A stretch of 41,658 nt of DNA, taken from positions 1 to 41,658 of IMG/VR virus record IMGVR_UViG_3300027996_000069; one strand, 5' to 3'. The notes below the pieces were generated by a model, which saw only the letters and a program-made list of their open reading frames with translations, was not told where the DNA came from and searched no databases. The position numbers and the translations under genes are program-made. This document shows positions 1 through 41,658 of the stretch, in pieces. The DNA comes from a virus. How positions within the stretch are numbered: position 1 is the stretch's first letter; each line of letters starts with the position of its first letter.

Positions 1-156
1 ACTTCTAAAGTAATAACCAGGATTTTTATCTTCCCACTTCTCTAGTGCATCCCAGTACTCTTTCTTTTGCTTATCAGTAATATTATCATCACTGTAATCA
101 AGCTCAGGCTTCTTGCCTATTAACTTTGGCGCTTTGCCATAAATATCTACTCCCAT
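1..156 (-). CDS. Partial small phage protein (MGxDxYG family), cut by window start
   Basis: The reading frame opens at 156 and is still open at base 1, giving 52 N-terminal residues. It begins MGVDIYGKAPKL and ends in NPGYYFRS. The MG-D-YGK opening and the G-YFR motif recall a common phage hypothetical family that starts MGMDVYG and has a G-YFR-N-WW core; the WW part would lie outside this window. Function is unknown. It is the last visible member of the leftward gene string, starting 2 nt after the stop of the Cys-rich peptide upstream. The start is chosen by this tight spacing and the family-like N-terminus. Confidence 0.6.
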   Translation of the reverse strand, partial: MGVDIYGKAPKLIGKKPELDYSDDNITDKQKKEYWDALEKWEDKNPGYYFRS

Positions 157-158
157 AT

Positions 159-266
159 TTATTCTTCGTTTTCTTCGTTAAACTCTGCATGTTCTTTACA
201 ATCAGAGCATCTATCTGTGTCATACCATCTTGATGCACCACAGCAATTACTTAGTTCTTCTTCCAT
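159..266 (-). CDS. 35-aa Cys-rich (zinc-knuckle-like) peptide
   Basis: A 35-codon frame beginning MEEELSNCCGAS, with a CC pair at residues 8-9 and a CSDC knuckle at 20-23, followed by an acidic tail. The spacing suggests a small zinc-binding fold, like the C-terminal zinc knuckles of many phage mini-proteins. It starts 1 nt after the stop of the 153-aa gene and ends 2 nt before the next start, so it sits exactly in a slot of the leftward operon. Function is unknown. The call rests on tiling and paired cysteines, as the frame is too short for codon statistics. Confidence 0.55.
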   Translation of the reverse strand: MEEELSNCCGASRWYDTDRCSDCKEHAEFNEENEE

Positions 267-267
267 A

Positions 268-729
268 TTAAATAGTATCTTCCCAATAGGAATCTTCTTC
301 GTTATCATCTAAAAACTTTAATATAACCTGATTATCATCTAATACAGGTACAATATATCCTTGTTCGTATTCATCTTCATCAACAAATACTTCAAGTAAT
401 CCATCAAACTCTCTCATTATGAAGTTCATTTCTTTAACACCAAATTCTATAAGGTTAACAGATACTTCACCTGGATCAAACAAACCTATCTCTTCAGGCG
501 TTGCTACAACATTACCATCTGAATCTAATAAATAGGGATAAACAGGAAACCCATTCTCCATAAACATTATTTCAGGTGTAATAAGCTCATGTATAGCTTC
601 CTTCTTTAACTTAAAGATCTCTATGTGCTCTCTATCACTACCAAGATACAGATGGTTCATAAAGAGCATTCCCTCTTTTAACTCTTCTGTATCATAATGA
701 CGAAAGTGTAATTCTACAGCCACAAACAT
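268..729 (-). CDS. Acidic hypothetical protein, 153 aa
   Basis: A 153-residue acidic protein beginning MFVAVELHFRHYDTEE, with many Asp/Glu residues in the last third. No membrane segment or recognised motif is visible; alternating hydrophobic residues suggest a small alpha/beta fold. Its ATG overlaps the TAA of the upstream zinc-ribbon gene by one base (TAATG at 729), which fixes the start and suggests translational coupling in the leftward operon. I do not recognise the family. An early-expressed host-interaction role would be typical of such a locus, but that is inference from position. Confidence 0.75.
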   Translation of the reverse strand: MFVAVELHFRHYDTEELKEGMLFMNHLYLGSDREHIEIFKLKKEAIHELITPEIMFMENGFPVYPYLLDSDGNVVATPEEIGLFDPGEVSVNLIEFGVKEMNFIMREFDGLLEVFVDEDEYEQGYIVPVLDDNQVILKFLDDNEEDSYWEDTI

Positions 730-902
730 TAGATAAATCTTATACTATTACCATTTTTGGTAAATGTTGTTTCACATTGGTCACAACTACCATTATTGGT
801 AATAAAGTTAAACTTAACACTTCCTTTGAAGCATTCTGGGCACATAACGTGTGGCTGCTTGTTGCTAGCCATTTCTTCTGGTAATCCTTTTTGTCCTTCC
901 AT
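729..902 (-). CDS. 57-aa zinc-ribbon-like protein
   Basis: A short frame encoding 57 residues with two CxxC pairs: CPEC at residues 21-24 and CDQC at 40-43, separated by 15 residues. This is the usual layout of a one-zinc ribbon. The N-terminal 20 residues are charged and probably flexible. The TAA stop shares one base with the ATG of the 153-aa gene downstream (TAATG), and the start lies 10 nt beyond the stop of the 68-aa gene upstream. Zinc ribbons of this size in phages often bind nucleic acid or protein partners; nothing here fixes a specific role. Confidence 0.7.
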   Translation of the reverse strand: MEGQKGLPEEMASNKQPHVMCPECFKGSVKFNFITNNGSCDQCETTFTKNGNSIRFI

Positions 903-912
903 TTTTATTTAT

Positions 913-1119
913 TTATTTATTTATAAGTTCTACCTCAGTCCATGCTGCTAAATGTACTACCTCACCATTATCTCTGGTGCAGTAACTATACATTCCATCT
1001 ACAGACCTGAAGTTAAGTTCTTCTCCTTCTGTAATTTGAGGAGCACCTGGTGGTACTTTATCCTCAACTATTACTTTAATTCTACTATTTCTTGGTACAT
1101 CATACAATTTCATATACAT
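913..1119 (-). CDS. Conserved small phage protein, 68 aa
   Basis: A 68-residue protein with the segments MKLYDVPRNSRIKV, PPGAPQI, EGEELNFRSVDGMYSYC and VVHLAAWTEVELI. I recognise the DGMYSYC...VVHLAAWTEVE signature from short hypothetical proteins found in many tailed phages, including cyanophages. No function is known to me. The internal Met at residue 3 (base 1113) is an equally good start and begins the conserved part directly. It is part of the leftward operon, with 10-nt spacing on each side. Confidence 0.7.
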   Translation of the reverse strand: MYMKLYDVPRNSRIKVIVEDKVPPGAPQITEGEELNFRSVDGMYSYCTRDNGEVVHLAAWTEVELINK

Positions 1120-1129
1120 TTTTAGTTAT

Positions 1130-1492
1130 TTATATTAATTCTCCTTTTCTTTTCTTTAACTCCACCTCAACACATTTTGGACACCTGCTGACATTATCGT
1201 AAGCCCACTCTAGATATTGTAGTGGTATGTCTCTCATTGGCACATTCTTATGTTTACCAAAGTTTAATGTTTGACCATCTACTGTCTTAGGTTTGTGTAC
1301 TGTTGAAGTGAGTCTACGAGATCCACCCAATGTAAACCTAAACTTTTTACCTGTTTTACTTACTACTTCTTTCTTGTTCTTAATACTCTTGTCAATTAAA
1401 GATCTTGGAATCTTAAAGTAATGTGTAGCTAGTTTCTTTGACTCGAAAGATTGTCCACTTACCCACTCTATTACACTAATCATATCGGTCAT
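1130..1492 (-). CDS. DUF3820-like protein, 120 aa
   Basis: The C-terminal 45 residues (FGKHKNVPMRDIPLQYLEWA, then a paired CPKC) match the FGK-G--L-D-P-DYL-W pattern of DUF3820 / QSregVF-type domains (PF12843), which occur near exonucleases and in phage proteins. The N-terminal 60 residues are basic (KNKKEVVSKTGKKFRF) and could bind nucleic acid. The longest frame starts at 1513. I prefer ATG 1492 because it forms a 4-nt ATGA overlap (1489-1492) with the stop of the 74-aa gene, the same junction type seen repeatedly in this operon. The biochemical role is unknown. Confidence 0.7.
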   Translation of the reverse strand: MTDMISVIEWVSGQSFESKKLATHYFKIPRSLIDKSIKNKKEVVSKTGKKFRFTLGGSRRLTSTVHKPKTVDGQTLNFGKHKNVPMRDIPLQYLEWAYDNVSRCPKCVEVELKKRKGELI

Positions 1493-1713
1493 AATATTTG
1501 CACCTCTACCCATCCTTTCTCAGAGTGTTCTGCTGTTGCAACATAACCATCGTCCTTAAGTTCTTGTTCTAATTTTAAAGCTGCTTTCCACAAATCTGGC
1601 TCAGGTATCTCATCATGCTCATCATCATGATATACATCACCTCTACATTCGTAGAATTCATTGTCTTCATTCCATTCAAACGTCCAACCGTCTATTGTTC
1701 TATATTTCTCCAT
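1489..1713 (-). CDS. Acidic hypothetical protein, 74 aa
   Basis: A 74-residue protein, beginning MEKYRTIDGWTFEWNEDN and strongly acidic in the middle (DVYHDDEHDEIPEPD). A predicted helix follows (LWKAALKLEQELKDDGY), and the end, GWVEVQIL, looks like a strand. No known family is recognised. It starts 3 nt after the stop of the Fis-like HTH gene and ends in an ATGA overlap with the DUF3820-like gene, so it is almost certainly co-translated with both. An acidic fold of this size could be a DNA mimic or inhibitor, but that is a guess. Confidence 0.7.
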   Translation of the reverse strand: MEKYRTIDGWTFEWNEDNEFYECRGDVYHDDEHDEIPEPDLWKAALKLEQELKDDGYVATAEHSEKGWVEVQIL

Positions 1714-1716
1714 TGT

Positions 1717-1932
1717 TTATAATTTAGTAATTCTTCTTCTCTTTTGTTTAATTTCTGGTTTATTAATTCTTGATTCATACACTCCTTCAACCTTTGCAAT
1801 GTTAAAATCGTTTATGTATCTATACAGAGTTCTCTCTGTTATGCCTAGCTTTTCAGCTGCATGAGCTCTATGTCCACAACACTTGTTCATGGCCTTAATA
1901 ATCAATGCTACGTGTGCTTCTCTAATTGTCAT
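1717..1932 (-). CDS. Fis-type (HTH_8) helix-turn-helix DNA-binding protein, 71 aa
   Basis: Residues about 20-42 (GHRAHAAEKLGITERTLYRY) fit the Fis/NtrC C-terminal helix-turn-helix: a short helix with Ala-Ala, the turn LGIT, and the recognition helix RTLYRY. The C-terminus is very basic (KQKRRRITK). Proteins of this size with only this domain act as dimeric DNA-bending or regulatory factors. Its ATG overlaps the TGA of the preceding membrane peptide gene (1929-1932). It is the only clear regulator in the leftward operon, so it is one candidate ligand for the 12-bp palindromes at 3351 and 4251; this link is inference. Confidence 0.8.
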   Translation of the reverse strand: MTIREAHVALIIKAMNKCCGHRAHAAEKLGITERTLYRYINDFNIAKVEGVYESRINKPEIKQKRRRITKL

Positions 1933-2072
1933 GACCCTAAAAGATTACAAACTATCATAACCCACATAAGAGCCATTAAGAAAATGATTATTGGTAAACA
2001 TCCTTGCATATTACGTTGGTACTGCTCTTTTGAGCGTCCTTGGTATTCCCACTTCTTCTTTTTCTTACTCAT
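1929..2072 (-). CDS. 47-aa single-span membrane peptide
   Basis: A short frame beginning MSKKKKKWEYQGRSKEQY, followed by one strongly hydrophobic segment at residues about 25-45 (LPIIIFLMALMWVMIVCNLL). The positive N-terminus and single C-terminal span predict an N-in membrane peptide. It overlaps the gene upstream by 8 nt and the Fis-like gene downstream by 4 nt (ATGA), which supports it as a real gene. Small phage membrane peptides can alter host membranes, exclude superinfecting phage or help lysis; nothing here separates these. Confidence 0.6.
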   Translation of the reverse strand: MSKKKKKWEYQGRSKEQYQRNMQGCLPIIIFLMALMWVMIVCNLLGS

Positions 2073-2223
2073 AGCTAAAGTATTTAGATTTCATTCTATT
2101 CCACCATAGATTCAGAATTGATATTGTGTTATACTCTTCCTCTGTGTACACTTCTACACGTCCTTTGTCATCAATTAAACAATGTAAACCTGTTTCAAGT
2201 ATCTTGTGCTCTTTAGTAATCAT
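2065..2223 (-). CDS. Hypothetical protein, 52 aa
   Basis: A 52-codon frame, starting MITKEHKILETGLHCLIDDK and ending with an aromatic, basic tail (LNLWWNRMKSKYF). No family is recognised. It overlaps the end of the 82-aa gene by 11 nt and the start of the 47-aa membrane peptide by 8 nt. The overlaps and a consistent leftward reading frame are the main evidence. The function is unknown. Confidence 0.5.
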   Translation of the reverse strand: MITKEHKILETGLHCLIDDKGRVEVYTEEEYNTISILNLWWNRMKSKYFSYE

Positions 2224-2461
2224 GCTCGTAGTATTTATTTAAGATTAATGTTTCTATCTCTGCTATTGTATCATAATGTAGAATGCCAATGATATCTTGA
2301 CCTCCACATGATATTATATGTGATTCAAAGTTTGCAGGTGATCCTGGATAACCAGCCATATCTGTATCATATGTAACTTCTTTCTCTTCTGGTTCATAAA
2401 AACCAGTGACATTGAGTACAACATTGTCATACTCAATCTCATGTGTGGTTCCATTAGCCAT
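2213..2461 (-). CDS. Hypothetical protein, 82 aa
   Basis: An 82-residue acidic protein beginning MANGTTHEIEYDNVVLNVTG, with the central segment YEPEEKEVTYDTDMAGYPGS and the ending IAEIETLILNKYYEHDY. The N-terminal pattern (hydrophobic strand, Y-P-E-E turn, then strand) recalls short phage proteins of the form 'V-L-V-G-Y-PEE', which are common hypotheticals. No catalytic motif is seen. The gene begins 1 nt after the stop of the 48-aa membrane peptide. Role unknown; part of the leftward accessory operon. Confidence 0.7.
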   Translation of the reverse strand: MANGTTHEIEYDNVVLNVTGFYEPEEKEVTYDTDMAGYPGSPANFESHIISCGGQDIIGILHYDTIAEIETLILNKYYEHDY

Positions 2462-2462
2462 A

Positions 2463-2609
2463 TTAATAGCCTAACTGTTCTAAATGTATATCATCTGCCT
2501 TAACAGTGTACATACTATTAGTAATGTTGCACATAAATAGCACTCCAAACATGAAGGCCACCTTTCTAAATCTGTAAAATTCCGTTGGTGTTAGTTTAAT
2601 TTCTCTCAT
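2463..2609 (-). CDS. 48-aa small membrane or exported peptide
   Basis: A 48-codon frame beginning MREIKLTPTEFYRFRK, followed by a hydrophobic stretch at residues about 17-29 (VAFMFGVLFMCNI) and a polar C-terminus. The basic N-terminus plus a short span could be a membrane anchor or signal-like segment. It ends 1 nt before the 82-aa gene, as expected for a tiled operon. It is the first gene after a 159-nt gap (2610-2768), in which I see no gene and no convincing promoter. Confidence 0.5.
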   Translation of the reverse strand: MREIKLTPTEFYRFRKVAFMFGVLFMCNITNSMYTVKADDIHLEQLGY

Positions 2610-2768
2610 TTTTGTATTTATTAATAGTTTAACTTATTTATTTTTTAGTCTATAGCAATCATTCAGGTTTTAACGCATAACCTTATTCCCCTGATTCTTT
2701 ACTCACTCAACCAATTGTTATGGTATCTACCCTTGTTTTACAAGTGAGGTTATCTCTGCTTTTAGACT
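2610..2768. other. 159-nt gap in leftward operon
   Basis: No open frame with coding character is visible on either strand. It contains a short perfect hairpin sequence (CTTGT-TTT-ACAAG near 2740) and a GGTT...AACC repeat, neither followed by a convincing T-run for leftward transcription. It may hold a promoter or processing site for the 48-aa gene, but no TTTG/TANNTTTG pair is clear. Confidence 0.4.
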
Positions 2769-3092
2769 TTATAGATCATCTTTGAGTATGCTCAAAAACT
2801 CTTTCTTTCTACCATCAACAACACTTCTGTCATTATAGAAATCGCCATAAGGATAATTATCCTGAACCATTTGCAATAGGTCCATTGAGTTATCTAATAA
2901 CCATTTTACATATTCAGGTTGTCGTGTTATACTAAACAATCTATTTACTCCTAATGATCCAGTAGTTTCAGCATCACTAAACAAATAAGCCACACCTTCG
3001 TAATCAACAACAAGAGCTAATGTAGATTCAGAGTCTCCTCCATATCTAGTATACATCTTTGTTAAGATAATACTTTCTTTAAATAAATTCAT
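2769..3092 (-). CDS. Hypothetical protein, 107 aa
   Basis: A 107-residue protein beginning MNLFKESIILTKMYTRYGGD. It is mixed alpha/beta, with a strand (STLALVVDY), an acidic middle and a C-terminal basic helix (VVDGRKKEFLSILKDDL). I do not recognise it. A longer frame opens at 3107. The ATG at 3092 is preferred because it forms an ATGA overlap (3089-3092) with the stop of the 49-aa gene, the rule in this operon. Nothing in the sequence fixes a function. Confidence 0.7.
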   Translation of the reverse strand: MNLFKESIILTKMYTRYGGDSESTLALVVDYEGVAYLFSDAETTGSLGVNRLFSITRQPEYVKWLLDNSMDLLQMVQDNYPYGDFYNDRSVVDGRKKEFLSILKDDL

Positions 3093-3238
3093 AATGTTGT
3101 AGTACAATGCTCTTCAGCGTTAATTAGGTAAAGTCTTCTGGAATCAAACTCTTTCTCCCACTCTTCATATCCAGGTGGTAAAACATCGTTTGGTTCATTA
3201 CAGTATTCTTCTCCAGCCCCAAATTCATAATCTTCCAT
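3089..3238 (-). CDS. 49-aa acidic hypothetical protein
   Basis: A 49-codon frame, starting MEDYEFGAGEEYCNEPNDVL, with PPGYEEWEKEFDSRRLYL in the middle. It is very acidic and has no hydrophobic span. Support comes from the ATGA overlap with the 107-aa gene and codon use like its neighbours. It is the first gene of the lower leftward operon, just downstream of the 3239-3522 non-coding block. Function unknown. Confidence 0.5.
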   Translation of the reverse strand: MEDYEFGAGEEYCNEPNDVLPPGYEEWEKEFDSRRLYLINAEEHCTTTL

Positions 3239-3441
3239 AATGTTATAGTTTTAATTAGAGCTCCCTAACTTAATATAAGCATAGAGAGAAAGTTATTAGG
3301 TGCTTGTATAAGAACAACATGTTAATGCTATATTTATTAATTATACATACTGTAATAATACAGGTGGTAAAAAGTGGTGAAATGTGGGTTATGTGCAGAC
3401 AGTGATTCAATTACACATACAAATGATGTATACTTTAACCT

Positions 3442-3463
3442 CCCCTGCCCTACCCCTGACCCC
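3442..3463 (-). other. Putative G-quadruplex motif (minus strand)
   Basis: On the plus strand this reads C4-TG-C3-TA-C4-TGA-C4. The minus strand therefore has four runs of at least three G separated by loops of 3, 2 and 2 nt, which satisfies the standard G3+N1-7 quadruplex rule. This is striking in AT-rich DNA. It lies just beyond the hairpin at the 3' end of the 140-aa gene, so leftward read-through RNA would contain the G-rich strand. Confidence 0.5.
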
Positions 3464-3482
3464 TCTGAACCCTATATATAAA

Positions 3483-3509
3483 GGAGAGAGTGATAAACTC
3501 TCCCCTTTT
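3483..3509. terminator. Hairpin terminator after the 140-aa gene (possibly bidirectional)
   Basis: GGAGAGAGT (3483-3491), loop GATAA, then ACTCTCCCC (3497-3505) form a nine-pair stem with one G-T type pair. It is followed by TTTT on the plus strand. On the minus strand the hairpin lies 18 nt after the stop of the 140-aa gene and is followed by TTTATATATA. It could end leftward transcription of that gene and also stop any rightward RNA from the preceding block. Confidence 0.6.
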
Positions 3510-3522
3510 AAGGGCTAATCAA

Positions 3523-3945
3523 TTAGATTTTGATTAGGTCATCGGCAGTAATTACCTCAACTTGGTACTCTTCCACTTGAGTGAACTTACCAATGCTGAT
3601 TAGACCTGCACCTGATGGCATTTGAATTTGAGGAAAGATTTCTCCGTCCTTAGACACTGCTTCACAAACAGGAAACCCTGCTAACTGATTCTTAGTCACA
3701 TCTCCATTACGCAGAAGCATACTAAGTTTTGCAGAACAAGTAATCGAATCCTCTTTATCCTTACCGTCAATCACTGTCTTAAAGAGAACCATTACATTAG
3801 GAATGTAACCATCATCATTAGGTGTTGCTTTGAAGTTGGTAGGAATTAGATAAGACTCTGCGTCTTTGTATCTTTCACTAACTGTACTTAAAATCTCACG
3901 CTCTGTTGTAGGACGAGCATCTCTCCATTGAACTAAATTTCCCAT
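3523..3945 (-). CDS. Conserved-looking hypothetical protein, 140 aa
   Basis: A 140-residue protein starting MGNLVQWRDARPTTEREIL. Segments such as NVMVLFKTVIDGKDKEDSI, CSAKLSMLLRNGDVTKNQL and QVEVITADDLI suggest a beta-rich globular fold; no catalytic motif is recognised. It is the first gene leftward of the divergent control region. It is isolated from the lower operon by a hairpin and 284 nt of non-coding DNA, so it forms its own transcription unit, which often marks a strongly or differently expressed phage gene. A nucleic-acid-binding role is possible but not shown. A G-rich, hairpin-prone leader lies in front of it. Confidence 0.75.
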   Translation of the reverse strand: MGNLVQWRDARPTTEREILSTVSERYKDAESYLIPTNFKATPNDDGYIPNVMVLFKTVIDGKDKEDSITCSAKLSMLLRNGDVTKNQLAGFPVCEAVSKDGEIFPQIQMPSGAGLISIGKFTQVEEYQVEVITADDLIKI

Positions 3946-4115
3946 TGTTTCTGTTTTTTATGGGTTAACATAGGGGGGACTATCCCCACTACTGATTTAT
4001 GCGTGGGGTTTCATGTGGGAAGGGGTCTACTCTCTTATGTATATGATGGGGTGCACCTTTTTAGAAAAAAAGTTTTTTAAAAATTTGGTGGGTATGGTAA
4101 AAATGTTATACCTTT

Positions 4116-4129
4116 GGTGGGTGGGTGGG
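4116..4129 (+). other. G-run tract GGTGGGTGGGTGGG
   Basis: Three GGG runs and a leading GG separated by single T loops; such short-loop tracts form very stable parallel quadruplexes even with one two-G run. The following sequence can also pair back: GTGGGTTAT (from 4126) with ATAACCAC, leaving one bulge. Together with the minus-strand motif at 3442 it brackets the 140-aa gene. Confidence 0.45.
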
Positions 4130-4244
4130 TTATTTATATTATACTATATAACCACTTAACCACCAATCAAAAGAAGTAAAAAGAATATATTACATAATAT
4201 AGCATTGAAAAAAAAGCAAAAGTAGAAGATTAAAATATTTATTG

Positions 4245-4252
4245 TATATTTG
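4245..4252 (+). promoter_or_regulatory. Bacteroidota-type -7 element for the rightward operon
   Basis: TATATTTG matches the Bacteroides -7 consensus TANNTTTG exactly and lies 21 nt upstream of the winged-helix gene start. I see no good TTTG -33 box at 19-21 nt, so it may need an activator. The palindrome TGTAATAATACA (4251-4262) overlaps its right edge, which would suit repression. Confidence 0.5.
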
Positions 4253-4262
4253 TAATAATACA
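4251..4262. promoter_or_regulatory. Operator-like palindrome, copy 2 (copy 1 at 3351-3362)
   Basis: TGTA-ATAA-TACA has symmetric 4-nt arms and occurs identically at 3351-3362, exactly 900 nt away. Both copies are in non-coding DNA and both follow a TATTTATT string by 7-12 nt. This copy overlaps the rightward -7 element. The winged-helix protein (4274) and the Fis-like protein (1717) are the local candidates to bind it. Confidence 0.4.
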
Positions 4263-4273
4263 ACAACTAAATC

Positions 4274-4732
4274 ATGGAAGAAAGAAAGATGGTCATTCAA
4301 CAGCTACAAAAGAGCTTAGATGATGAATATGCTATAGCACAGCAGTATTATTCTATACTATCAGCTATAAACAATCTAGGTCTTACTAAACGTGAGATTG
4401 AGTTAGTGGCATTTACAGCTGTTAAGGGTACGATATCTTATGCTAATACAAGAACACAGTTTTGTGAGAAGTATGGTACAACAACAGCTACAATCAATAA
4501 CATTGTTTCTAAGCTTAAGAAGCTTGGCATTTTTGTTAAACAGTTAGGTAAGGTGAGGGTCAATCCCATCATCGTTGTAGACTTCAAAAAAAATTTAAAT
4601 CTAGTAGTAAAGATAGTGCATGATGAAGAAGCCCAAAGACATGACAGTGAAGGAATGGATAGTCAGAAAGATGTCAACAAAGATGGTGATATCAGAGAGA
4701 GTGATAAATCAAGTGATATTACATCAGTTTGA
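4274..4732 (+). CDS. Winged-helix/HTH protein (likely frameshifted end)
   Basis: Residues about 35-105 (LGLTKREIELVAFTAVKGT, then YGTTTATINNIVSKLKKLGI) form a MarR/replication-initiator-like winged helix with a TTTATINNIVSKL recognition helix. It is the first rightward gene, directly after the promoter and operator-like palindrome, so it is likely a regulator. As read, the frame continues to 4732 and overlaps the IHF-like gene by 113 nt with a highly charged tail that looks like noise. A -1 shift in the A8 run (4586-4593) would instead end it at TGA 4621-4623, making an ATGA junction with the IHF gene. I therefore suspect the real product has about 117 residues. Confidence 0.7.
   Translation: MEERKMVIQQLQKSLDDEYAIAQQYYSILSAINNLGLTKREIELVAFTAVKGTISYANTRTQFCEKYGTTTATINNIVSKLKKLGIFVKQLGKVRVNPIIVVDFKKNLNLVVKIVHDEEAQRHDSEGMDSQKDVNKDGDIRESDKSSDITSV
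4586..4593 (+). other. A8 slippery run in the winged-helix gene
   Basis: In frame the codons read TTC AAA AAA AAT. Slipping back one base gives TTC AAA AAA AAA TTT AAA TCT AGT, then a short open stretch and TGA at 4621-4623. That stop overlaps the ATG of the next gene as ATGA. Homopolymer sequencing error, transcriptional slippage and programmed -1 frameshifting would all look like this. Confidence 0.5.
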
Positions 4733-5003
4733 TAGCACACATGACGCACTTAAATTAAATAACAGTGTAGAACTTTCAGGTTTTGGTAAGTTTTTGTTTA
4801 ATATAAAGAAAGCCAAAAACCACGTAAAGAAGCTTGAATCAATTAAAACTGGATATGAGTTGTTATTAGCAAACACTAACACTCCAGAAAAGAAAGCAAA
4901 CTTTGTAAAAAGTAAATTAAGTAGATTAAACTTAACATTGATGTCATTAAAACCAAAATTAGATGATAAAGATAAAAGAGATATACGAGGGATGGAGGAA
5001 TAA
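4620..5003 (+). CDS. IHF/HU-like DNA-binding protein
   Basis: Residues about 9-65 follow the HU/IHF pattern: an N-terminal helix (VKEWIVRKMSTKMVISERVI), a second helix (VILHQFDSTHDAL), then the signature strand NNSVELSGFGKFLFNIKKAK, equivalent to the VELRGFGTF motif of HU. The C-terminal half (about 60 residues) is a lysine-rich helical extension replacing the usual arm/tail. HU/IHF family members bend DNA as dimers; crAss-like phages characteristically carry such genes. Here it lies between a regulator and the terminase genes, which suits a role in DNA condensation or packaging. It overlaps the next gene by 41 nt. Confidence 0.8.
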   Translation: MMKKPKDMTVKEWIVRKMSTKMVISERVINQVILHQFDSTHDALKLNNSVELSGFGKFLFNIKKAKNHVKKLESIKTGYELLLANTNTPEKKANFVKSKLSRLNLTLMSLKPKLDDKDKRDIRGMEE

Positions 5004-5265
5004 CCTACTACCTCCAGAAAAACTGAAGGATCAAATAGCTAAAGTTAGTGCAGAGCGTTTGTCAATATGTGAAGAATGTGAAAATCATTCTAGTAAGCAC
5101 TCTAGTAAAAGACCAGATGCACACTGCGTTAGTTGTGGTTGTACTCTTTCTGCAAAGACTAAATGTTTGTCATGCTCATGCCCAGTAAAAAAATGGGAAT
5201 CTGTATTGACAGAGGAAGAAGAATCAGAATATAAAAAACATGAAGAATCACTTAAGACTAAATAA
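4963..5265 (+). CDS. Cys-rich zinc-binding protein, 100 aa
   Basis: It has an N-terminal helix (IYEGWRNNLLPPEKLKDQI), then CEEC at about residues 36-39, and HCVSCGC...KTKCLSCSCP at about 54-73, ending with a glutamate/lysine tail. The order CxxC...CxxCGC...CLxCxC is typical of small double zinc-ribbon proteins found near terminase genes in Bacteroidota phages. The function is not known; such ribbons commonly bind DNA or a partner protein. The start at 4963 overlaps the IHF gene by 41 nt but keeps the conserved-looking EGWRNNL...PPEKL helix, so I accept it. Confidence 0.7.
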   Translation: MIKIKEIYEGWRNNLLPPEKLKDQIAKVSAERLSICEECENHSSKHSSKRPDAHCVSCGCTLSAKTKCLSCSCPVKKWESVLTEEEESEYKKHEESLKTK

Positions 5266-5536
5266 AGTTCCCCTATCCTCTTTGATACATATTCTTTCAT
5301 CACTGTATGAAGAAGGTGTAGATTATATTGACATAGAAGGTCAAGAACAAGAAGGAGAAGAAAACGATGTAATTAAAGTAACTGCAAGACCTGAATACTA
5401 TATTAATAATGACGGTGTTTCAGAAGAAAGCGAAACAGATCCAGAATATTTATTAACAGAAGTAAAGAGTACCGAGTCAGATTTTGAAGATATAAATCCT
5501 ATAGAAGATGATCTTGACATAAATGATTTGATATGA
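5240..5536 (+). CDS. Acidic hypothetical protein, 98 aa
   Basis: A 98-residue protein. The N-terminal 30 residues (LNKVPLSSLIHILSSLYEEG) look like a folded helix pair ending in VDYIDIEG; the remainder is strongly acidic (EEN, ESETD, ESDFEDINPIEDDLDIN) and probably disordered. It overlaps the zinc protein gene by 26 nt and ends in an ATGA overlap with the 92-aa gene (5533-5536). No family is recognised. Such acidic small proteins before terminase often act in packaging or assembly, but this is positional inference. Confidence 0.65.
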   Translation: MKNHLRLNKVPLSSLIHILSSLYEEGVDYIDIEGQEQEGEENDVIKVTARPEYYINNDGVSEESETDPEYLLTEVKSTESDFEDINPIEDDLDINDLI

Positions 5537-5811
5537 GTTTTGGACATTACGAAAAGATAATTAAAATACTGAGAGAATTAAAAAACTCTCACCCAAGTTA
5601 CAACATGGGAAAACATTTAGCTACATCTCTAGATGAGGTGGAGTCTAAATATTTGTGGGGAATGAATGATGAAGAGTTATATAGTGAGCTTAAAAAGTAT
5701 CAAATTGCACTGCAAATGGACATACCTCATGACGAGTCTGAAATAGATAAAATCTTAAAAGACGGTATGATGCTTAATAACATCCTAGACGATGATGACT
5801 ACAACCTCTAA
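5533..5811 (+). CDS. Hypothetical protein, 92 aa
   Basis: A 92-residue mostly helical protein: MSFGHYEKIIKILRELKNSH, then GKHLATSLDEVESKYLWGMN, DEELYSELKKYQIAL and an acidic end. The segment 'YNMGKHLATSLDE...LWGMNDEELYSELKKY' has the look of a conserved phage helical bundle, but I cannot name it. ATGA overlap with the upstream gene fixes the start. It is separated from the next supported gene by 53 nt, where a 34-codon frame (5792-5896) exists that I do not accept. Confidence 0.7.
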   Translation: MSFGHYEKIIKILRELKNSHPSYNMGKHLATSLDEVESKYLWGMNDEELYSELKKYQIALQMDIPHDESEIDKILKDGMMLNNILDDDDYNL

Positions 5812-5864
5812 TAACAACGACTGTATTTTTATTTACTGGGAAGACAGTTGGAACGAACAACAAA

Positions 5865-6194
5865 ATGGCAAAGAAAACTACATATATAAACGCTGAACTT
5901 GATTGGGCAGAGCAGCAATTAATCTCTTGGAAAGAGTACGTTGATGATAACCCATTACACAAGCTTGATGATAGAGTAAAGTACAAAGAAACTTCTAATG
6001 GTGGTCAAATACCAATGGTTGTTGCAAGTATAGAATCTCAAGGAAAATTTGTACAAGATACAATGAAGAACTATCTATCTCTTTTAGAACAAGTTGATAA
6101 ACTTCGTGAAAAAGAAGAAAAGAAGAAAGTTGAAACAAGAGGTGGTACTACATTAGGAGCAATGGCAGAAGACTTCTATAAAAATAGAAAGTAA
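5865..6194 (+). CDS. Pre-terminase protein, candidate terminase small subunit
   Basis: A 109-residue, mostly helical protein: AELDWAEQQLISWKEYVDD, NPLHKLDDRVKYKE, ASIESQGKFVQDTMKNYLSL, then a charged coiled coil (EQVDKLREKEEKKKVE) and a C-terminal tail. It ends 3 nt before the terminase large subunit. Position and helical content suit a terminase small subunit, although I see no DNA-binding HTH in the N-terminus. I recall similar proteins in this position in other Bacteroidota phages. An alternative is a packaging accessory protein. Confidence 0.6.
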   Translation: MAKKTTYINAELDWAEQQLISWKEYVDDNPLHKLDDRVKYKETSNGGQIPMVVASIESQGKFVQDTMKNYLSLLEQVDKLREKEEKKKVETRGGTTLGAMAEDFYKNRK

Positions 6195-6197
6195 AAT

Positions 6198-8219
6198 ATG
6201 AAGTTGCATAGCGTAGATTATAAAGATTGGCTCATTAATCAAAAAAGAATTCCAGACAAGGAATCAGAAGAGTATAGAACATTCTTTAATTTTCACAAAG
6301 AGTTATGCATGAATGGTTGTTATGTAAATGGAGAATACATAAATCCATTTTTATATTGGCACTTAAATGCCTGGCATACAGAGGTTGATATTATAGATGA
6401 GTATGGTAGAATTAATCAAAAGTATGCTAACCCATTACTTAGAGATAACGAGTGGCTTGTAACAAATGAAATAGATAGAGCACAGAAAGAAAAAAAAGGA
6501 CTAGTTATACTAGGAATTAGACGTTTAGCTAAGTCTGTTATTGAAGCAAGTTACATTGGTCAAGGTGCTACCTTTGATGAGAACTCACAGAATGTTATTG
6601 CAGGACTAAATGCTCCTGATATTAAGCTTATTACAGATAAAATTGATAAAGGATTAAACTTTTTACCTGAAGCTTGGAGATGGCAAAGAGTAGAAGATAA
6701 CTGGAAAAATCAAGTTACATTAGGTATTAAAACTAGAGGTGGAGAAAGAATGCCATTCTCTCAGATACTTATTCGTAATTTAGATGATGGTAACAATGAA
6801 GAAGCTATTGCAGGTACAAAACCTAGAAGACTTATTATTGATGAGATAGGTAAAGGATCTTTTCTTCGTGGTTTACAAGCTGCAATACCTGGATTTACAA
6901 CACCATTTGGATGGGGATGTAGCCCTATATTAACAGGGACAGGTGGAGACATGAAGAAGTTTATGGATGCAAAGTCTTTAATGTTTGACGTAGAAAACTT
7001 TAATTTTCTTACGTACAACAATGCAAAAGATGATAAACGTATTCATGGATTATTTATTGGTCATGAATATAGAATGGAGGCTAAAGAAGATAGTTCACTT
7101 GGAGCATTTCTAAACAAGCCAAAAGAATCACCTCTACACGAGATACCAATGATGGTGTCTAATAAAGAAAAGGCTGATAAGGTTACTAACGATAATCTAG
7201 AAAGATTAAAAAAAGCTGGTGACAGACTTGCATACTTAAAAGAAAAGATGTACTACCCACAAGAGGTAGATGACATCTTTCTAAATGAAGATACAAACAT
7301 CTTTGACATACAAGCAGCAAAGCGTCAAAAGAATAAATTAATGGAAGCTGAAAGAACAGGAACCCCTGTTATTTTATATGATGATGGTGATGGTGTAAAA
7401 CATGAGTTTACAGACAAAAGACCTATCATGAACTTCCCTTTAAAACATACAGACATGAAGGATGCTCCTGTAGTTATTTATGAGTTTCCTGTCGAAGATC
7501 CACCATATGGCTTATATGTTGCAGGTATTGACCCCTATAGACAGGGTAAATCAGCATATAGTTCATCATTAGGATCTGTATACATATATAAACGTATGCA
7601 TGCTATATCTGGTGAACAATACCAAGATATGTTTGTAGCAAGCTATTGTGCACGTCCTGATAAGAAAGAAACATGGGAAAATCAAGCACGATATCTTATA
7701 AAATATTTTAATGCAAGAGCACTGTGTGAGAATGATGAAATTTCTTTTATAGATCATATGATAAGTAAAGGAGATGCTCAATATTTAGAAAGACAACCTA
7801 GTTGGTTAAAAGAAATTGTTCCGAATACTACCGTGAGACGAGACTATGGTATACATAGATCATCAGAAAAGATTAGAGACTTCCTACACGGTTGCCTCAA
7901 GAAGTATACAGAAGAAATTATAAACTCTGAGAGTAATGAAGATGGTGAGGTTATTTCTCAAACTAAAGGTATGGCTAAAATATTAGATCCTGTATTACTA
8001 GAAGAAATGATACAATACAATGAAACAGGTAACTTTGATAGAATTATTGCAGCTGAGTTAGCAATAGGACTAGCAATGAAACTAGATCCCATTCTTGGAA
8101 AAGTAGGAGATCAGCAAGATGTAAGATTAACATCTATGCACAAACGAAACAAAAAAAATAAACTATTCACGCAATCCAGAGGATTGTTTGATAGAAAGAA
8201 AAATAAACTTTTTTCCTAA
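6198..8219 (+). CDS. terL: Terminase large subunit (crAss-like)
   Basis: The motor that pumps DNA into the procapsid and cuts the concatemer. The ATPase half has a deviant Walker A (GIRRLAKS, residues 106-113) and Walker B LIIDE (212-216). The C-terminal RNase H-like nuclease begins at VAGIDPYRQGKS, with the first metal-binding Asp at 445; the later acidic positions are likely in ENDEISFIDHM and near the C-terminus. The length of 673 aa is in the usual range for crAss-like terminases. The stop TAA shares its last base with the portal ATG (8219), so the two are translationally coupled. The A-K-S ending of Walker A, lacking the usual second glycine, is common in large terminases. Confidence 0.9.
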   Translation: MKLHSVDYKDWLINQKRIPDKESEEYRTFFNFHKELCMNGCYVNGEYINPFLYWHLNAWHTEVDIIDEYGRINQKYANPLLRDNEWLVTNEIDRAQKEKKGLVILGIRRLAKSVIEASYIGQGATFDENSQNVIAGLNAPDIKLITDKIDKGLNFLPEAWRWQRVEDNWKNQVTLGIKTRGGERMPFSQILIRNLDDGNNEEAIAGTKPRRLIIDEIGKGSFLRGLQAAIPGFTTPFGWGCSPILTGTGGDMKKFMDAKSLMFDVENFNFLTYNNAKDDKRIHGLFIGHEYRMEAKEDSSLGAFLNKPKESPLHEIPMMVSNKEKADKVTNDNLERLKKAGDRLAYLKEKMYYPQEVDDIFLNEDTNIFDIQAAKRQKNKLMEAERTGTPVILYDDGDGVKHEFTDKRPIMNFPLKHTDMKDAPVVIYEFPVEDPPYGLYVAGIDPYRQGKSAYSSSLGSVYIYKRMHAISGEQYQDMFVASYCARPDKKETWENQARYLIKYFNARALCENDEISFIDHMISKGDAQYLERQPSWLKEIVPNTTVRRDYGIHRSSEKIRDFLHGCLKKYTEEIINSESNEDGEVISQTKGMAKILDPVLLEEMIQYNETGNFDRIIAAELAIGLAMKLDPILGKVGDQQDVRLTSMHKRNKKNKLFTQSRGLFDRKKNKLFS

Positions 8220-10798
8220 TGGCAATTATAAGATATACAAAAGAACAGAATATTCAGTACGCTTATTTAAACGTCTTCCCTGATCAGTTTAAAAGTGCAA
8301 AGCAGAAGCAAGATGACAGTTGGGTTAAAAACACCATGGACTATTTTGCAACCAAAGCTTACGCTGAATACATAAAGAATAGAGATACGTTTGTAAAAAA
8401 CTACGACCTCATGAAAGGTATATTAAGTAGAGAAGACTTCTTAATTGACGAACCTGAAGTTAAAAGTTTTACAGACATGCTTCAATCAGACTTAGAGTTA
8501 CCTTCATATGTGAAACACTACTCTATTGTTACCACTCCTATAAATGAATTAGTTGGTGAAATATCTAAAAGACCTGATGCATACAGAGTAAAAGCTTTTG
8601 ATGATGATAGTCAAGCTCAAGAGCTACAGTTTAAAACAGATACGTTACAGGCTTATGTAATCAATCAAGTTAAACAACAAGTCATGGCTAAAGCAGCTAT
8701 GTCTGGACAAGAGATATCGATGGAAGATGTTGAGGCCATAACGATGGAACAAGTTAAGGAACAGTTAGATACTTACACATCTGTAGCTGAGAAATGGGCA
8801 AACCACACGCTTACAGCTCAAAAAGCAGAATTTAACCTTAAAGAAAAAGGTGAGGACGCATTTAGAGATTTACTTATCTCTGCAAGGGAGTTCTATCATA
8901 TATATGAAGATAATTCAAAATTAGGATTTAATATAGAAGTAGCAAATCCAAAGAACACTTGGTTTCTTACAACACCAGATAAAAAATACATATCAGATCC
9001 AACAGGTAGATCACAGGGAGCATATGCTGCTGGTACTGTGGAAGTTATGGAACTGTCAGAAATCATTGAGGCTCACCCAGACTTAACTAAAGAAGAAATA
9101 GATCATCTAAGAACTTCACAACAAGACTATGGGTTAATCAATGCTAGAGAATCTAATCTAGGTAATCCAAATGTCGATCCTGGAATAGATTCAATAAACT
9201 ACGATACATATGATCCATTAGTATTACAAACACGAATGATCATTGAATCAGAAATAAAAGAAAACAATGATGGTCTACAAGACTTTTTAGGAGTTACTAA
9301 TAATGTTTCTGCGTTTGGAAACAAGTATGTTGTTATAAGAAGCTACTGGATATCTAAGAAGAAGATTGGTAAACTTACTTATACAGATGAGATGGGTAAC
9401 GAACAGTCCACTCTAGTAGATGAAAATTACAAGTCAGGTGACATACCTACACAAATAGCATTAGAGTGGGGTTGGATTAATGAGTGGTATCAAGGAACTA
9501 AGATTGGTCCAGATATCTATCATGTAAAACCTTACAAACTTTTAAACTATTGTCCGATCATAGGTACTACGTATGAAGTAAAGAACACAGAGGCACGATC
9601 TCTAGTAGACCTAATGAAACCCTTCCAAGTTATTTATAACGTCTGTATGAACCAGTTATACAAGCTTCTGGAAAAAGAAGTTGGTAAGGTTCAATTAATG
9701 TCACTTAGACACATACCAGTTCCCAAAGATGGTGATGCACAAGATGCATTAGATATGTGGGAAATGGAAGCCAGGGAGCGTGGAGTTGTATTCATAGACG
9801 ATAGTCCAGAGAATCTAAAAGCACCAAGTTCATTTAACCAATTTACATCCTTAGACCTTACACGTACACAAGAAATACAATCTCGTTACAACTTAGCTCA
9901 ACAAATGAAAGTTGAATGTTGGGAACTTATAGGTATGTCTAGACAGCGTATGGGCTCTGTAGCTGCATCAGAAACAGCCACAGCTACAAACACAGCAATG
10001 CAACAGAGTTACTCTCAGACAGAGCCTCTATTCATTGCTCATGAATATGTGATGGGTCAACTATACCAAGGTATAATAGATGCATCTTTATATATAGAAA
10101 GTAGTAAACCACAATCTACCCTGTCATATATAACAAGCGAAGGAGAATCTGCATTTGTTCAAGTGAACGGATCAGATTTAACACTTCGTGATTTAAAAGT
10201 GTTCTTAACAAATAGACCAGAAGATACTCAAATGTTTAATGAACTTAGACAATTGGCTCAAGCTATTATTCAAAATGGTGGTACACTTTATGATGTTATA
10301 GAACTTTACAGTACTAAGTCTATGAGAGAAATGAAAAAGACTTTCAAGGATCTTAGAGATAGACAAGTTCAACAACAAGATCAACAGATGCAATTGCAAC
10401 AACAGCAACAAGAACAAGCTGCAAAAATTGCACAAGGTCAAATGCAGCAAACTGAACAATTAGCTGCACAAAAACAAGCAAATGAAAATTATCAAAATGA
10501 ACTAGACCGTATCAACAAAAAAGAAATTGCAATGATTAATGCAATGTCTAAAGAAGGTGGAGCAACTAGTGATCTTGATAATTCAGGCACACCAGATTCT
10601 TTAGAGATAGAAAAAATTGCATCTCAGCAATCTATTGCTAAAAGTAATTACAATAGCAAGATGGCAGATATAAATTCTAAGAATACTGTAGCTCAGCAAA
10701 AGCTACAGCTCGAAAGAGAAAAGATTAAATTAGCTCGTGACAATCAAGCTAATGATCTTGCAGTTGCTAAAATGAATGCTAAAGGAAGAAGTAAGTAA
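8219..10798 (+). CDS. Portal protein (crAss-like)
   Basis: An 859-residue protein directly after terL and before the scaffold and capsid genes, the standard portal position. It would form the dodecameric ring at the head vertex through which DNA passes. The N-terminal 550 residues are mixed alpha/beta. The C-terminal third is helical and Gln-rich: a run around residues 718-745 reads QQQDQQMQLQQQQQEQ, followed by coiled-coil helices, as expected for a barrel extending into the capsid. Unusually, residues 785-796 (DLDNSGTPDSLE) match an EF-hand/dockerin-type calcium loop with ligands at positions 1, 3, 5, 9 and 12. The length is within the range of crAss-like portals. Confidence 0.85.
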   Translation: MAIIRYTKEQNIQYAYLNVFPDQFKSAKQKQDDSWVKNTMDYFATKAYAEYIKNRDTFVKNYDLMKGILSREDFLIDEPEVKSFTDMLQSDLELPSYVKHYSIVTTPINELVGEISKRPDAYRVKAFDDDSQAQELQFKTDTLQAYVINQVKQQVMAKAAMSGQEISMEDVEAITMEQVKEQLDTYTSVAEKWANHTLTAQKAEFNLKEKGEDAFRDLLISAREFYHIYEDNSKLGFNIEVANPKNTWFLTTPDKKYISDPTGRSQGAYAAGTVEVMELSEIIEAHPDLTKEEIDHLRTSQQDYGLINARESNLGNPNVDPGIDSINYDTYDPLVLQTRMIIESEIKENNDGLQDFLGVTNNVSAFGNKYVVIRSYWISKKKIGKLTYTDEMGNEQSTLVDENYKSGDIPTQIALEWGWINEWYQGTKIGPDIYHVKPYKLLNYCPIIGTTYEVKNTEARSLVDLMKPFQVIYNVCMNQLYKLLEKEVGKVQLMSLRHIPVPKDGDAQDALDMWEMEARERGVVFIDDSPENLKAPSSFNQFTSLDLTRTQEIQSRYNLAQQMKVECWELIGMSRQRMGSVAASETATATNTAMQQSYSQTEPLFIAHEYVMGQLYQGIIDASLYIESSKPQSTLSYITSEGESAFVQVNGSDLTLRDLKVFLTNRPEDTQMFNELRQLAQAIIQNGGTLYDVIELYSTKSMREMKKTFKDLRDRQVQQQDQQMQLQQQQQEQAAKIAQGQMQQTEQLAAQKQANENYQNELDRINKKEIAMINAMSKEGGATSDLDNSGTPDSLEIEKIASQQSIAKSNYNSKMADINSKNTVAQQKLQLEREKIKLARDNQANDLAVAKMNAKGRSK

Positions 10799-10834
10799 AA
10801 CTAATTAATTAAATTAGGAGGAGTAAAAATATTA

Positions 10835-10915
10835 ATGCTATATTATTTAAGAAAGTTGCAAGAATGTGCCAATAATATTTTGATAATAAATACTCTTCTT
10901 ATACTTTTACAATAA
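10835..10915 (+). CDS. 26-aa hydrophobic mini-ORF with strong Shine-Dalgarno
   Basis: A 26-codon frame beginning MLYYLRKLQECANN and ending in ILIINTLLILLQ. It is preceded 13 nt upstream by AGGAGG, the clearest Shine-Dalgarno sequence I saw in a phage that otherwise uses A-rich leaders. The C-terminal half is hydrophobic. It lies in the gap between portal and scaffold and overlaps the predicted promoter at 10879-10909. It could be a leader peptide, a tiny membrane peptide, or chance. Confidence 0.25.
   Translation: MLYYLRKLQECANNILIINTLLILLQ
10879..10909 (+). promoter_or_regulatory. Predicted Bacteroidota-type promoter for scaffold-capsid unit
   Basis: TTTG at 10879-10882, a 19-nt spacer, then TACTTTTA at 10902-10909 (consensus TANNTTTG with A for the final G). 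Transcription would begin near 10917, giving a leader of about 30 nt before the scaffold ATG at 10949. The same TANNTTTA variant occurs in the predicted promoter at 28314. Confidence 0.5.
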
Positions 10916-10948
10916 GTAAACCAAATACGTAATAAAATATAACTACAT

Positions 10949-12223
10949 ATGTCTGATAATTTAGATAAAGTCGGTAATTTCAGTATTCAAGATACTGTCG
11001 AAACTGGTGCAGGAGATACCCAATTATTAAATGATTTATTTGCTCCAGAAACAGCTTCAGGTAACCCTGAGGATATTGAACCTATAGTGAATGAAGTTGA
11101 ACCTCCAAAAGGAGAGGTTAACAATGATCCACCAAGAGGAAAAGATATCACACCACCAAGTGGTCCAGATGGTAAAACAGAAGAAGATAAACTTTCAGGA
11201 GAATCAATGATCGCTGACTTTTTAACAGAAAGTGAAGAGGACGTTGATGAAGATGATGATATTCAGGTAGATCCTCCAAACGATGCTTTAAAGAAAGCGA
11301 GTGAGGATTTAGATGATACAACTGATGATGAAGATGACGGTGGTAATAAATTCACAGCTTTATCAAATGACCTATTTAATTTAGGTGTATTTAATAAAGA
11401 AGAAGATGAAGAAGTTTCCATTAACACACCAGAAGAGTTTCTAGAAAGATTCAATGCTGAGAAGAAAAAAGGAGCATCTGAAATAGTTCAAAACTTCATT
11501 GGTCAATTTGGTGAAGATTACCAAAATGCATTTGATTCTATCTTTGTAAAAGGTGTAGATCCTAAACAATATTTCAATACATACAATCAAATTGTAAGTT
11601 TTACTGAAATGGATTTATCTAAAGAAAATAACCAGATGTCAGTGATGAAACAAGCACTTGCAGATCAGGGATTTGAACAAGAAGACATAGGTAAAGAAAT
11701 TGAAAGATTACAAAATTACGGTGATTTAGAAGCCGTAGCTACTAGACATCATAAGGTGTTAGTAAAGAAAGAAGCTAAGAAGCTTCAACAAATAGAAAGT
11801 GAAGCTGAACAAATACAGCAGCGAAAAACTGAAATTAAGAATCAGTATACTGCAAACGTTCAGAATATTCTTTCAGACAAGTTAAAAGAAAAAGAATTTG
11901 ATGGTATTCCAATCAATCCTAATTTAGCAAACGAACTACAAGACTTCCTATTAGTAGACAAATGGAAAACTCCTGCTGGAGAAAATCTTACTGATTTTGA
12001 TCGTTCTATCTTAGATTTAAAAAGACCTGAGAATCATGAAATGAAAGTAAAAGTAGGACTCTTGCTTAAAATATTAGAAAAAGATCCCACCCTATCTACT
12101 ATACAAAGAACAGGTGTGACTAAAAAGTCTAATCAACTGTTCGGAGAAGTAGCTAGACAAGTAACTAGAAGTAAGACAGCTTCTTCTAATAAAAAGACAA
12201 AACCTAATTCATGGTTTATATAA
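10949..12223 (+). CDS. Scaffold-like head assembly protein
   Basis: A 424-residue protein between portal and major capsid protein, where scaffolds are normally encoded. The N-terminal 165 residues are acidic, proline-rich and probably disordered (for example EEDVDEDDDIQVDPP and DDTTDDEDDGGNK). Residues about 170-310 are helical with coiled-coil character (KKEAKKLQQIESEAEQIQQR). The C-terminal segment is basic (RSKTASSNKKTKPNSWF), as expected for a tail that binds capsid protein. Scaffolds guide procapsid assembly and then leave. No protease motif is visible. Alternative: a non-scaffold inner head protein. Confidence 0.7.
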   Translation: MSDNLDKVGNFSIQDTVETGAGDTQLLNDLFAPETASGNPEDIEPIVNEVEPPKGEVNNDPPRGKDITPPSGPDGKTEEDKLSGESMIADFLTESEEDVDEDDDIQVDPPNDALKKASEDLDDTTDDEDDGGNKFTALSNDLFNLGVFNKEEDEEVSINTPEEFLERFNAEKKKGASEIVQNFIGQFGEDYQNAFDSIFVKGVDPKQYFNTYNQIVSFTEMDLSKENNQMSVMKQALADQGFEQEDIGKEIERLQNYGDLEAVATRHHKVLVKKEAKKLQQIESEAEQIQQRKTEIKNQYTANVQNILSDKLKEKEFDGIPINPNLANELQDFLLVDKWKTPAGENLTDFDRSILDLKRPENHEMKVKVGLLLKILEKDPTLSTIQRTGVTKKSNQLFGEVARQVTRSKTASSNKKTKPNSWFI

Positions 12224-12254
12224 ATAGTAATTAATAACAAAAAACGAATAACAA

Positions 12255-13808
12255 ATGGCAATTCAAACTATCCCAGGTCTAACTGGTTTTACTTATGCAC
12301 GAGTAGCGTCTATGGACAAGCGTGCTGTAGGTAAGCTTACAGATGCAAATCACTTAGAGTCTTTTCACTCTACTGAGCCTGCGGACTATGATAAAAAAAT
12401 CATCAGTCTGTATACTCAATCTTCATTGTACAGCAATGATTTTCTAGACATGATTAACAAGAGTACTCCTTATTACATTGATAATAATAGTGACGCTTGG
12501 AAATGGAAAATCGCAGTACCTTACAAATTCCCAAAAATTATTGATATTCCTGATTCAACAGCAGCTATGGCTAAGCCTGGTATTGATGGACAAGAGTTTC
12601 AATTAATACTTGATACTAACGAGTTTTCTAAAAACGCTATTATCTCTGTAGGAACACGTCAGTACGGACCACGTTTCTACGTAATTAAAGATCCACAGCC
12701 TTGGAACGCTGGATTTATTTACACATTCACATTAATAAGTGATAACCCAACTGTAGACTTTGTAAGTTCTACTTTCCTAGCAGTAGGTATTGAACTAGAA
12801 TTAGTTGATGCTGCAATTGGAGAATTCGATCAAGATTTATTAGGTCTTCCAAGATTAGGTGAAGAGATCACTATGTTTGAATCATTAGGTTCTGCATATG
12901 GATATGAGCACAAAATTACAGAATGGGCAGATGATAAAATGTTACGTGACACTTCTGGTAAGGCACTAGACATTTTAGTATATGCTCCACAAAGACGTAA
13001 TCAGTTACCTTTAACTCGTAATGATGTTAAATGGGAGCCGTTTATTGAATTCTGGATGCGTAAGTCTATGATAGAATTAAAAGTTAAAAGAATGATCTGG
13101 GCTAAGCCTGGAACAGTTAAGACTAATGGTTCTAAACAAGAATTAAAAAGAACTTCTGCTGGTGTATACCACAGAATGAGAAATAACGGAAACTTAGTAC
13201 AATACAACCGTGGAGAATTTTCAGCTAACTTGATTCGTTCAGTATTTGGAGATTTGTTCTACAGAAGAGTGGACGTTAAAGATAGAAGAGTTAAAATGTA
13301 TACCAATGAAGCTGGATTCGATGTATTCCAACAAGCTTTAAAAGATGATGCACTTAACTCTGGATTAACTTTCACAGCAGATTCTGGAGACAGATATATG
13401 CAAGGGTCTGGACAAAACATTACTTATAACTTTGCATTTGATGCAATGGTTACTCGTGAGACTGGACGTGTAGAACTTGTTCACTTAAAAGAGTTAGATT
13501 TACCACAAACTAACTTAGAATTTGGACAAAACAAAAAGTCTACTCCTGTATTTATGGTGTTTGATGTATCTCCATCATCTGATGGATCAATGATCAACAA
13601 TATCCGTGAGGTACGTATGCAAGGTGCTCCTTCTATGACTTGGGGTTATATTGATGGAACTCGTCATCACTTAGGATTTGCAAAATCTCAAGGAATGAGC
13701 TCTGCTAATAAATTCCCAGGATACGAAATCTGGATGAAGGATCGTTGCGATGTATTCATTGAAGACTTATCAAGAACTGTATTGATAGAAGAAATTCCAC
13801 AGTTCTAG
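12255..13808 (+). CDS. Major capsid protein (HK97 fold, crAss-like)
   Basis: A 517-residue protein with the size and position of crAss-like major capsid proteins: after portal and scaffold, and followed by strong hairpins as expected for the most expressed gene. Features consistent with an HK97-type shell protein are the N-terminal arm (residues about 1-60), the long helical stretch around LTRNDVKWEPFIEFWMRKSM, and beta-rich A and P regions toward the end. The start at 12255 is preceded by an A-rich leader (AACAAAAAACGAATAACAA), the usual strong start context in Bacteroidota. It ends with TAG, showing standard decoding. Confidence 0.85.
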   Translation: MAIQTIPGLTGFTYARVASMDKRAVGKLTDANHLESFHSTEPADYDKKIISLYTQSSLYSNDFLDMINKSTPYYIDNNSDAWKWKIAVPYKFPKIIDIPDSTAAMAKPGIDGQEFQLILDTNEFSKNAIISVGTRQYGPRFYVIKDPQPWNAGFIYTFTLISDNPTVDFVSSTFLAVGIELELVDAAIGEFDQDLLGLPRLGEEITMFESLGSAYGYEHKITEWADDKMLRDTSGKALDILVYAPQRRNQLPLTRNDVKWEPFIEFWMRKSMIELKVKRMIWAKPGTVKTNGSKQELKRTSAGVYHRMRNNGNLVQYNRGEFSANLIRSVFGDLFYRRVDVKDRRVKMYTNEAGFDVFQQALKDDALNSGLTFTADSGDRYMQGSGQNITYNFAFDAMVTRETGRVELVHLKELDLPQTNLEFGQNKKSTPVFMVFDVSPSSDGSMINNIREVRMQGAPSMTWGYIDGTRHHLGFAKSQGMSSANKFPGYEIWMKDRCDVFIEDLSRTVLIEEIPQF

Positions 13809-13843
13809 TAACAATATCCGAGAAGTGTCCCCTCACCCCACAC

Positions 13844-13864
13844 TGTCCCTCCTCAGAGGGGGCA
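13844..13864 (+). terminator. GC-rich hairpin after capsid gene
   Basis: TGTCCCTC, loop CTCA, then GAGGGGGCA form a stem of about eight pairs with one bulged G. It is followed by ACTTTCTC, so the T-run is weak. Lying 35 nt after the capsid stop, it may be a partial terminator or an mRNA 3'-end stabiliser that sets capsid over downstream expression. Confidence 0.5.
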
Positions 13865-13876
13865 ACTTTCTCACCT

Positions 13877-13917
13877 GAGTACTGGATTAAGTTCCTACCT
13901 GTTCAATCAGAGTACTC
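13877..13917 (+). repeat. Long inverted repeat after capsid gene
   Basis: GAGTACT (13877-13883) pairs with AGTACTC (13911-13917), and GATT (13885-13888) pairs with AATC (13905-13908), giving an interrupted stem. AGTACT is itself palindromic, so the two copies could also be protein-binding sites. Together with the hairpin at 13844 it fills most of the 149-nt gap before the next gene. Confidence 0.45.
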
Positions 13918-13957
13918 AACAAGTTAAAACCAATAAATTATTTAATTAAACTACATT

Positions 13958-14926
13958 ATGGGTAAATTAGGAAAAGTTTCTACTATTAAGAAACAATATA
14001 ATAGTTCGCAGTTACAAACTATGAATAGCAATCTTGCTCAGCAAGGTATGACAAGAATTCCTGGAACAGGAGTTTTTAAATATCCTTATAAAGAGTTAGA
14101 TGGTAAATACAGAACAGGAATAGATCCTGACGCTGGTTACATTAAACGTATTCAAGATCCTACAGAAAGAGAGTTAGAAATTGAACGTGTAACAGAACTT
14201 AGAGATAAATTACAATCTGCATTAGGAGATGTTGATTTAGGACCAAGAGCAAAATTCTGGAACTATGGATTATCTACAGGAGTAAATGATTCACTTCATA
14301 TACAACCTGTAAAACTTTTAGATGGTGATAATTTTTATGACTTAAGTCAACCTCTTCAAGAAATAGCTTTTTCATGGTTAAGAGTTCATCCAACGGTTGC
14401 CTCTTCATACCAAGCATGGGAAAGAGGAGAGTATCCAGCAGACACGCAGTTCTACATTGTAAATGATGACATTGAAAGTGCAATTGTTTATAAAAAGAAA
14501 CAACTTATTAATAGAGCTATTATTAGTTTTGATAGTATGAGTATAGAGAAGAAAAGAAAAGTTGCAAGACTTCTTGGACTTCCTATTACAGATGATACAA
14601 AAGAAGAAGTTGTATATAATCAAGTTGATAGCATGTTGAAACAATCTGAGGTACAATCTGGAAGCTTTAAAGGTTTAAATCCTGTTGAAGTCTTTAATAG
14701 ATTTGCTGACATGAAAGAAAATTTACTACATATTAAAGATTTAATTAAACAAGCAATACAACATTCTATCTACAGAGTTAAGCCAAGTGGAAAAGTTTAC
14801 GAAGGTGAGTACGAAGTAGCAATGGATGAAGATGAACTATTAAAGTATCTAGTAGATGAAGATCATCAAGATGACTTAATAGTACTAGAAAAAAAGTTGA
14901 AAACAAAAAAACTAGCTTCTGTATAA
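13958..14926 (+). CDS. Virion structural protein, 322 aa (capsid-adjacent)
   Basis: A 322-residue soluble protein directly after the capsid gene. The N-terminus is basic (MGKLGKVSTIKKQYNSSQ). The middle contains GPRAKFWNYGLSTG and VNDDIESAIVYKKKQLI, and the C-terminal 100 residues are helical (NRFADMKENLLHIKDLIKQA) and end in a lysine-rich tail. I cannot assign a named family with certainty. Gene order suggests a conserved crAss-like head or head-completion protein. The last codons are embedded in a perfect 12-bp hairpin (14909-14937). Confidence 0.7.
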   Translation: MGKLGKVSTIKKQYNSSQLQTMNSNLAQQGMTRIPGTGVFKYPYKELDGKYRTGIDPDAGYIKRIQDPTERELEIERVTELRDKLQSALGDVDLGPRAKFWNYGLSTGVNDSLHIQPVKLLDGDNFYDLSQPLQEIAFSWLRVHPTVASSYQAWERGEYPADTQFYIVNDDIESAIVYKKKQLINRAIISFDSMSIEKKRKVARLLGLPITDDTKEEVVYNQVDSMLKQSEVQSGSFKGLNPVEVFNRFADMKENLLHIKDLIKQAIQHSIYRVKPSGKVYEGEYEVAMDEDELLKYLVDEDHQDDLIVLEKKLKTKKLASV

Positions 14927-14937
14927 GAGGCTAGTTT
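14909..14937. terminator. Perfect 12-bp hairpin over the stop codon
   Basis: AAACTAGCTTCT, loop GTATA, AGAGGCTAGTTT: twelve pairs including one G-T. It straddles the stop of the 322-aa gene. On the minus strand it is followed by TTTTGTTTT-type sequence and so is a textbook intrinsic terminator for leftward transcription, although no leftward gene is nearby. On the plus strand only TTT follows, so it would act as a weak terminator or RNA stabiliser. Confidence 0.55.
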
Positions 14938-14953
14938 AAAAACTCTTTTATAA

Positions 14954-15685
14954 ATGATACCAGTAGATAGTTTATTATACAAAATAGACCAAAAACTAAA
15001 TAAACTATCAACTAACGAGCATCAACAAATTCAACTTGAAGATAAAATCTTAGCTTTGAATGAGGCTCAGATTAAGTTGATAAAACAAAAAGTTGATGGT
15101 TTTGCAATCCCTAGTAAATTAGGGTTTGATGCTTTTAAAAAAAGGTATGAAGATTTACAAAATTTAGTTATAGATTTTACAAATCAACCATTACCTCTAG
15201 TAGAAACTAATACCGAACTACATCAATGGGATGCTGATTTAACTATACTAAAACCTGAATACATGTTTTATGTTGATAGTTACGTATTAGCTAATAAAGG
15301 TAAATGCAAAGATCGTAAGATATGGATTAACAAAGACTTAAGTAAACATGGAGACTTATCTCTCTTACTTAACAATGATCACTACAAACCTAGTTTTGAG
15401 TATCAAGAAACATTAAATACTATATCATCTAACACTATAAGTGTTTACACTGATGGTACATTTACTCCCAAAGATATTTACATAATGTATATGAGATATC
15501 CTGTGTATATTAACAAAGCAGGTTATGTTATGATGGATGGTACATCATCCACTAATCAAAATTGTGAGCTTGCAGGATACTTAGAAGATGAACTTCTAGA
15601 TCTAACAGTTCAAAATCTTGCAATGTATACAGAAAATAGTTCAGCTGTACAAAGTGCACAGTTTAGAATACAAACAAATGAATAA
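14954..15685 (+). CDS. Putative portal-proximal ring/collar protein, 243 aa
   Basis: It has an N-terminal helical region (DQKLNKLSTNEHQQIQLEDK, then LNEAQIKLIKQKVDG), a beta-rich middle (DIYIMYMRYPVYINKAG) and a final helix after the motif AGYLEDELLDLTVQNLAMY. The same ending, GYLE followed by a helix with L-T and a tyrosine, appears in the 241-aa protein at 29591, with a similar strand region before it. I infer that both are ring-type connector proteins, as in crAss-like virions that stack several rings below the portal. The resemblance was seen by eye only. Confidence 0.55.
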   Translation: MIPVDSLLYKIDQKLNKLSTNEHQQIQLEDKILALNEAQIKLIKQKVDGFAIPSKLGFDAFKKRYEDLQNLVIDFTNQPLPLVETNTELHQWDADLTILKPEYMFYVDSYVLANKGKCKDRKIWINKDLSKHGDLSLLLNNDHYKPSFEYQETLNTISSNTISVYTDGTFTPKDIYIMYMRYPVYINKAGYVMMDGTSSTNQNCELAGYLEDELLDLTVQNLAMYTENSSAVQSAQFRIQTNE

Positions 15686-15721
15686 TAATAATAATTAATA
15701 TTAACCTTAAATCATAAAACA

Positions 15722-16861
15722 ATGGCTGATTTTTCATTAACCACGTTATTCGTGGTGCCAGTAGGGCAAACTGCTGTCCCTAGCTCTGGTTCGACTCAAG
15801 ATTTAACTGCAGGTACTGTAGGAATCTTTGATCAAAATTATGCAACTGTAACTGCCGCTGCTGGAGCAAATCCTGCTAGTGATGCAAAGTACATTTACAT
15901 CGCTCAAGGTAGAGCAAACACTTATTTACAAGGATCTAAAAGATCTGACAAGATTAAAGGATGCCCAACAGCTGGTGCTTCTTGCAATTCAAATGTAACT
16001 GAATGGTACAAAGTATCAGGATGTGCTACTGCTGCTAATCAAATTACTGATGTAAGTAATTTCAAAGTACAGTGTGGTGAAATTGTAACGTTAACATTAC
16101 GTGCACACTCTTCTTACATTGATACATTATACTTCAATGGATTTACACGTTCAGTAACTGTAAACGCTCCATGTTGTGAATGTGGTGGTGATGTATGTAC
16201 TGACGTAGATGTAAATGCATTAATTAACTCAATTATTGTTAAGTTAGAGCAATCTGCTCCTGGCGATAATCCAGACAACGTATCTTTCAAAAGTTTCTTT
16301 ACATTTGAAAACGTTGGTGGAACTAAACTTAGAATCGAAGGTAAGCCATTAACTAAATATGGACAACCTTGTGATGTTGCTGCATTCCCATTTGAATATG
16401 ACAGAATGTATTTTGACACATTTATATATGATGGACCAGCTACAACTGCTGACTTTATTGTTGCAGATGCTTGTAATATTGTTGCTACTTCTGCTGTAGT
16501 CCAAAAAGCATCTTATGCTTCTGGAGGATCTGAAGAATTCAAGCAATTAGAAAAGAACTTCTACAGCTACCAAGCTGGATATTTAAAATCCCTATATAGA
16601 ATGGGTGGATACAATGAGAACTTTGAGTCTTATGTAACTGCTGGAACTATCTATGATAGCTACTATATCCGATTCAATCAATTAGATAAGTCTGCTTATC
16701 AGTGGGGTGACTATATTCACCAAGATAGCACTGTAATTATTGCTGTACCTAACGCTGACACAAGTGGAATTGCTGCTCTTATTGAGCCAATCCTAGAAGA
16801 TGCTTTAGGAGCTGTTTCTGATGACAACACCTGTATCACTACTACTACCACTGCTGCATAG
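15722..16861 (+). CDS. Probable abundant virion protein, 379 aa (auxiliary capsid or decoration candidate)
   Basis: A 379-residue protein beginning MADFSLTTLFVVPVGQTAV. It is beta-rich, with several cysteine pairs (CECGGDVC at about residues 151-158; CPTAGASC; CATAANQ) and a helical segment (EFKQLEKNFYSYQAGYLKSL). It ends in a short threonine tail (CITTTTTAA), the first of many Thr runs in this genome. A strong terminator follows directly, which fits very high expression. In crAss-like phages an auxiliary capsid protein is encoded in this neighbourhood, so that is my preferred role; a tail-tube or cargo role cannot be excluded. Confidence 0.55.
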   Translation: MADFSLTTLFVVPVGQTAVPSSGSTQDLTAGTVGIFDQNYATVTAAAGANPASDAKYIYIAQGRANTYLQGSKRSDKIKGCPTAGASCNSNVTEWYKVSGCATAANQITDVSNFKVQCGEIVTLTLRAHSSYIDTLYFNGFTRSVTVNAPCCECGGDVCTDVDVNALINSIIVKLEQSAPGDNPDNVSFKSFFTFENVGGTKLRIEGKPLTKYGQPCDVAAFPFEYDRMYFDTFIYDGPATTADFIVADACNIVATSAVVQKASYASGGSEEFKQLEKNFYSYQAGYLKSLYRMGGYNENFESYVTAGTIYDSYYIRFNQLDKSAYQWGDYIHQDSTVIIAVPNADTSGIAALIEPILEDALGAVSDDNTCITTTTTAA

Positions 16862-16901
16862 TTAGCACAAGCGGTAGGGAGAGAACACTAAAAATAAACC
16901 T

Positions 16902-16946
16902 ATGCCAGAGGTGAGAGGAATACTCATACCCTCTGGCATTTTTTTT
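16902..16946 (+). terminator. Strong intrinsic terminator after the 379-aa gene
   Basis: ATGCCAGAGG (16902-16911) pairs perfectly with CCTCTGGCAT (16930-16939), with an inner TGAG/CTCA pair in the loop, followed by T8 (16939-16946). This is the best rho-independent terminator in the window. The next gene starts only 12 nt beyond the T-run with no room for its own promoter, so the adhesin locus is probably expressed by read-through. Confidence 0.9.
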
Positions 16947-16957
16947 AAAAAAATAAT

Positions 16958-17530
16958 ATGGCAGCCAATTTACAATTAGACATTATAGTACCTCCTAGCT
17001 ATAGTACTCTGTTACTTGCTGTTACAGATGCGTCTGTCTACCCAGACAGTCCACCAATTGTATCAGCTCCAACAATTGAAATAGAAATACCAAATTTTGG
17101 TAAAAAAATATTACCTTTTGTACCATTACAAACTAATATTTTTGGATCAGACACTTTAGGAATAACTGAAGCTGGCTGCAAACAATCCTTACCTGATGGT
17201 ATTTACAAAATAAAATATTCAATAGCTCCAGCATATTTAAATTATGTTGAGAAGACTATTATGCGTATTGATAAACTACAGGAAAAGTTTGACAATGCAT
17301 TTTTAAAGCTTGATATGATGGAGTGCGATAGTGCTCTTAGAACTCAATCTAGTGTAAATTTAAACACAATTAACTTTTTTATTCAAGGAGCAATTGCTTC
17401 AGCAAATAATTGTTCTGAACAAGACGCTCTTAAGCTATATACAAAAGCAAGCAACATGCTTAATCAATTTTTAAAAACCAATTGTGGTTGTTCTGGTAAC
17501 GGTAACAATTATATTATAAACTTTAGATAA
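16958..17530 (+). CDS. Conserved virion-associated protein, 190 aa
   Basis: A 190-residue protein with an N-terminal beta domain (LDIIVPPSYSTLLLAVTDAS, then IEIEIPNFGKKILPF and LPDGIYKIKYSIAP). A helical domain follows (VEKTIMRIDKLQEKFDNAFL, then MMECDSALRTQSSVN), and the end is Cys-containing (NCGCSGNGNNYIINF). I recognise the general pattern from phages of marine Bacteroidota but know no function. It begins 12 nt after a strong terminator and ends 1 nt before the small zinc protein, so these two are likely co-translated. It probably belongs to the virion appendage locus. Confidence 0.65.
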   Translation: MAANLQLDIIVPPSYSTLLLAVTDASVYPDSPPIVSAPTIEIEIPNFGKKILPFVPLQTNIFGSDTLGITEAGCKQSLPDGIYKIKYSIAPAYLNYVEKTIMRIDKLQEKFDNAFLKLDMMECDSALRTQSSVNLNTINFFIQGAIASANNCSEQDALKLYTKASNMLNQFLKTNCGCSGNGNNYIINFR

Positions 17531-17531
17531 A

Positions 17532-17678
17532 ATGGCTCAGTGCGCAAATTGTGGTGCAAAAGTGGGATGTGGATGTCAGTTAACAAACGGTCTATGTGCT
17601 CATTGCAACGGTAATTCTAATAAAAATTATGCTAACACCAAGATTAACAAACTGTCAGGACTGTCACAAGATTCCTGA
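17532..17678 (+). CDS. 48-aa zinc-finger-like protein overlapping the vWA gene
   Basis: A short frame that begins MAQCANCGAKVGCGCQLTNG and continues LCAHCNGNSNKN. Cysteines form CxxC (4, 7), CxC (13, 15) and CxxC (22, 25), fitting a compact zinc-binding fold. It starts 1 nt after the 190-aa gene and overlaps the start of the vWA gene by 50 nt in another frame. Such mini zinc proteins recur in Bacteroidota phage structural loci; the function is unknown. A frameshift joining it to the vWA protein is possible but not required, because the vWA gene has its own ATG. Confidence 0.65.
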   Translation: MAQCANCGAKVGCGCQLTNGLCAHCNGNSNKNYANTKINKLSGLSQDS

Positions 17679-20595
17679 TTTACTTAAGAAGATAGATTGT
17701 AAACTGGCAGAGCTTGCTAACGGTGCATACAACGATGTTGTATTCATGTTAGGTAACTGTATACCTGCTGCTACAATCGTTCAACTGTTAGCGTATAAAC
17801 GTATACTAACATTCAAATACTGCAACCCCCATTACGGAGGGTCTTTTTCAGTTAATGACATTGCTGGTAAAGTAATTCGTTTAACGTCAGGCTGTGTTAG
17901 TAGATGTAATGAACCTGTAGTATGTCAAATTACTACATGTCCTATACCTATAGTACCAAATCCAACAACTACAACAACTACTACTTCTGCAATAATTTGT
18001 GAATTTAGTGGAGATATAATATGCATTATACCAACAACTACTACAACAACTACAACAATTTTACCAGATTGTAGAGTTGAAGGATGTTTCCAAGTTAGAG
18101 AAGTTCCACCACCACCTCAGTGTGAAGAACCTTTTAATACAAATAATCCAGAAGGTTTCCCTAATGGCATAACAGGAAACGGAACAAAAACATTAACTAA
18201 TGGTGTAGTATTAACTACAACATATACAGGACCACCAATTTCTCCTACTTTGTTAACAGATCCTGGAACAGAGGAAGTGTGTGATGGAGCATTAGTTAAT
18301 ACATATAATAATACTGACAAGACTCAATTTCCTTTATTGGTAGGAGGACAACTAACTTTAGAGTTTGATCCACCTGTAGTCTCTATAGCGCTTATTAGTG
18401 CTGGATATGGATATAGTAGTTTACTAGGTGATGTAGAAACTGTAACTGTAGAATGTTTAGATCCTATTATAGGCCAGACATTACTTAGCTGTACTCCAAA
18501 TGAGGTTGCGGCTACATATGAAACAACACAAGTTAATCAAAATCAAGTTGACTTAACAGGTGTACAATTTATCCCAAGTCTACAAAGTGGAATTACTGTT
18601 ATTTCACCAGAAGCAGGAGGTATATCTAGATTAGTATTAACTAACAATAGTGATCTTCCACTAGCTGGTGTAGCATTTGATTTATATGCATGTGGTGGTG
18701 TTGCACAAACAACAACTACAACAACTACAGTTGTCCCAGAAGATACCGCATGTACAGATGGGTTGGATGTAGCATTTATAGTTGATTATACTCAATCAAT
18801 GGGTGACATAATTGATAATGTAAAATTAGGAATAGGGGGTATTGTAAATGCTATTTATACTCAGTCAGGTGCTGGTGGATATAGATTAGCTTTAATCAGT
18901 GCTGACGAAAACTCAAATGCCTTTCCTAATTATTTAAATTGTTCAGATTACATAAATTTACCTAATGTACAAAAAATTATAAATGGTCCTAATCCAAGTA
19001 TGGACCCAGCTAATACTGGAGGTTTAGATATCTATCAATTTATTACTGCTTGGGAATTATTCGGTGACAATAATCAAGCAACATTTAATCAACAACTTCA
19101 AAAATTAAATGGTGGTGTAGATGGTACATGTATTCAAATGGGTGCAGGTCTGTATGCTTCTGAACCTACTGACTATGCAGCTAAATTAGTTACAGAATCA
19201 AATTTTGCAGGAGCATTTAGAGCAAATGTTGCAAAACATATTGTTATATTAACTGATCAACTTCCAGGAAGCACTAGAGATTATTTTGACGCAGTTACTT
19301 GGCAAGGCATACAAGATATGATTACATATGCTCAGGCAAATGGAATTAAATATTTTGTTTTAGGTGAGGGTGTAGATAAAGTAGGAGGAGGTCAAGGTTC
19401 TTCACCTGTTGTAGATGGTATATATCCATGGAGAGAATTAGCAGAACAAACTGGTGGAGGCTGGAGCAATGATGCAAGTTCAGAAGAAATACAACAGCAA
19501 ATAATAGCTGGATGTAACGAAACCACAACCACAACAACTACAACTCCACCTGAAACCTGGAACCCAAATACATATTTTGTATTTACTACAGATGCAAGTG
19601 CATCATTTTACCTGGAAGCACAAAGAATTGCAGAGATATCTAGTTGTCCTGTTGTTGTAAGCAAGTTTAACGCATATCAGGAGGGGTCAGACACACAATT
19701 TGCACTAACTTCAGGAACATCAGAATCTGATTTATTATATATTGATGATCCAAGCGGTGAGGCTCCTAGTAGTAAATTCTTTTTAAAAGTAGGAATGGAA
19801 GTGACTGGTTCAGGAGTTCCTTCAGGTACAACAATAACTAGTTTTGACGGAAACTTAGTACAAGTTAATAACTCTATGACAACAAGTGCTGGTGATATAT
19901 TAACATTTACACTTAGCTCTTCAGCAAAAACTACAGACTATAATACTGAGGGTAATCTTAGAAACCTTTTACAGGATTATTATGCAACAGGATTAACTGA
20001 AGGTGAGGGTAATATAGATCCTGCAACAAATGGATCAGATGAATTTGAATCTCACTTACTCTATTCAGTAGATCTAACTGAACGTCAAATAAAATATTTA
20101 GTTAATGCAGGTGGTAATAATGCACTACCTATAGACACATCTCCTGGAGGAAAATTTGAGGGAGCAGATAATATTATATTTCAGTCTTTTGGAGATTCTA
20201 GTACAGCTTATACTGGACCTGAACCGTTCAGTGATTGGGATAATAGACAAACTCAGACAGATCCAACCATTACAGATGATGTAAGTTTTGTAAAAACTAC
20301 TATATCTAATTTAGAAACAGCTGCAGGAAATACTACAATATATAGAGGTATATTCTATACAATGTCTGGTGGTGGTAATAAAAGGGAGTATGAAGAACTA
20401 TCTACTGGATTAGAAAGTGGAGCAAATGCACAAAATGAAATGTATGGGTACACAAATGAACAACTCTTGGTAGCAGAGTCAAATGGTGAACCAACAAGAA
20501 TCACTTATGTTAGAAATGTTCCAAGTTATCCACAACCAAGTCAATGGTTTGAAAATATAAAGAATGGATTAAACCAACTAGGTTATAACTTATAA
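17629..20595 (+). CDS. Large virion adhesin with two vWA domains and Thr linkers
   Basis: A 988-residue protein from ATG 17629 (a longer GTG start at 17596 adds 11 hydrophobic residues). Order: an N-terminal Cys domain (LTNCQDCHKIPDLLKKIDCK, about residues 1-100); Thr linkers around 115 and 135; a beta-sandwich-like region (150-370); a Thr linker; a von Willebrand A domain starting with MIDAS motif DYTQS (386); a Thr linker; and a second vWA-like domain with MIDAS DASAS (655) that carries a beta insertion (TSGTSESDLLYIDDPSG). vWA domains bind ligands through a metal ion, so host-surface or matrix adhesion is likely. It lies in the appendage locus next to the protease and collar genes. Confidence 0.7.
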   Translation: MLTPRLTNCQDCHKIPDLLKKIDCKLAELANGAYNDVVFMLGNCIPAATIVQLLAYKRILTFKYCNPHYGGSFSVNDIAGKVIRLTSGCVSRCNEPVVCQITTCPIPIVPNPTTTTTTTSAIICEFSGDIICIIPTTTTTTTTILPDCRVEGCFQVREVPPPPQCEEPFNTNNPEGFPNGITGNGTKTLTNGVVLTTTYTGPPISPTLLTDPGTEEVCDGALVNTYNNTDKTQFPLLVGGQLTLEFDPPVVSIALISAGYGYSSLLGDVETVTVECLDPIIGQTLLSCTPNEVAATYETTQVNQNQVDLTGVQFIPSLQSGITVISPEAGGISRLVLTNNSDLPLAGVAFDLYACGGVAQTTTTTTTVVPEDTACTDGLDVAFIVDYTQSMGDIIDNVKLGIGGIVNAIYTQSGAGGYRLALISADENSNAFPNYLNCSDYINLPNVQKIINGPNPSMDPANTGGLDIYQFITAWELFGDNNQATFNQQLQKLNGGVDGTCIQMGAGLYASEPTDYAAKLVTESNFAGAFRANVAKHIVILTDQLPGSTRDYFDAVTWQGIQDMITYAQANGIKYFVLGEGVDKVGGGQGSSPVVDGIYPWRELAEQTGGGWSNDASSEEIQQQIIAGCNETTTTTTTTPPETWNPNTYFVFTTDASASFYLEAQRIAEISSCPVVVSKFNAYQEGSDTQFALTSGTSESDLLYIDDPSGEAPSSKFFLKVGMEVTGSGVPSGTTITSFDGNLVQVNNSMTTSAGDILTFTLSSSAKTTDYNTEGNLRNLLQDYYATGLTEGEGNIDPATNGSDEFESHLLYSVDLTERQIKYLVNAGGNNALPIDTSPGGKFEGADNIIFQSFGDSSTAYTGPEPFSDWDNRQTQTDPTITDDVSFVKTTISNLETAAGNTTIYRGIFYTMSGGGNKREYEELSTGLESGANAQNEMYGYTNEQLLVAESNGEPTRITYVRNVPSYPQPSQWFENIKNGLNQLGYNL

Positions 20596-20609
20596 AGTAA
20601 GTAAAGAAA

Positions 20610-23408
20610 ATGATAATATTTATAACATTAAGTTTCGCAGGTGCAGAGTCAGGTCCTTTTGATCTGTACTCTGATGTTGATGGTTTTACTGCACCATTTG
20701 CACAAAATATAAGCAAGGCTGATCTTTTAGGAGGTTATGAAGTAGAAGCTCCTGATGGAACAACAACTGTTAGATTATTAGATTTAGGTGCAGAATGTAC
20801 ACCTTTTACAACAGATATATACAACTGTTCTACACCAAATTGTGATTTCTCTGGGGAGATTCTTTGTCCTTATGAGAATTGTGACTTTAGTGGAACAATT
20901 ATTTGCCCTGCTGCAGATTGTAATTTTACAGGAGAGATTCTTTGTCCTGTAACTACTACTACTAGTACAAGTACAAGTACAACAACTACGACAATTGCAC
21001 CAACCACTACAACAACAACTACTGCTTACCCACTATTCTCTCCATGTACTTGGTCAACTTATGGTGGTAATCCAGGAGAAATTGCTGTATACGACTTTAA
21101 CACTAATTCATCAACTGCTGTGCTAGTACCTAATGACTTTACTCAAACTGTAGGAATAAACAGACCAATATGTTCTACAGAAGATAAATTATGGTTAGCT
21201 AGCATTGTGCAAGAAAATGACACAAAGAACGATAATGATGATATAGTTTACATTAGAGAATGGGACATAAATACATCTGGTGCTACACCAACTCTATCTT
21301 ACGTTAGAGAAATGACAATTATGAGTGGAGGTCTCTTTTCTGGAAGTGAAAGTAGCATATCTACAATAGCTGTAACTTCTGATAATCAAACAATAATTGT
21401 AGGATTTGGTGAAAGAGGTTCTAACTTTAGTGCTTACTCTTGGGATATATCTCAAGCTGGTAACATTACATTAAATCAGAGTAATAGTTTAGACCAAGGA
21501 TCTTTAAATGTTTTTGGAAATACTCCAGGTGCAGAAAAAGAACTTACAGGAATGTTTATTACTAATGATGATAACGTTATTGTTTCTTGTAGGGTTTATT
21601 CAGATTCCCTATATAGAAGTAATCGCATTAAGCAACTTAGCGGTCTCACACTTAGTAACTGGCCAATAGAGCAGCAAAATGTACCTTTAATTAATTTACA
21701 AGACGCAGGTGTTCCTGACTTTACTAACAGTTGGACTTACCAAAGTAAAGCTATGCCTATTTGGGGTGTAGATGGATTACTACAAGTAATTCAACCAGAA
21801 ACTCTTGAGGTTTATAACATAGCTCAAACATCACCATATTCTGCAACACTTGTAGATACAGTTGCTGATGATACAGTTTGGATACACACATCAACTGGTT
21901 GTGCAAATGTTGACATTAAATATGAAGATTGTGAAGGAGCTGCATGGATACCTGCGCTAACTGAAATTGTTGGTGGTGAGGTTGTATATACAGGACCTGC
22001 TACATTTACATATGCAGGAATGCAAGTTATAGCTAGCGCTCAAGGAAACCTTCAATCTCTAGGCTCAGGAACTGCTGCTGGTGGTGTAGCTCAAAATGGC
22101 TGTAGTGGAATATCAAATCCCGGTCCTGTACCAAACGTAATATCTAGAGTTCAAGGTAATGATTTTAGTATCACTTTAACATTCCCACAACCTGTTAACA
22201 ATATTCCTATTAGAGCTGGTGTACTTAATACTCAACCTGACTTTAGTTATGGAGATGTTTATGAGTTTAATACAAATACAGGGATACCTACTATATCTAT
22301 AAGCACTGGTTGTAATGTTCAGGTGCAAGGAAATAAAATAGGTGGAGGTGTACCAGACTATACTACAGAAGGTGATGGAGAATTTATTATATCTTCTGAT
22401 GAAAACTATACAGTTCTAACTATGTCTGGAGATGCTCCAACAGGAGGACCATTATTACTAGGTTGTTTAGAAGTTGAAAAAAACTGTACATGGGCATTCC
22501 CTGCTAGAGGATCAGCTGGAACTGATACAGTATTTATATATAACCCAATAAATAATACATACTTACCACAATCCCTTCCAAATGGGTTTGGGGGGTTATT
22601 CGATTATAAGAGAAGTAATTTTAGCTCAGAGAACACTTTGTTTTATACGTCTATAGACACTGCAACTGATATTATTACTATAAAAAGATACGATATATCA
22701 CAAGGTTTAACGTATATTGATGAGGTAGTAACACCTACTGCTCCTGCTGGTGAAGCTTGGCTTGGAACAAATCTTTTTGCGATAGATGATAACACTATTT
22801 TACTAAATTCGTATAATCCGTCAAACGTTAATTACAGTGGTAAAATATATAAACTAGTTATAAATACAGATGGTACAACTACAATAACGTTCTTGTTTCC
22901 TTTGAATCATAAAAAAAGTTACTGGACAGGTCCAATGTTTTCAAATAATAAAATAATATATACATATCAAGATATAGAAGTTTTTAGTGATCAGTATAGA
23001 TTAGCTCAAATAGAATATCCTAGTGGAGCTACAGAGTTGGAAATAGATACATCATCTTTACAAGTAATTGGTACATCTCCAGATGGATACTTAATAAACA
23101 ACTCTTATAATACATCATTTGTTTTTGAAGATAAAATGTATTTACTTGTAAGTGGTATTAAGTTATATGAAATAGATACAACTTTTCCTTATAATGCTAC
23201 GGTAATAAATGCAAATACAGCATTTTATGGTGAAGGAGTATTTAATAATTCATATCTTAGAGCTTTTTCTAATTCAGGTGAATGTAGTTCAAACTTATCT
23301 TTCATTCCAACAAATGAAACTACAACAACTACTACTAGTGTAACAACATTACCTCCAGGTTCTCCAAATACAATATGGATAAAGTTTGACCCTATAACAC
23401 CATCGTAA
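20610..23408 (+). CDS. Multidomain appendage protein: FDLYS domain, Thr linker, two propeller-like regions
   Basis: 932 residues. Residues 1-70 are an FDLYS domain (SGPFDLYSDVDGFTAPFAQ). Next come three short repeats of the form C-x-F-S/T-G-x-I-x-C-P (about 78-113), and Thr/Ser linkers (115-145). Two long regions opening with CTW (about 150-430 and 630-890) contain repeated strand motifs ending in D/N-I/T-type turns and resemble beta-propellers; they enclose a beta-sandwich-like middle (430-630). A Thr linker and a short end close the protein. Likely a receptor-binding or surface fibre protein. Domain folds are judged by eye, so the propeller call is tentative. Confidence 0.6.
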   Translation: MIIFITLSFAGAESGPFDLYSDVDGFTAPFAQNISKADLLGGYEVEAPDGTTTVRLLDLGAECTPFTTDIYNCSTPNCDFSGEILCPYENCDFSGTIICPAADCNFTGEILCPVTTTTSTSTSTTTTTIAPTTTTTTTAYPLFSPCTWSTYGGNPGEIAVYDFNTNSSTAVLVPNDFTQTVGINRPICSTEDKLWLASIVQENDTKNDNDDIVYIREWDINTSGATPTLSYVREMTIMSGGLFSGSESSISTIAVTSDNQTIIVGFGERGSNFSAYSWDISQAGNITLNQSNSLDQGSLNVFGNTPGAEKELTGMFITNDDNVIVSCRVYSDSLYRSNRIKQLSGLTLSNWPIEQQNVPLINLQDAGVPDFTNSWTYQSKAMPIWGVDGLLQVIQPETLEVYNIAQTSPYSATLVDTVADDTVWIHTSTGCANVDIKYEDCEGAAWIPALTEIVGGEVVYTGPATFTYAGMQVIASAQGNLQSLGSGTAAGGVAQNGCSGISNPGPVPNVISRVQGNDFSITLTFPQPVNNIPIRAGVLNTQPDFSYGDVYEFNTNTGIPTISISTGCNVQVQGNKIGGGVPDYTTEGDGEFIISSDENYTVLTMSGDAPTGGPLLLGCLEVEKNCTWAFPARGSAGTDTVFIYNPINNTYLPQSLPNGFGGLFDYKRSNFSSENTLFYTSIDTATDIITIKRYDISQGLTYIDEVVTPTAPAGEAWLGTNLFAIDDNTILLNSYNPSNVNYSGKIYKLVINTDGTTTITFLFPLNHKKSYWTGPMFSNNKIIYTYQDIEVFSDQYRLAQIEYPSGATELEIDTSSLQVIGTSPDGYLINNSYNTSFVFEDKMYLLVSGIKLYEIDTTFPYNATVINANTAFYGEGVFNNSYLRAFSNSGECSSNLSFIPTNETTTTTTSVTTLPPGSPNTIWIKFDPITPS
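20841..20948 (+). repeat. Three C-x-F-(S/T)-G-x-I-x-C-P repeats
   Basis: Within the 932-aa protein the units CDFSGEILCP, CDFSGTIICP and CNFTGEILCP follow each other at 13-residue spacing. A related unit, CEFSGDIICIIP, sits between two Thr linkers of the preceding vWA protein (near 17998). Each unit may be a small disulfide or metal-bound turn that caps linkers. Confidence 0.7.
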
Positions 23409-23415
23409 ATAAATT

Positions 23416-24738
23416 ATGAAAGTAACACAAAAAATAAAAGATAAATTAAGAGAGGTTCGTAGATCAAATCTAGGACTCACTTCTGTGTGGTATGGATATA
23501 AAGTATCTAATGGAGTCAATACAGGAGAACTAGGTATTATATGTGGTGTTAAAAAGAAAAAACCTTTATCAGAACTATCAGCTGAAGAAATGATACCAAT
23601 TGAAGTAAAAGTTGGAAGTCAGACCATTAAAACGGATGTTATAGAAATTACTCAACCAGAGGTACTTACTTGCAACGATGGCTGTGGTGAAAATACAGGA
23701 TTAGCATCAGTACCTAATAGATCATATACAAGACCTATTAAAGGTGGTTTATCTATAAGTAGTAATAACACTAACACAAGTGTAGGTACATTTGGTTTAG
23801 TTGTAAAAGATATTGCTACAGGAGCAATATTAGGACTTAGTAATAATCATGTTACAATTGCAGATGCATTTTATACAGACTCTAGAAATTTATCTGGAGT
23901 GGTACAAAATGATTATGATCCAACAAATAACATATACCAAGGAACCGAAGGAACTGTTCCTGGAGGTAATTGGGCAGAATATTTTACCTCAGCAAATATA
24001 ATTGGAAGAGGTGTGAGATATGTTCCTGTACATCCAAAAACTTCAGGAATAACAAATAACGTAGATGCTGCATTATTTTCATTAACCGAAAATGTTATAG
24101 ATCTTAATGAAAGTTTTAAACAAGTAGGATTAGATTCAGTTATAACAAGTAATCTCCCTTTTGCTACAACTTCGGAAATAGACAATGCTCTTGCAAGTAA
24201 TCCAGAATTATATAGTTCAGGAAGAACAACAGGTCCTAAAGGTGGAACTAATTGTCCTATGAGAATCTTTACAACAACAGGAGAATTTAATATTTCTTAC
24301 AAAAGACAAGGAGTATCAACTCTTATTGAAATGGAAGATATTATAGGATATTTCAAACCTACTTTAGAAAATCCTACATCACAGTCTCCGGCTGAAGGTT
24401 TTTGTTGTAATCCAGTAAGAGGTGGAGATTCAGGATCAGGTTTAATTGCTAATATAGGAGGAACTATAAAGGTGATTGGATTAGTTTTTGCTGGAGGTAA
24501 TTCTGGATGTGATGGTGGAGCTAATTCATACCAAGTGGGCTGGGCTTGCAGAATAGATGAAGTAGCTAGTCAATTAGGAATTACCAACCTTAGTGCCAGT
24601 GATTTACTAACTATTGTGAATGAAAGTTCAATAGAATACGTAACAGAAATTGGAGGAAGTGATCAAATAAATAAAGAATGTGGAGGAGCAACTTACTGGC
24701 AAGTTGGTCTAACAGACACATTAGATAACCCTTGTTAA
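23416..24738 (+). CDS. Trypsin-like serine protease
   Basis: A 440-residue protein with a complete chymotrypsin-type catalytic triad: His145 in LSNNHVTIAD, Asp217 in GITNNVDAALF, and Ser339 in RGGDSGSGL, each in the canonical local context (NH, DxAL, GDSG). The N-terminal 110 residues are a basic helix and a strand region without a signal peptide. The C-terminal 60 residues are beta-rich with Cys. It sits between the propeller-like protein and the collar protein, all in the same direction, so it is probably part of, or processes, the appendages. Roles could be maturation of fibre proteins or digestion of host surface proteins. Trypsin-fold proteases are uncommon in phage tail loci. Confidence 0.85.
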   Translation: MKVTQKIKDKLREVRRSNLGLTSVWYGYKVSNGVNTGELGIICGVKKKKPLSELSAEEMIPIEVKVGSQTIKTDVIEITQPEVLTCNDGCGENTGLASVPNRSYTRPIKGGLSISSNNTNTSVGTFGLVVKDIATGAILGLSNNHVTIADAFYTDSRNLSGVVQNDYDPTNNIYQGTEGTVPGGNWAEYFTSANIIGRGVRYVPVHPKTSGITNNVDAALFSLTENVIDLNESFKQVGLDSVITSNLPFATTSEIDNALASNPELYSSGRTTGPKGGTNCPMRIFTTTGEFNISYKRQGVSTLIEMEDIIGYFKPTLENPTSQSPAEGFCCNPVRGGDSGSGLIANIGGTIKVIGLVFAGGNSGCDGGANSYQVGWACRIDEVASQLGITNLSASDLLTIVNESSIEYVTEIGGSDQINKECGGATYWQVGLTDTLDNPC

Positions 24739-24750
24739 AATATAAATACC

Positions 24751-25860
24751 ATGTCAAATAATTGTTCAAATTGCTATAACGGATGTACTGAAATAACATC
24801 AGACAAATGCGTTAAATATACAGGACTAGATGTTCCTGTCCTAGGAATACAGAATGGAGACTCTCTATCATATGTAGAGCAGTCAATAATAGGTTTTCTA
24901 ACTTCAACTCTTGATGGAACAGGAATATTTCCTGTAGTTCCACCAACGGACATATGTCCAAGTCTACAAGCAGAACTAGATGATTGTAATCCCCTTTCAT
25001 TAAATAACTACTTAACAGGAATAGTAAAGTTTTTATGTAGCCTCGAACAGCAAATTACTAATAGTGAACCAGAAGGTGGTGGTGGATCTGGTGTAACATA
25101 TAATCTAAGTTGCATCACTAGTGGTATTACACCAGTTGATCCAACATCAACAGAAGCAGTTTTACAAGCTGTTATAGATAAAGTTTGTTTACTAGCGGAA
25201 GATCTAACAAATTTTATTACCTTTGTAGATAATACGTATGTTAAAATATCAGAGATTAATACGTATATTCAAAACTATATACAAAATGATCCAAGTCAAC
25301 AGCTTATTGCTAACAGGATGGTTCCTTATTCAATTGTAGCTGGCTATGGTGGCTCAGCATTTCTTAATAATTTTGATGCTAGTGGAGCAGGTATAGGAGA
25401 TTGGGTTAGAATATTTTTATGTAATGGTGGCAATGGAACTCCTGATTTAAGAGGTAGGGTGTTAGTTGGAACTAATGACGGAAGTATGTTAGGTCCAGCA
25501 ATGTCACCAGTAGTTCAACCATCATCAACTAATCCAACTTACTCAATAGGAAGTCCTAATGGCTTAAATGCTGTTGCGTTAGTTACTGGAGAACTTCCAG
25601 CTCACACTCACAGTGTTACTGATCCTGGTCACGATCACACATTCCCAGCAAGAAATGGTACAGTGGTTGGAGATTATATACAACAAGCAGGTGGAGGTAC
25701 TCCTAGTGATGATACATATCAAATTCAAACCACTGCTTCACCTAACAATATTACATCATCTTCTGCAACAAGTATTAGTGTTAATTCAACTGGTGGAGGA
25801 CAGGCTCATATGAATTATCAACCTGGACTTGGAGTATATTATATAATTTACATACCTTAA
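24751..25860 (+). CDS. Phage tail collar-domain protein
   Basis: A 369-residue protein. The N-terminus is Cys-rich (NNCSNCYNGCTEITSDKC), followed by KYTGLDVPVLGIQNGDSL, the same layout as the VYDGPTTPCTNIEACDTL segment of the 108-aa protein downstream. A helical or coiled-coil middle follows. The C-terminal 165 residues are a tail collar domain (PF07484-like): GYGGSAF...GNGTPDLRGRVLVGTND and LPAHTHSVTDPGHDH are diagnostic. Collar domains form trimeric fibre tips, with His residues that can bind metal. It is thus a likely receptor-binding fibre. Confidence 0.85.
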   Translation: MSNNCSNCYNGCTEITSDKCVKYTGLDVPVLGIQNGDSLSYVEQSIIGFLTSTLDGTGIFPVVPPTDICPSLQAELDDCNPLSLNNYLTGIVKFLCSLEQQITNSEPEGGGGSGVTYNLSCITSGITPVDPTSTEAVLQAVIDKVCLLAEDLTNFITFVDNTYVKISEINTYIQNYIQNDPSQQLIANRMVPYSIVAGYGGSAFLNNFDASGAGIGDWVRIFLCNGGNGTPDLRGRVLVGTNDGSMLGPAMSPVVQPSSTNPTYSIGSPNGLNAVALVTGELPAHTHSVTDPGHDHTFPARNGTVVGDYIQQAGGGTPSDDTYQIQTTASPNNITSSSATSISVNSTGGGQAHMNYQPGLGVYYIIYIP

Positions 25861-25871
25861 AATAAAACAAT

Positions 25872-26198
25872 ATGGCATACTTACCTGTAAACCCTTGCTG
25901 CACTGATGTAGTTCTAAATAGTTCTTGTGGATGTACTTCGACTTGCAACTGCTCCTCAAACTCTTGTGGAACAAAAGGTCCTTTATCAAGCACAGTTGTG
26001 TATGATGGACCTACAACTCCATGTACAAATATAGAGGCATGTGACACATTAAATGTTGCACTGTCTAAAATTGATCAACTTCTTTGTTCGTTACAAGTTC
26101 AACAAGTTAAAAATACTCAAGAAATTGCTGCAATGAAAGCACAAATAATTGATATAAACAATCAAATAACAACCATTAATAATAACTGCTGTTCATAA
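25872..26198 (+). CDS. Cys-rich coiled-coil appendage protein, 108 aa
   Basis: The first 35 residues are full of cysteines (NPCCTDVVLNSSCGCTSTCN). They are followed by the anchor-like segment VYDGPTTPCTNIEACDTLNV and ALSKIDQLLCSLQV, then a coiled coil (NTQEIAAMKAQIIDINNQIT) ending CCS. It is effectively the N-terminal half of the collar protein without the collar tip, so it may be a shorter fibre, a chaperone or a linker forming trimers with it. It starts 11 nt after the collar gene and is followed 2 nt later by an FDLYS gene. Confidence 0.7.
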   Translation: MAYLPVNPCCTDVVLNSSCGCTSTCNCSSNSCGTKGPLSSTVVYDGPTTPCTNIEACDTLNVALSKIDQLLCSLQVQQVKNTQEIAAMKAQIIDINNQITTINNNCCS

Positions 26199-26200
26199 TT

Positions 26201-26449
26201 ATGACTGTACTTTTAACATTAACTATCGCAGGTGCTGATTCTACAGTGTTTGATTTATATTCAAACATTGATGGATTTAGCACTGCTTTTGAAACAAGTG
26301 TACCTAAAGCTAGCTTATTAGCTGGCTATAGTTCTACATTAGTTCCAGACTACACTAGCACTGTAAGAGTGCAAAGTACAGGTAAATGTGTTAATTATAT
26401 AGATATAGTGTTAGAAAGCACAACAACAACAACAACTTTAATTCCTTAA
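26201..26449 (+). CDS. FDLYS-domain protein ending in a Thr linker, 82 aa
   Basis: Almost the whole protein is one FDLYS domain: LTLTIAGADSTVFDLYSNID, then GFSTAFETSVPKASLLAGYS, STVRVQSTGKCVNYIDI. It ends with ESTTTTTTLIP and a stop, as if a linker had lost its downstream module. It is closely similar by eye to the start of the next gene (26453) and of the 932-aa gene. Likely a small virion protein or anchor. No signal peptide is seen. Confidence 0.7.
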   Translation: MTVLLTLTIAGADSTVFDLYSNIDGFSTAFETSVPKASLLAGYSSTLVPDYTSTVRVQSTGKCVNYIDIVLESTTTTTTLIP

Positions 26450-26452
26450 GAC

Positions 26453-27682
26453 ATGTTAATACAAATAACCTTAACCATTCCCCCTGGAGGCGCTGCTGGA
26501 CCATTTGATTTATTTTCAAATGCAGATGGATTCGCATCTCCATTTGAAACACAAGTTTCAGCTGCTGATTTAGTAGCTGGATATACAGTTACACTTCCTA
26601 TGGGAGCAACCATTATACGAGTTTGCTCTACTGGTACATGTGAGAATTGTATTGACTTGCCAACTAATTGTCCAACAACTACTAGTACGACAACTGTTGC
26701 ACCTACCACAACAACAACAACAACGGTAGCTCCAACAACAACTACTACAACAACTGTAGCACCCACGACAACTACAACAACTACTGTAGCACCTACGACA
26801 ACAACTACAACAACTGTTGCTCCTACTACCACTACTACAACTACAGTGGCACCAACTACAACAACCACTACAACAGAAAATCTTCATAAGTTAACATGGG
26901 ATCTTTTGACAACCACACCACTAGCAATAGATACTGTCAGTATAGAAATACTTGCAAATAGTGTAGTAGTAGCTACAGGTTCAATTACTGGTGCAGCTAA
27001 CCCTCTTGGAGGCGATGTTCTAATTCAAAATGGAGCTAATGTAGTAATAAATGTAACAAATAGCAAAGCAGGAACTAATGCATTTATAAATAAAGCAACT
27101 TTAGACAGTGTTGTTGTATTGAATGATGCACAAACTGCAAGTGGTTCACTTGTTTCTAGCTTTAATTTTACTAAAACAATTGGTACACAGTATGTTGATG
27201 TAATAGGAGACATTAATGCACCTACAACAACAACTACAACCACCGTTGCACCAACAACCACAACAACAACTGTAGCACCGACAACCACTACTACTACAGC
27301 AGCACCTACTACCACTACTACTACAACCAGTGCTGTAGCAAATTGTGATTTAGGTACTATAACAGCAACTGGGCCTGCACAAAGTACTACTACTACTACT
27401 ACAGTGGGTGGGTTGTATCAGGGGTTGATGAGTATGAGCCCACAATCTAGTTCTATAGCTGCATGTAGCCAAAGTACAATTCTTGATGTTTGGGTAACTA
27501 ATGTTAATAGCTCTGGTTCACCAACTCTTAGCTCTTTAATTTACACAAATATTTCAGGCACTACTCTTTTCCAAGGAAATGGAGGATACCACATTTTTAG
27601 CAGTACCCCACAACCAGGAGTTGAATATGTGTATACAGTTTCAGCTGGTGGTCAAGTTGGTGGACCAATAAGTCTTTGTTAA
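26453..27682 (+). CDS. FDLYS-domain protein with long Thr-linker arrays, 409 aa
   Basis: Residues 1-70 are an FDLYS domain (AGPFDLFSNADGFASPFE, then IIRVCSTGTCENCIDL). About six 10-residue repeats of VAP plus seven Thr follow (26675-26874). A beta domain comes next (about residues 142-255), then a second Thr array (27221-27328), a short Cys segment and a C-terminal beta domain of about 90 residues. The codons for Thr vary (ACA, ACT, ACC, ACG), so the protein repeat, not only the DNA, appears to be maintained. Such mucin-like linkers would be extended and could be glycosylated. Probable fibre or decoration protein. Confidence 0.7.
   Translation: MLIQITLTIPPGGAAGPFDLFSNADGFASPFETQVSAADLVAGYTVTLPMGATIIRVCSTGTCENCIDLPTNCPTTTSTTTVAPTTTTTTTVAPTTTTTTTVAPTTTTTTTVAPTTTTTTTVAPTTTTTTTVAPTTTTTTTENLHKLTWDLLTTTPLAIDTVSIEILANSVVVATGSITGAANPLGGDVLIQNGANVVINVTNSKAGTNAFINKATLDSVVVLNDAQTASGSLVSSFNFTKTIGTQYVDVIGDINAPTTTTTTTVAPTTTTTTVAPTTTTTTAAPTTTTTTTSAVANCDLGTITATGPAQSTTTTTTVGGLYQGLMSMSPQSSSIAACSQSTILDVWVTNVNSSGSPTLSSLIYTNISGTTLFQGNGGYHIFSSTPQPGVEYVYTVSAGGQVGGPISLC
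26675..26874 (+). repeat. Tandem VAP-T7 repeat array (about 30-bp units)
   Basis: ACN-rich 30-bp units encode TTTTTTTVAP about six times. Units differ mainly at third codon positions. The opposite strand is open over the same stretch only because the complement encodes Val/Gly runs. Confidence 0.85.
27221..27328 (+). repeat. Second Thr-repeat array in the same gene
   Basis: Encodes APTTTTTTTVAPTTTTTTV and similar units of 9-10 residues, shorter and more variable than the first array. Length differences between the arrays fit gain and loss of units by slippage or recombination. Confidence 0.8.
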
Positions 27683-27708
27683 TCTATAAATCTTAAAAAA
27701 ATAATAAT

Positions 27709-27945
27709 ATGGCATTTCAAGCAAACATAAAAATAACAGGACTAGTTGGAGCTGGATCAGGACCTTGTGATATATATCAAAGCAGTGATTTCTTCTCAAC
27801 CCCTATAGCCACTGGTGTATCAATAACATCCCTACAGGCACCAGCTGGGGTTGACGTTGCGTGTAATCCAGGTACAACAATACTCAGAATTCAGAACACT
27901 GGAACGTGTACAAACTTTGAGAATGTATCAATCATGTTTTCATAA
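27709..27945 (+). CDS. FDLYS-like domain protein, 78 aa
   Basis: A single-domain protein: IKITGLVGAGSGPCDIYQSS, then DFFSTPIATGVSITSL, and TTILRIQNTGTCTNFENVSI. It keeps the layout of the FDLYS domain (GP-CD-IY, PIATGVS, TILRI-NTGTCTN) but with CDIYQ in place of FDLYS, so it is a divergent member. Without linker or extra module it may be a minor subunit that assembles with the longer FDLYS proteins. Start ATG 27709 follows an A-rich leader. Confidence 0.65.
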   Translation: MAFQANIKITGLVGAGSGPCDIYQSSDFFSTPIATGVSITSLQAPAGVDVACNPGTTILRIQNTGTCTNFENVSIMFS

Positions 27946-27951
27946 TTTGAT

Positions 27952-28176
27952 ATGACAGGCTTAATAAAAATAAATACAATAGGTACAGACCTTCACTTGT
28001 TTAACATCTACTCAGACATAAATAACTTCACAGCTCCATTTGCAACAAATGTAACGAGAGATGAATTATTAGGAAAGGACGGATATGTAACAGATCAAGT
28101 ACCTAATCTGTCAACAATTATTAGGGTTATGGCAATCGATAAAGGTATATATTTAGATATTGATATTAATATATAA
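27952..28176 (+). CDS. FDLYS-like domain protein, 74 aa
   Basis: A single-domain member: INTIGTDLHLFNIYSDINNF, then TAPFATNVTRDELLGKDGYV, and STIIRVMAIDKGIYLDIDI. The FNIYSDINNF-TAPFATNV core aligns by eye with FDLYSDVDGF-TAPFAQNI of the 932-aa protein. The usual Cys after the RV strand is missing. It is the last gene of the appendage locus and is followed by a strong terminator. Confidence 0.65.
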   Translation: MTGLIKINTIGTDLHLFNIYSDINNFTAPFATNVTRDELLGKDGYVTDQVPNLSTIIRVMAIDKGIYLDIDINI

Positions 28177-28207
28177 AAAGTCTTGTTTTGTTGGTTTTAC
28201 AAGGCTT

Positions 28208-28240
28208 CTCCTAGGGTTATTAGTAGCTCTAGGAGTTTTT
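28208..28240 (+). terminator. Intrinsic terminator closing the appendage locus
   Basis: CTCCTAGGG (28208-28216) pairs with CTCTAGGAG (28227-28235, one G-T) and is followed by T5 and an AT-rich tail. A weaker CTTGT/ACAAG hairpin precedes it. It separates the appendage locus from the metallophosphoesterase-tail unit. Confidence 0.85.
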
Positions 28241-28288
28241 ATTTATAACTAATCTGATTATAAATAATAACCTGGTTTAGTAAATTTA

Positions 28289-28321
28289 TTTGTGATATCC
28301 AAAATAAATTTTATATATTTA
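28289..28321 (+). promoter_or_regulatory. Predicted Bacteroidota-type promoter for the tail unit
   Basis: TTTG (28289-28292), a 21-nt spacer, then TATATTTA (28314-28321): one mismatch to TTTG-N19-21-TANNTTTG. Transcription would start near 28328, about 19 nt before the ATG at 28347. Its place directly after a terminator strengthens the call. Confidence 0.65.
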
Positions 28322-28346
28322 CCACATTTAACTAAAACCACATACT

Positions 28347-29588
28347 ATGTCGTACTCTGAAGATTTACTCGTCCAGTTAAAATCAATGTTAGCTTGGAAG
28401 AAGAGTAAAAAGTTTTACGCTGAGAAGTTGCAAATTACAGAAGATGAAGTGAATGATTTGCTAAAAGATATTAAAAAGGAAAGTAAAGATCCTTTAGAAG
28501 AATTTACAAAAGAGTCAAGTAAGTTTGAAGAATTAGAATTTGTAAAGAAGGTAAACAAAGAAAAGGGTACAATAGAAAGTACTGTTACTTTAGACTTTGA
28601 ACCAAAAAGCGAAATAGATTTAGCTGCATTACATAAGATAGATCTATCTAAATATATAATTACTAACTACTGGTCTAAACTACTCCCTAGTGGAAAGTTT
28701 ACATCTTCGGTATTTTCTAAAAGAAAACAACCTAAAGATTATACACCAGAAGACTTTAAACAGTTTTTAGAAAACTATAAGTCAAACTACATTCCAACCC
28801 CTGCACCAGAAAGAAATGATCACAAAGATCTTGTAGATATTGAGTTATCTCTTTCAGATTTTCATTTAGCAAAGCGATATGTAGATGGGGATAATGATCC
28901 TGGAACTAGAGCTCTTAGGTTTATTAACGTAGCTCAAAAACTAATAGACAAAGTTAAATCAGTATATGATATAAATAGAGTGGTATTTCCTATATCAAAT
29001 GATTTCTTTCATACAGATAATTATCAAAATCAAACAACAAATGGAACACCTCAAGATGTCATATTAGATTATGCTACTGAGTATGAATTAGGATTTTCCA
29101 TTCTTGTAGACACCATTAAGATGTTAAAGTCAAACTCTTTGGATGTTCAAGTCATATTGGTTCAAGGTAATCATGATAGAACTAAATCATTTTATTTAGC
29201 ACATGCGCTAGATGTATACTTTCAAGATGAGCCAGATGTATTTTTTGATAGAGAAGAAGGCTTAGTAAAAGCAACTGTAATAGGTAATACGTTCATTGGT
29301 TTCCATCATGGTAATTGTAAAATAGAGGCACTGCCTTTGTTATTTGCAACACACCCAAAGTATAGTAAATGGTTTGGAGATTCTACATATAGAGAAGTTC
29401 ACACTGGTGATAAACATCACTATATGGCTAAAGAAATAAAGGGGGTTAGAATACAACAAATGCCTAGTTTATCTGGTACAGATAGATGGCATAAAGATAA
29501 CAACTTTGTACACAGTGTACGAGCTGCCCTAGCTTTAGTCTATGACTTTAAAGTAGGCAAGGTGGCTGAATTTGAAGAAAGAATATAA
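28347..29588 (+). CDS. Calcineurin-like metallophosphoesterase
   Basis: A 413-residue protein. The N-terminal 150 residues are helical and charged with an HTH-like start (SKKFYAEKLQITEDEVNDLL). The catalytic domain carries the metal motifs in order: D171-F-H173 (SLSDFHLAKR), N218-D219 (in place of GD; ISNDFFH), GNHD at 274-277, HH at 320-321 (GFHHGN) and H352...H357-H358 (HTGDKHH). These bind two metal ions and act on phosphomonoesters or phosphodiesters, possibly nucleic acid. Similar enzymes occur among structural genes of Bacteroidota phages. It is first in the tail operon, directly after a promoter; the substrate is unknown. Confidence 0.85.
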   Translation: MSYSEDLLVQLKSMLAWKKSKKFYAEKLQITEDEVNDLLKDIKKESKDPLEEFTKESSKFEELEFVKKVNKEKGTIESTVTLDFEPKSEIDLAALHKIDLSKYIITNYWSKLLPSGKFTSSVFSKRKQPKDYTPEDFKQFLENYKSNYIPTPAPERNDHKDLVDIELSLSDFHLAKRYVDGDNDPGTRALRFINVAQKLIDKVKSVYDINRVVFPISNDFFHTDNYQNQTTNGTPQDVILDYATEYELGFSILVDTIKMLKSNSLDVQVILVQGNHDRTKSFYLAHALDVYFQDEPDVFFDREEGLVKATVIGNTFIGFHHGNCKIEALPLLFATHPKYSKWFGDSTYREVHTGDKHHYMAKEIKGVRIQQMPSLSGTDRWHKDNNFVHSVRAALALVYDFKVGKVAEFEERI

Positions 29589-29590
29589 TT

Positions 29591-30316
29591 ATGGCAACAT
29601 TAAGAAAATTAGTTTCAGATGTGCGTTCTACGCATAAGATATTATCAACTGACGCATTGATTACTGACAGGGCTATTGCTTCTGAAGTTAAAAATAATGC
29701 ATTAGTATTAATTAAAAGAGAAACTAATTTAAGAAGATTATGGGCTAGTGATACATTATTCACCACCATTCCTTGTTTAGAGATGGTAGAAGTTCCTATT
29801 TCAGAATGTTGTGAGTATGCTGACCCTTGCACTGTAGCAAGAACTAAATTTAAGTTACCAAGAATATCAGAAGGTAATTATCAATATGTAATTCAAGGTG
29901 TGTATTCCATAAATGCTATGGGAGGCAAAGGTAAAAAGTTAAAAGAAATAACAGTAAATAGATATCTAAATACATTAAAGCTTAGACTAATTAAAAAGGA
30001 AAGCTACTTTTGGATATCTAATGGATACTTATATGTAAGTAATCCTTTATTAAAATCAATAAGGTTGGTAGCGTTGTTTGAAGAAGATGTACCTAATGAG
30101 ATAATGTATCCAGATTGTGAATGTGGTACAGATTATTCTTTAGAGGATTTATGTAAAAATCCACTAGATAAAGAATATGCTATACCTGGGTACTTAGAAC
30201 AACAAGCCCTTGCAATGACCTCTACAAAACTATTATCTACTTATTTCCAAATCAAAACAGATATGAGTAATGAAGGTATAGACGGACAAGCATCTAACGC
30301 ACAGCCTACAAACTAA
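29591..30316 (+). CDS. Putative ring/collar structural protein, 241 aa
   Basis: An N-terminal helical part (MATLRKLVSDVRSTHKILST, then ITDRAIASEVKNNALVLIKR) is followed by a beta-rich middle with Cys (CLEMVEVPISECC, FWISNGYLYVSNPLLKSIRL) and a C-terminal helix after PGYLEQQALAMTSTKLLSTY. It resembles the 243-aa protein at 14954 in length, the order of helix-strand-helix and the GYLE helix. The gene lies 2 nt after the phosphoesterase and 6 nt before the next gene. In crAss-like virions several rings connect portal and muzzle; this is a plausible member. Confidence 0.6.
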   Translation: MATLRKLVSDVRSTHKILSTDALITDRAIASEVKNNALVLIKRETNLRRLWASDTLFTTIPCLEMVEVPISECCEYADPCTVARTKFKLPRISEGNYQYVIQGVYSINAMGGKGKKLKEITVNRYLNTLKLRLIKKESYFWISNGYLYVSNPLLKSIRLVALFEEDVPNEIMYPDCECGTDYSLEDLCKNPLDKEYAIPGYLEQQALAMTSTKLLSTYFQIKTDMSNEGIDGQASNAQPTN

Positions 30317-30322
30317 TAACAA

Positions 30323-30802
30323 ATGGCTAGAGTCTCTGTTGATTGGAGAAGTGCAAGTAAAGATAACTACAATAATTTCTGTAAGAAACACCCCTTGGTG
30401 AATTTATCTTTTGATGAATGGAGAAATATAGTGTATCAATATAACGATGCGTTTAAACACTACATATTAGAGACAGGTGAAAAGGTAAAGATTGTTGGAA
30501 GTATTGGAGACTTCTCTATAAATAAAAAGAAGAGAAGAAGAGTAAAAGATAAAGACGGTAAAGAGTTTATTAACCTTCCTATAGATTGGCAAAAGACTAA
30601 AGAAAAAGGAAAGGTTATATACAACTTTAACTATCACACAGAAGGATACTTTTTTGGATGGATGTGGTTTAAAGATAGTGCTAGGTTTAGAAATTCTGAA
30701 TTATGGTATTTTAAACCTTCTAGACTTACATCAAGACTATTGTCACATTACATAAAAACTGACAATAAATACCAACACATATATAATGAATGGAAAAAAT
30801 AA
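30323..30802 (+). CDS. Conserved basic structural protein, 159 aa
   Basis: A 159-residue basic protein: NNFCKKHPLVNLSFDEWRNI, HYILETGEKVKIVGSIGDFS, INKKKRRRVKDKDGKEFINL, KGKVIYNFNYHTEGYFFGW, and FKPSRLTSRLLSHYIK. I recognise this pattern (ILETGEKVK...G-F-INKKKRRR...INLPIDWQKTK...YNFNYHTEGY...W-FKPSR) as a conserved protein next to ring and muzzle genes in crAss-like and related phages. Its exact place in the virion or assembly is not known to me. The basic patch suggests contact with DNA or with an acidic partner. Confidence 0.7.
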   Translation: MARVSVDWRSASKDNYNNFCKKHPLVNLSFDEWRNIVYQYNDAFKHYILETGEKVKIVGSIGDFSINKKKRRRVKDKDGKEFINLPIDWQKTKEKGKVIYNFNYHTEGYFFGWMWFKDSARFRNSELWYFKPSRLTSRLLSHYIKTDNKYQHIYNEWKK

Positions 30803-30805
30803 GCT

Positions 30806-31780
30806 ATGTCATACTATTATAAATACAATTTTATTTCACCAGAGCCTATCTATGCTACTGTAAAAGAAGAACTTAAAAGTTACTTTGACACAGGAGCTGT
30901 AGATGATTTACTCTTTCCTACTTACTTAGACAAATGTTTAAAGAAGTTAGGTAGAACCACTTATGTCATTAGCGAAGAAGTTTTATTTGTTGAGGACTTT
31001 CAAGCAAGGTTACCAGATAACTTTCATGCTGTTAGAGAAGCTTGGATGTGTGCTGAGGTGCCTGGTAATCCTTATCCTTCTGCTACATCATTTTATTCAC
31101 AAGCAGCAAATGCAACAACTATTCAAATCTCACCATTAACTATAGGGGGTACACCTTGTAATAACTCTGAGTGTCAACATCCAAGTTGTGATGGTACATG
31201 TATGCCTACATTAGTTCAAGCTGTATATAAAACAAACAATGAAATAGCTAGATCTTATAGATATGATTATCTACTTAAACCAGGTAATATATCTACTAGA
31301 AAACAATGTGATGTTTCTTATAGAAATGATTGGAATAATTTTGCCCCACCAGTTCGTCAGTTCACTCCTGGATCTTCTACTTATGATTCTTTTGATATTA
31401 GAGATAATAAATTTGTAACAAACTTTAGAAACGCTGTAATACATTTACTTTTTTATTCTACAGAATATGATGATACAGGAAATCAATTAGTTCCTGATAA
31501 CTATCGTGTGGTTGAATACATTGAAGCATTTCTTAAGTTTAAAGTATTTGAAACATTAACTAATCAAACAAATGATGAGACGTTTAATCAACTGCAACAA
31601 AAGTTAGCTTATTATAAACAAGAATATAATGAGAAATACATTGAAGCAGAAACTGAAGTTAAGAAACAAACACCTTGGGAAAAGCAAAGAAGAATTAAAA
31701 AAGATCTTAATAGATTTAATATGTATGAGCTTCCAACTCGTACAAATAGATACGGCAGTAGAAGAAGACGTAATAACTAA
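30806..31780 (+). CDS. Tail adaptor/ring protein (P22 gp4 / T7 gp11 type)
   Basis: A 324-residue protein. The N-terminal helical part (EPIYATVKEELKSYFDTGAV, DDLLFPTYLDKCLKKLG) is followed by a beta-rich region (YVISEEVLFVEDFQARLPDN) that contains a Cys cluster at about 119-137 (CNNSECQHPSCDGTC). Then comes a helical C-terminus (YRVVEYIEAFLKFKVFETL, then LQQKLAYYKQEYNEKYIEA) and a basic tail (RYGSRRRR). The layout and its place just before the muzzle gene suit a head-tail adaptor. The Cys cluster inserted in the beta region looks like a bound zinc or disulfide knot and is not needed for the basic fold. Confidence 0.65.
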   Translation: MSYYYKYNFISPEPIYATVKEELKSYFDTGAVDDLLFPTYLDKCLKKLGRTTYVISEEVLFVEDFQARLPDNFHAVREAWMCAEVPGNPYPSATSFYSQAANATTIQISPLTIGGTPCNNSECQHPSCDGTCMPTLVQAVYKTNNEIARSYRYDYLLKPGNISTRKQCDVSYRNDWNNFAPPVRQFTPGSSTYDSFDIRDNKFVTNFRNAVIHLLFYSTEYDDTGNQLVPDNYRVVEYIEAFLKFKVFETLTNQTNDETFNQLQQKLAYYKQEYNEKYIEAETEVKKQTPWEKQRRIKKDLNRFNMYELPTRTNRYGSRRRRNN

Positions 31781-31785
31781 CAATT

Positions 31786-34700
31786 ATGGCTAAACAGCAA
31801 TCAAAAAAAGATTCTGAAAGTAACAAGAAGCTTGGTAATATTCGCTTAAACCCAGCAGCAGCACGAGCAGGATTAAACTTAGATAGTTCAATTTCTCAAG
31901 TTGGTCCTGGAAGATTAACATATGCGTTAAATGCTGCAGTTGAAAACTTTGACTCTAGTTCTGTTAATTATCAGAATGAGCCAGGTAATGAGTTATGTCT
32001 TGATTTTCCTACAGGTTATAAACTTATAGGTTCTCATTTTATTCCTGAGAAACGTAAGAATATATTCTTTTTAGTTAATCCATCTACAGGAGGTAGTGAG
32101 ATTGGATTTATGGACAATAACAATTGTCAATACCAATCCCTTGTAAATGCTCCTTGTTTAAACTTTAATATAAAAAATCCTATTCCTAAGATTGTACACA
32201 GGATAACAAATTGTACAACAGAACTTTATTGGACAGATGGGATTAACCCTAGAAGGTATTTAGATATAGAAAACATACCTTATAAAATTGAACTTGTTTC
32301 AGATAGTCTTTGCGATGCTGTAGAGACTGAAGTTTTAGACTGTAATCAACTTAAGATTCAGCCTAACTTTAGAATACCTCAACTAATGATAACTCAAGTT
32401 AGAAACATAGGTAATTTAACAGCAGGGACATATCAGTTTGCAGCACAGTATTCAGATGCAGTCGGTAATGAACTTACTTCATATTACTCTGTAACAAATC
32501 CACTTCCTATCTCTGACGAGTTTAAAACAACTGTAAACTTTGATTATCAAGTAGGTAAGTCTATTGTTGTAGGTGTATCTAATTTAGATTTATCAGGACA
32601 GTTTGAGTATTATAACTTAGCTGTAATAAAAACAATTAATAATATATCTTCTGTAGAGCTTGTAGGGACATATAGTATTGAAGAGTCTTCAAGAGAAATA
32701 ACTTACACAGGTGGAGATGAAACAGCTATAAAACTTTCAATGATAGACATCTTTGAAAAGTTTCCATATTATGATATAGCTCAAGATGTTACAGCTGTAC
32801 AAGATGTTCTTGTGTGGGATAACCTTACATCTATTGATAGAATTAATTATCAATCTATTGCAAGTCAAATAACTCTTAATTGGGAAACACATAGAATCCC
32901 TGCAGGTGAAAATTATGCAGATGAAATAAATGCTGTAGATTTACGTGGATACATGCGTGATGAAGTGTATGCTTTTGAAGTAGTATTCTTATTAAAGAAC
33001 GGTAAACAGACAGATGGTTTTCATATTCCAGGAAGAGAAATAGGAGGTAGTGAAAACTTTCCAGATGTTCCTGATACTAACAATGATTTTATTGGAGAGC
33101 CTGATTACTTTACAGGAACAACAGGGTATAAACCTTATTGGAAAATTTACAATACAGGATCTGTTACAGGGATATCAGAAGGGCATTCCTCTGAGCCTAA
33201 CTATAAAGGGCCTTGGGAATATGGTGAATTTTCATACTGGGAGTCAACAGAAGAATATCCTTGTGAAGAAGATGTGTGGGGAGACTTAGCTGGGCAACCA
33301 ATTAGACATCATAAATTTCCAGATGTATTAATAAGTCCTATCATTGAAAATGGAGAGATTGTTTATGACAATAATAAAATTGTACCTGCAATGCAGGATG
33401 ATGCAATATTTCCTATTGGAGTTAGAATAGACAATACCCAAATAAATTCCTTAATACAAACTTCTGACTTAACCCAAGATCAGAAAGATGATATTGTTTC
33501 TTATAAGATTGTAAGAGCTGATAGAGGAACTAATAAGTCTGTTATTGCAAAAGGTATACTTAGAAATGTAAATAAGTATACTAGAGATGAACAAGATTAT
33601 TTCTACCCTAACTATCCATATAATGATTTAGGTACAGATCCATATGTGCTAGCTAACAATAATGCCTGGTCAGCTGACTCTGAAGCATGGTTAATATATC
33701 TACCTTCAGAAGAAAATGATCTGAGTTCACTTTCAAGCATTATTAATAATATTCAAGTTGAAGTAAATGGAACTTCAGGTGTATTTGAATACACTAGTGC
33801 TTTAAATGGTAAGGTGACACAAGCAGAAATACAATTAGATGAAGTTGTTGAAATTTGCTCATTGACAAGACCTGTTCCACTTTTAGGTAAGATGGTAATT
33901 GGTCCTGGTAATTATGATGTGTGGAGATGTTATACTGATAATCAACTTACTTCTTGTGGGCATGAAATAGAATGGAGAGATCCATTTACTGACTGGAATG
34001 ATACACCTTATGTTTCTGAAGTTTACAGGACTCGAACCCTGAATGACGATGGTTTTCTTGGTATATACGGTAGTGAAAAGGTTACAGTAATTACTAAGGT
34101 AGGGGATGAACCATATCGTATAGATTGCCATCGAGTTTGGATTGGTTATTGGACAGATTGTTGTAGAGACAGAAAACAATTAATGGATCCGCAAGTGTTT
34201 GGTCCTGGAGAAGTAGAAGATCCTCCAGGGGTTAAAATAAGTTGGGATGACGAAGGGAATAGTCAGAGCAATAATAGTTGGAGAAATAGAAGAACAAGAA
34301 GTAGAAGATCCTCTTTAGGTTGTAAAGATGAAAAACCTCAACCTTCAATTGAAGAACAAGAAGAGATTTCATACAGACAAGTATTTAATTCACCAGAAAC
34401 ATCTTTTGGTCAACCATTCTTAGGGGGCGTGTTAAAACTTGAGAGTGTAATGTTTGGTGCAGGTAAAGCTCACTGGGTGCAAGTTAAAGATAATGCTAAC
34501 TACAAGCTTCTTTCTAAAGAGGCCCAACAAGATGCGTTGGATAGTTCAAGAACTATGGCTGTACTAAGCAATCCAGCAAGTTTGGGTGTGATGTTTACAG
34601 CATATCAAGCATATTTAACTATCTATGTAAATGGTATTACAAGAAAGAATTATGCAATGTCATATAATTCTAGAGCTAACTATGATTATTCTTATAACAT

Positions 34701-37700
34701 AGATAATAATACAGGTGGAGGAATTAAACAAAGAGATATAGATCTTACTAGATATTTAATACCTGGTGTTCAATCTCTTGGTACAGATGAAGATCCTATA
34801 AATAACTGGAATAGAGAAACATCTGTATTTATAAAAACTATAGAGAGTAGAGAGTATGATGAAAATACATTAGTTGATCCTATTCTTTTTCCAAGTAAAA
34901 CTCCTAGTTTATTAAATGGAGCAGATTCAATCATTGAAGATAAATCTAGATATACAATTGGTTCAAAAGGTGCATGTGCTACTCCTGGACGAGAAGAAGA
35001 TATTGAAGTAGTATCATATTACGCATCTATGAAGAATATTTTCCCTAATCAATATGGGCAGATGTATTCTTATACAACAGTTGATACAGGTTATCAACCC
35101 CTTATTGAAAAACAAGGAACTTCTACAATGTTTGGTGGAGATACGTTTATTTCTAGATTTGCGTTTAAAACAAAACTACCATTCTTTATAGATAACAGAG
35201 TGGGTGCTCCTGATGATAGTGATATATTCTATGACGAGATTGGCAATATCGGATATCCAAGATACTGGCATTCTTCAAGATCTATATTAGAGGATTATAA
35301 TCTTACTTTTGCAGATCAAACAACACCAGTAAGAAATCTTATTTCATATAAAGCTCACAACTTTGATTGTCCTAATGATCCTTCCTCTGTTCCTGTAGGT
35401 GGAGGAGCATATAGAACATTTTATGATGGGTATATGTATTTATTTGCATACGGTATTCCAAACTTCTACTGTGAGAGTACATATAATACAGACTTACGTC
35501 AAGCATTTAATAATAAAGAAGGAGACTTTTGGCCTCACATAAGTTCTGGAATTCCTGACGATTGGGTACAAGAAACAAATGTTCCTATTGCTCAAGATAA
35601 TACATATTATTACAATGTAACATTCTCTAAACAAAATAAAGAGAATGTATTTACACACCTTCCTCCTGATTGGGAAGATGATTTATGTTACACAGTGTAT
35701 CCGTTTAGAGCAATTTACTCTGATGCAGCTGCAACAAGTGCTGACTCTAGAGTTAATAACTGGCTGGTTTATAGAGCGTTATCGCTTCATGACTTTCCAC
35801 AGAACTATGGGAATCTTACATCTTTAGATGGTATTCAAAATAAAGCAATTCTTGCACGTTTTGAGAACAAGTCATTATTGTATAACAATCTACTAACGAT
35901 TGATACTAGTAATCCACAAGCGGCATATATTGGTAACCCTAGACTTTTTGATAGTTCACCACCAATAGACTTTGCTGAAACAGACTTAGGATATGTAGGA
36001 TCTCAAAATAAGTTTTTATTAAAGATACCTCAAGGACAAGTAACTGTTGATGCTAAGAGAGGACAAGTGTTCTTAGTACAAGGTGCTAAAGTATTAGATC
36101 TTACAGCATTTGGTTCTGGTGTTAATAGATTCATGGCTGATAATTTACCATTTGAAATATTACAACATTTTCCAAATGTGCCTACAGACAATCATTTCAA
36201 TGGTATAGGTTTACATGGAGTGTATGATAGTAAATTTGAAAGAATAATTATTACTAAACTTGACTATACGCCTCTTAGTGATGATATTAAATATGATGAG
36301 GAGACAGGTGAGTTTTACATTGAAGGAACAGTGGCACCTCTTTTTAGACAAGCAGACCCAAATGCAAATTTAAAATCAACTTGTATTGCACATGTAAGTG
36401 ATCAATTCAGTGGAACTTTAGAAGTGCAATATGTCCCTTGTGATGATGATGTAACATTAAATTTTACATTTGAATGCGGTTCCCCTATGTGTTCAGGAGT
36501 TGCAATACCTTGCAGTCAAGCTATAGTGTCTACTAATGTACGCTTATTTCCTGTAGCACCGTGTGGAGGAACTACTACTACCACTACGACTAATGCTACT
36601 ACTACAACTAGTACTACTTTTCCTAGTAAGCCAACTACTACTACAACAACTACATTACAGATAACTACCACTACTACAACATTAGAAGAGGTACCTAGTG
36701 ATCCACCAAGAACTATTATATATCTTGAGGACAAAGAGTACTTCTGTAATAGGTCTTGGACAATCTCGTTTGACTTCAATACAAGAAGTTGGATATCATT
36801 TCATTCTTATTTACCAAATTTTTATATTGGAGAAAATAATTTTTACTACTCTGGCATAAACGGATGCTGTACAAGCTTTGATGTTCCTAATTTAAAAGCT
36901 GTTGCTGGTAGACTTTTACCCCCTGAATTAATTACTACTACTACTACAACTGCAAGGGGTCCATTGTTTCCACCTCAAACTACAACAACCACTACATTAG
37001 ATATTCAGCTAGATGGTGGAGCATTTATAAAAACTTTTTGTGATTTAGATGGTACAGGTGTAATAACAGTACCTCCTACGATAACTACTCCATGTTATAC
37101 TCCATCAAAGAATGCAATAAATCCTGGTTTATTTTTAGAAGGATATCAAGTAGTAGGAGGAACTCCAACAATTACTACAAGTTCGCTAGAAGACGCTTGT
37201 GTAGGGATGAATTTAATATCTCCAAATATATTACCAATTACAATAAAAGTTTCTTATGAGAATTTTGTTATAGGTGAACCAGTATATGTTTGGAATTCTT
37301 TAGTTCCATATTGTGAAAGTCTTTCAGAAGGTTGGTACTCTAATCTTGAGTTAACCAATAGTGTATTTTATGTAGGTTCTAATTCCAAAATTCAAAAAAT
37401 AGAAAATTGTGATTTTTGTTTAACTACTACTACTACTACACTTCCTCAACCAGCATTAGATGAATGTTGTGGATTTATTTCAGTAACTCCTGAAGGACTA
37501 TACATAAGTACATCAGATGGAAATAACAATATTTATGATAGTACACAAGTCAATGGTTATATAGATGTTCCAGGATTTGTATATTCAGCAACAACAGGAG
37601 TTGCCTTTACATCAACTAAACTATGGACTATAGATACAGACATAAAGGAATGGGATATTACACTCTCTCCATTTACAGCAACGTTTAGTAGAGATATTAC

Positions 37701-38406
37701 ATACGGAGAAACTCCAAGCGTTGCAGGTAATATTGCACTAAGTGATACAGTATTGTTAGGTGTAGATTCTCTTATAGCTCCACAGAAGATTCTAGAAATA
37801 GATGTTACAGCAAATACAGCTGTAGTATATGCACCTTTTGAAATACAACCAAATAGAGTTATTGAAAGTAATTTATTATACACTACAAAAAATAAGTTAG
37901 TTTTAATATCTAAAGACGGACTAGACTATTACATTACACAATTTGATTACTCTACTGGTAATGTTGAATTAGATGTAAGCCTTGGACAACTTAGTGGTCG
38001 TGTTATGTTAATGGAATGTCAGTGTATAATTAAAGTTTTAATTGATAGCACATTATATATATTTGATCCAGTTAACGGACTTGTTAATATAACAAGTAGT
38101 GGGTTTCCATTACTTTCTCAGGAAGTTGTGAATTATAAAACACTGAGTCAATCATCAACATATATAAATTGTGGAATTGAAAATACAACTACAACAACTA
38201 CTAGCACGTCTACTACAACTACCACTACTACACTGTCACCAAATTGTAATGAGTATGAAATTACTGGACCAGTAGCGATATACTATACAGATTGCTTTGG
38301 GCAACAACAAACAGTAAGTGTAGGTAGTGGACAAACAACAACAGTATGTGCAAGTGTAGGAATAATAGGGTCAACATTAATTGGACCATGCTCAACTAAT
38401 CCTTAA
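31786..38406 (+). CDS. Tail muzzle protein (P22 gp10-like, crAss-like) with added Thr-linked modules
   Basis: 2206 residues. The first 1590 match the crAss-like muzzle pattern: LNAAVENFDSSSVNYQNEPG, then NIFFLVNPSTGG, IGFMDNNNCQYQSL, ITNCTTELYWTDGINPRRYL. The muzzle forms the end of the short tail. A Thr-linker cluster (about 1596-1632) precedes RSWISFHSYLPNFYIGENNF (near 1665), which in related muzzles I recall as running on into a C-terminal LWTH...YYGK region. Here it is followed instead by further Thr linkers, a beta domain, a propeller-like region (about 1893-2130) and a 55-residue end domain (YYTDCFGQQQTVSVGSG). The missing C-terminal part is in the next gene. The gene starts 5 nt after the adaptor. 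Confidence 0.8.
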   Translation: MAKQQSKKDSESNKKLGNIRLNPAAARAGLNLDSSISQVGPGRLTYALNAAVENFDSSSVNYQNEPGNELCLDFPTGYKLIGSHFIPEKRKNIFFLVNPSTGGSEIGFMDNNNCQYQSLVNAPCLNFNIKNPIPKIVHRITNCTTELYWTDGINPRRYLDIENIPYKIELVSDSLCDAVETEVLDCNQLKIQPNFRIPQLMITQVRNIGNLTAGTYQFAAQYSDAVGNELTSYYSVTNPLPISDEFKTTVNFDYQVGKSIVVGVSNLDLSGQFEYYNLAVIKTINNISSVELVGTYSIEESSREITYTGGDETAIKLSMIDIFEKFPYYDIAQDVTAVQDVLVWDNLTSIDRINYQSIASQITLNWETHRIPAGENYADEINAVDLRGYMRDEVYAFEVVFLLKNGKQTDGFHIPGREIGGSENFPDVPDTNNDFIGEPDYFTGTTGYKPYWKIYNTGSVTGISEGHSSEPNYKGPWEYGEFSYWESTEEYPCEEDVWGDLAGQPIRHHKFPDVLISPIIENGEIVYDNNKIVPAMQDDAIFPIGVRIDNTQINSLIQTSDLTQDQKDDIVSYKIVRADRGTNKSVIAKGILRNVNKYTRDEQDYFYPNYPYNDLGTDPYVLANNNAWSADSEAWLIYLPSEENDLSSLSSIINNIQVEVNGTSGVFEYTSALNGKVTQAEIQLDEVVEICSLTRPVPLLGKMVIGPGNYDVWRCYTDNQLTSCGHEIEWRDPFTDWNDTPYVSEVYRTRTLNDDGFLGIYGSEKVTVITKVGDEPYRIDCHRVWIGYWTDCCRDRKQLMDPQVFGPGEVEDPPGVKISWDDEGNSQSNNSWRNRRTRSRRSSLGCKDEKPQPSIEEQEEISYRQVFNSPETSFGQPFLGGVLKLESVMFGAGKAHWVQVKDNANYKLLSKEAQQDALDSSRTMAVLSNPASLGVMFTAYQAYLTIYVNGITRKNYAMSYNSRANYDYSYNIDNNTGGGIKQRDIDLTRYLIPGVQSLGTDEDPINNWNRETSVFIKTIESREYDENTLVDPILFPSKTPSLLNGADSIIEDKSRYTIGSKGACATPGREEDIEVVSYYASMKNIFPNQYGQMYSYTTVDTGYQPLIEKQGTSTMFGGDTFISRFAFKTKLPFFIDNRVGAPDDSDIFYDEIGNIGYPRYWHSSRSILEDYNLTFADQTTPVRNLISYKAHNFDCPNDPSSVPVGGGAYRTFYDGYMYLFAYGIPNFYCESTYNTDLRQAFNNKEGDFWPHISSGIPDDWVQETNVPIAQDNTYYYNVTFSKQNKENVFTHLPPDWEDDLCYTVYPFRAIYSDAAATSADSRVNNWLVYRALSLHDFPQNYGNLTSLDGIQNKAILARFENKSLLYNNLLTIDTSNPQAAYIGNPRLFDSSPPIDFAETDLGYVGSQNKFLLKIPQGQVTVDAKRGQVFLVQGAKVLDLTAFGSGVNRFMADNLPFEILQHFPNVPTDNHFNGIGLHGVYDSKFERIIITKLDYTPLSDDIKYDEETGEFYIEGTVAPLFRQADPNANLKSTCIAHVSDQFSGTLEVQYVPCDDDVTLNFTFECGSPMCSGVAIPCSQAIVSTNVRLFPVAPCGGTTTTTTTNATTTTSTTFPSKPTTTTTTTLQITTTTTTLEEVPSDPPRTIIYLEDKEYFCNRSWTISFDFNTRSWISFHSYLPNFYIGENNFYYSGINGCCTSFDVPNLKAVAGRLLPPELITTTTTTARGPLFPPQTTTTTTLDIQLDGGAFIKTFCDLDGTGVITVPPTITTPCYTPSKNAINPGLFLEGYQVVGGTPTITTSSLEDACVGMNLISPNILPITIKVSYENFVIGEPVYVWNSLVPYCESLSEGWYSNLELTNSVFYVGSNSKIQKIENCDFCLTTTTTTLPQPALDECCGFISVTPEGLYISTSDGNNNIYDSTQVNGYIDVPGFVYSATTGVAFTSTKLWTIDTDIKEWDITLSPFTATFSRDITYGETPSVAGNIALSDTVLLGVDSLIAPQKILEIDVTANTAVVYAPFEIQPNRVIESNLLYTTKNKLVLISKDGLDYYITQFDYSTGNVELDVSLGQLSGRVMLMECQCIIKVLIDSTLYIFDPVNGLVNITSSGFPLLSQEVVNYKTLSQSSTYINCGIENTTTTTTSTSTTTTTTTLSPNCNEYEITGPVAIYYTDCFGQQQTVSVGSGQTTTVCASVGIIGSTLIGPCSTNP
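36571..36690 (+). repeat. Thr-linker cluster within the muzzle gene
   Basis: Encodes GGTTTTTTTNATTTTSTTF and, after a short break, KPTTTTTTTLQITTTTTTLE. Further Thr runs occur near 36931, 36978, 37423 and 38188. They mark the joints between the muzzle core and the added modules. Confidence 0.85.
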
Positions 38407-38408
38407 AT

Positions 38409-39272
38409 ATGAATATAGTAATAAAATTAACAGCCTCTGGACCAAATTTAGGTCCCTTTGATATACTTTCTGAAACTAGAAAGGTGTTGAGAAGCGGTGT
38501 GTCTAGAATTGAATTATCAGATGGAATTACTGTTACTGTTACTGCAAAAGAAGATAACTTTATTATATTAAAATCTAATGGTAACTGTGCTATAGAAAAA
38601 GTTATACAAATAGAAGACATATCTACTAGTGATTATAACAATCTTAATTATAGTCAAATTGTTACAGGTTGCTTGTGGACACATTTAAAAAATCCACAAA
38701 TATATAATTACTACTATGGAAAAATAGAACCATACATTATAGAGTATCCATTTTCATATAGCTATAATGATGAACTACTACAAAATGTAAAAGACTACAG
38801 TAAGGTATATAAATACTTACCGTCTGATGTTGGATCTTTTGACACTAATAGTAAAATACAAATAGATAATAAATGGTTTAACAAAGCTGTATTATATAAC
38901 GGTCAACAATCTACAGGATTGTTAAAGCTTGTTCCTAAACCAGAGAATAATTTGTCAGCATATATGCAATATCCTATATTAAATACTGACAGTAAAACTA
39001 TCACATTTTCAAAAAGTGATAACTTCTATCAGTATAACACATTCTGGGCATTACAAGTAGATGATGAATTACCATTATTTAATAGCTCTTGTGAATCACT
39101 GTCTATAGATAAAGTGATTAATCAATCTAATATGGATTATGGAAATAGATCATTTAAAAAAGCAACATTAAGAGCTAAGAATTTAAAGGTTAGACACATA
39201 CTTGATGACTCATCAACAACACATATAGTAAGTCAGTTTATTGTAACACCATCACAAATATCATATAAATAA
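38409..39272 (+). CDS. FDLYS-like domain fused to a detached muzzle C-terminus, 287 aa
   Basis: Residues 1-75 are a divergent FDLYS-like domain (IKLTASGPNLGPFDILSET, then NFIILKSNGNCAIEKVIQI). Residues about 90-287 (CLWTHLKNPQIYNYYYGKIE, EYPFSYSYNDELLQNVKDYS, KSDNFYQYNTFWALQVDDEL, NMDYGNRSFKKATLRAKNLK, THIVSQFIVTPSQISYK) look like the region that, as far as I recall, normally forms the end of crAss-like muzzle proteins. The ATG lies 2 nt after the muzzle stop, so the two would be made together. I infer that the muzzle has been split and its end now carries its own N-terminal domain. Length comparison with a standard muzzle would test this. Confidence 0.65.
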   Translation: MNIVIKLTASGPNLGPFDILSETRKVLRSGVSRIELSDGITVTVTAKEDNFIILKSNGNCAIEKVIQIEDISTSDYNNLNYSQIVTGCLWTHLKNPQIYNYYYGKIEPYIIEYPFSYSYNDELLQNVKDYSKVYKYLPSDVGSFDTNSKIQIDNKWFNKAVLYNGQQSTGLLKLVPKPENNLSAYMQYPILNTDSKTITFSKSDNFYQYNTFWALQVDDELPLFNSSCESLSIDKVINQSNMDYGNRSFKKATLRAKNLKVRHILDDSSTTHIVSQFIVTPSQISYK

Positions 39273-41658
39273 TGGCAAAAGGTTTATCAGCAGCAAAAGC
39301 TAAAAAGATGCTAGAGGATGGAAGAGTCCGAGGCACTGCACTCACAGAGAAACAAAAGAAGTTATTTGGTGCAGTGGCTGATGGTGCCACACCTTTGAAA
39401 GCAATCAACGGTGGTTGGCTAGATAAGTTTGCTATGGGAGGAAGTCTTCCAGGTGCATCTGGTATGATGTATTCACGTAACTCTGGTTCTTCTGCAATGT
39501 CTCCTCCTAACCTTACTAAAGCTCAAGATGGAGATAAAGTAATGTATGGTACGCCTGAATATGAAGCTGCATATGAGGAAGGTAGATTTGCTCATGTACC
39601 TAATCTCTTAGATGAGGTTGTTATAGATAGTGGTGTAGATTATGAGAAAGATATTTATTATGATACCTTAACAGAGCAAGAAAAAGATCTTTATCACAAC
39701 GACTATAGTCCAATTGGAACCGCTGTTAGAAGAAAAGCTCAAACAAAAAGAGGACTTGCTGAGGATACTTATGATTTTGTTAATCCTATAATGTATGGAG
39801 CGTTAGGTCTTGCTGGAGGTATGATGGCTGCTCCAGCAGTAACAACATTAGCTAGAGGTGCTGCACCATATGTAAGTAGATGGGTTCTTAACCCAATTCA
39901 AAAGGTGTTAGGTTATAAACCTTTTGGAGGCCCTGTAAGTATAGGTAATGTAATAGATGTAGGTAGTGCTGCTGATGCTGCTTATTCTACTCCTAAAGCA
40001 TATGATAAATTCAAAGAAAATCCTAGTTTTGATACAGGGTTAGATCTTGGTTTAACAGCAATGGATATAATTCCATATGGTGAAATATTTACAGGAGGTA
40101 AAAACATTAAAAAAGCATATAATTATGCAAGCGACAAGGTTAGTACTCTTTTTAGAGGAATACCTCAAAATGCAAATATACCTACAGGGATTAATTTAGA
40201 AACAACACCTCTTAGAGATGCTGTCACTCAACCTAACATCTGGCCAACAAGTAGCCCATTGCCTAAAAACATGGAACCTTATATTTCTAAAAAGATTTAT
40301 CCATTTAATAAAGAGCAAGAAGTATTTGAATCTTTTTTATCTACTGATAAACAACTTAAGAATATAGATTCAAAAAGTCTTTATTATGATCAAGCTGGAA
40401 AACTAATAACAAAAGGTGAAGCTGACAATCTTCTTTACCCACCAGAGTATCAAAAGAATGGTGGAGATGTAGATAAAGCACAGTATGGGAGAATACTGAG
40501 GTGGGGAAAGGATTTATATGATGGTATTAGAGGAGTTGATAATGTTGTTGATGTTGCAAACACAGTTAGAAAAACTAGTAAAATTGTTGATAATGCATGG
40601 GCAGTAAAACCGCTACCAGGATTGCATTTAAAATCAACAATGGACAATGGTGCTATTTCTAAAATAATAGAATCTAAGACTGGACTGATAAATACAGAAC
40701 AAGCTTTAGCTATTATAGCTAAAGAATCAGGAGGCACTGAAAAGGTAGCTCTTATAAGACAACAATTGGGAGATAACATTCCTAAGAAAATAGATTATAA
40801 TGACTTTAGAACAAAAACGCAAGAAAGTCTTATTCCTTTAGAAGTTAAAATAAATCCAGACGGTAGAGCTGCTTATGGTTTACAGAATATTGGCTATGGT
40901 GACTTTTGGGACGATGGTACAAAATTATCAGATGTTGGAATACTAGAAAATAATGCTTTAACTATTAGTAATAGAACTCAATTTGGTGGAGGTTCAAGTA
41001 TGCATGGTAATCCTGATGACACATTAGGTCATGTACATTTTTTAAGAGATTTAGACAATCCACAAACATTAACTGTAACACAAATACAATCTGATGCGTT
41101 TCAAGGTGGATATGCAACAATGCCAAAAACTATAGAAGATGCTAACAAAAATATTTTACGAAATGAAAAACATCTTGAAAACCAAAAAAGAATTTTAAAC
41201 AGTGCTGTTCAACAACCAGATAGTAGTTGGTTATATCCAGATGGCTCTTTAATTCCTGATGGTATACACAAACAAGGTGTACAAGGTCAAGAGGCAATAA
41301 ATGCAATGCAAAGAGCAGAAGCAAAAAACCTTTCACAAAAACAATTATTAAAAAAGAATCATCAAGAAAGATATTTACAAGAGGTTGTAAATTATGCAGC
41401 TCAAAGAGGAGACCTAAATAAAGTAAGAGTTCCAACAATGGAAACTGCCGCTAAAATACAAAACTATACTCCTAATTATGATACTAATGTACCAGGTGCT
41501 GATGCATTTGAATTTAACCTTAGTGATTATGGTGGAACGGAACAAAGTATTCTTAAAAAATATAAAGATCAACCTAAAAATATTAAAAAACTATATGGTC
41601 AAGATGCTATAATAGTAACTGATGGAAAAGGTAATACTTGGTATGAGTTTGATATACC
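39272..41658 (+). CDS. Large virion/cargo-like protein, N-terminal 795 codons (cut by window end)
   Basis: The frame opens at 39272 (TAATG overlap with the 287-aa gene) and stays open to the end. The N-terminus (LSAAKAKKMLEDGRVRGTAL, TEKQKKLFGAVADGATPL, NGGWLDKFAMGGSLPGASGM) is a pattern I know from the starts of large virion proteins in Bacteroidota phages. A Gly/Ala hydrophobic stretch (IMYGALGLAGGMMAAPAV) may be a membrane-active segment. The part near residues 560-795 (HVHFLRDLDNPQTLTVTQIQ, then SD; KVRVPTMETAAKIQNY; GKGNTWYEFDIP) resembles the 'E/QIQSD' domain found in MuF-type and polyvalent phage proteins. It is probably an injected or internal virion protein. Confidence 0.7.
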   Translation, partial: MAKGLSAAKAKKMLEDGRVRGTALTEKQKKLFGAVADGATPLKAINGGWLDKFAMGGSLPGASGMMYSRNSGSSAMSPPNLTKAQDGDKVMYGTPEYEAAYEEGRFAHVPNLLDEVVIDSGVDYEKDIYYDTLTEQEKDLYHNDYSPIGTAVRRKAQTKRGLAEDTYDFVNPIMYGALGLAGGMMAAPAVTTLARGAAPYVSRWVLNPIQKVLGYKPFGGPVSIGNVIDVGSAADAAYSTPKAYDKFKENPSFDTGLDLGLTAMDIIPYGEIFTGGKNIKKAYNYASDKVSTLFRGIPQNANIPTGINLETTPLRDAVTQPNIWPTSSPLPKNMEPYISKKIYPFNKEQEVFESFLSTDKQLKNIDSKSLYYDQAGKLITKGEADNLLYPPEYQKNGGDVDKAQYGRILRWGKDLYDGIRGVDNVVDVANTVRKTSKIVDNAWAVKPLPGLHLKSTMDNGAISKIIESKTGLINTEQALAIIAKESGGTEKVALIRQQLGDNIPKKIDYNDFRTKTQESLIPLEVKINPDGRAAYGLQNIGYGDFWDDGTKLSDVGILENNALTISNRTQFGGGSSMHGNPDDTLGHVHFLRDLDNPQTLTVTQIQSDAFQGGYATMPKTIEDANKNILRNEKHLENQKRILNSAVQQPDSSWLYPDGSLIPDGIHKQGVQGQEAINAMQRAEAKNLSQKQLLKKNHQERYLQEVVNYAAQRGDLNKVRVPTMETAAKIQNYTPNYDTNVPGADAFEFNLSDYGGTEQSILKKYKDQPKNIKKLYGQDAIIVTDGKGNTWYEFDI

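Follow-up and report, generated by a model that had tools for sequence, protein, structure and literature searches.

The window analysed here is the whole of a 41.7-kb virus contig, and positions 16958-28176 of it are occupied by ten co-directional genes in a single run. These genes, two modules within the second of them and one related gene farther downstream are as follows.

16958-17530, plus strand: conserved structural protein at the tail-hub position (THA, gp38 of crAss001); phrog_31752, virion structural protein.
17629-20595, plus strand: anchor A (about residues 12-105 of the 999-aa ORF) followed by Thr-linked modules X, vWA1 and vWA2; an 88-aa stand-alone protein in many relatives.
18687-19541, plus strand: vWA1 cassette, including both flanking poly-Thr linkers; PF00092; 92.9% nucleotide match in relative L138.
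19573-20592, plus strand: vWA-like module 2, assigned by motif only, with invariant DxSxS.
20610-23408, plus strand: F-anchored 932-aa protein with F domain, Thr linkers and two propeller-like copies around module Y, by module comparison.
23416-24738, plus strand: P, trypsin-like protease, directly downstream of the propeller-Y gene; phrog_20754 'protease', E 1.3e-17.
24751-25860, plus strand: B, tail-collar-type fibre with a Cys-rich N-terminal anchor, the non-swapping member; phrog_8763/8469, E 1e-18/1e-15.
25872-26198, plus strand: C, Cys-rich anchor protein, bare here (108 aa), with tips up to 1542 aa in relatives.
26201-26449, plus strand: F domain and short Thr tail, by F domain match.
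26453-27682, plus strand: F-anchored 409-aa protein with two Thr-rich linker-repeat stretches, module M409 and tip T409, by module comparison.
27709-27945, plus strand: F domain alone, 78 aa, by F domain match.
27952-28176, plus strand: F domain alone, 74 aa, by F domain match.
38409-39272, plus strand: muzzle-tip protein, in which an F-like N-terminus precedes the terminal domain of the Fpv3 muzzle, by HMM.

An earlier note on this DNA had treated the whole run as one locus lying between head and tail genes. The run is indeed co-directional, but its first gene is a conserved structural gene outside the variable block. The variable core is 17629-28176, with a tail-hub-like gene on one side and tail ring and muzzle genes on the other, so that the block lies inside the tail genes. 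The ORF of the second gene was listed from a GTG at 17596; in relatives the start corresponds to ATG 17629, which is probably the start in the window as well.

Most of the domains named in that note could be recognised. For the first of its two vWA domains, PF00092 scored 26.3 bits (cut-off 23.8), and the domain was present in seven of seven relatives; in its MIDAS, the DxTxS and the later Asp are invariant, while the middle Thr is without clear conservation. The second (residues 660-999 of the 17596 product) did not hold up as a vWA domain to the same degree: it gave no match in Pfam or PDB, and what remains is the DxSxS motif. Likewise, the propeller-like regions of the 20610 product are two related copies, but they gave no match in Pfam or PDB that would identify a beta-propeller. 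The trypsin-like protease was confirmed by the phrog_20754 match and by H145, D217 and the S339 of GDSG, which are invariant and in conserved order in 11 relatives; P is thus predicted to act as a chymotrypsin/trypsin-like serine protease. The tail-collar fibre is upheld by the phrog matches of B, and the Cys-rich proteins by an N-terminal Cys-rich domain common to the 24751 and 25872 products; this C-type domain also starts gp047 of Cellulophaga phage phi4:1, which was detected by MS/MS. The proteins labelled 'FDLYS' are five (20610, 26201, 26453, 27709 and 27952), each with the F domain at its N-terminus. Sequence-profile searches of the PDB gave nothing useful for A, C, F, the hub-position protein, the 379-aa protein that precedes the run, vWA1, vWA2, the propeller-like module or the protease.

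The TerL, portal and MCP of the contig are of crAss type; these three, the ring proteins and the muzzle are homologous to their crAss counterparts and in crAss order, as expected of a Crassvirales-like phage. No near DNA match to the window was found among cultured phages. By MCP, the nearest cultured relatives are a Leptolyngbya phage, Lbo-JY46 (26%), and phages of Flavobacterium, among them Fpv3 (22%). To our knowledge, crassviruses have been described as infecting Bacteroidota only. Lbo-JY46 (L134 in our set, PP438436.1), the closest cultured relative by both its crAss-like MCP and its muzzle, has a cyanobacterium as its recorded host. A 13.4-kb contig of this phage group (L226) was also found in a Tissierellales MAG; Tissierellales as host was discarded, since this single MAG match is weak host evidence and mis-binning is probable.

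The genes around the block follow the order of crAss001: ring proteins gp34, gp40 and gp43 have their counterparts in 14954, 29591 and 30806, gp33 in 13958, and the muzzle, gp44, in 31786. Fpv3 gives better matches than crAss001 for most of these neighbours. By this order, the 16958 gene and anchor A sit at the place of gp38 and gp39, the hub proteins that make up the collar on which fibres dock in crAss001 (PMC10172136). Homologues of the 16958 product were found in phi4:1 (gp056, MS/MS-detected, E 1e-15) and Lbo-JY46 (E 7e-22). Its AlphaFold (AF2) model (mean pLDDT 86) matched a structural protein of phi17:2 (TM 0.79/0.88, E 2e-14); its matches to proteins of crAss-like phages from the gut were weak. 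Profile comparison detected no sequence similarity of the 16958 gene or anchor A to gp38/gp39, and gp38 was not among the PDB matches of the AF2 model. Position therefore fits a hub of crAss001 type (THA/THB), whereas likeness to gp38/gp39 in sequence or fold was not found, and the hub identity rests on synteny and on distant crAss-like structural proteins.

Next to the block, on its downstream side, lies an exonuclease-like gene (EXO, 28347-29588), which is missing from L226. It occurs as two deep alleles (27-34% versus 61-100% identity) in genomes whose MCPs are more than 90% identical, an allele replacement beside the fibre block.

The window's proteins contain 30 runs of at least four Thr, compared to a mean of 0.66 after shuffling. 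Twenty of these are in the block, one is at the C-terminus of the 379-aa protein and nine are in the 2206-aa muzzle, in agreement with what had been noted of these two proteins. Over 108 loci, runs of at least five Thr had a sharp mode at exactly seven residues (486 of 1008), compared to 86 of eight and 7 of nine, which suggests selection on the protein. Thr codon use in the runs was close to that elsewhere, and adjacent Thr codons were identical at a frequency of 0.363, compared to 0.380 after shuffling, that is, without excess. With no codon signal in the Thr runs, the idea that the linker DNA is selected for recombination was set aside. Poly-Thr joints in loci of this kind were not described in the open-access papers that we searched.

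The comparison set consisted of 108 non-identical relatives, all metagenome contigs, of which 74 had complete loci; their MCPs, where matched, were 90 to 98% identical to that of the window. Across these relatives the order of the scaffold was always A, optional F and P, B, C, F and EXO, with zero to two copies of anchor C and zero to four of anchor F per locus. Lengths varied widely for A (88-1033 aa, the bare 88-aa protein being found in many genomes), C (80-1542 aa) and F (72-1435 aa), while B was about 370 aa long; in L109 the B gene (5679-6811) is in two frames of 222 and 130 aa, by frameshift or sequencing error. The tails of B were homologous in 1770 of 1770 pairs. Those of F matched in 28 of 39 pairs (72%) with anchors at least 90% identical, and in 16 of 27 pairs (59%) with anchors 80 to 90% identical. 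Among the tips of relatives, matches were found to the lectin-like Lcl_C, Fib_succ_major, collagen with an S74 chaperone, BNR, DUF285 and the DUF5122 propeller. The window's clade has an unusually large repertoire, including an A protein with a 900-aa vWA stalk and the propeller-Y protein paired with the protease.

A breakpoint was defined as a loss of DNA homology between otherwise homologous genomes, and was placed at a linker if it lay within 15 nt of a Thr/Ser linker. This was so for 158 of 162 breakpoints in A, 85 of 99 in C, 51 of 64 in F and none of 60 in B, compared to 11 to 21% of random positions. These counts include related pairs; when distinct sites were counted, 73 of 74 (A), 67 of 80 (C) and 32 of 43 (F) were at linkers. 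Blast may extend through similar linker DNA, so that the true break could be anywhere in the linker, which leaves the conclusion unchanged. In F genes, homology was often back near the stop codon. The linkers are thus the sites of exchange. The proposal that they serve as recombination joints holds in this sense, but the codons of the Thr runs give no signal that they promote recombination, and linkers as drivers are kept as a rival reading only. The relatives also display the conserved N-terminal domains, variable linkers and swapped C-terminal modules that a modular display system had been predicted to have, and a collinear, equally conserved block, which would have spoken against it, was absent among the 108.

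Modules moved not only between genomes but also between anchors. The vWA1 cassette of the window is 92.9% identical in nucleotides to positions 14225-15082 of L138, where it forms the end of an F-anchored 1435-aa protein; the backbone of the two genomes is 85.4% identical, and the vWA1 similarity starts and stops at the two poly-Thr linkers. In the A protein of L138, the vWA1 slot holds a module of the M409 type (38% over 66 aa by direct comparison; HMM match over residues 405-504). A further module, of 61 aa, is F-anchored in L101 and C-anchored in L102 (84% amino acid and 81% nucleotide identity). Counting non-identical carriers, X was on A in 12, F in 4 and P in 1; PROP, the propeller-like module, on F in 16 and A in 7; Y on F in 16, A in 10 and C in 1; M409 on F in 19, A in 2 (L138 and L144) and P in 1 (L147); and T409 on F in 20, C in 10 and A in 7. 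The modules of the 932-aa protein are A- or C-anchored in L145-L151, L159, L179 and L099, and propeller-like modules on A anchors came up repeatedly, in contigs of several separate metagenome projects. Whether the propeller-Y gene is F-, A- or C-anchored, the protease gene lies directly downstream of it (28 of 28 loci); in L149 the pair is behind B and C instead of before them.

The F domain had no match by sequence in PHROGs, Pfam, 50,697 phage records or the PDB. Its structure model is an Ig-like sandwich, for which Foldseek gave weak Ig/FN3-like matches only in the PDB. F was present in 13 of 13 relatives examined and absent from crAss001, Fpv3, Lbo-JY46 and L137. It does recur in the window at the start of the muzzle-tip protein, where the F HMM gave an E value of 1e-4, and down to 2e-11 in orthologues; the C-terminal 195 aa of this protein resemble the end of the Fpv3 muzzle (E 1e-13). 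Since residues 1724-1764 of the Fpv3 muzzle align with residues 1653-1693 of the window muzzle, the muzzle gene of the window is split relative to that of Fpv3. The main muzzle gene (31786-38406) carries some 510 aa of additional, Thr-linked sequence at its end. Because F forms the N-terminus of the muzzle-tip gene, we suggest that it may dock on the muzzle or distal tail.

The location of the block at a hub/ring position, and the annotation of its phi4:1 homologues as virion proteins, make it most likely that an uncultured phage of the crAss-like kind has its tail-fibre locus here. The GenBank record of phi4:1, which is related to phi17:2, annotates gp056 together with gp045-gp055 as far as the muzzle as virion proteins from MS/MS, gp044 being the single exception; these data cover homologues and syntenic products, not F-anchored proteins. 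Location on the tail of the virion is accordingly supported by homology or synteny. The combinatorial modular display proposed in the earlier note is borne out by the 108 relatives, with the display placed on the tail rather than on a generic surface.

We consider it very probable that the block is a locus of tail-fibre cassettes, made of docking domains, Thr stalks and interchangeable tips which are exchanged by recombination. Three small docking domains (A, C/B and F) would attach fibres to the tail, and on their Thr-rich stalks would sit exchangeable tips for receptor binding or enzymatic action. Whole tips would be swapped by recombination, both between related phages, presumably during co-infection, and among genes of the locus, with the break on the 5' side in the stalk and that on the 3' side in another stalk or close to the stop codon; breaks so placed would preserve both frame and docking. 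From their domain types, the tips may bind host surface polymers, while the protease, tethered to the virion by its propeller-Y partner, could trim a host surface protein. A bolder version is possible, though we hold it only tentatively: that of a combinatorial adhesin system in which the tips are common to several unrelated docks and any tip fits any dock, by way of a standard stalk of some seven Thr. Such a system would include the protease/propeller pair as a two-gene cassette, the protease being tethered to the virion by its propeller-like partner, and would take the place that the DGR has at this locus in epsilon crAss-like phages.

Could the linkers themselves drive the exchange, as ACN-repeat DNA selected to be a recombination hotspot? 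The concentration of breakpoints at linkers would fit, as would the fact that linker DNA of different genes aligns at 75 to 90%. We nevertheless think this unlikely, given the ordinary codon use of the runs, a mode at seven residues that suggests selection at the protein level, and the consideration that viable recombinants survive at domain boundaries anyway. Assembly chimeras at low-complexity repeats could mimic module exchange, and the relatives are indeed metagenome contigs with breakpoints in repeats. We give this very little credence: cassettes differ by 7 to 19% in DNA between carriers, junctions are in frame, the propeller-on-A type comes from contigs of separate projects, and the protease linkage holds across anchors without exception.

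A location on the head was also considered, with the proteins decorating the capsid like gp21 and gp29 of crAss001, which has two types of capsid fibre (PMC10172136). The 379-aa protein, at the position of capsid auxiliary protein gp36, also ends in poly-Thr, and F has an Ig-like sandwich shape, as does the tip of gp29. Such head fibres seem improbable all the same, for the block occupies the hub/ring position, tail-fibre-like proteins in Lbo-JY46 and phi4:1 begin with C-type anchors, and the muzzle-tip protein has F as its N-terminus. As to variation of the tips by targeted mutagenesis, csAssE-Sib (L228, OR575929.1) has an annotated DGR (VR, TR and reverse transcriptase, 7838-11817) in its syntenic fibre gene, a target gene of the same kind, and tips of relatives include Lcl_C, Fib_succ_major and similar types. 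In the window's group, however, whole domains are replaced and not points changed, and a search of 23 contigs, the longest of 114 kb, gave no reverse transcriptase (PF00078) while the controls were positive, which makes a DGR here barely credible.

Anchor-plus-tip modularity and recent domain shuffling are established for phage RBPs (PMC10684548). Such RBPs, including those of Klebsiella phages (PMC8262889), share with the present locus a conserved anchor, a variable tip and recent exchange between close relatives; here, in contrast, at least three unrelated anchor families per locus share modules, exchange crosses gene families, and the joints are homopolymeric Thr stalks. crAss001, with its gp38/gp39 hub and gp22 and further fibres (PMC10172136), has the same order of capsid, ring, hub-position and muzzle genes, but its fibre genes lie between portal and MCP instead of between hub-position and ring genes, and anchors A, C and F are undetectable in it. 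The block of Cellulophaga phages phi4:1 and phi17:2 (gp046-gp056) has the same position, a homologous hub-position protein and a C-type anchor in gp047, whereas its syntenic proteins have no runs of at least four Thr, no F domain and no match to a vWA or protease module. Finally, csAssE-Sib, an epsilon crAss-like phage, has a syntenic tail-fibre locus with a homologous hub-position protein (E 1.7e-12), diversified by reverse transcriptase and variable repeat where the window's phage group uses cassette exchange. What appears new in the window's group is the F domain, the protease/propeller-Y cassette, the use of a standard Thr stalk for the joints, and a pool of modules shared by several unrelated anchors.

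Tip swapping is probably how such viruses keep changing their binding targets. More than 100 close relatives agree in their capsid genes but differ in their tips, which makes it possible to measure how fast, in which direction and at which joints exchange takes place. The locus further provides F as a new docking domain, a linker of standard type, and a protease that moves together with a propeller-like partner. Overall, these observations suggest that crAss-like phages have two routes of host-range diversification, by DGR and by cassette exchange, at the same genomic position.
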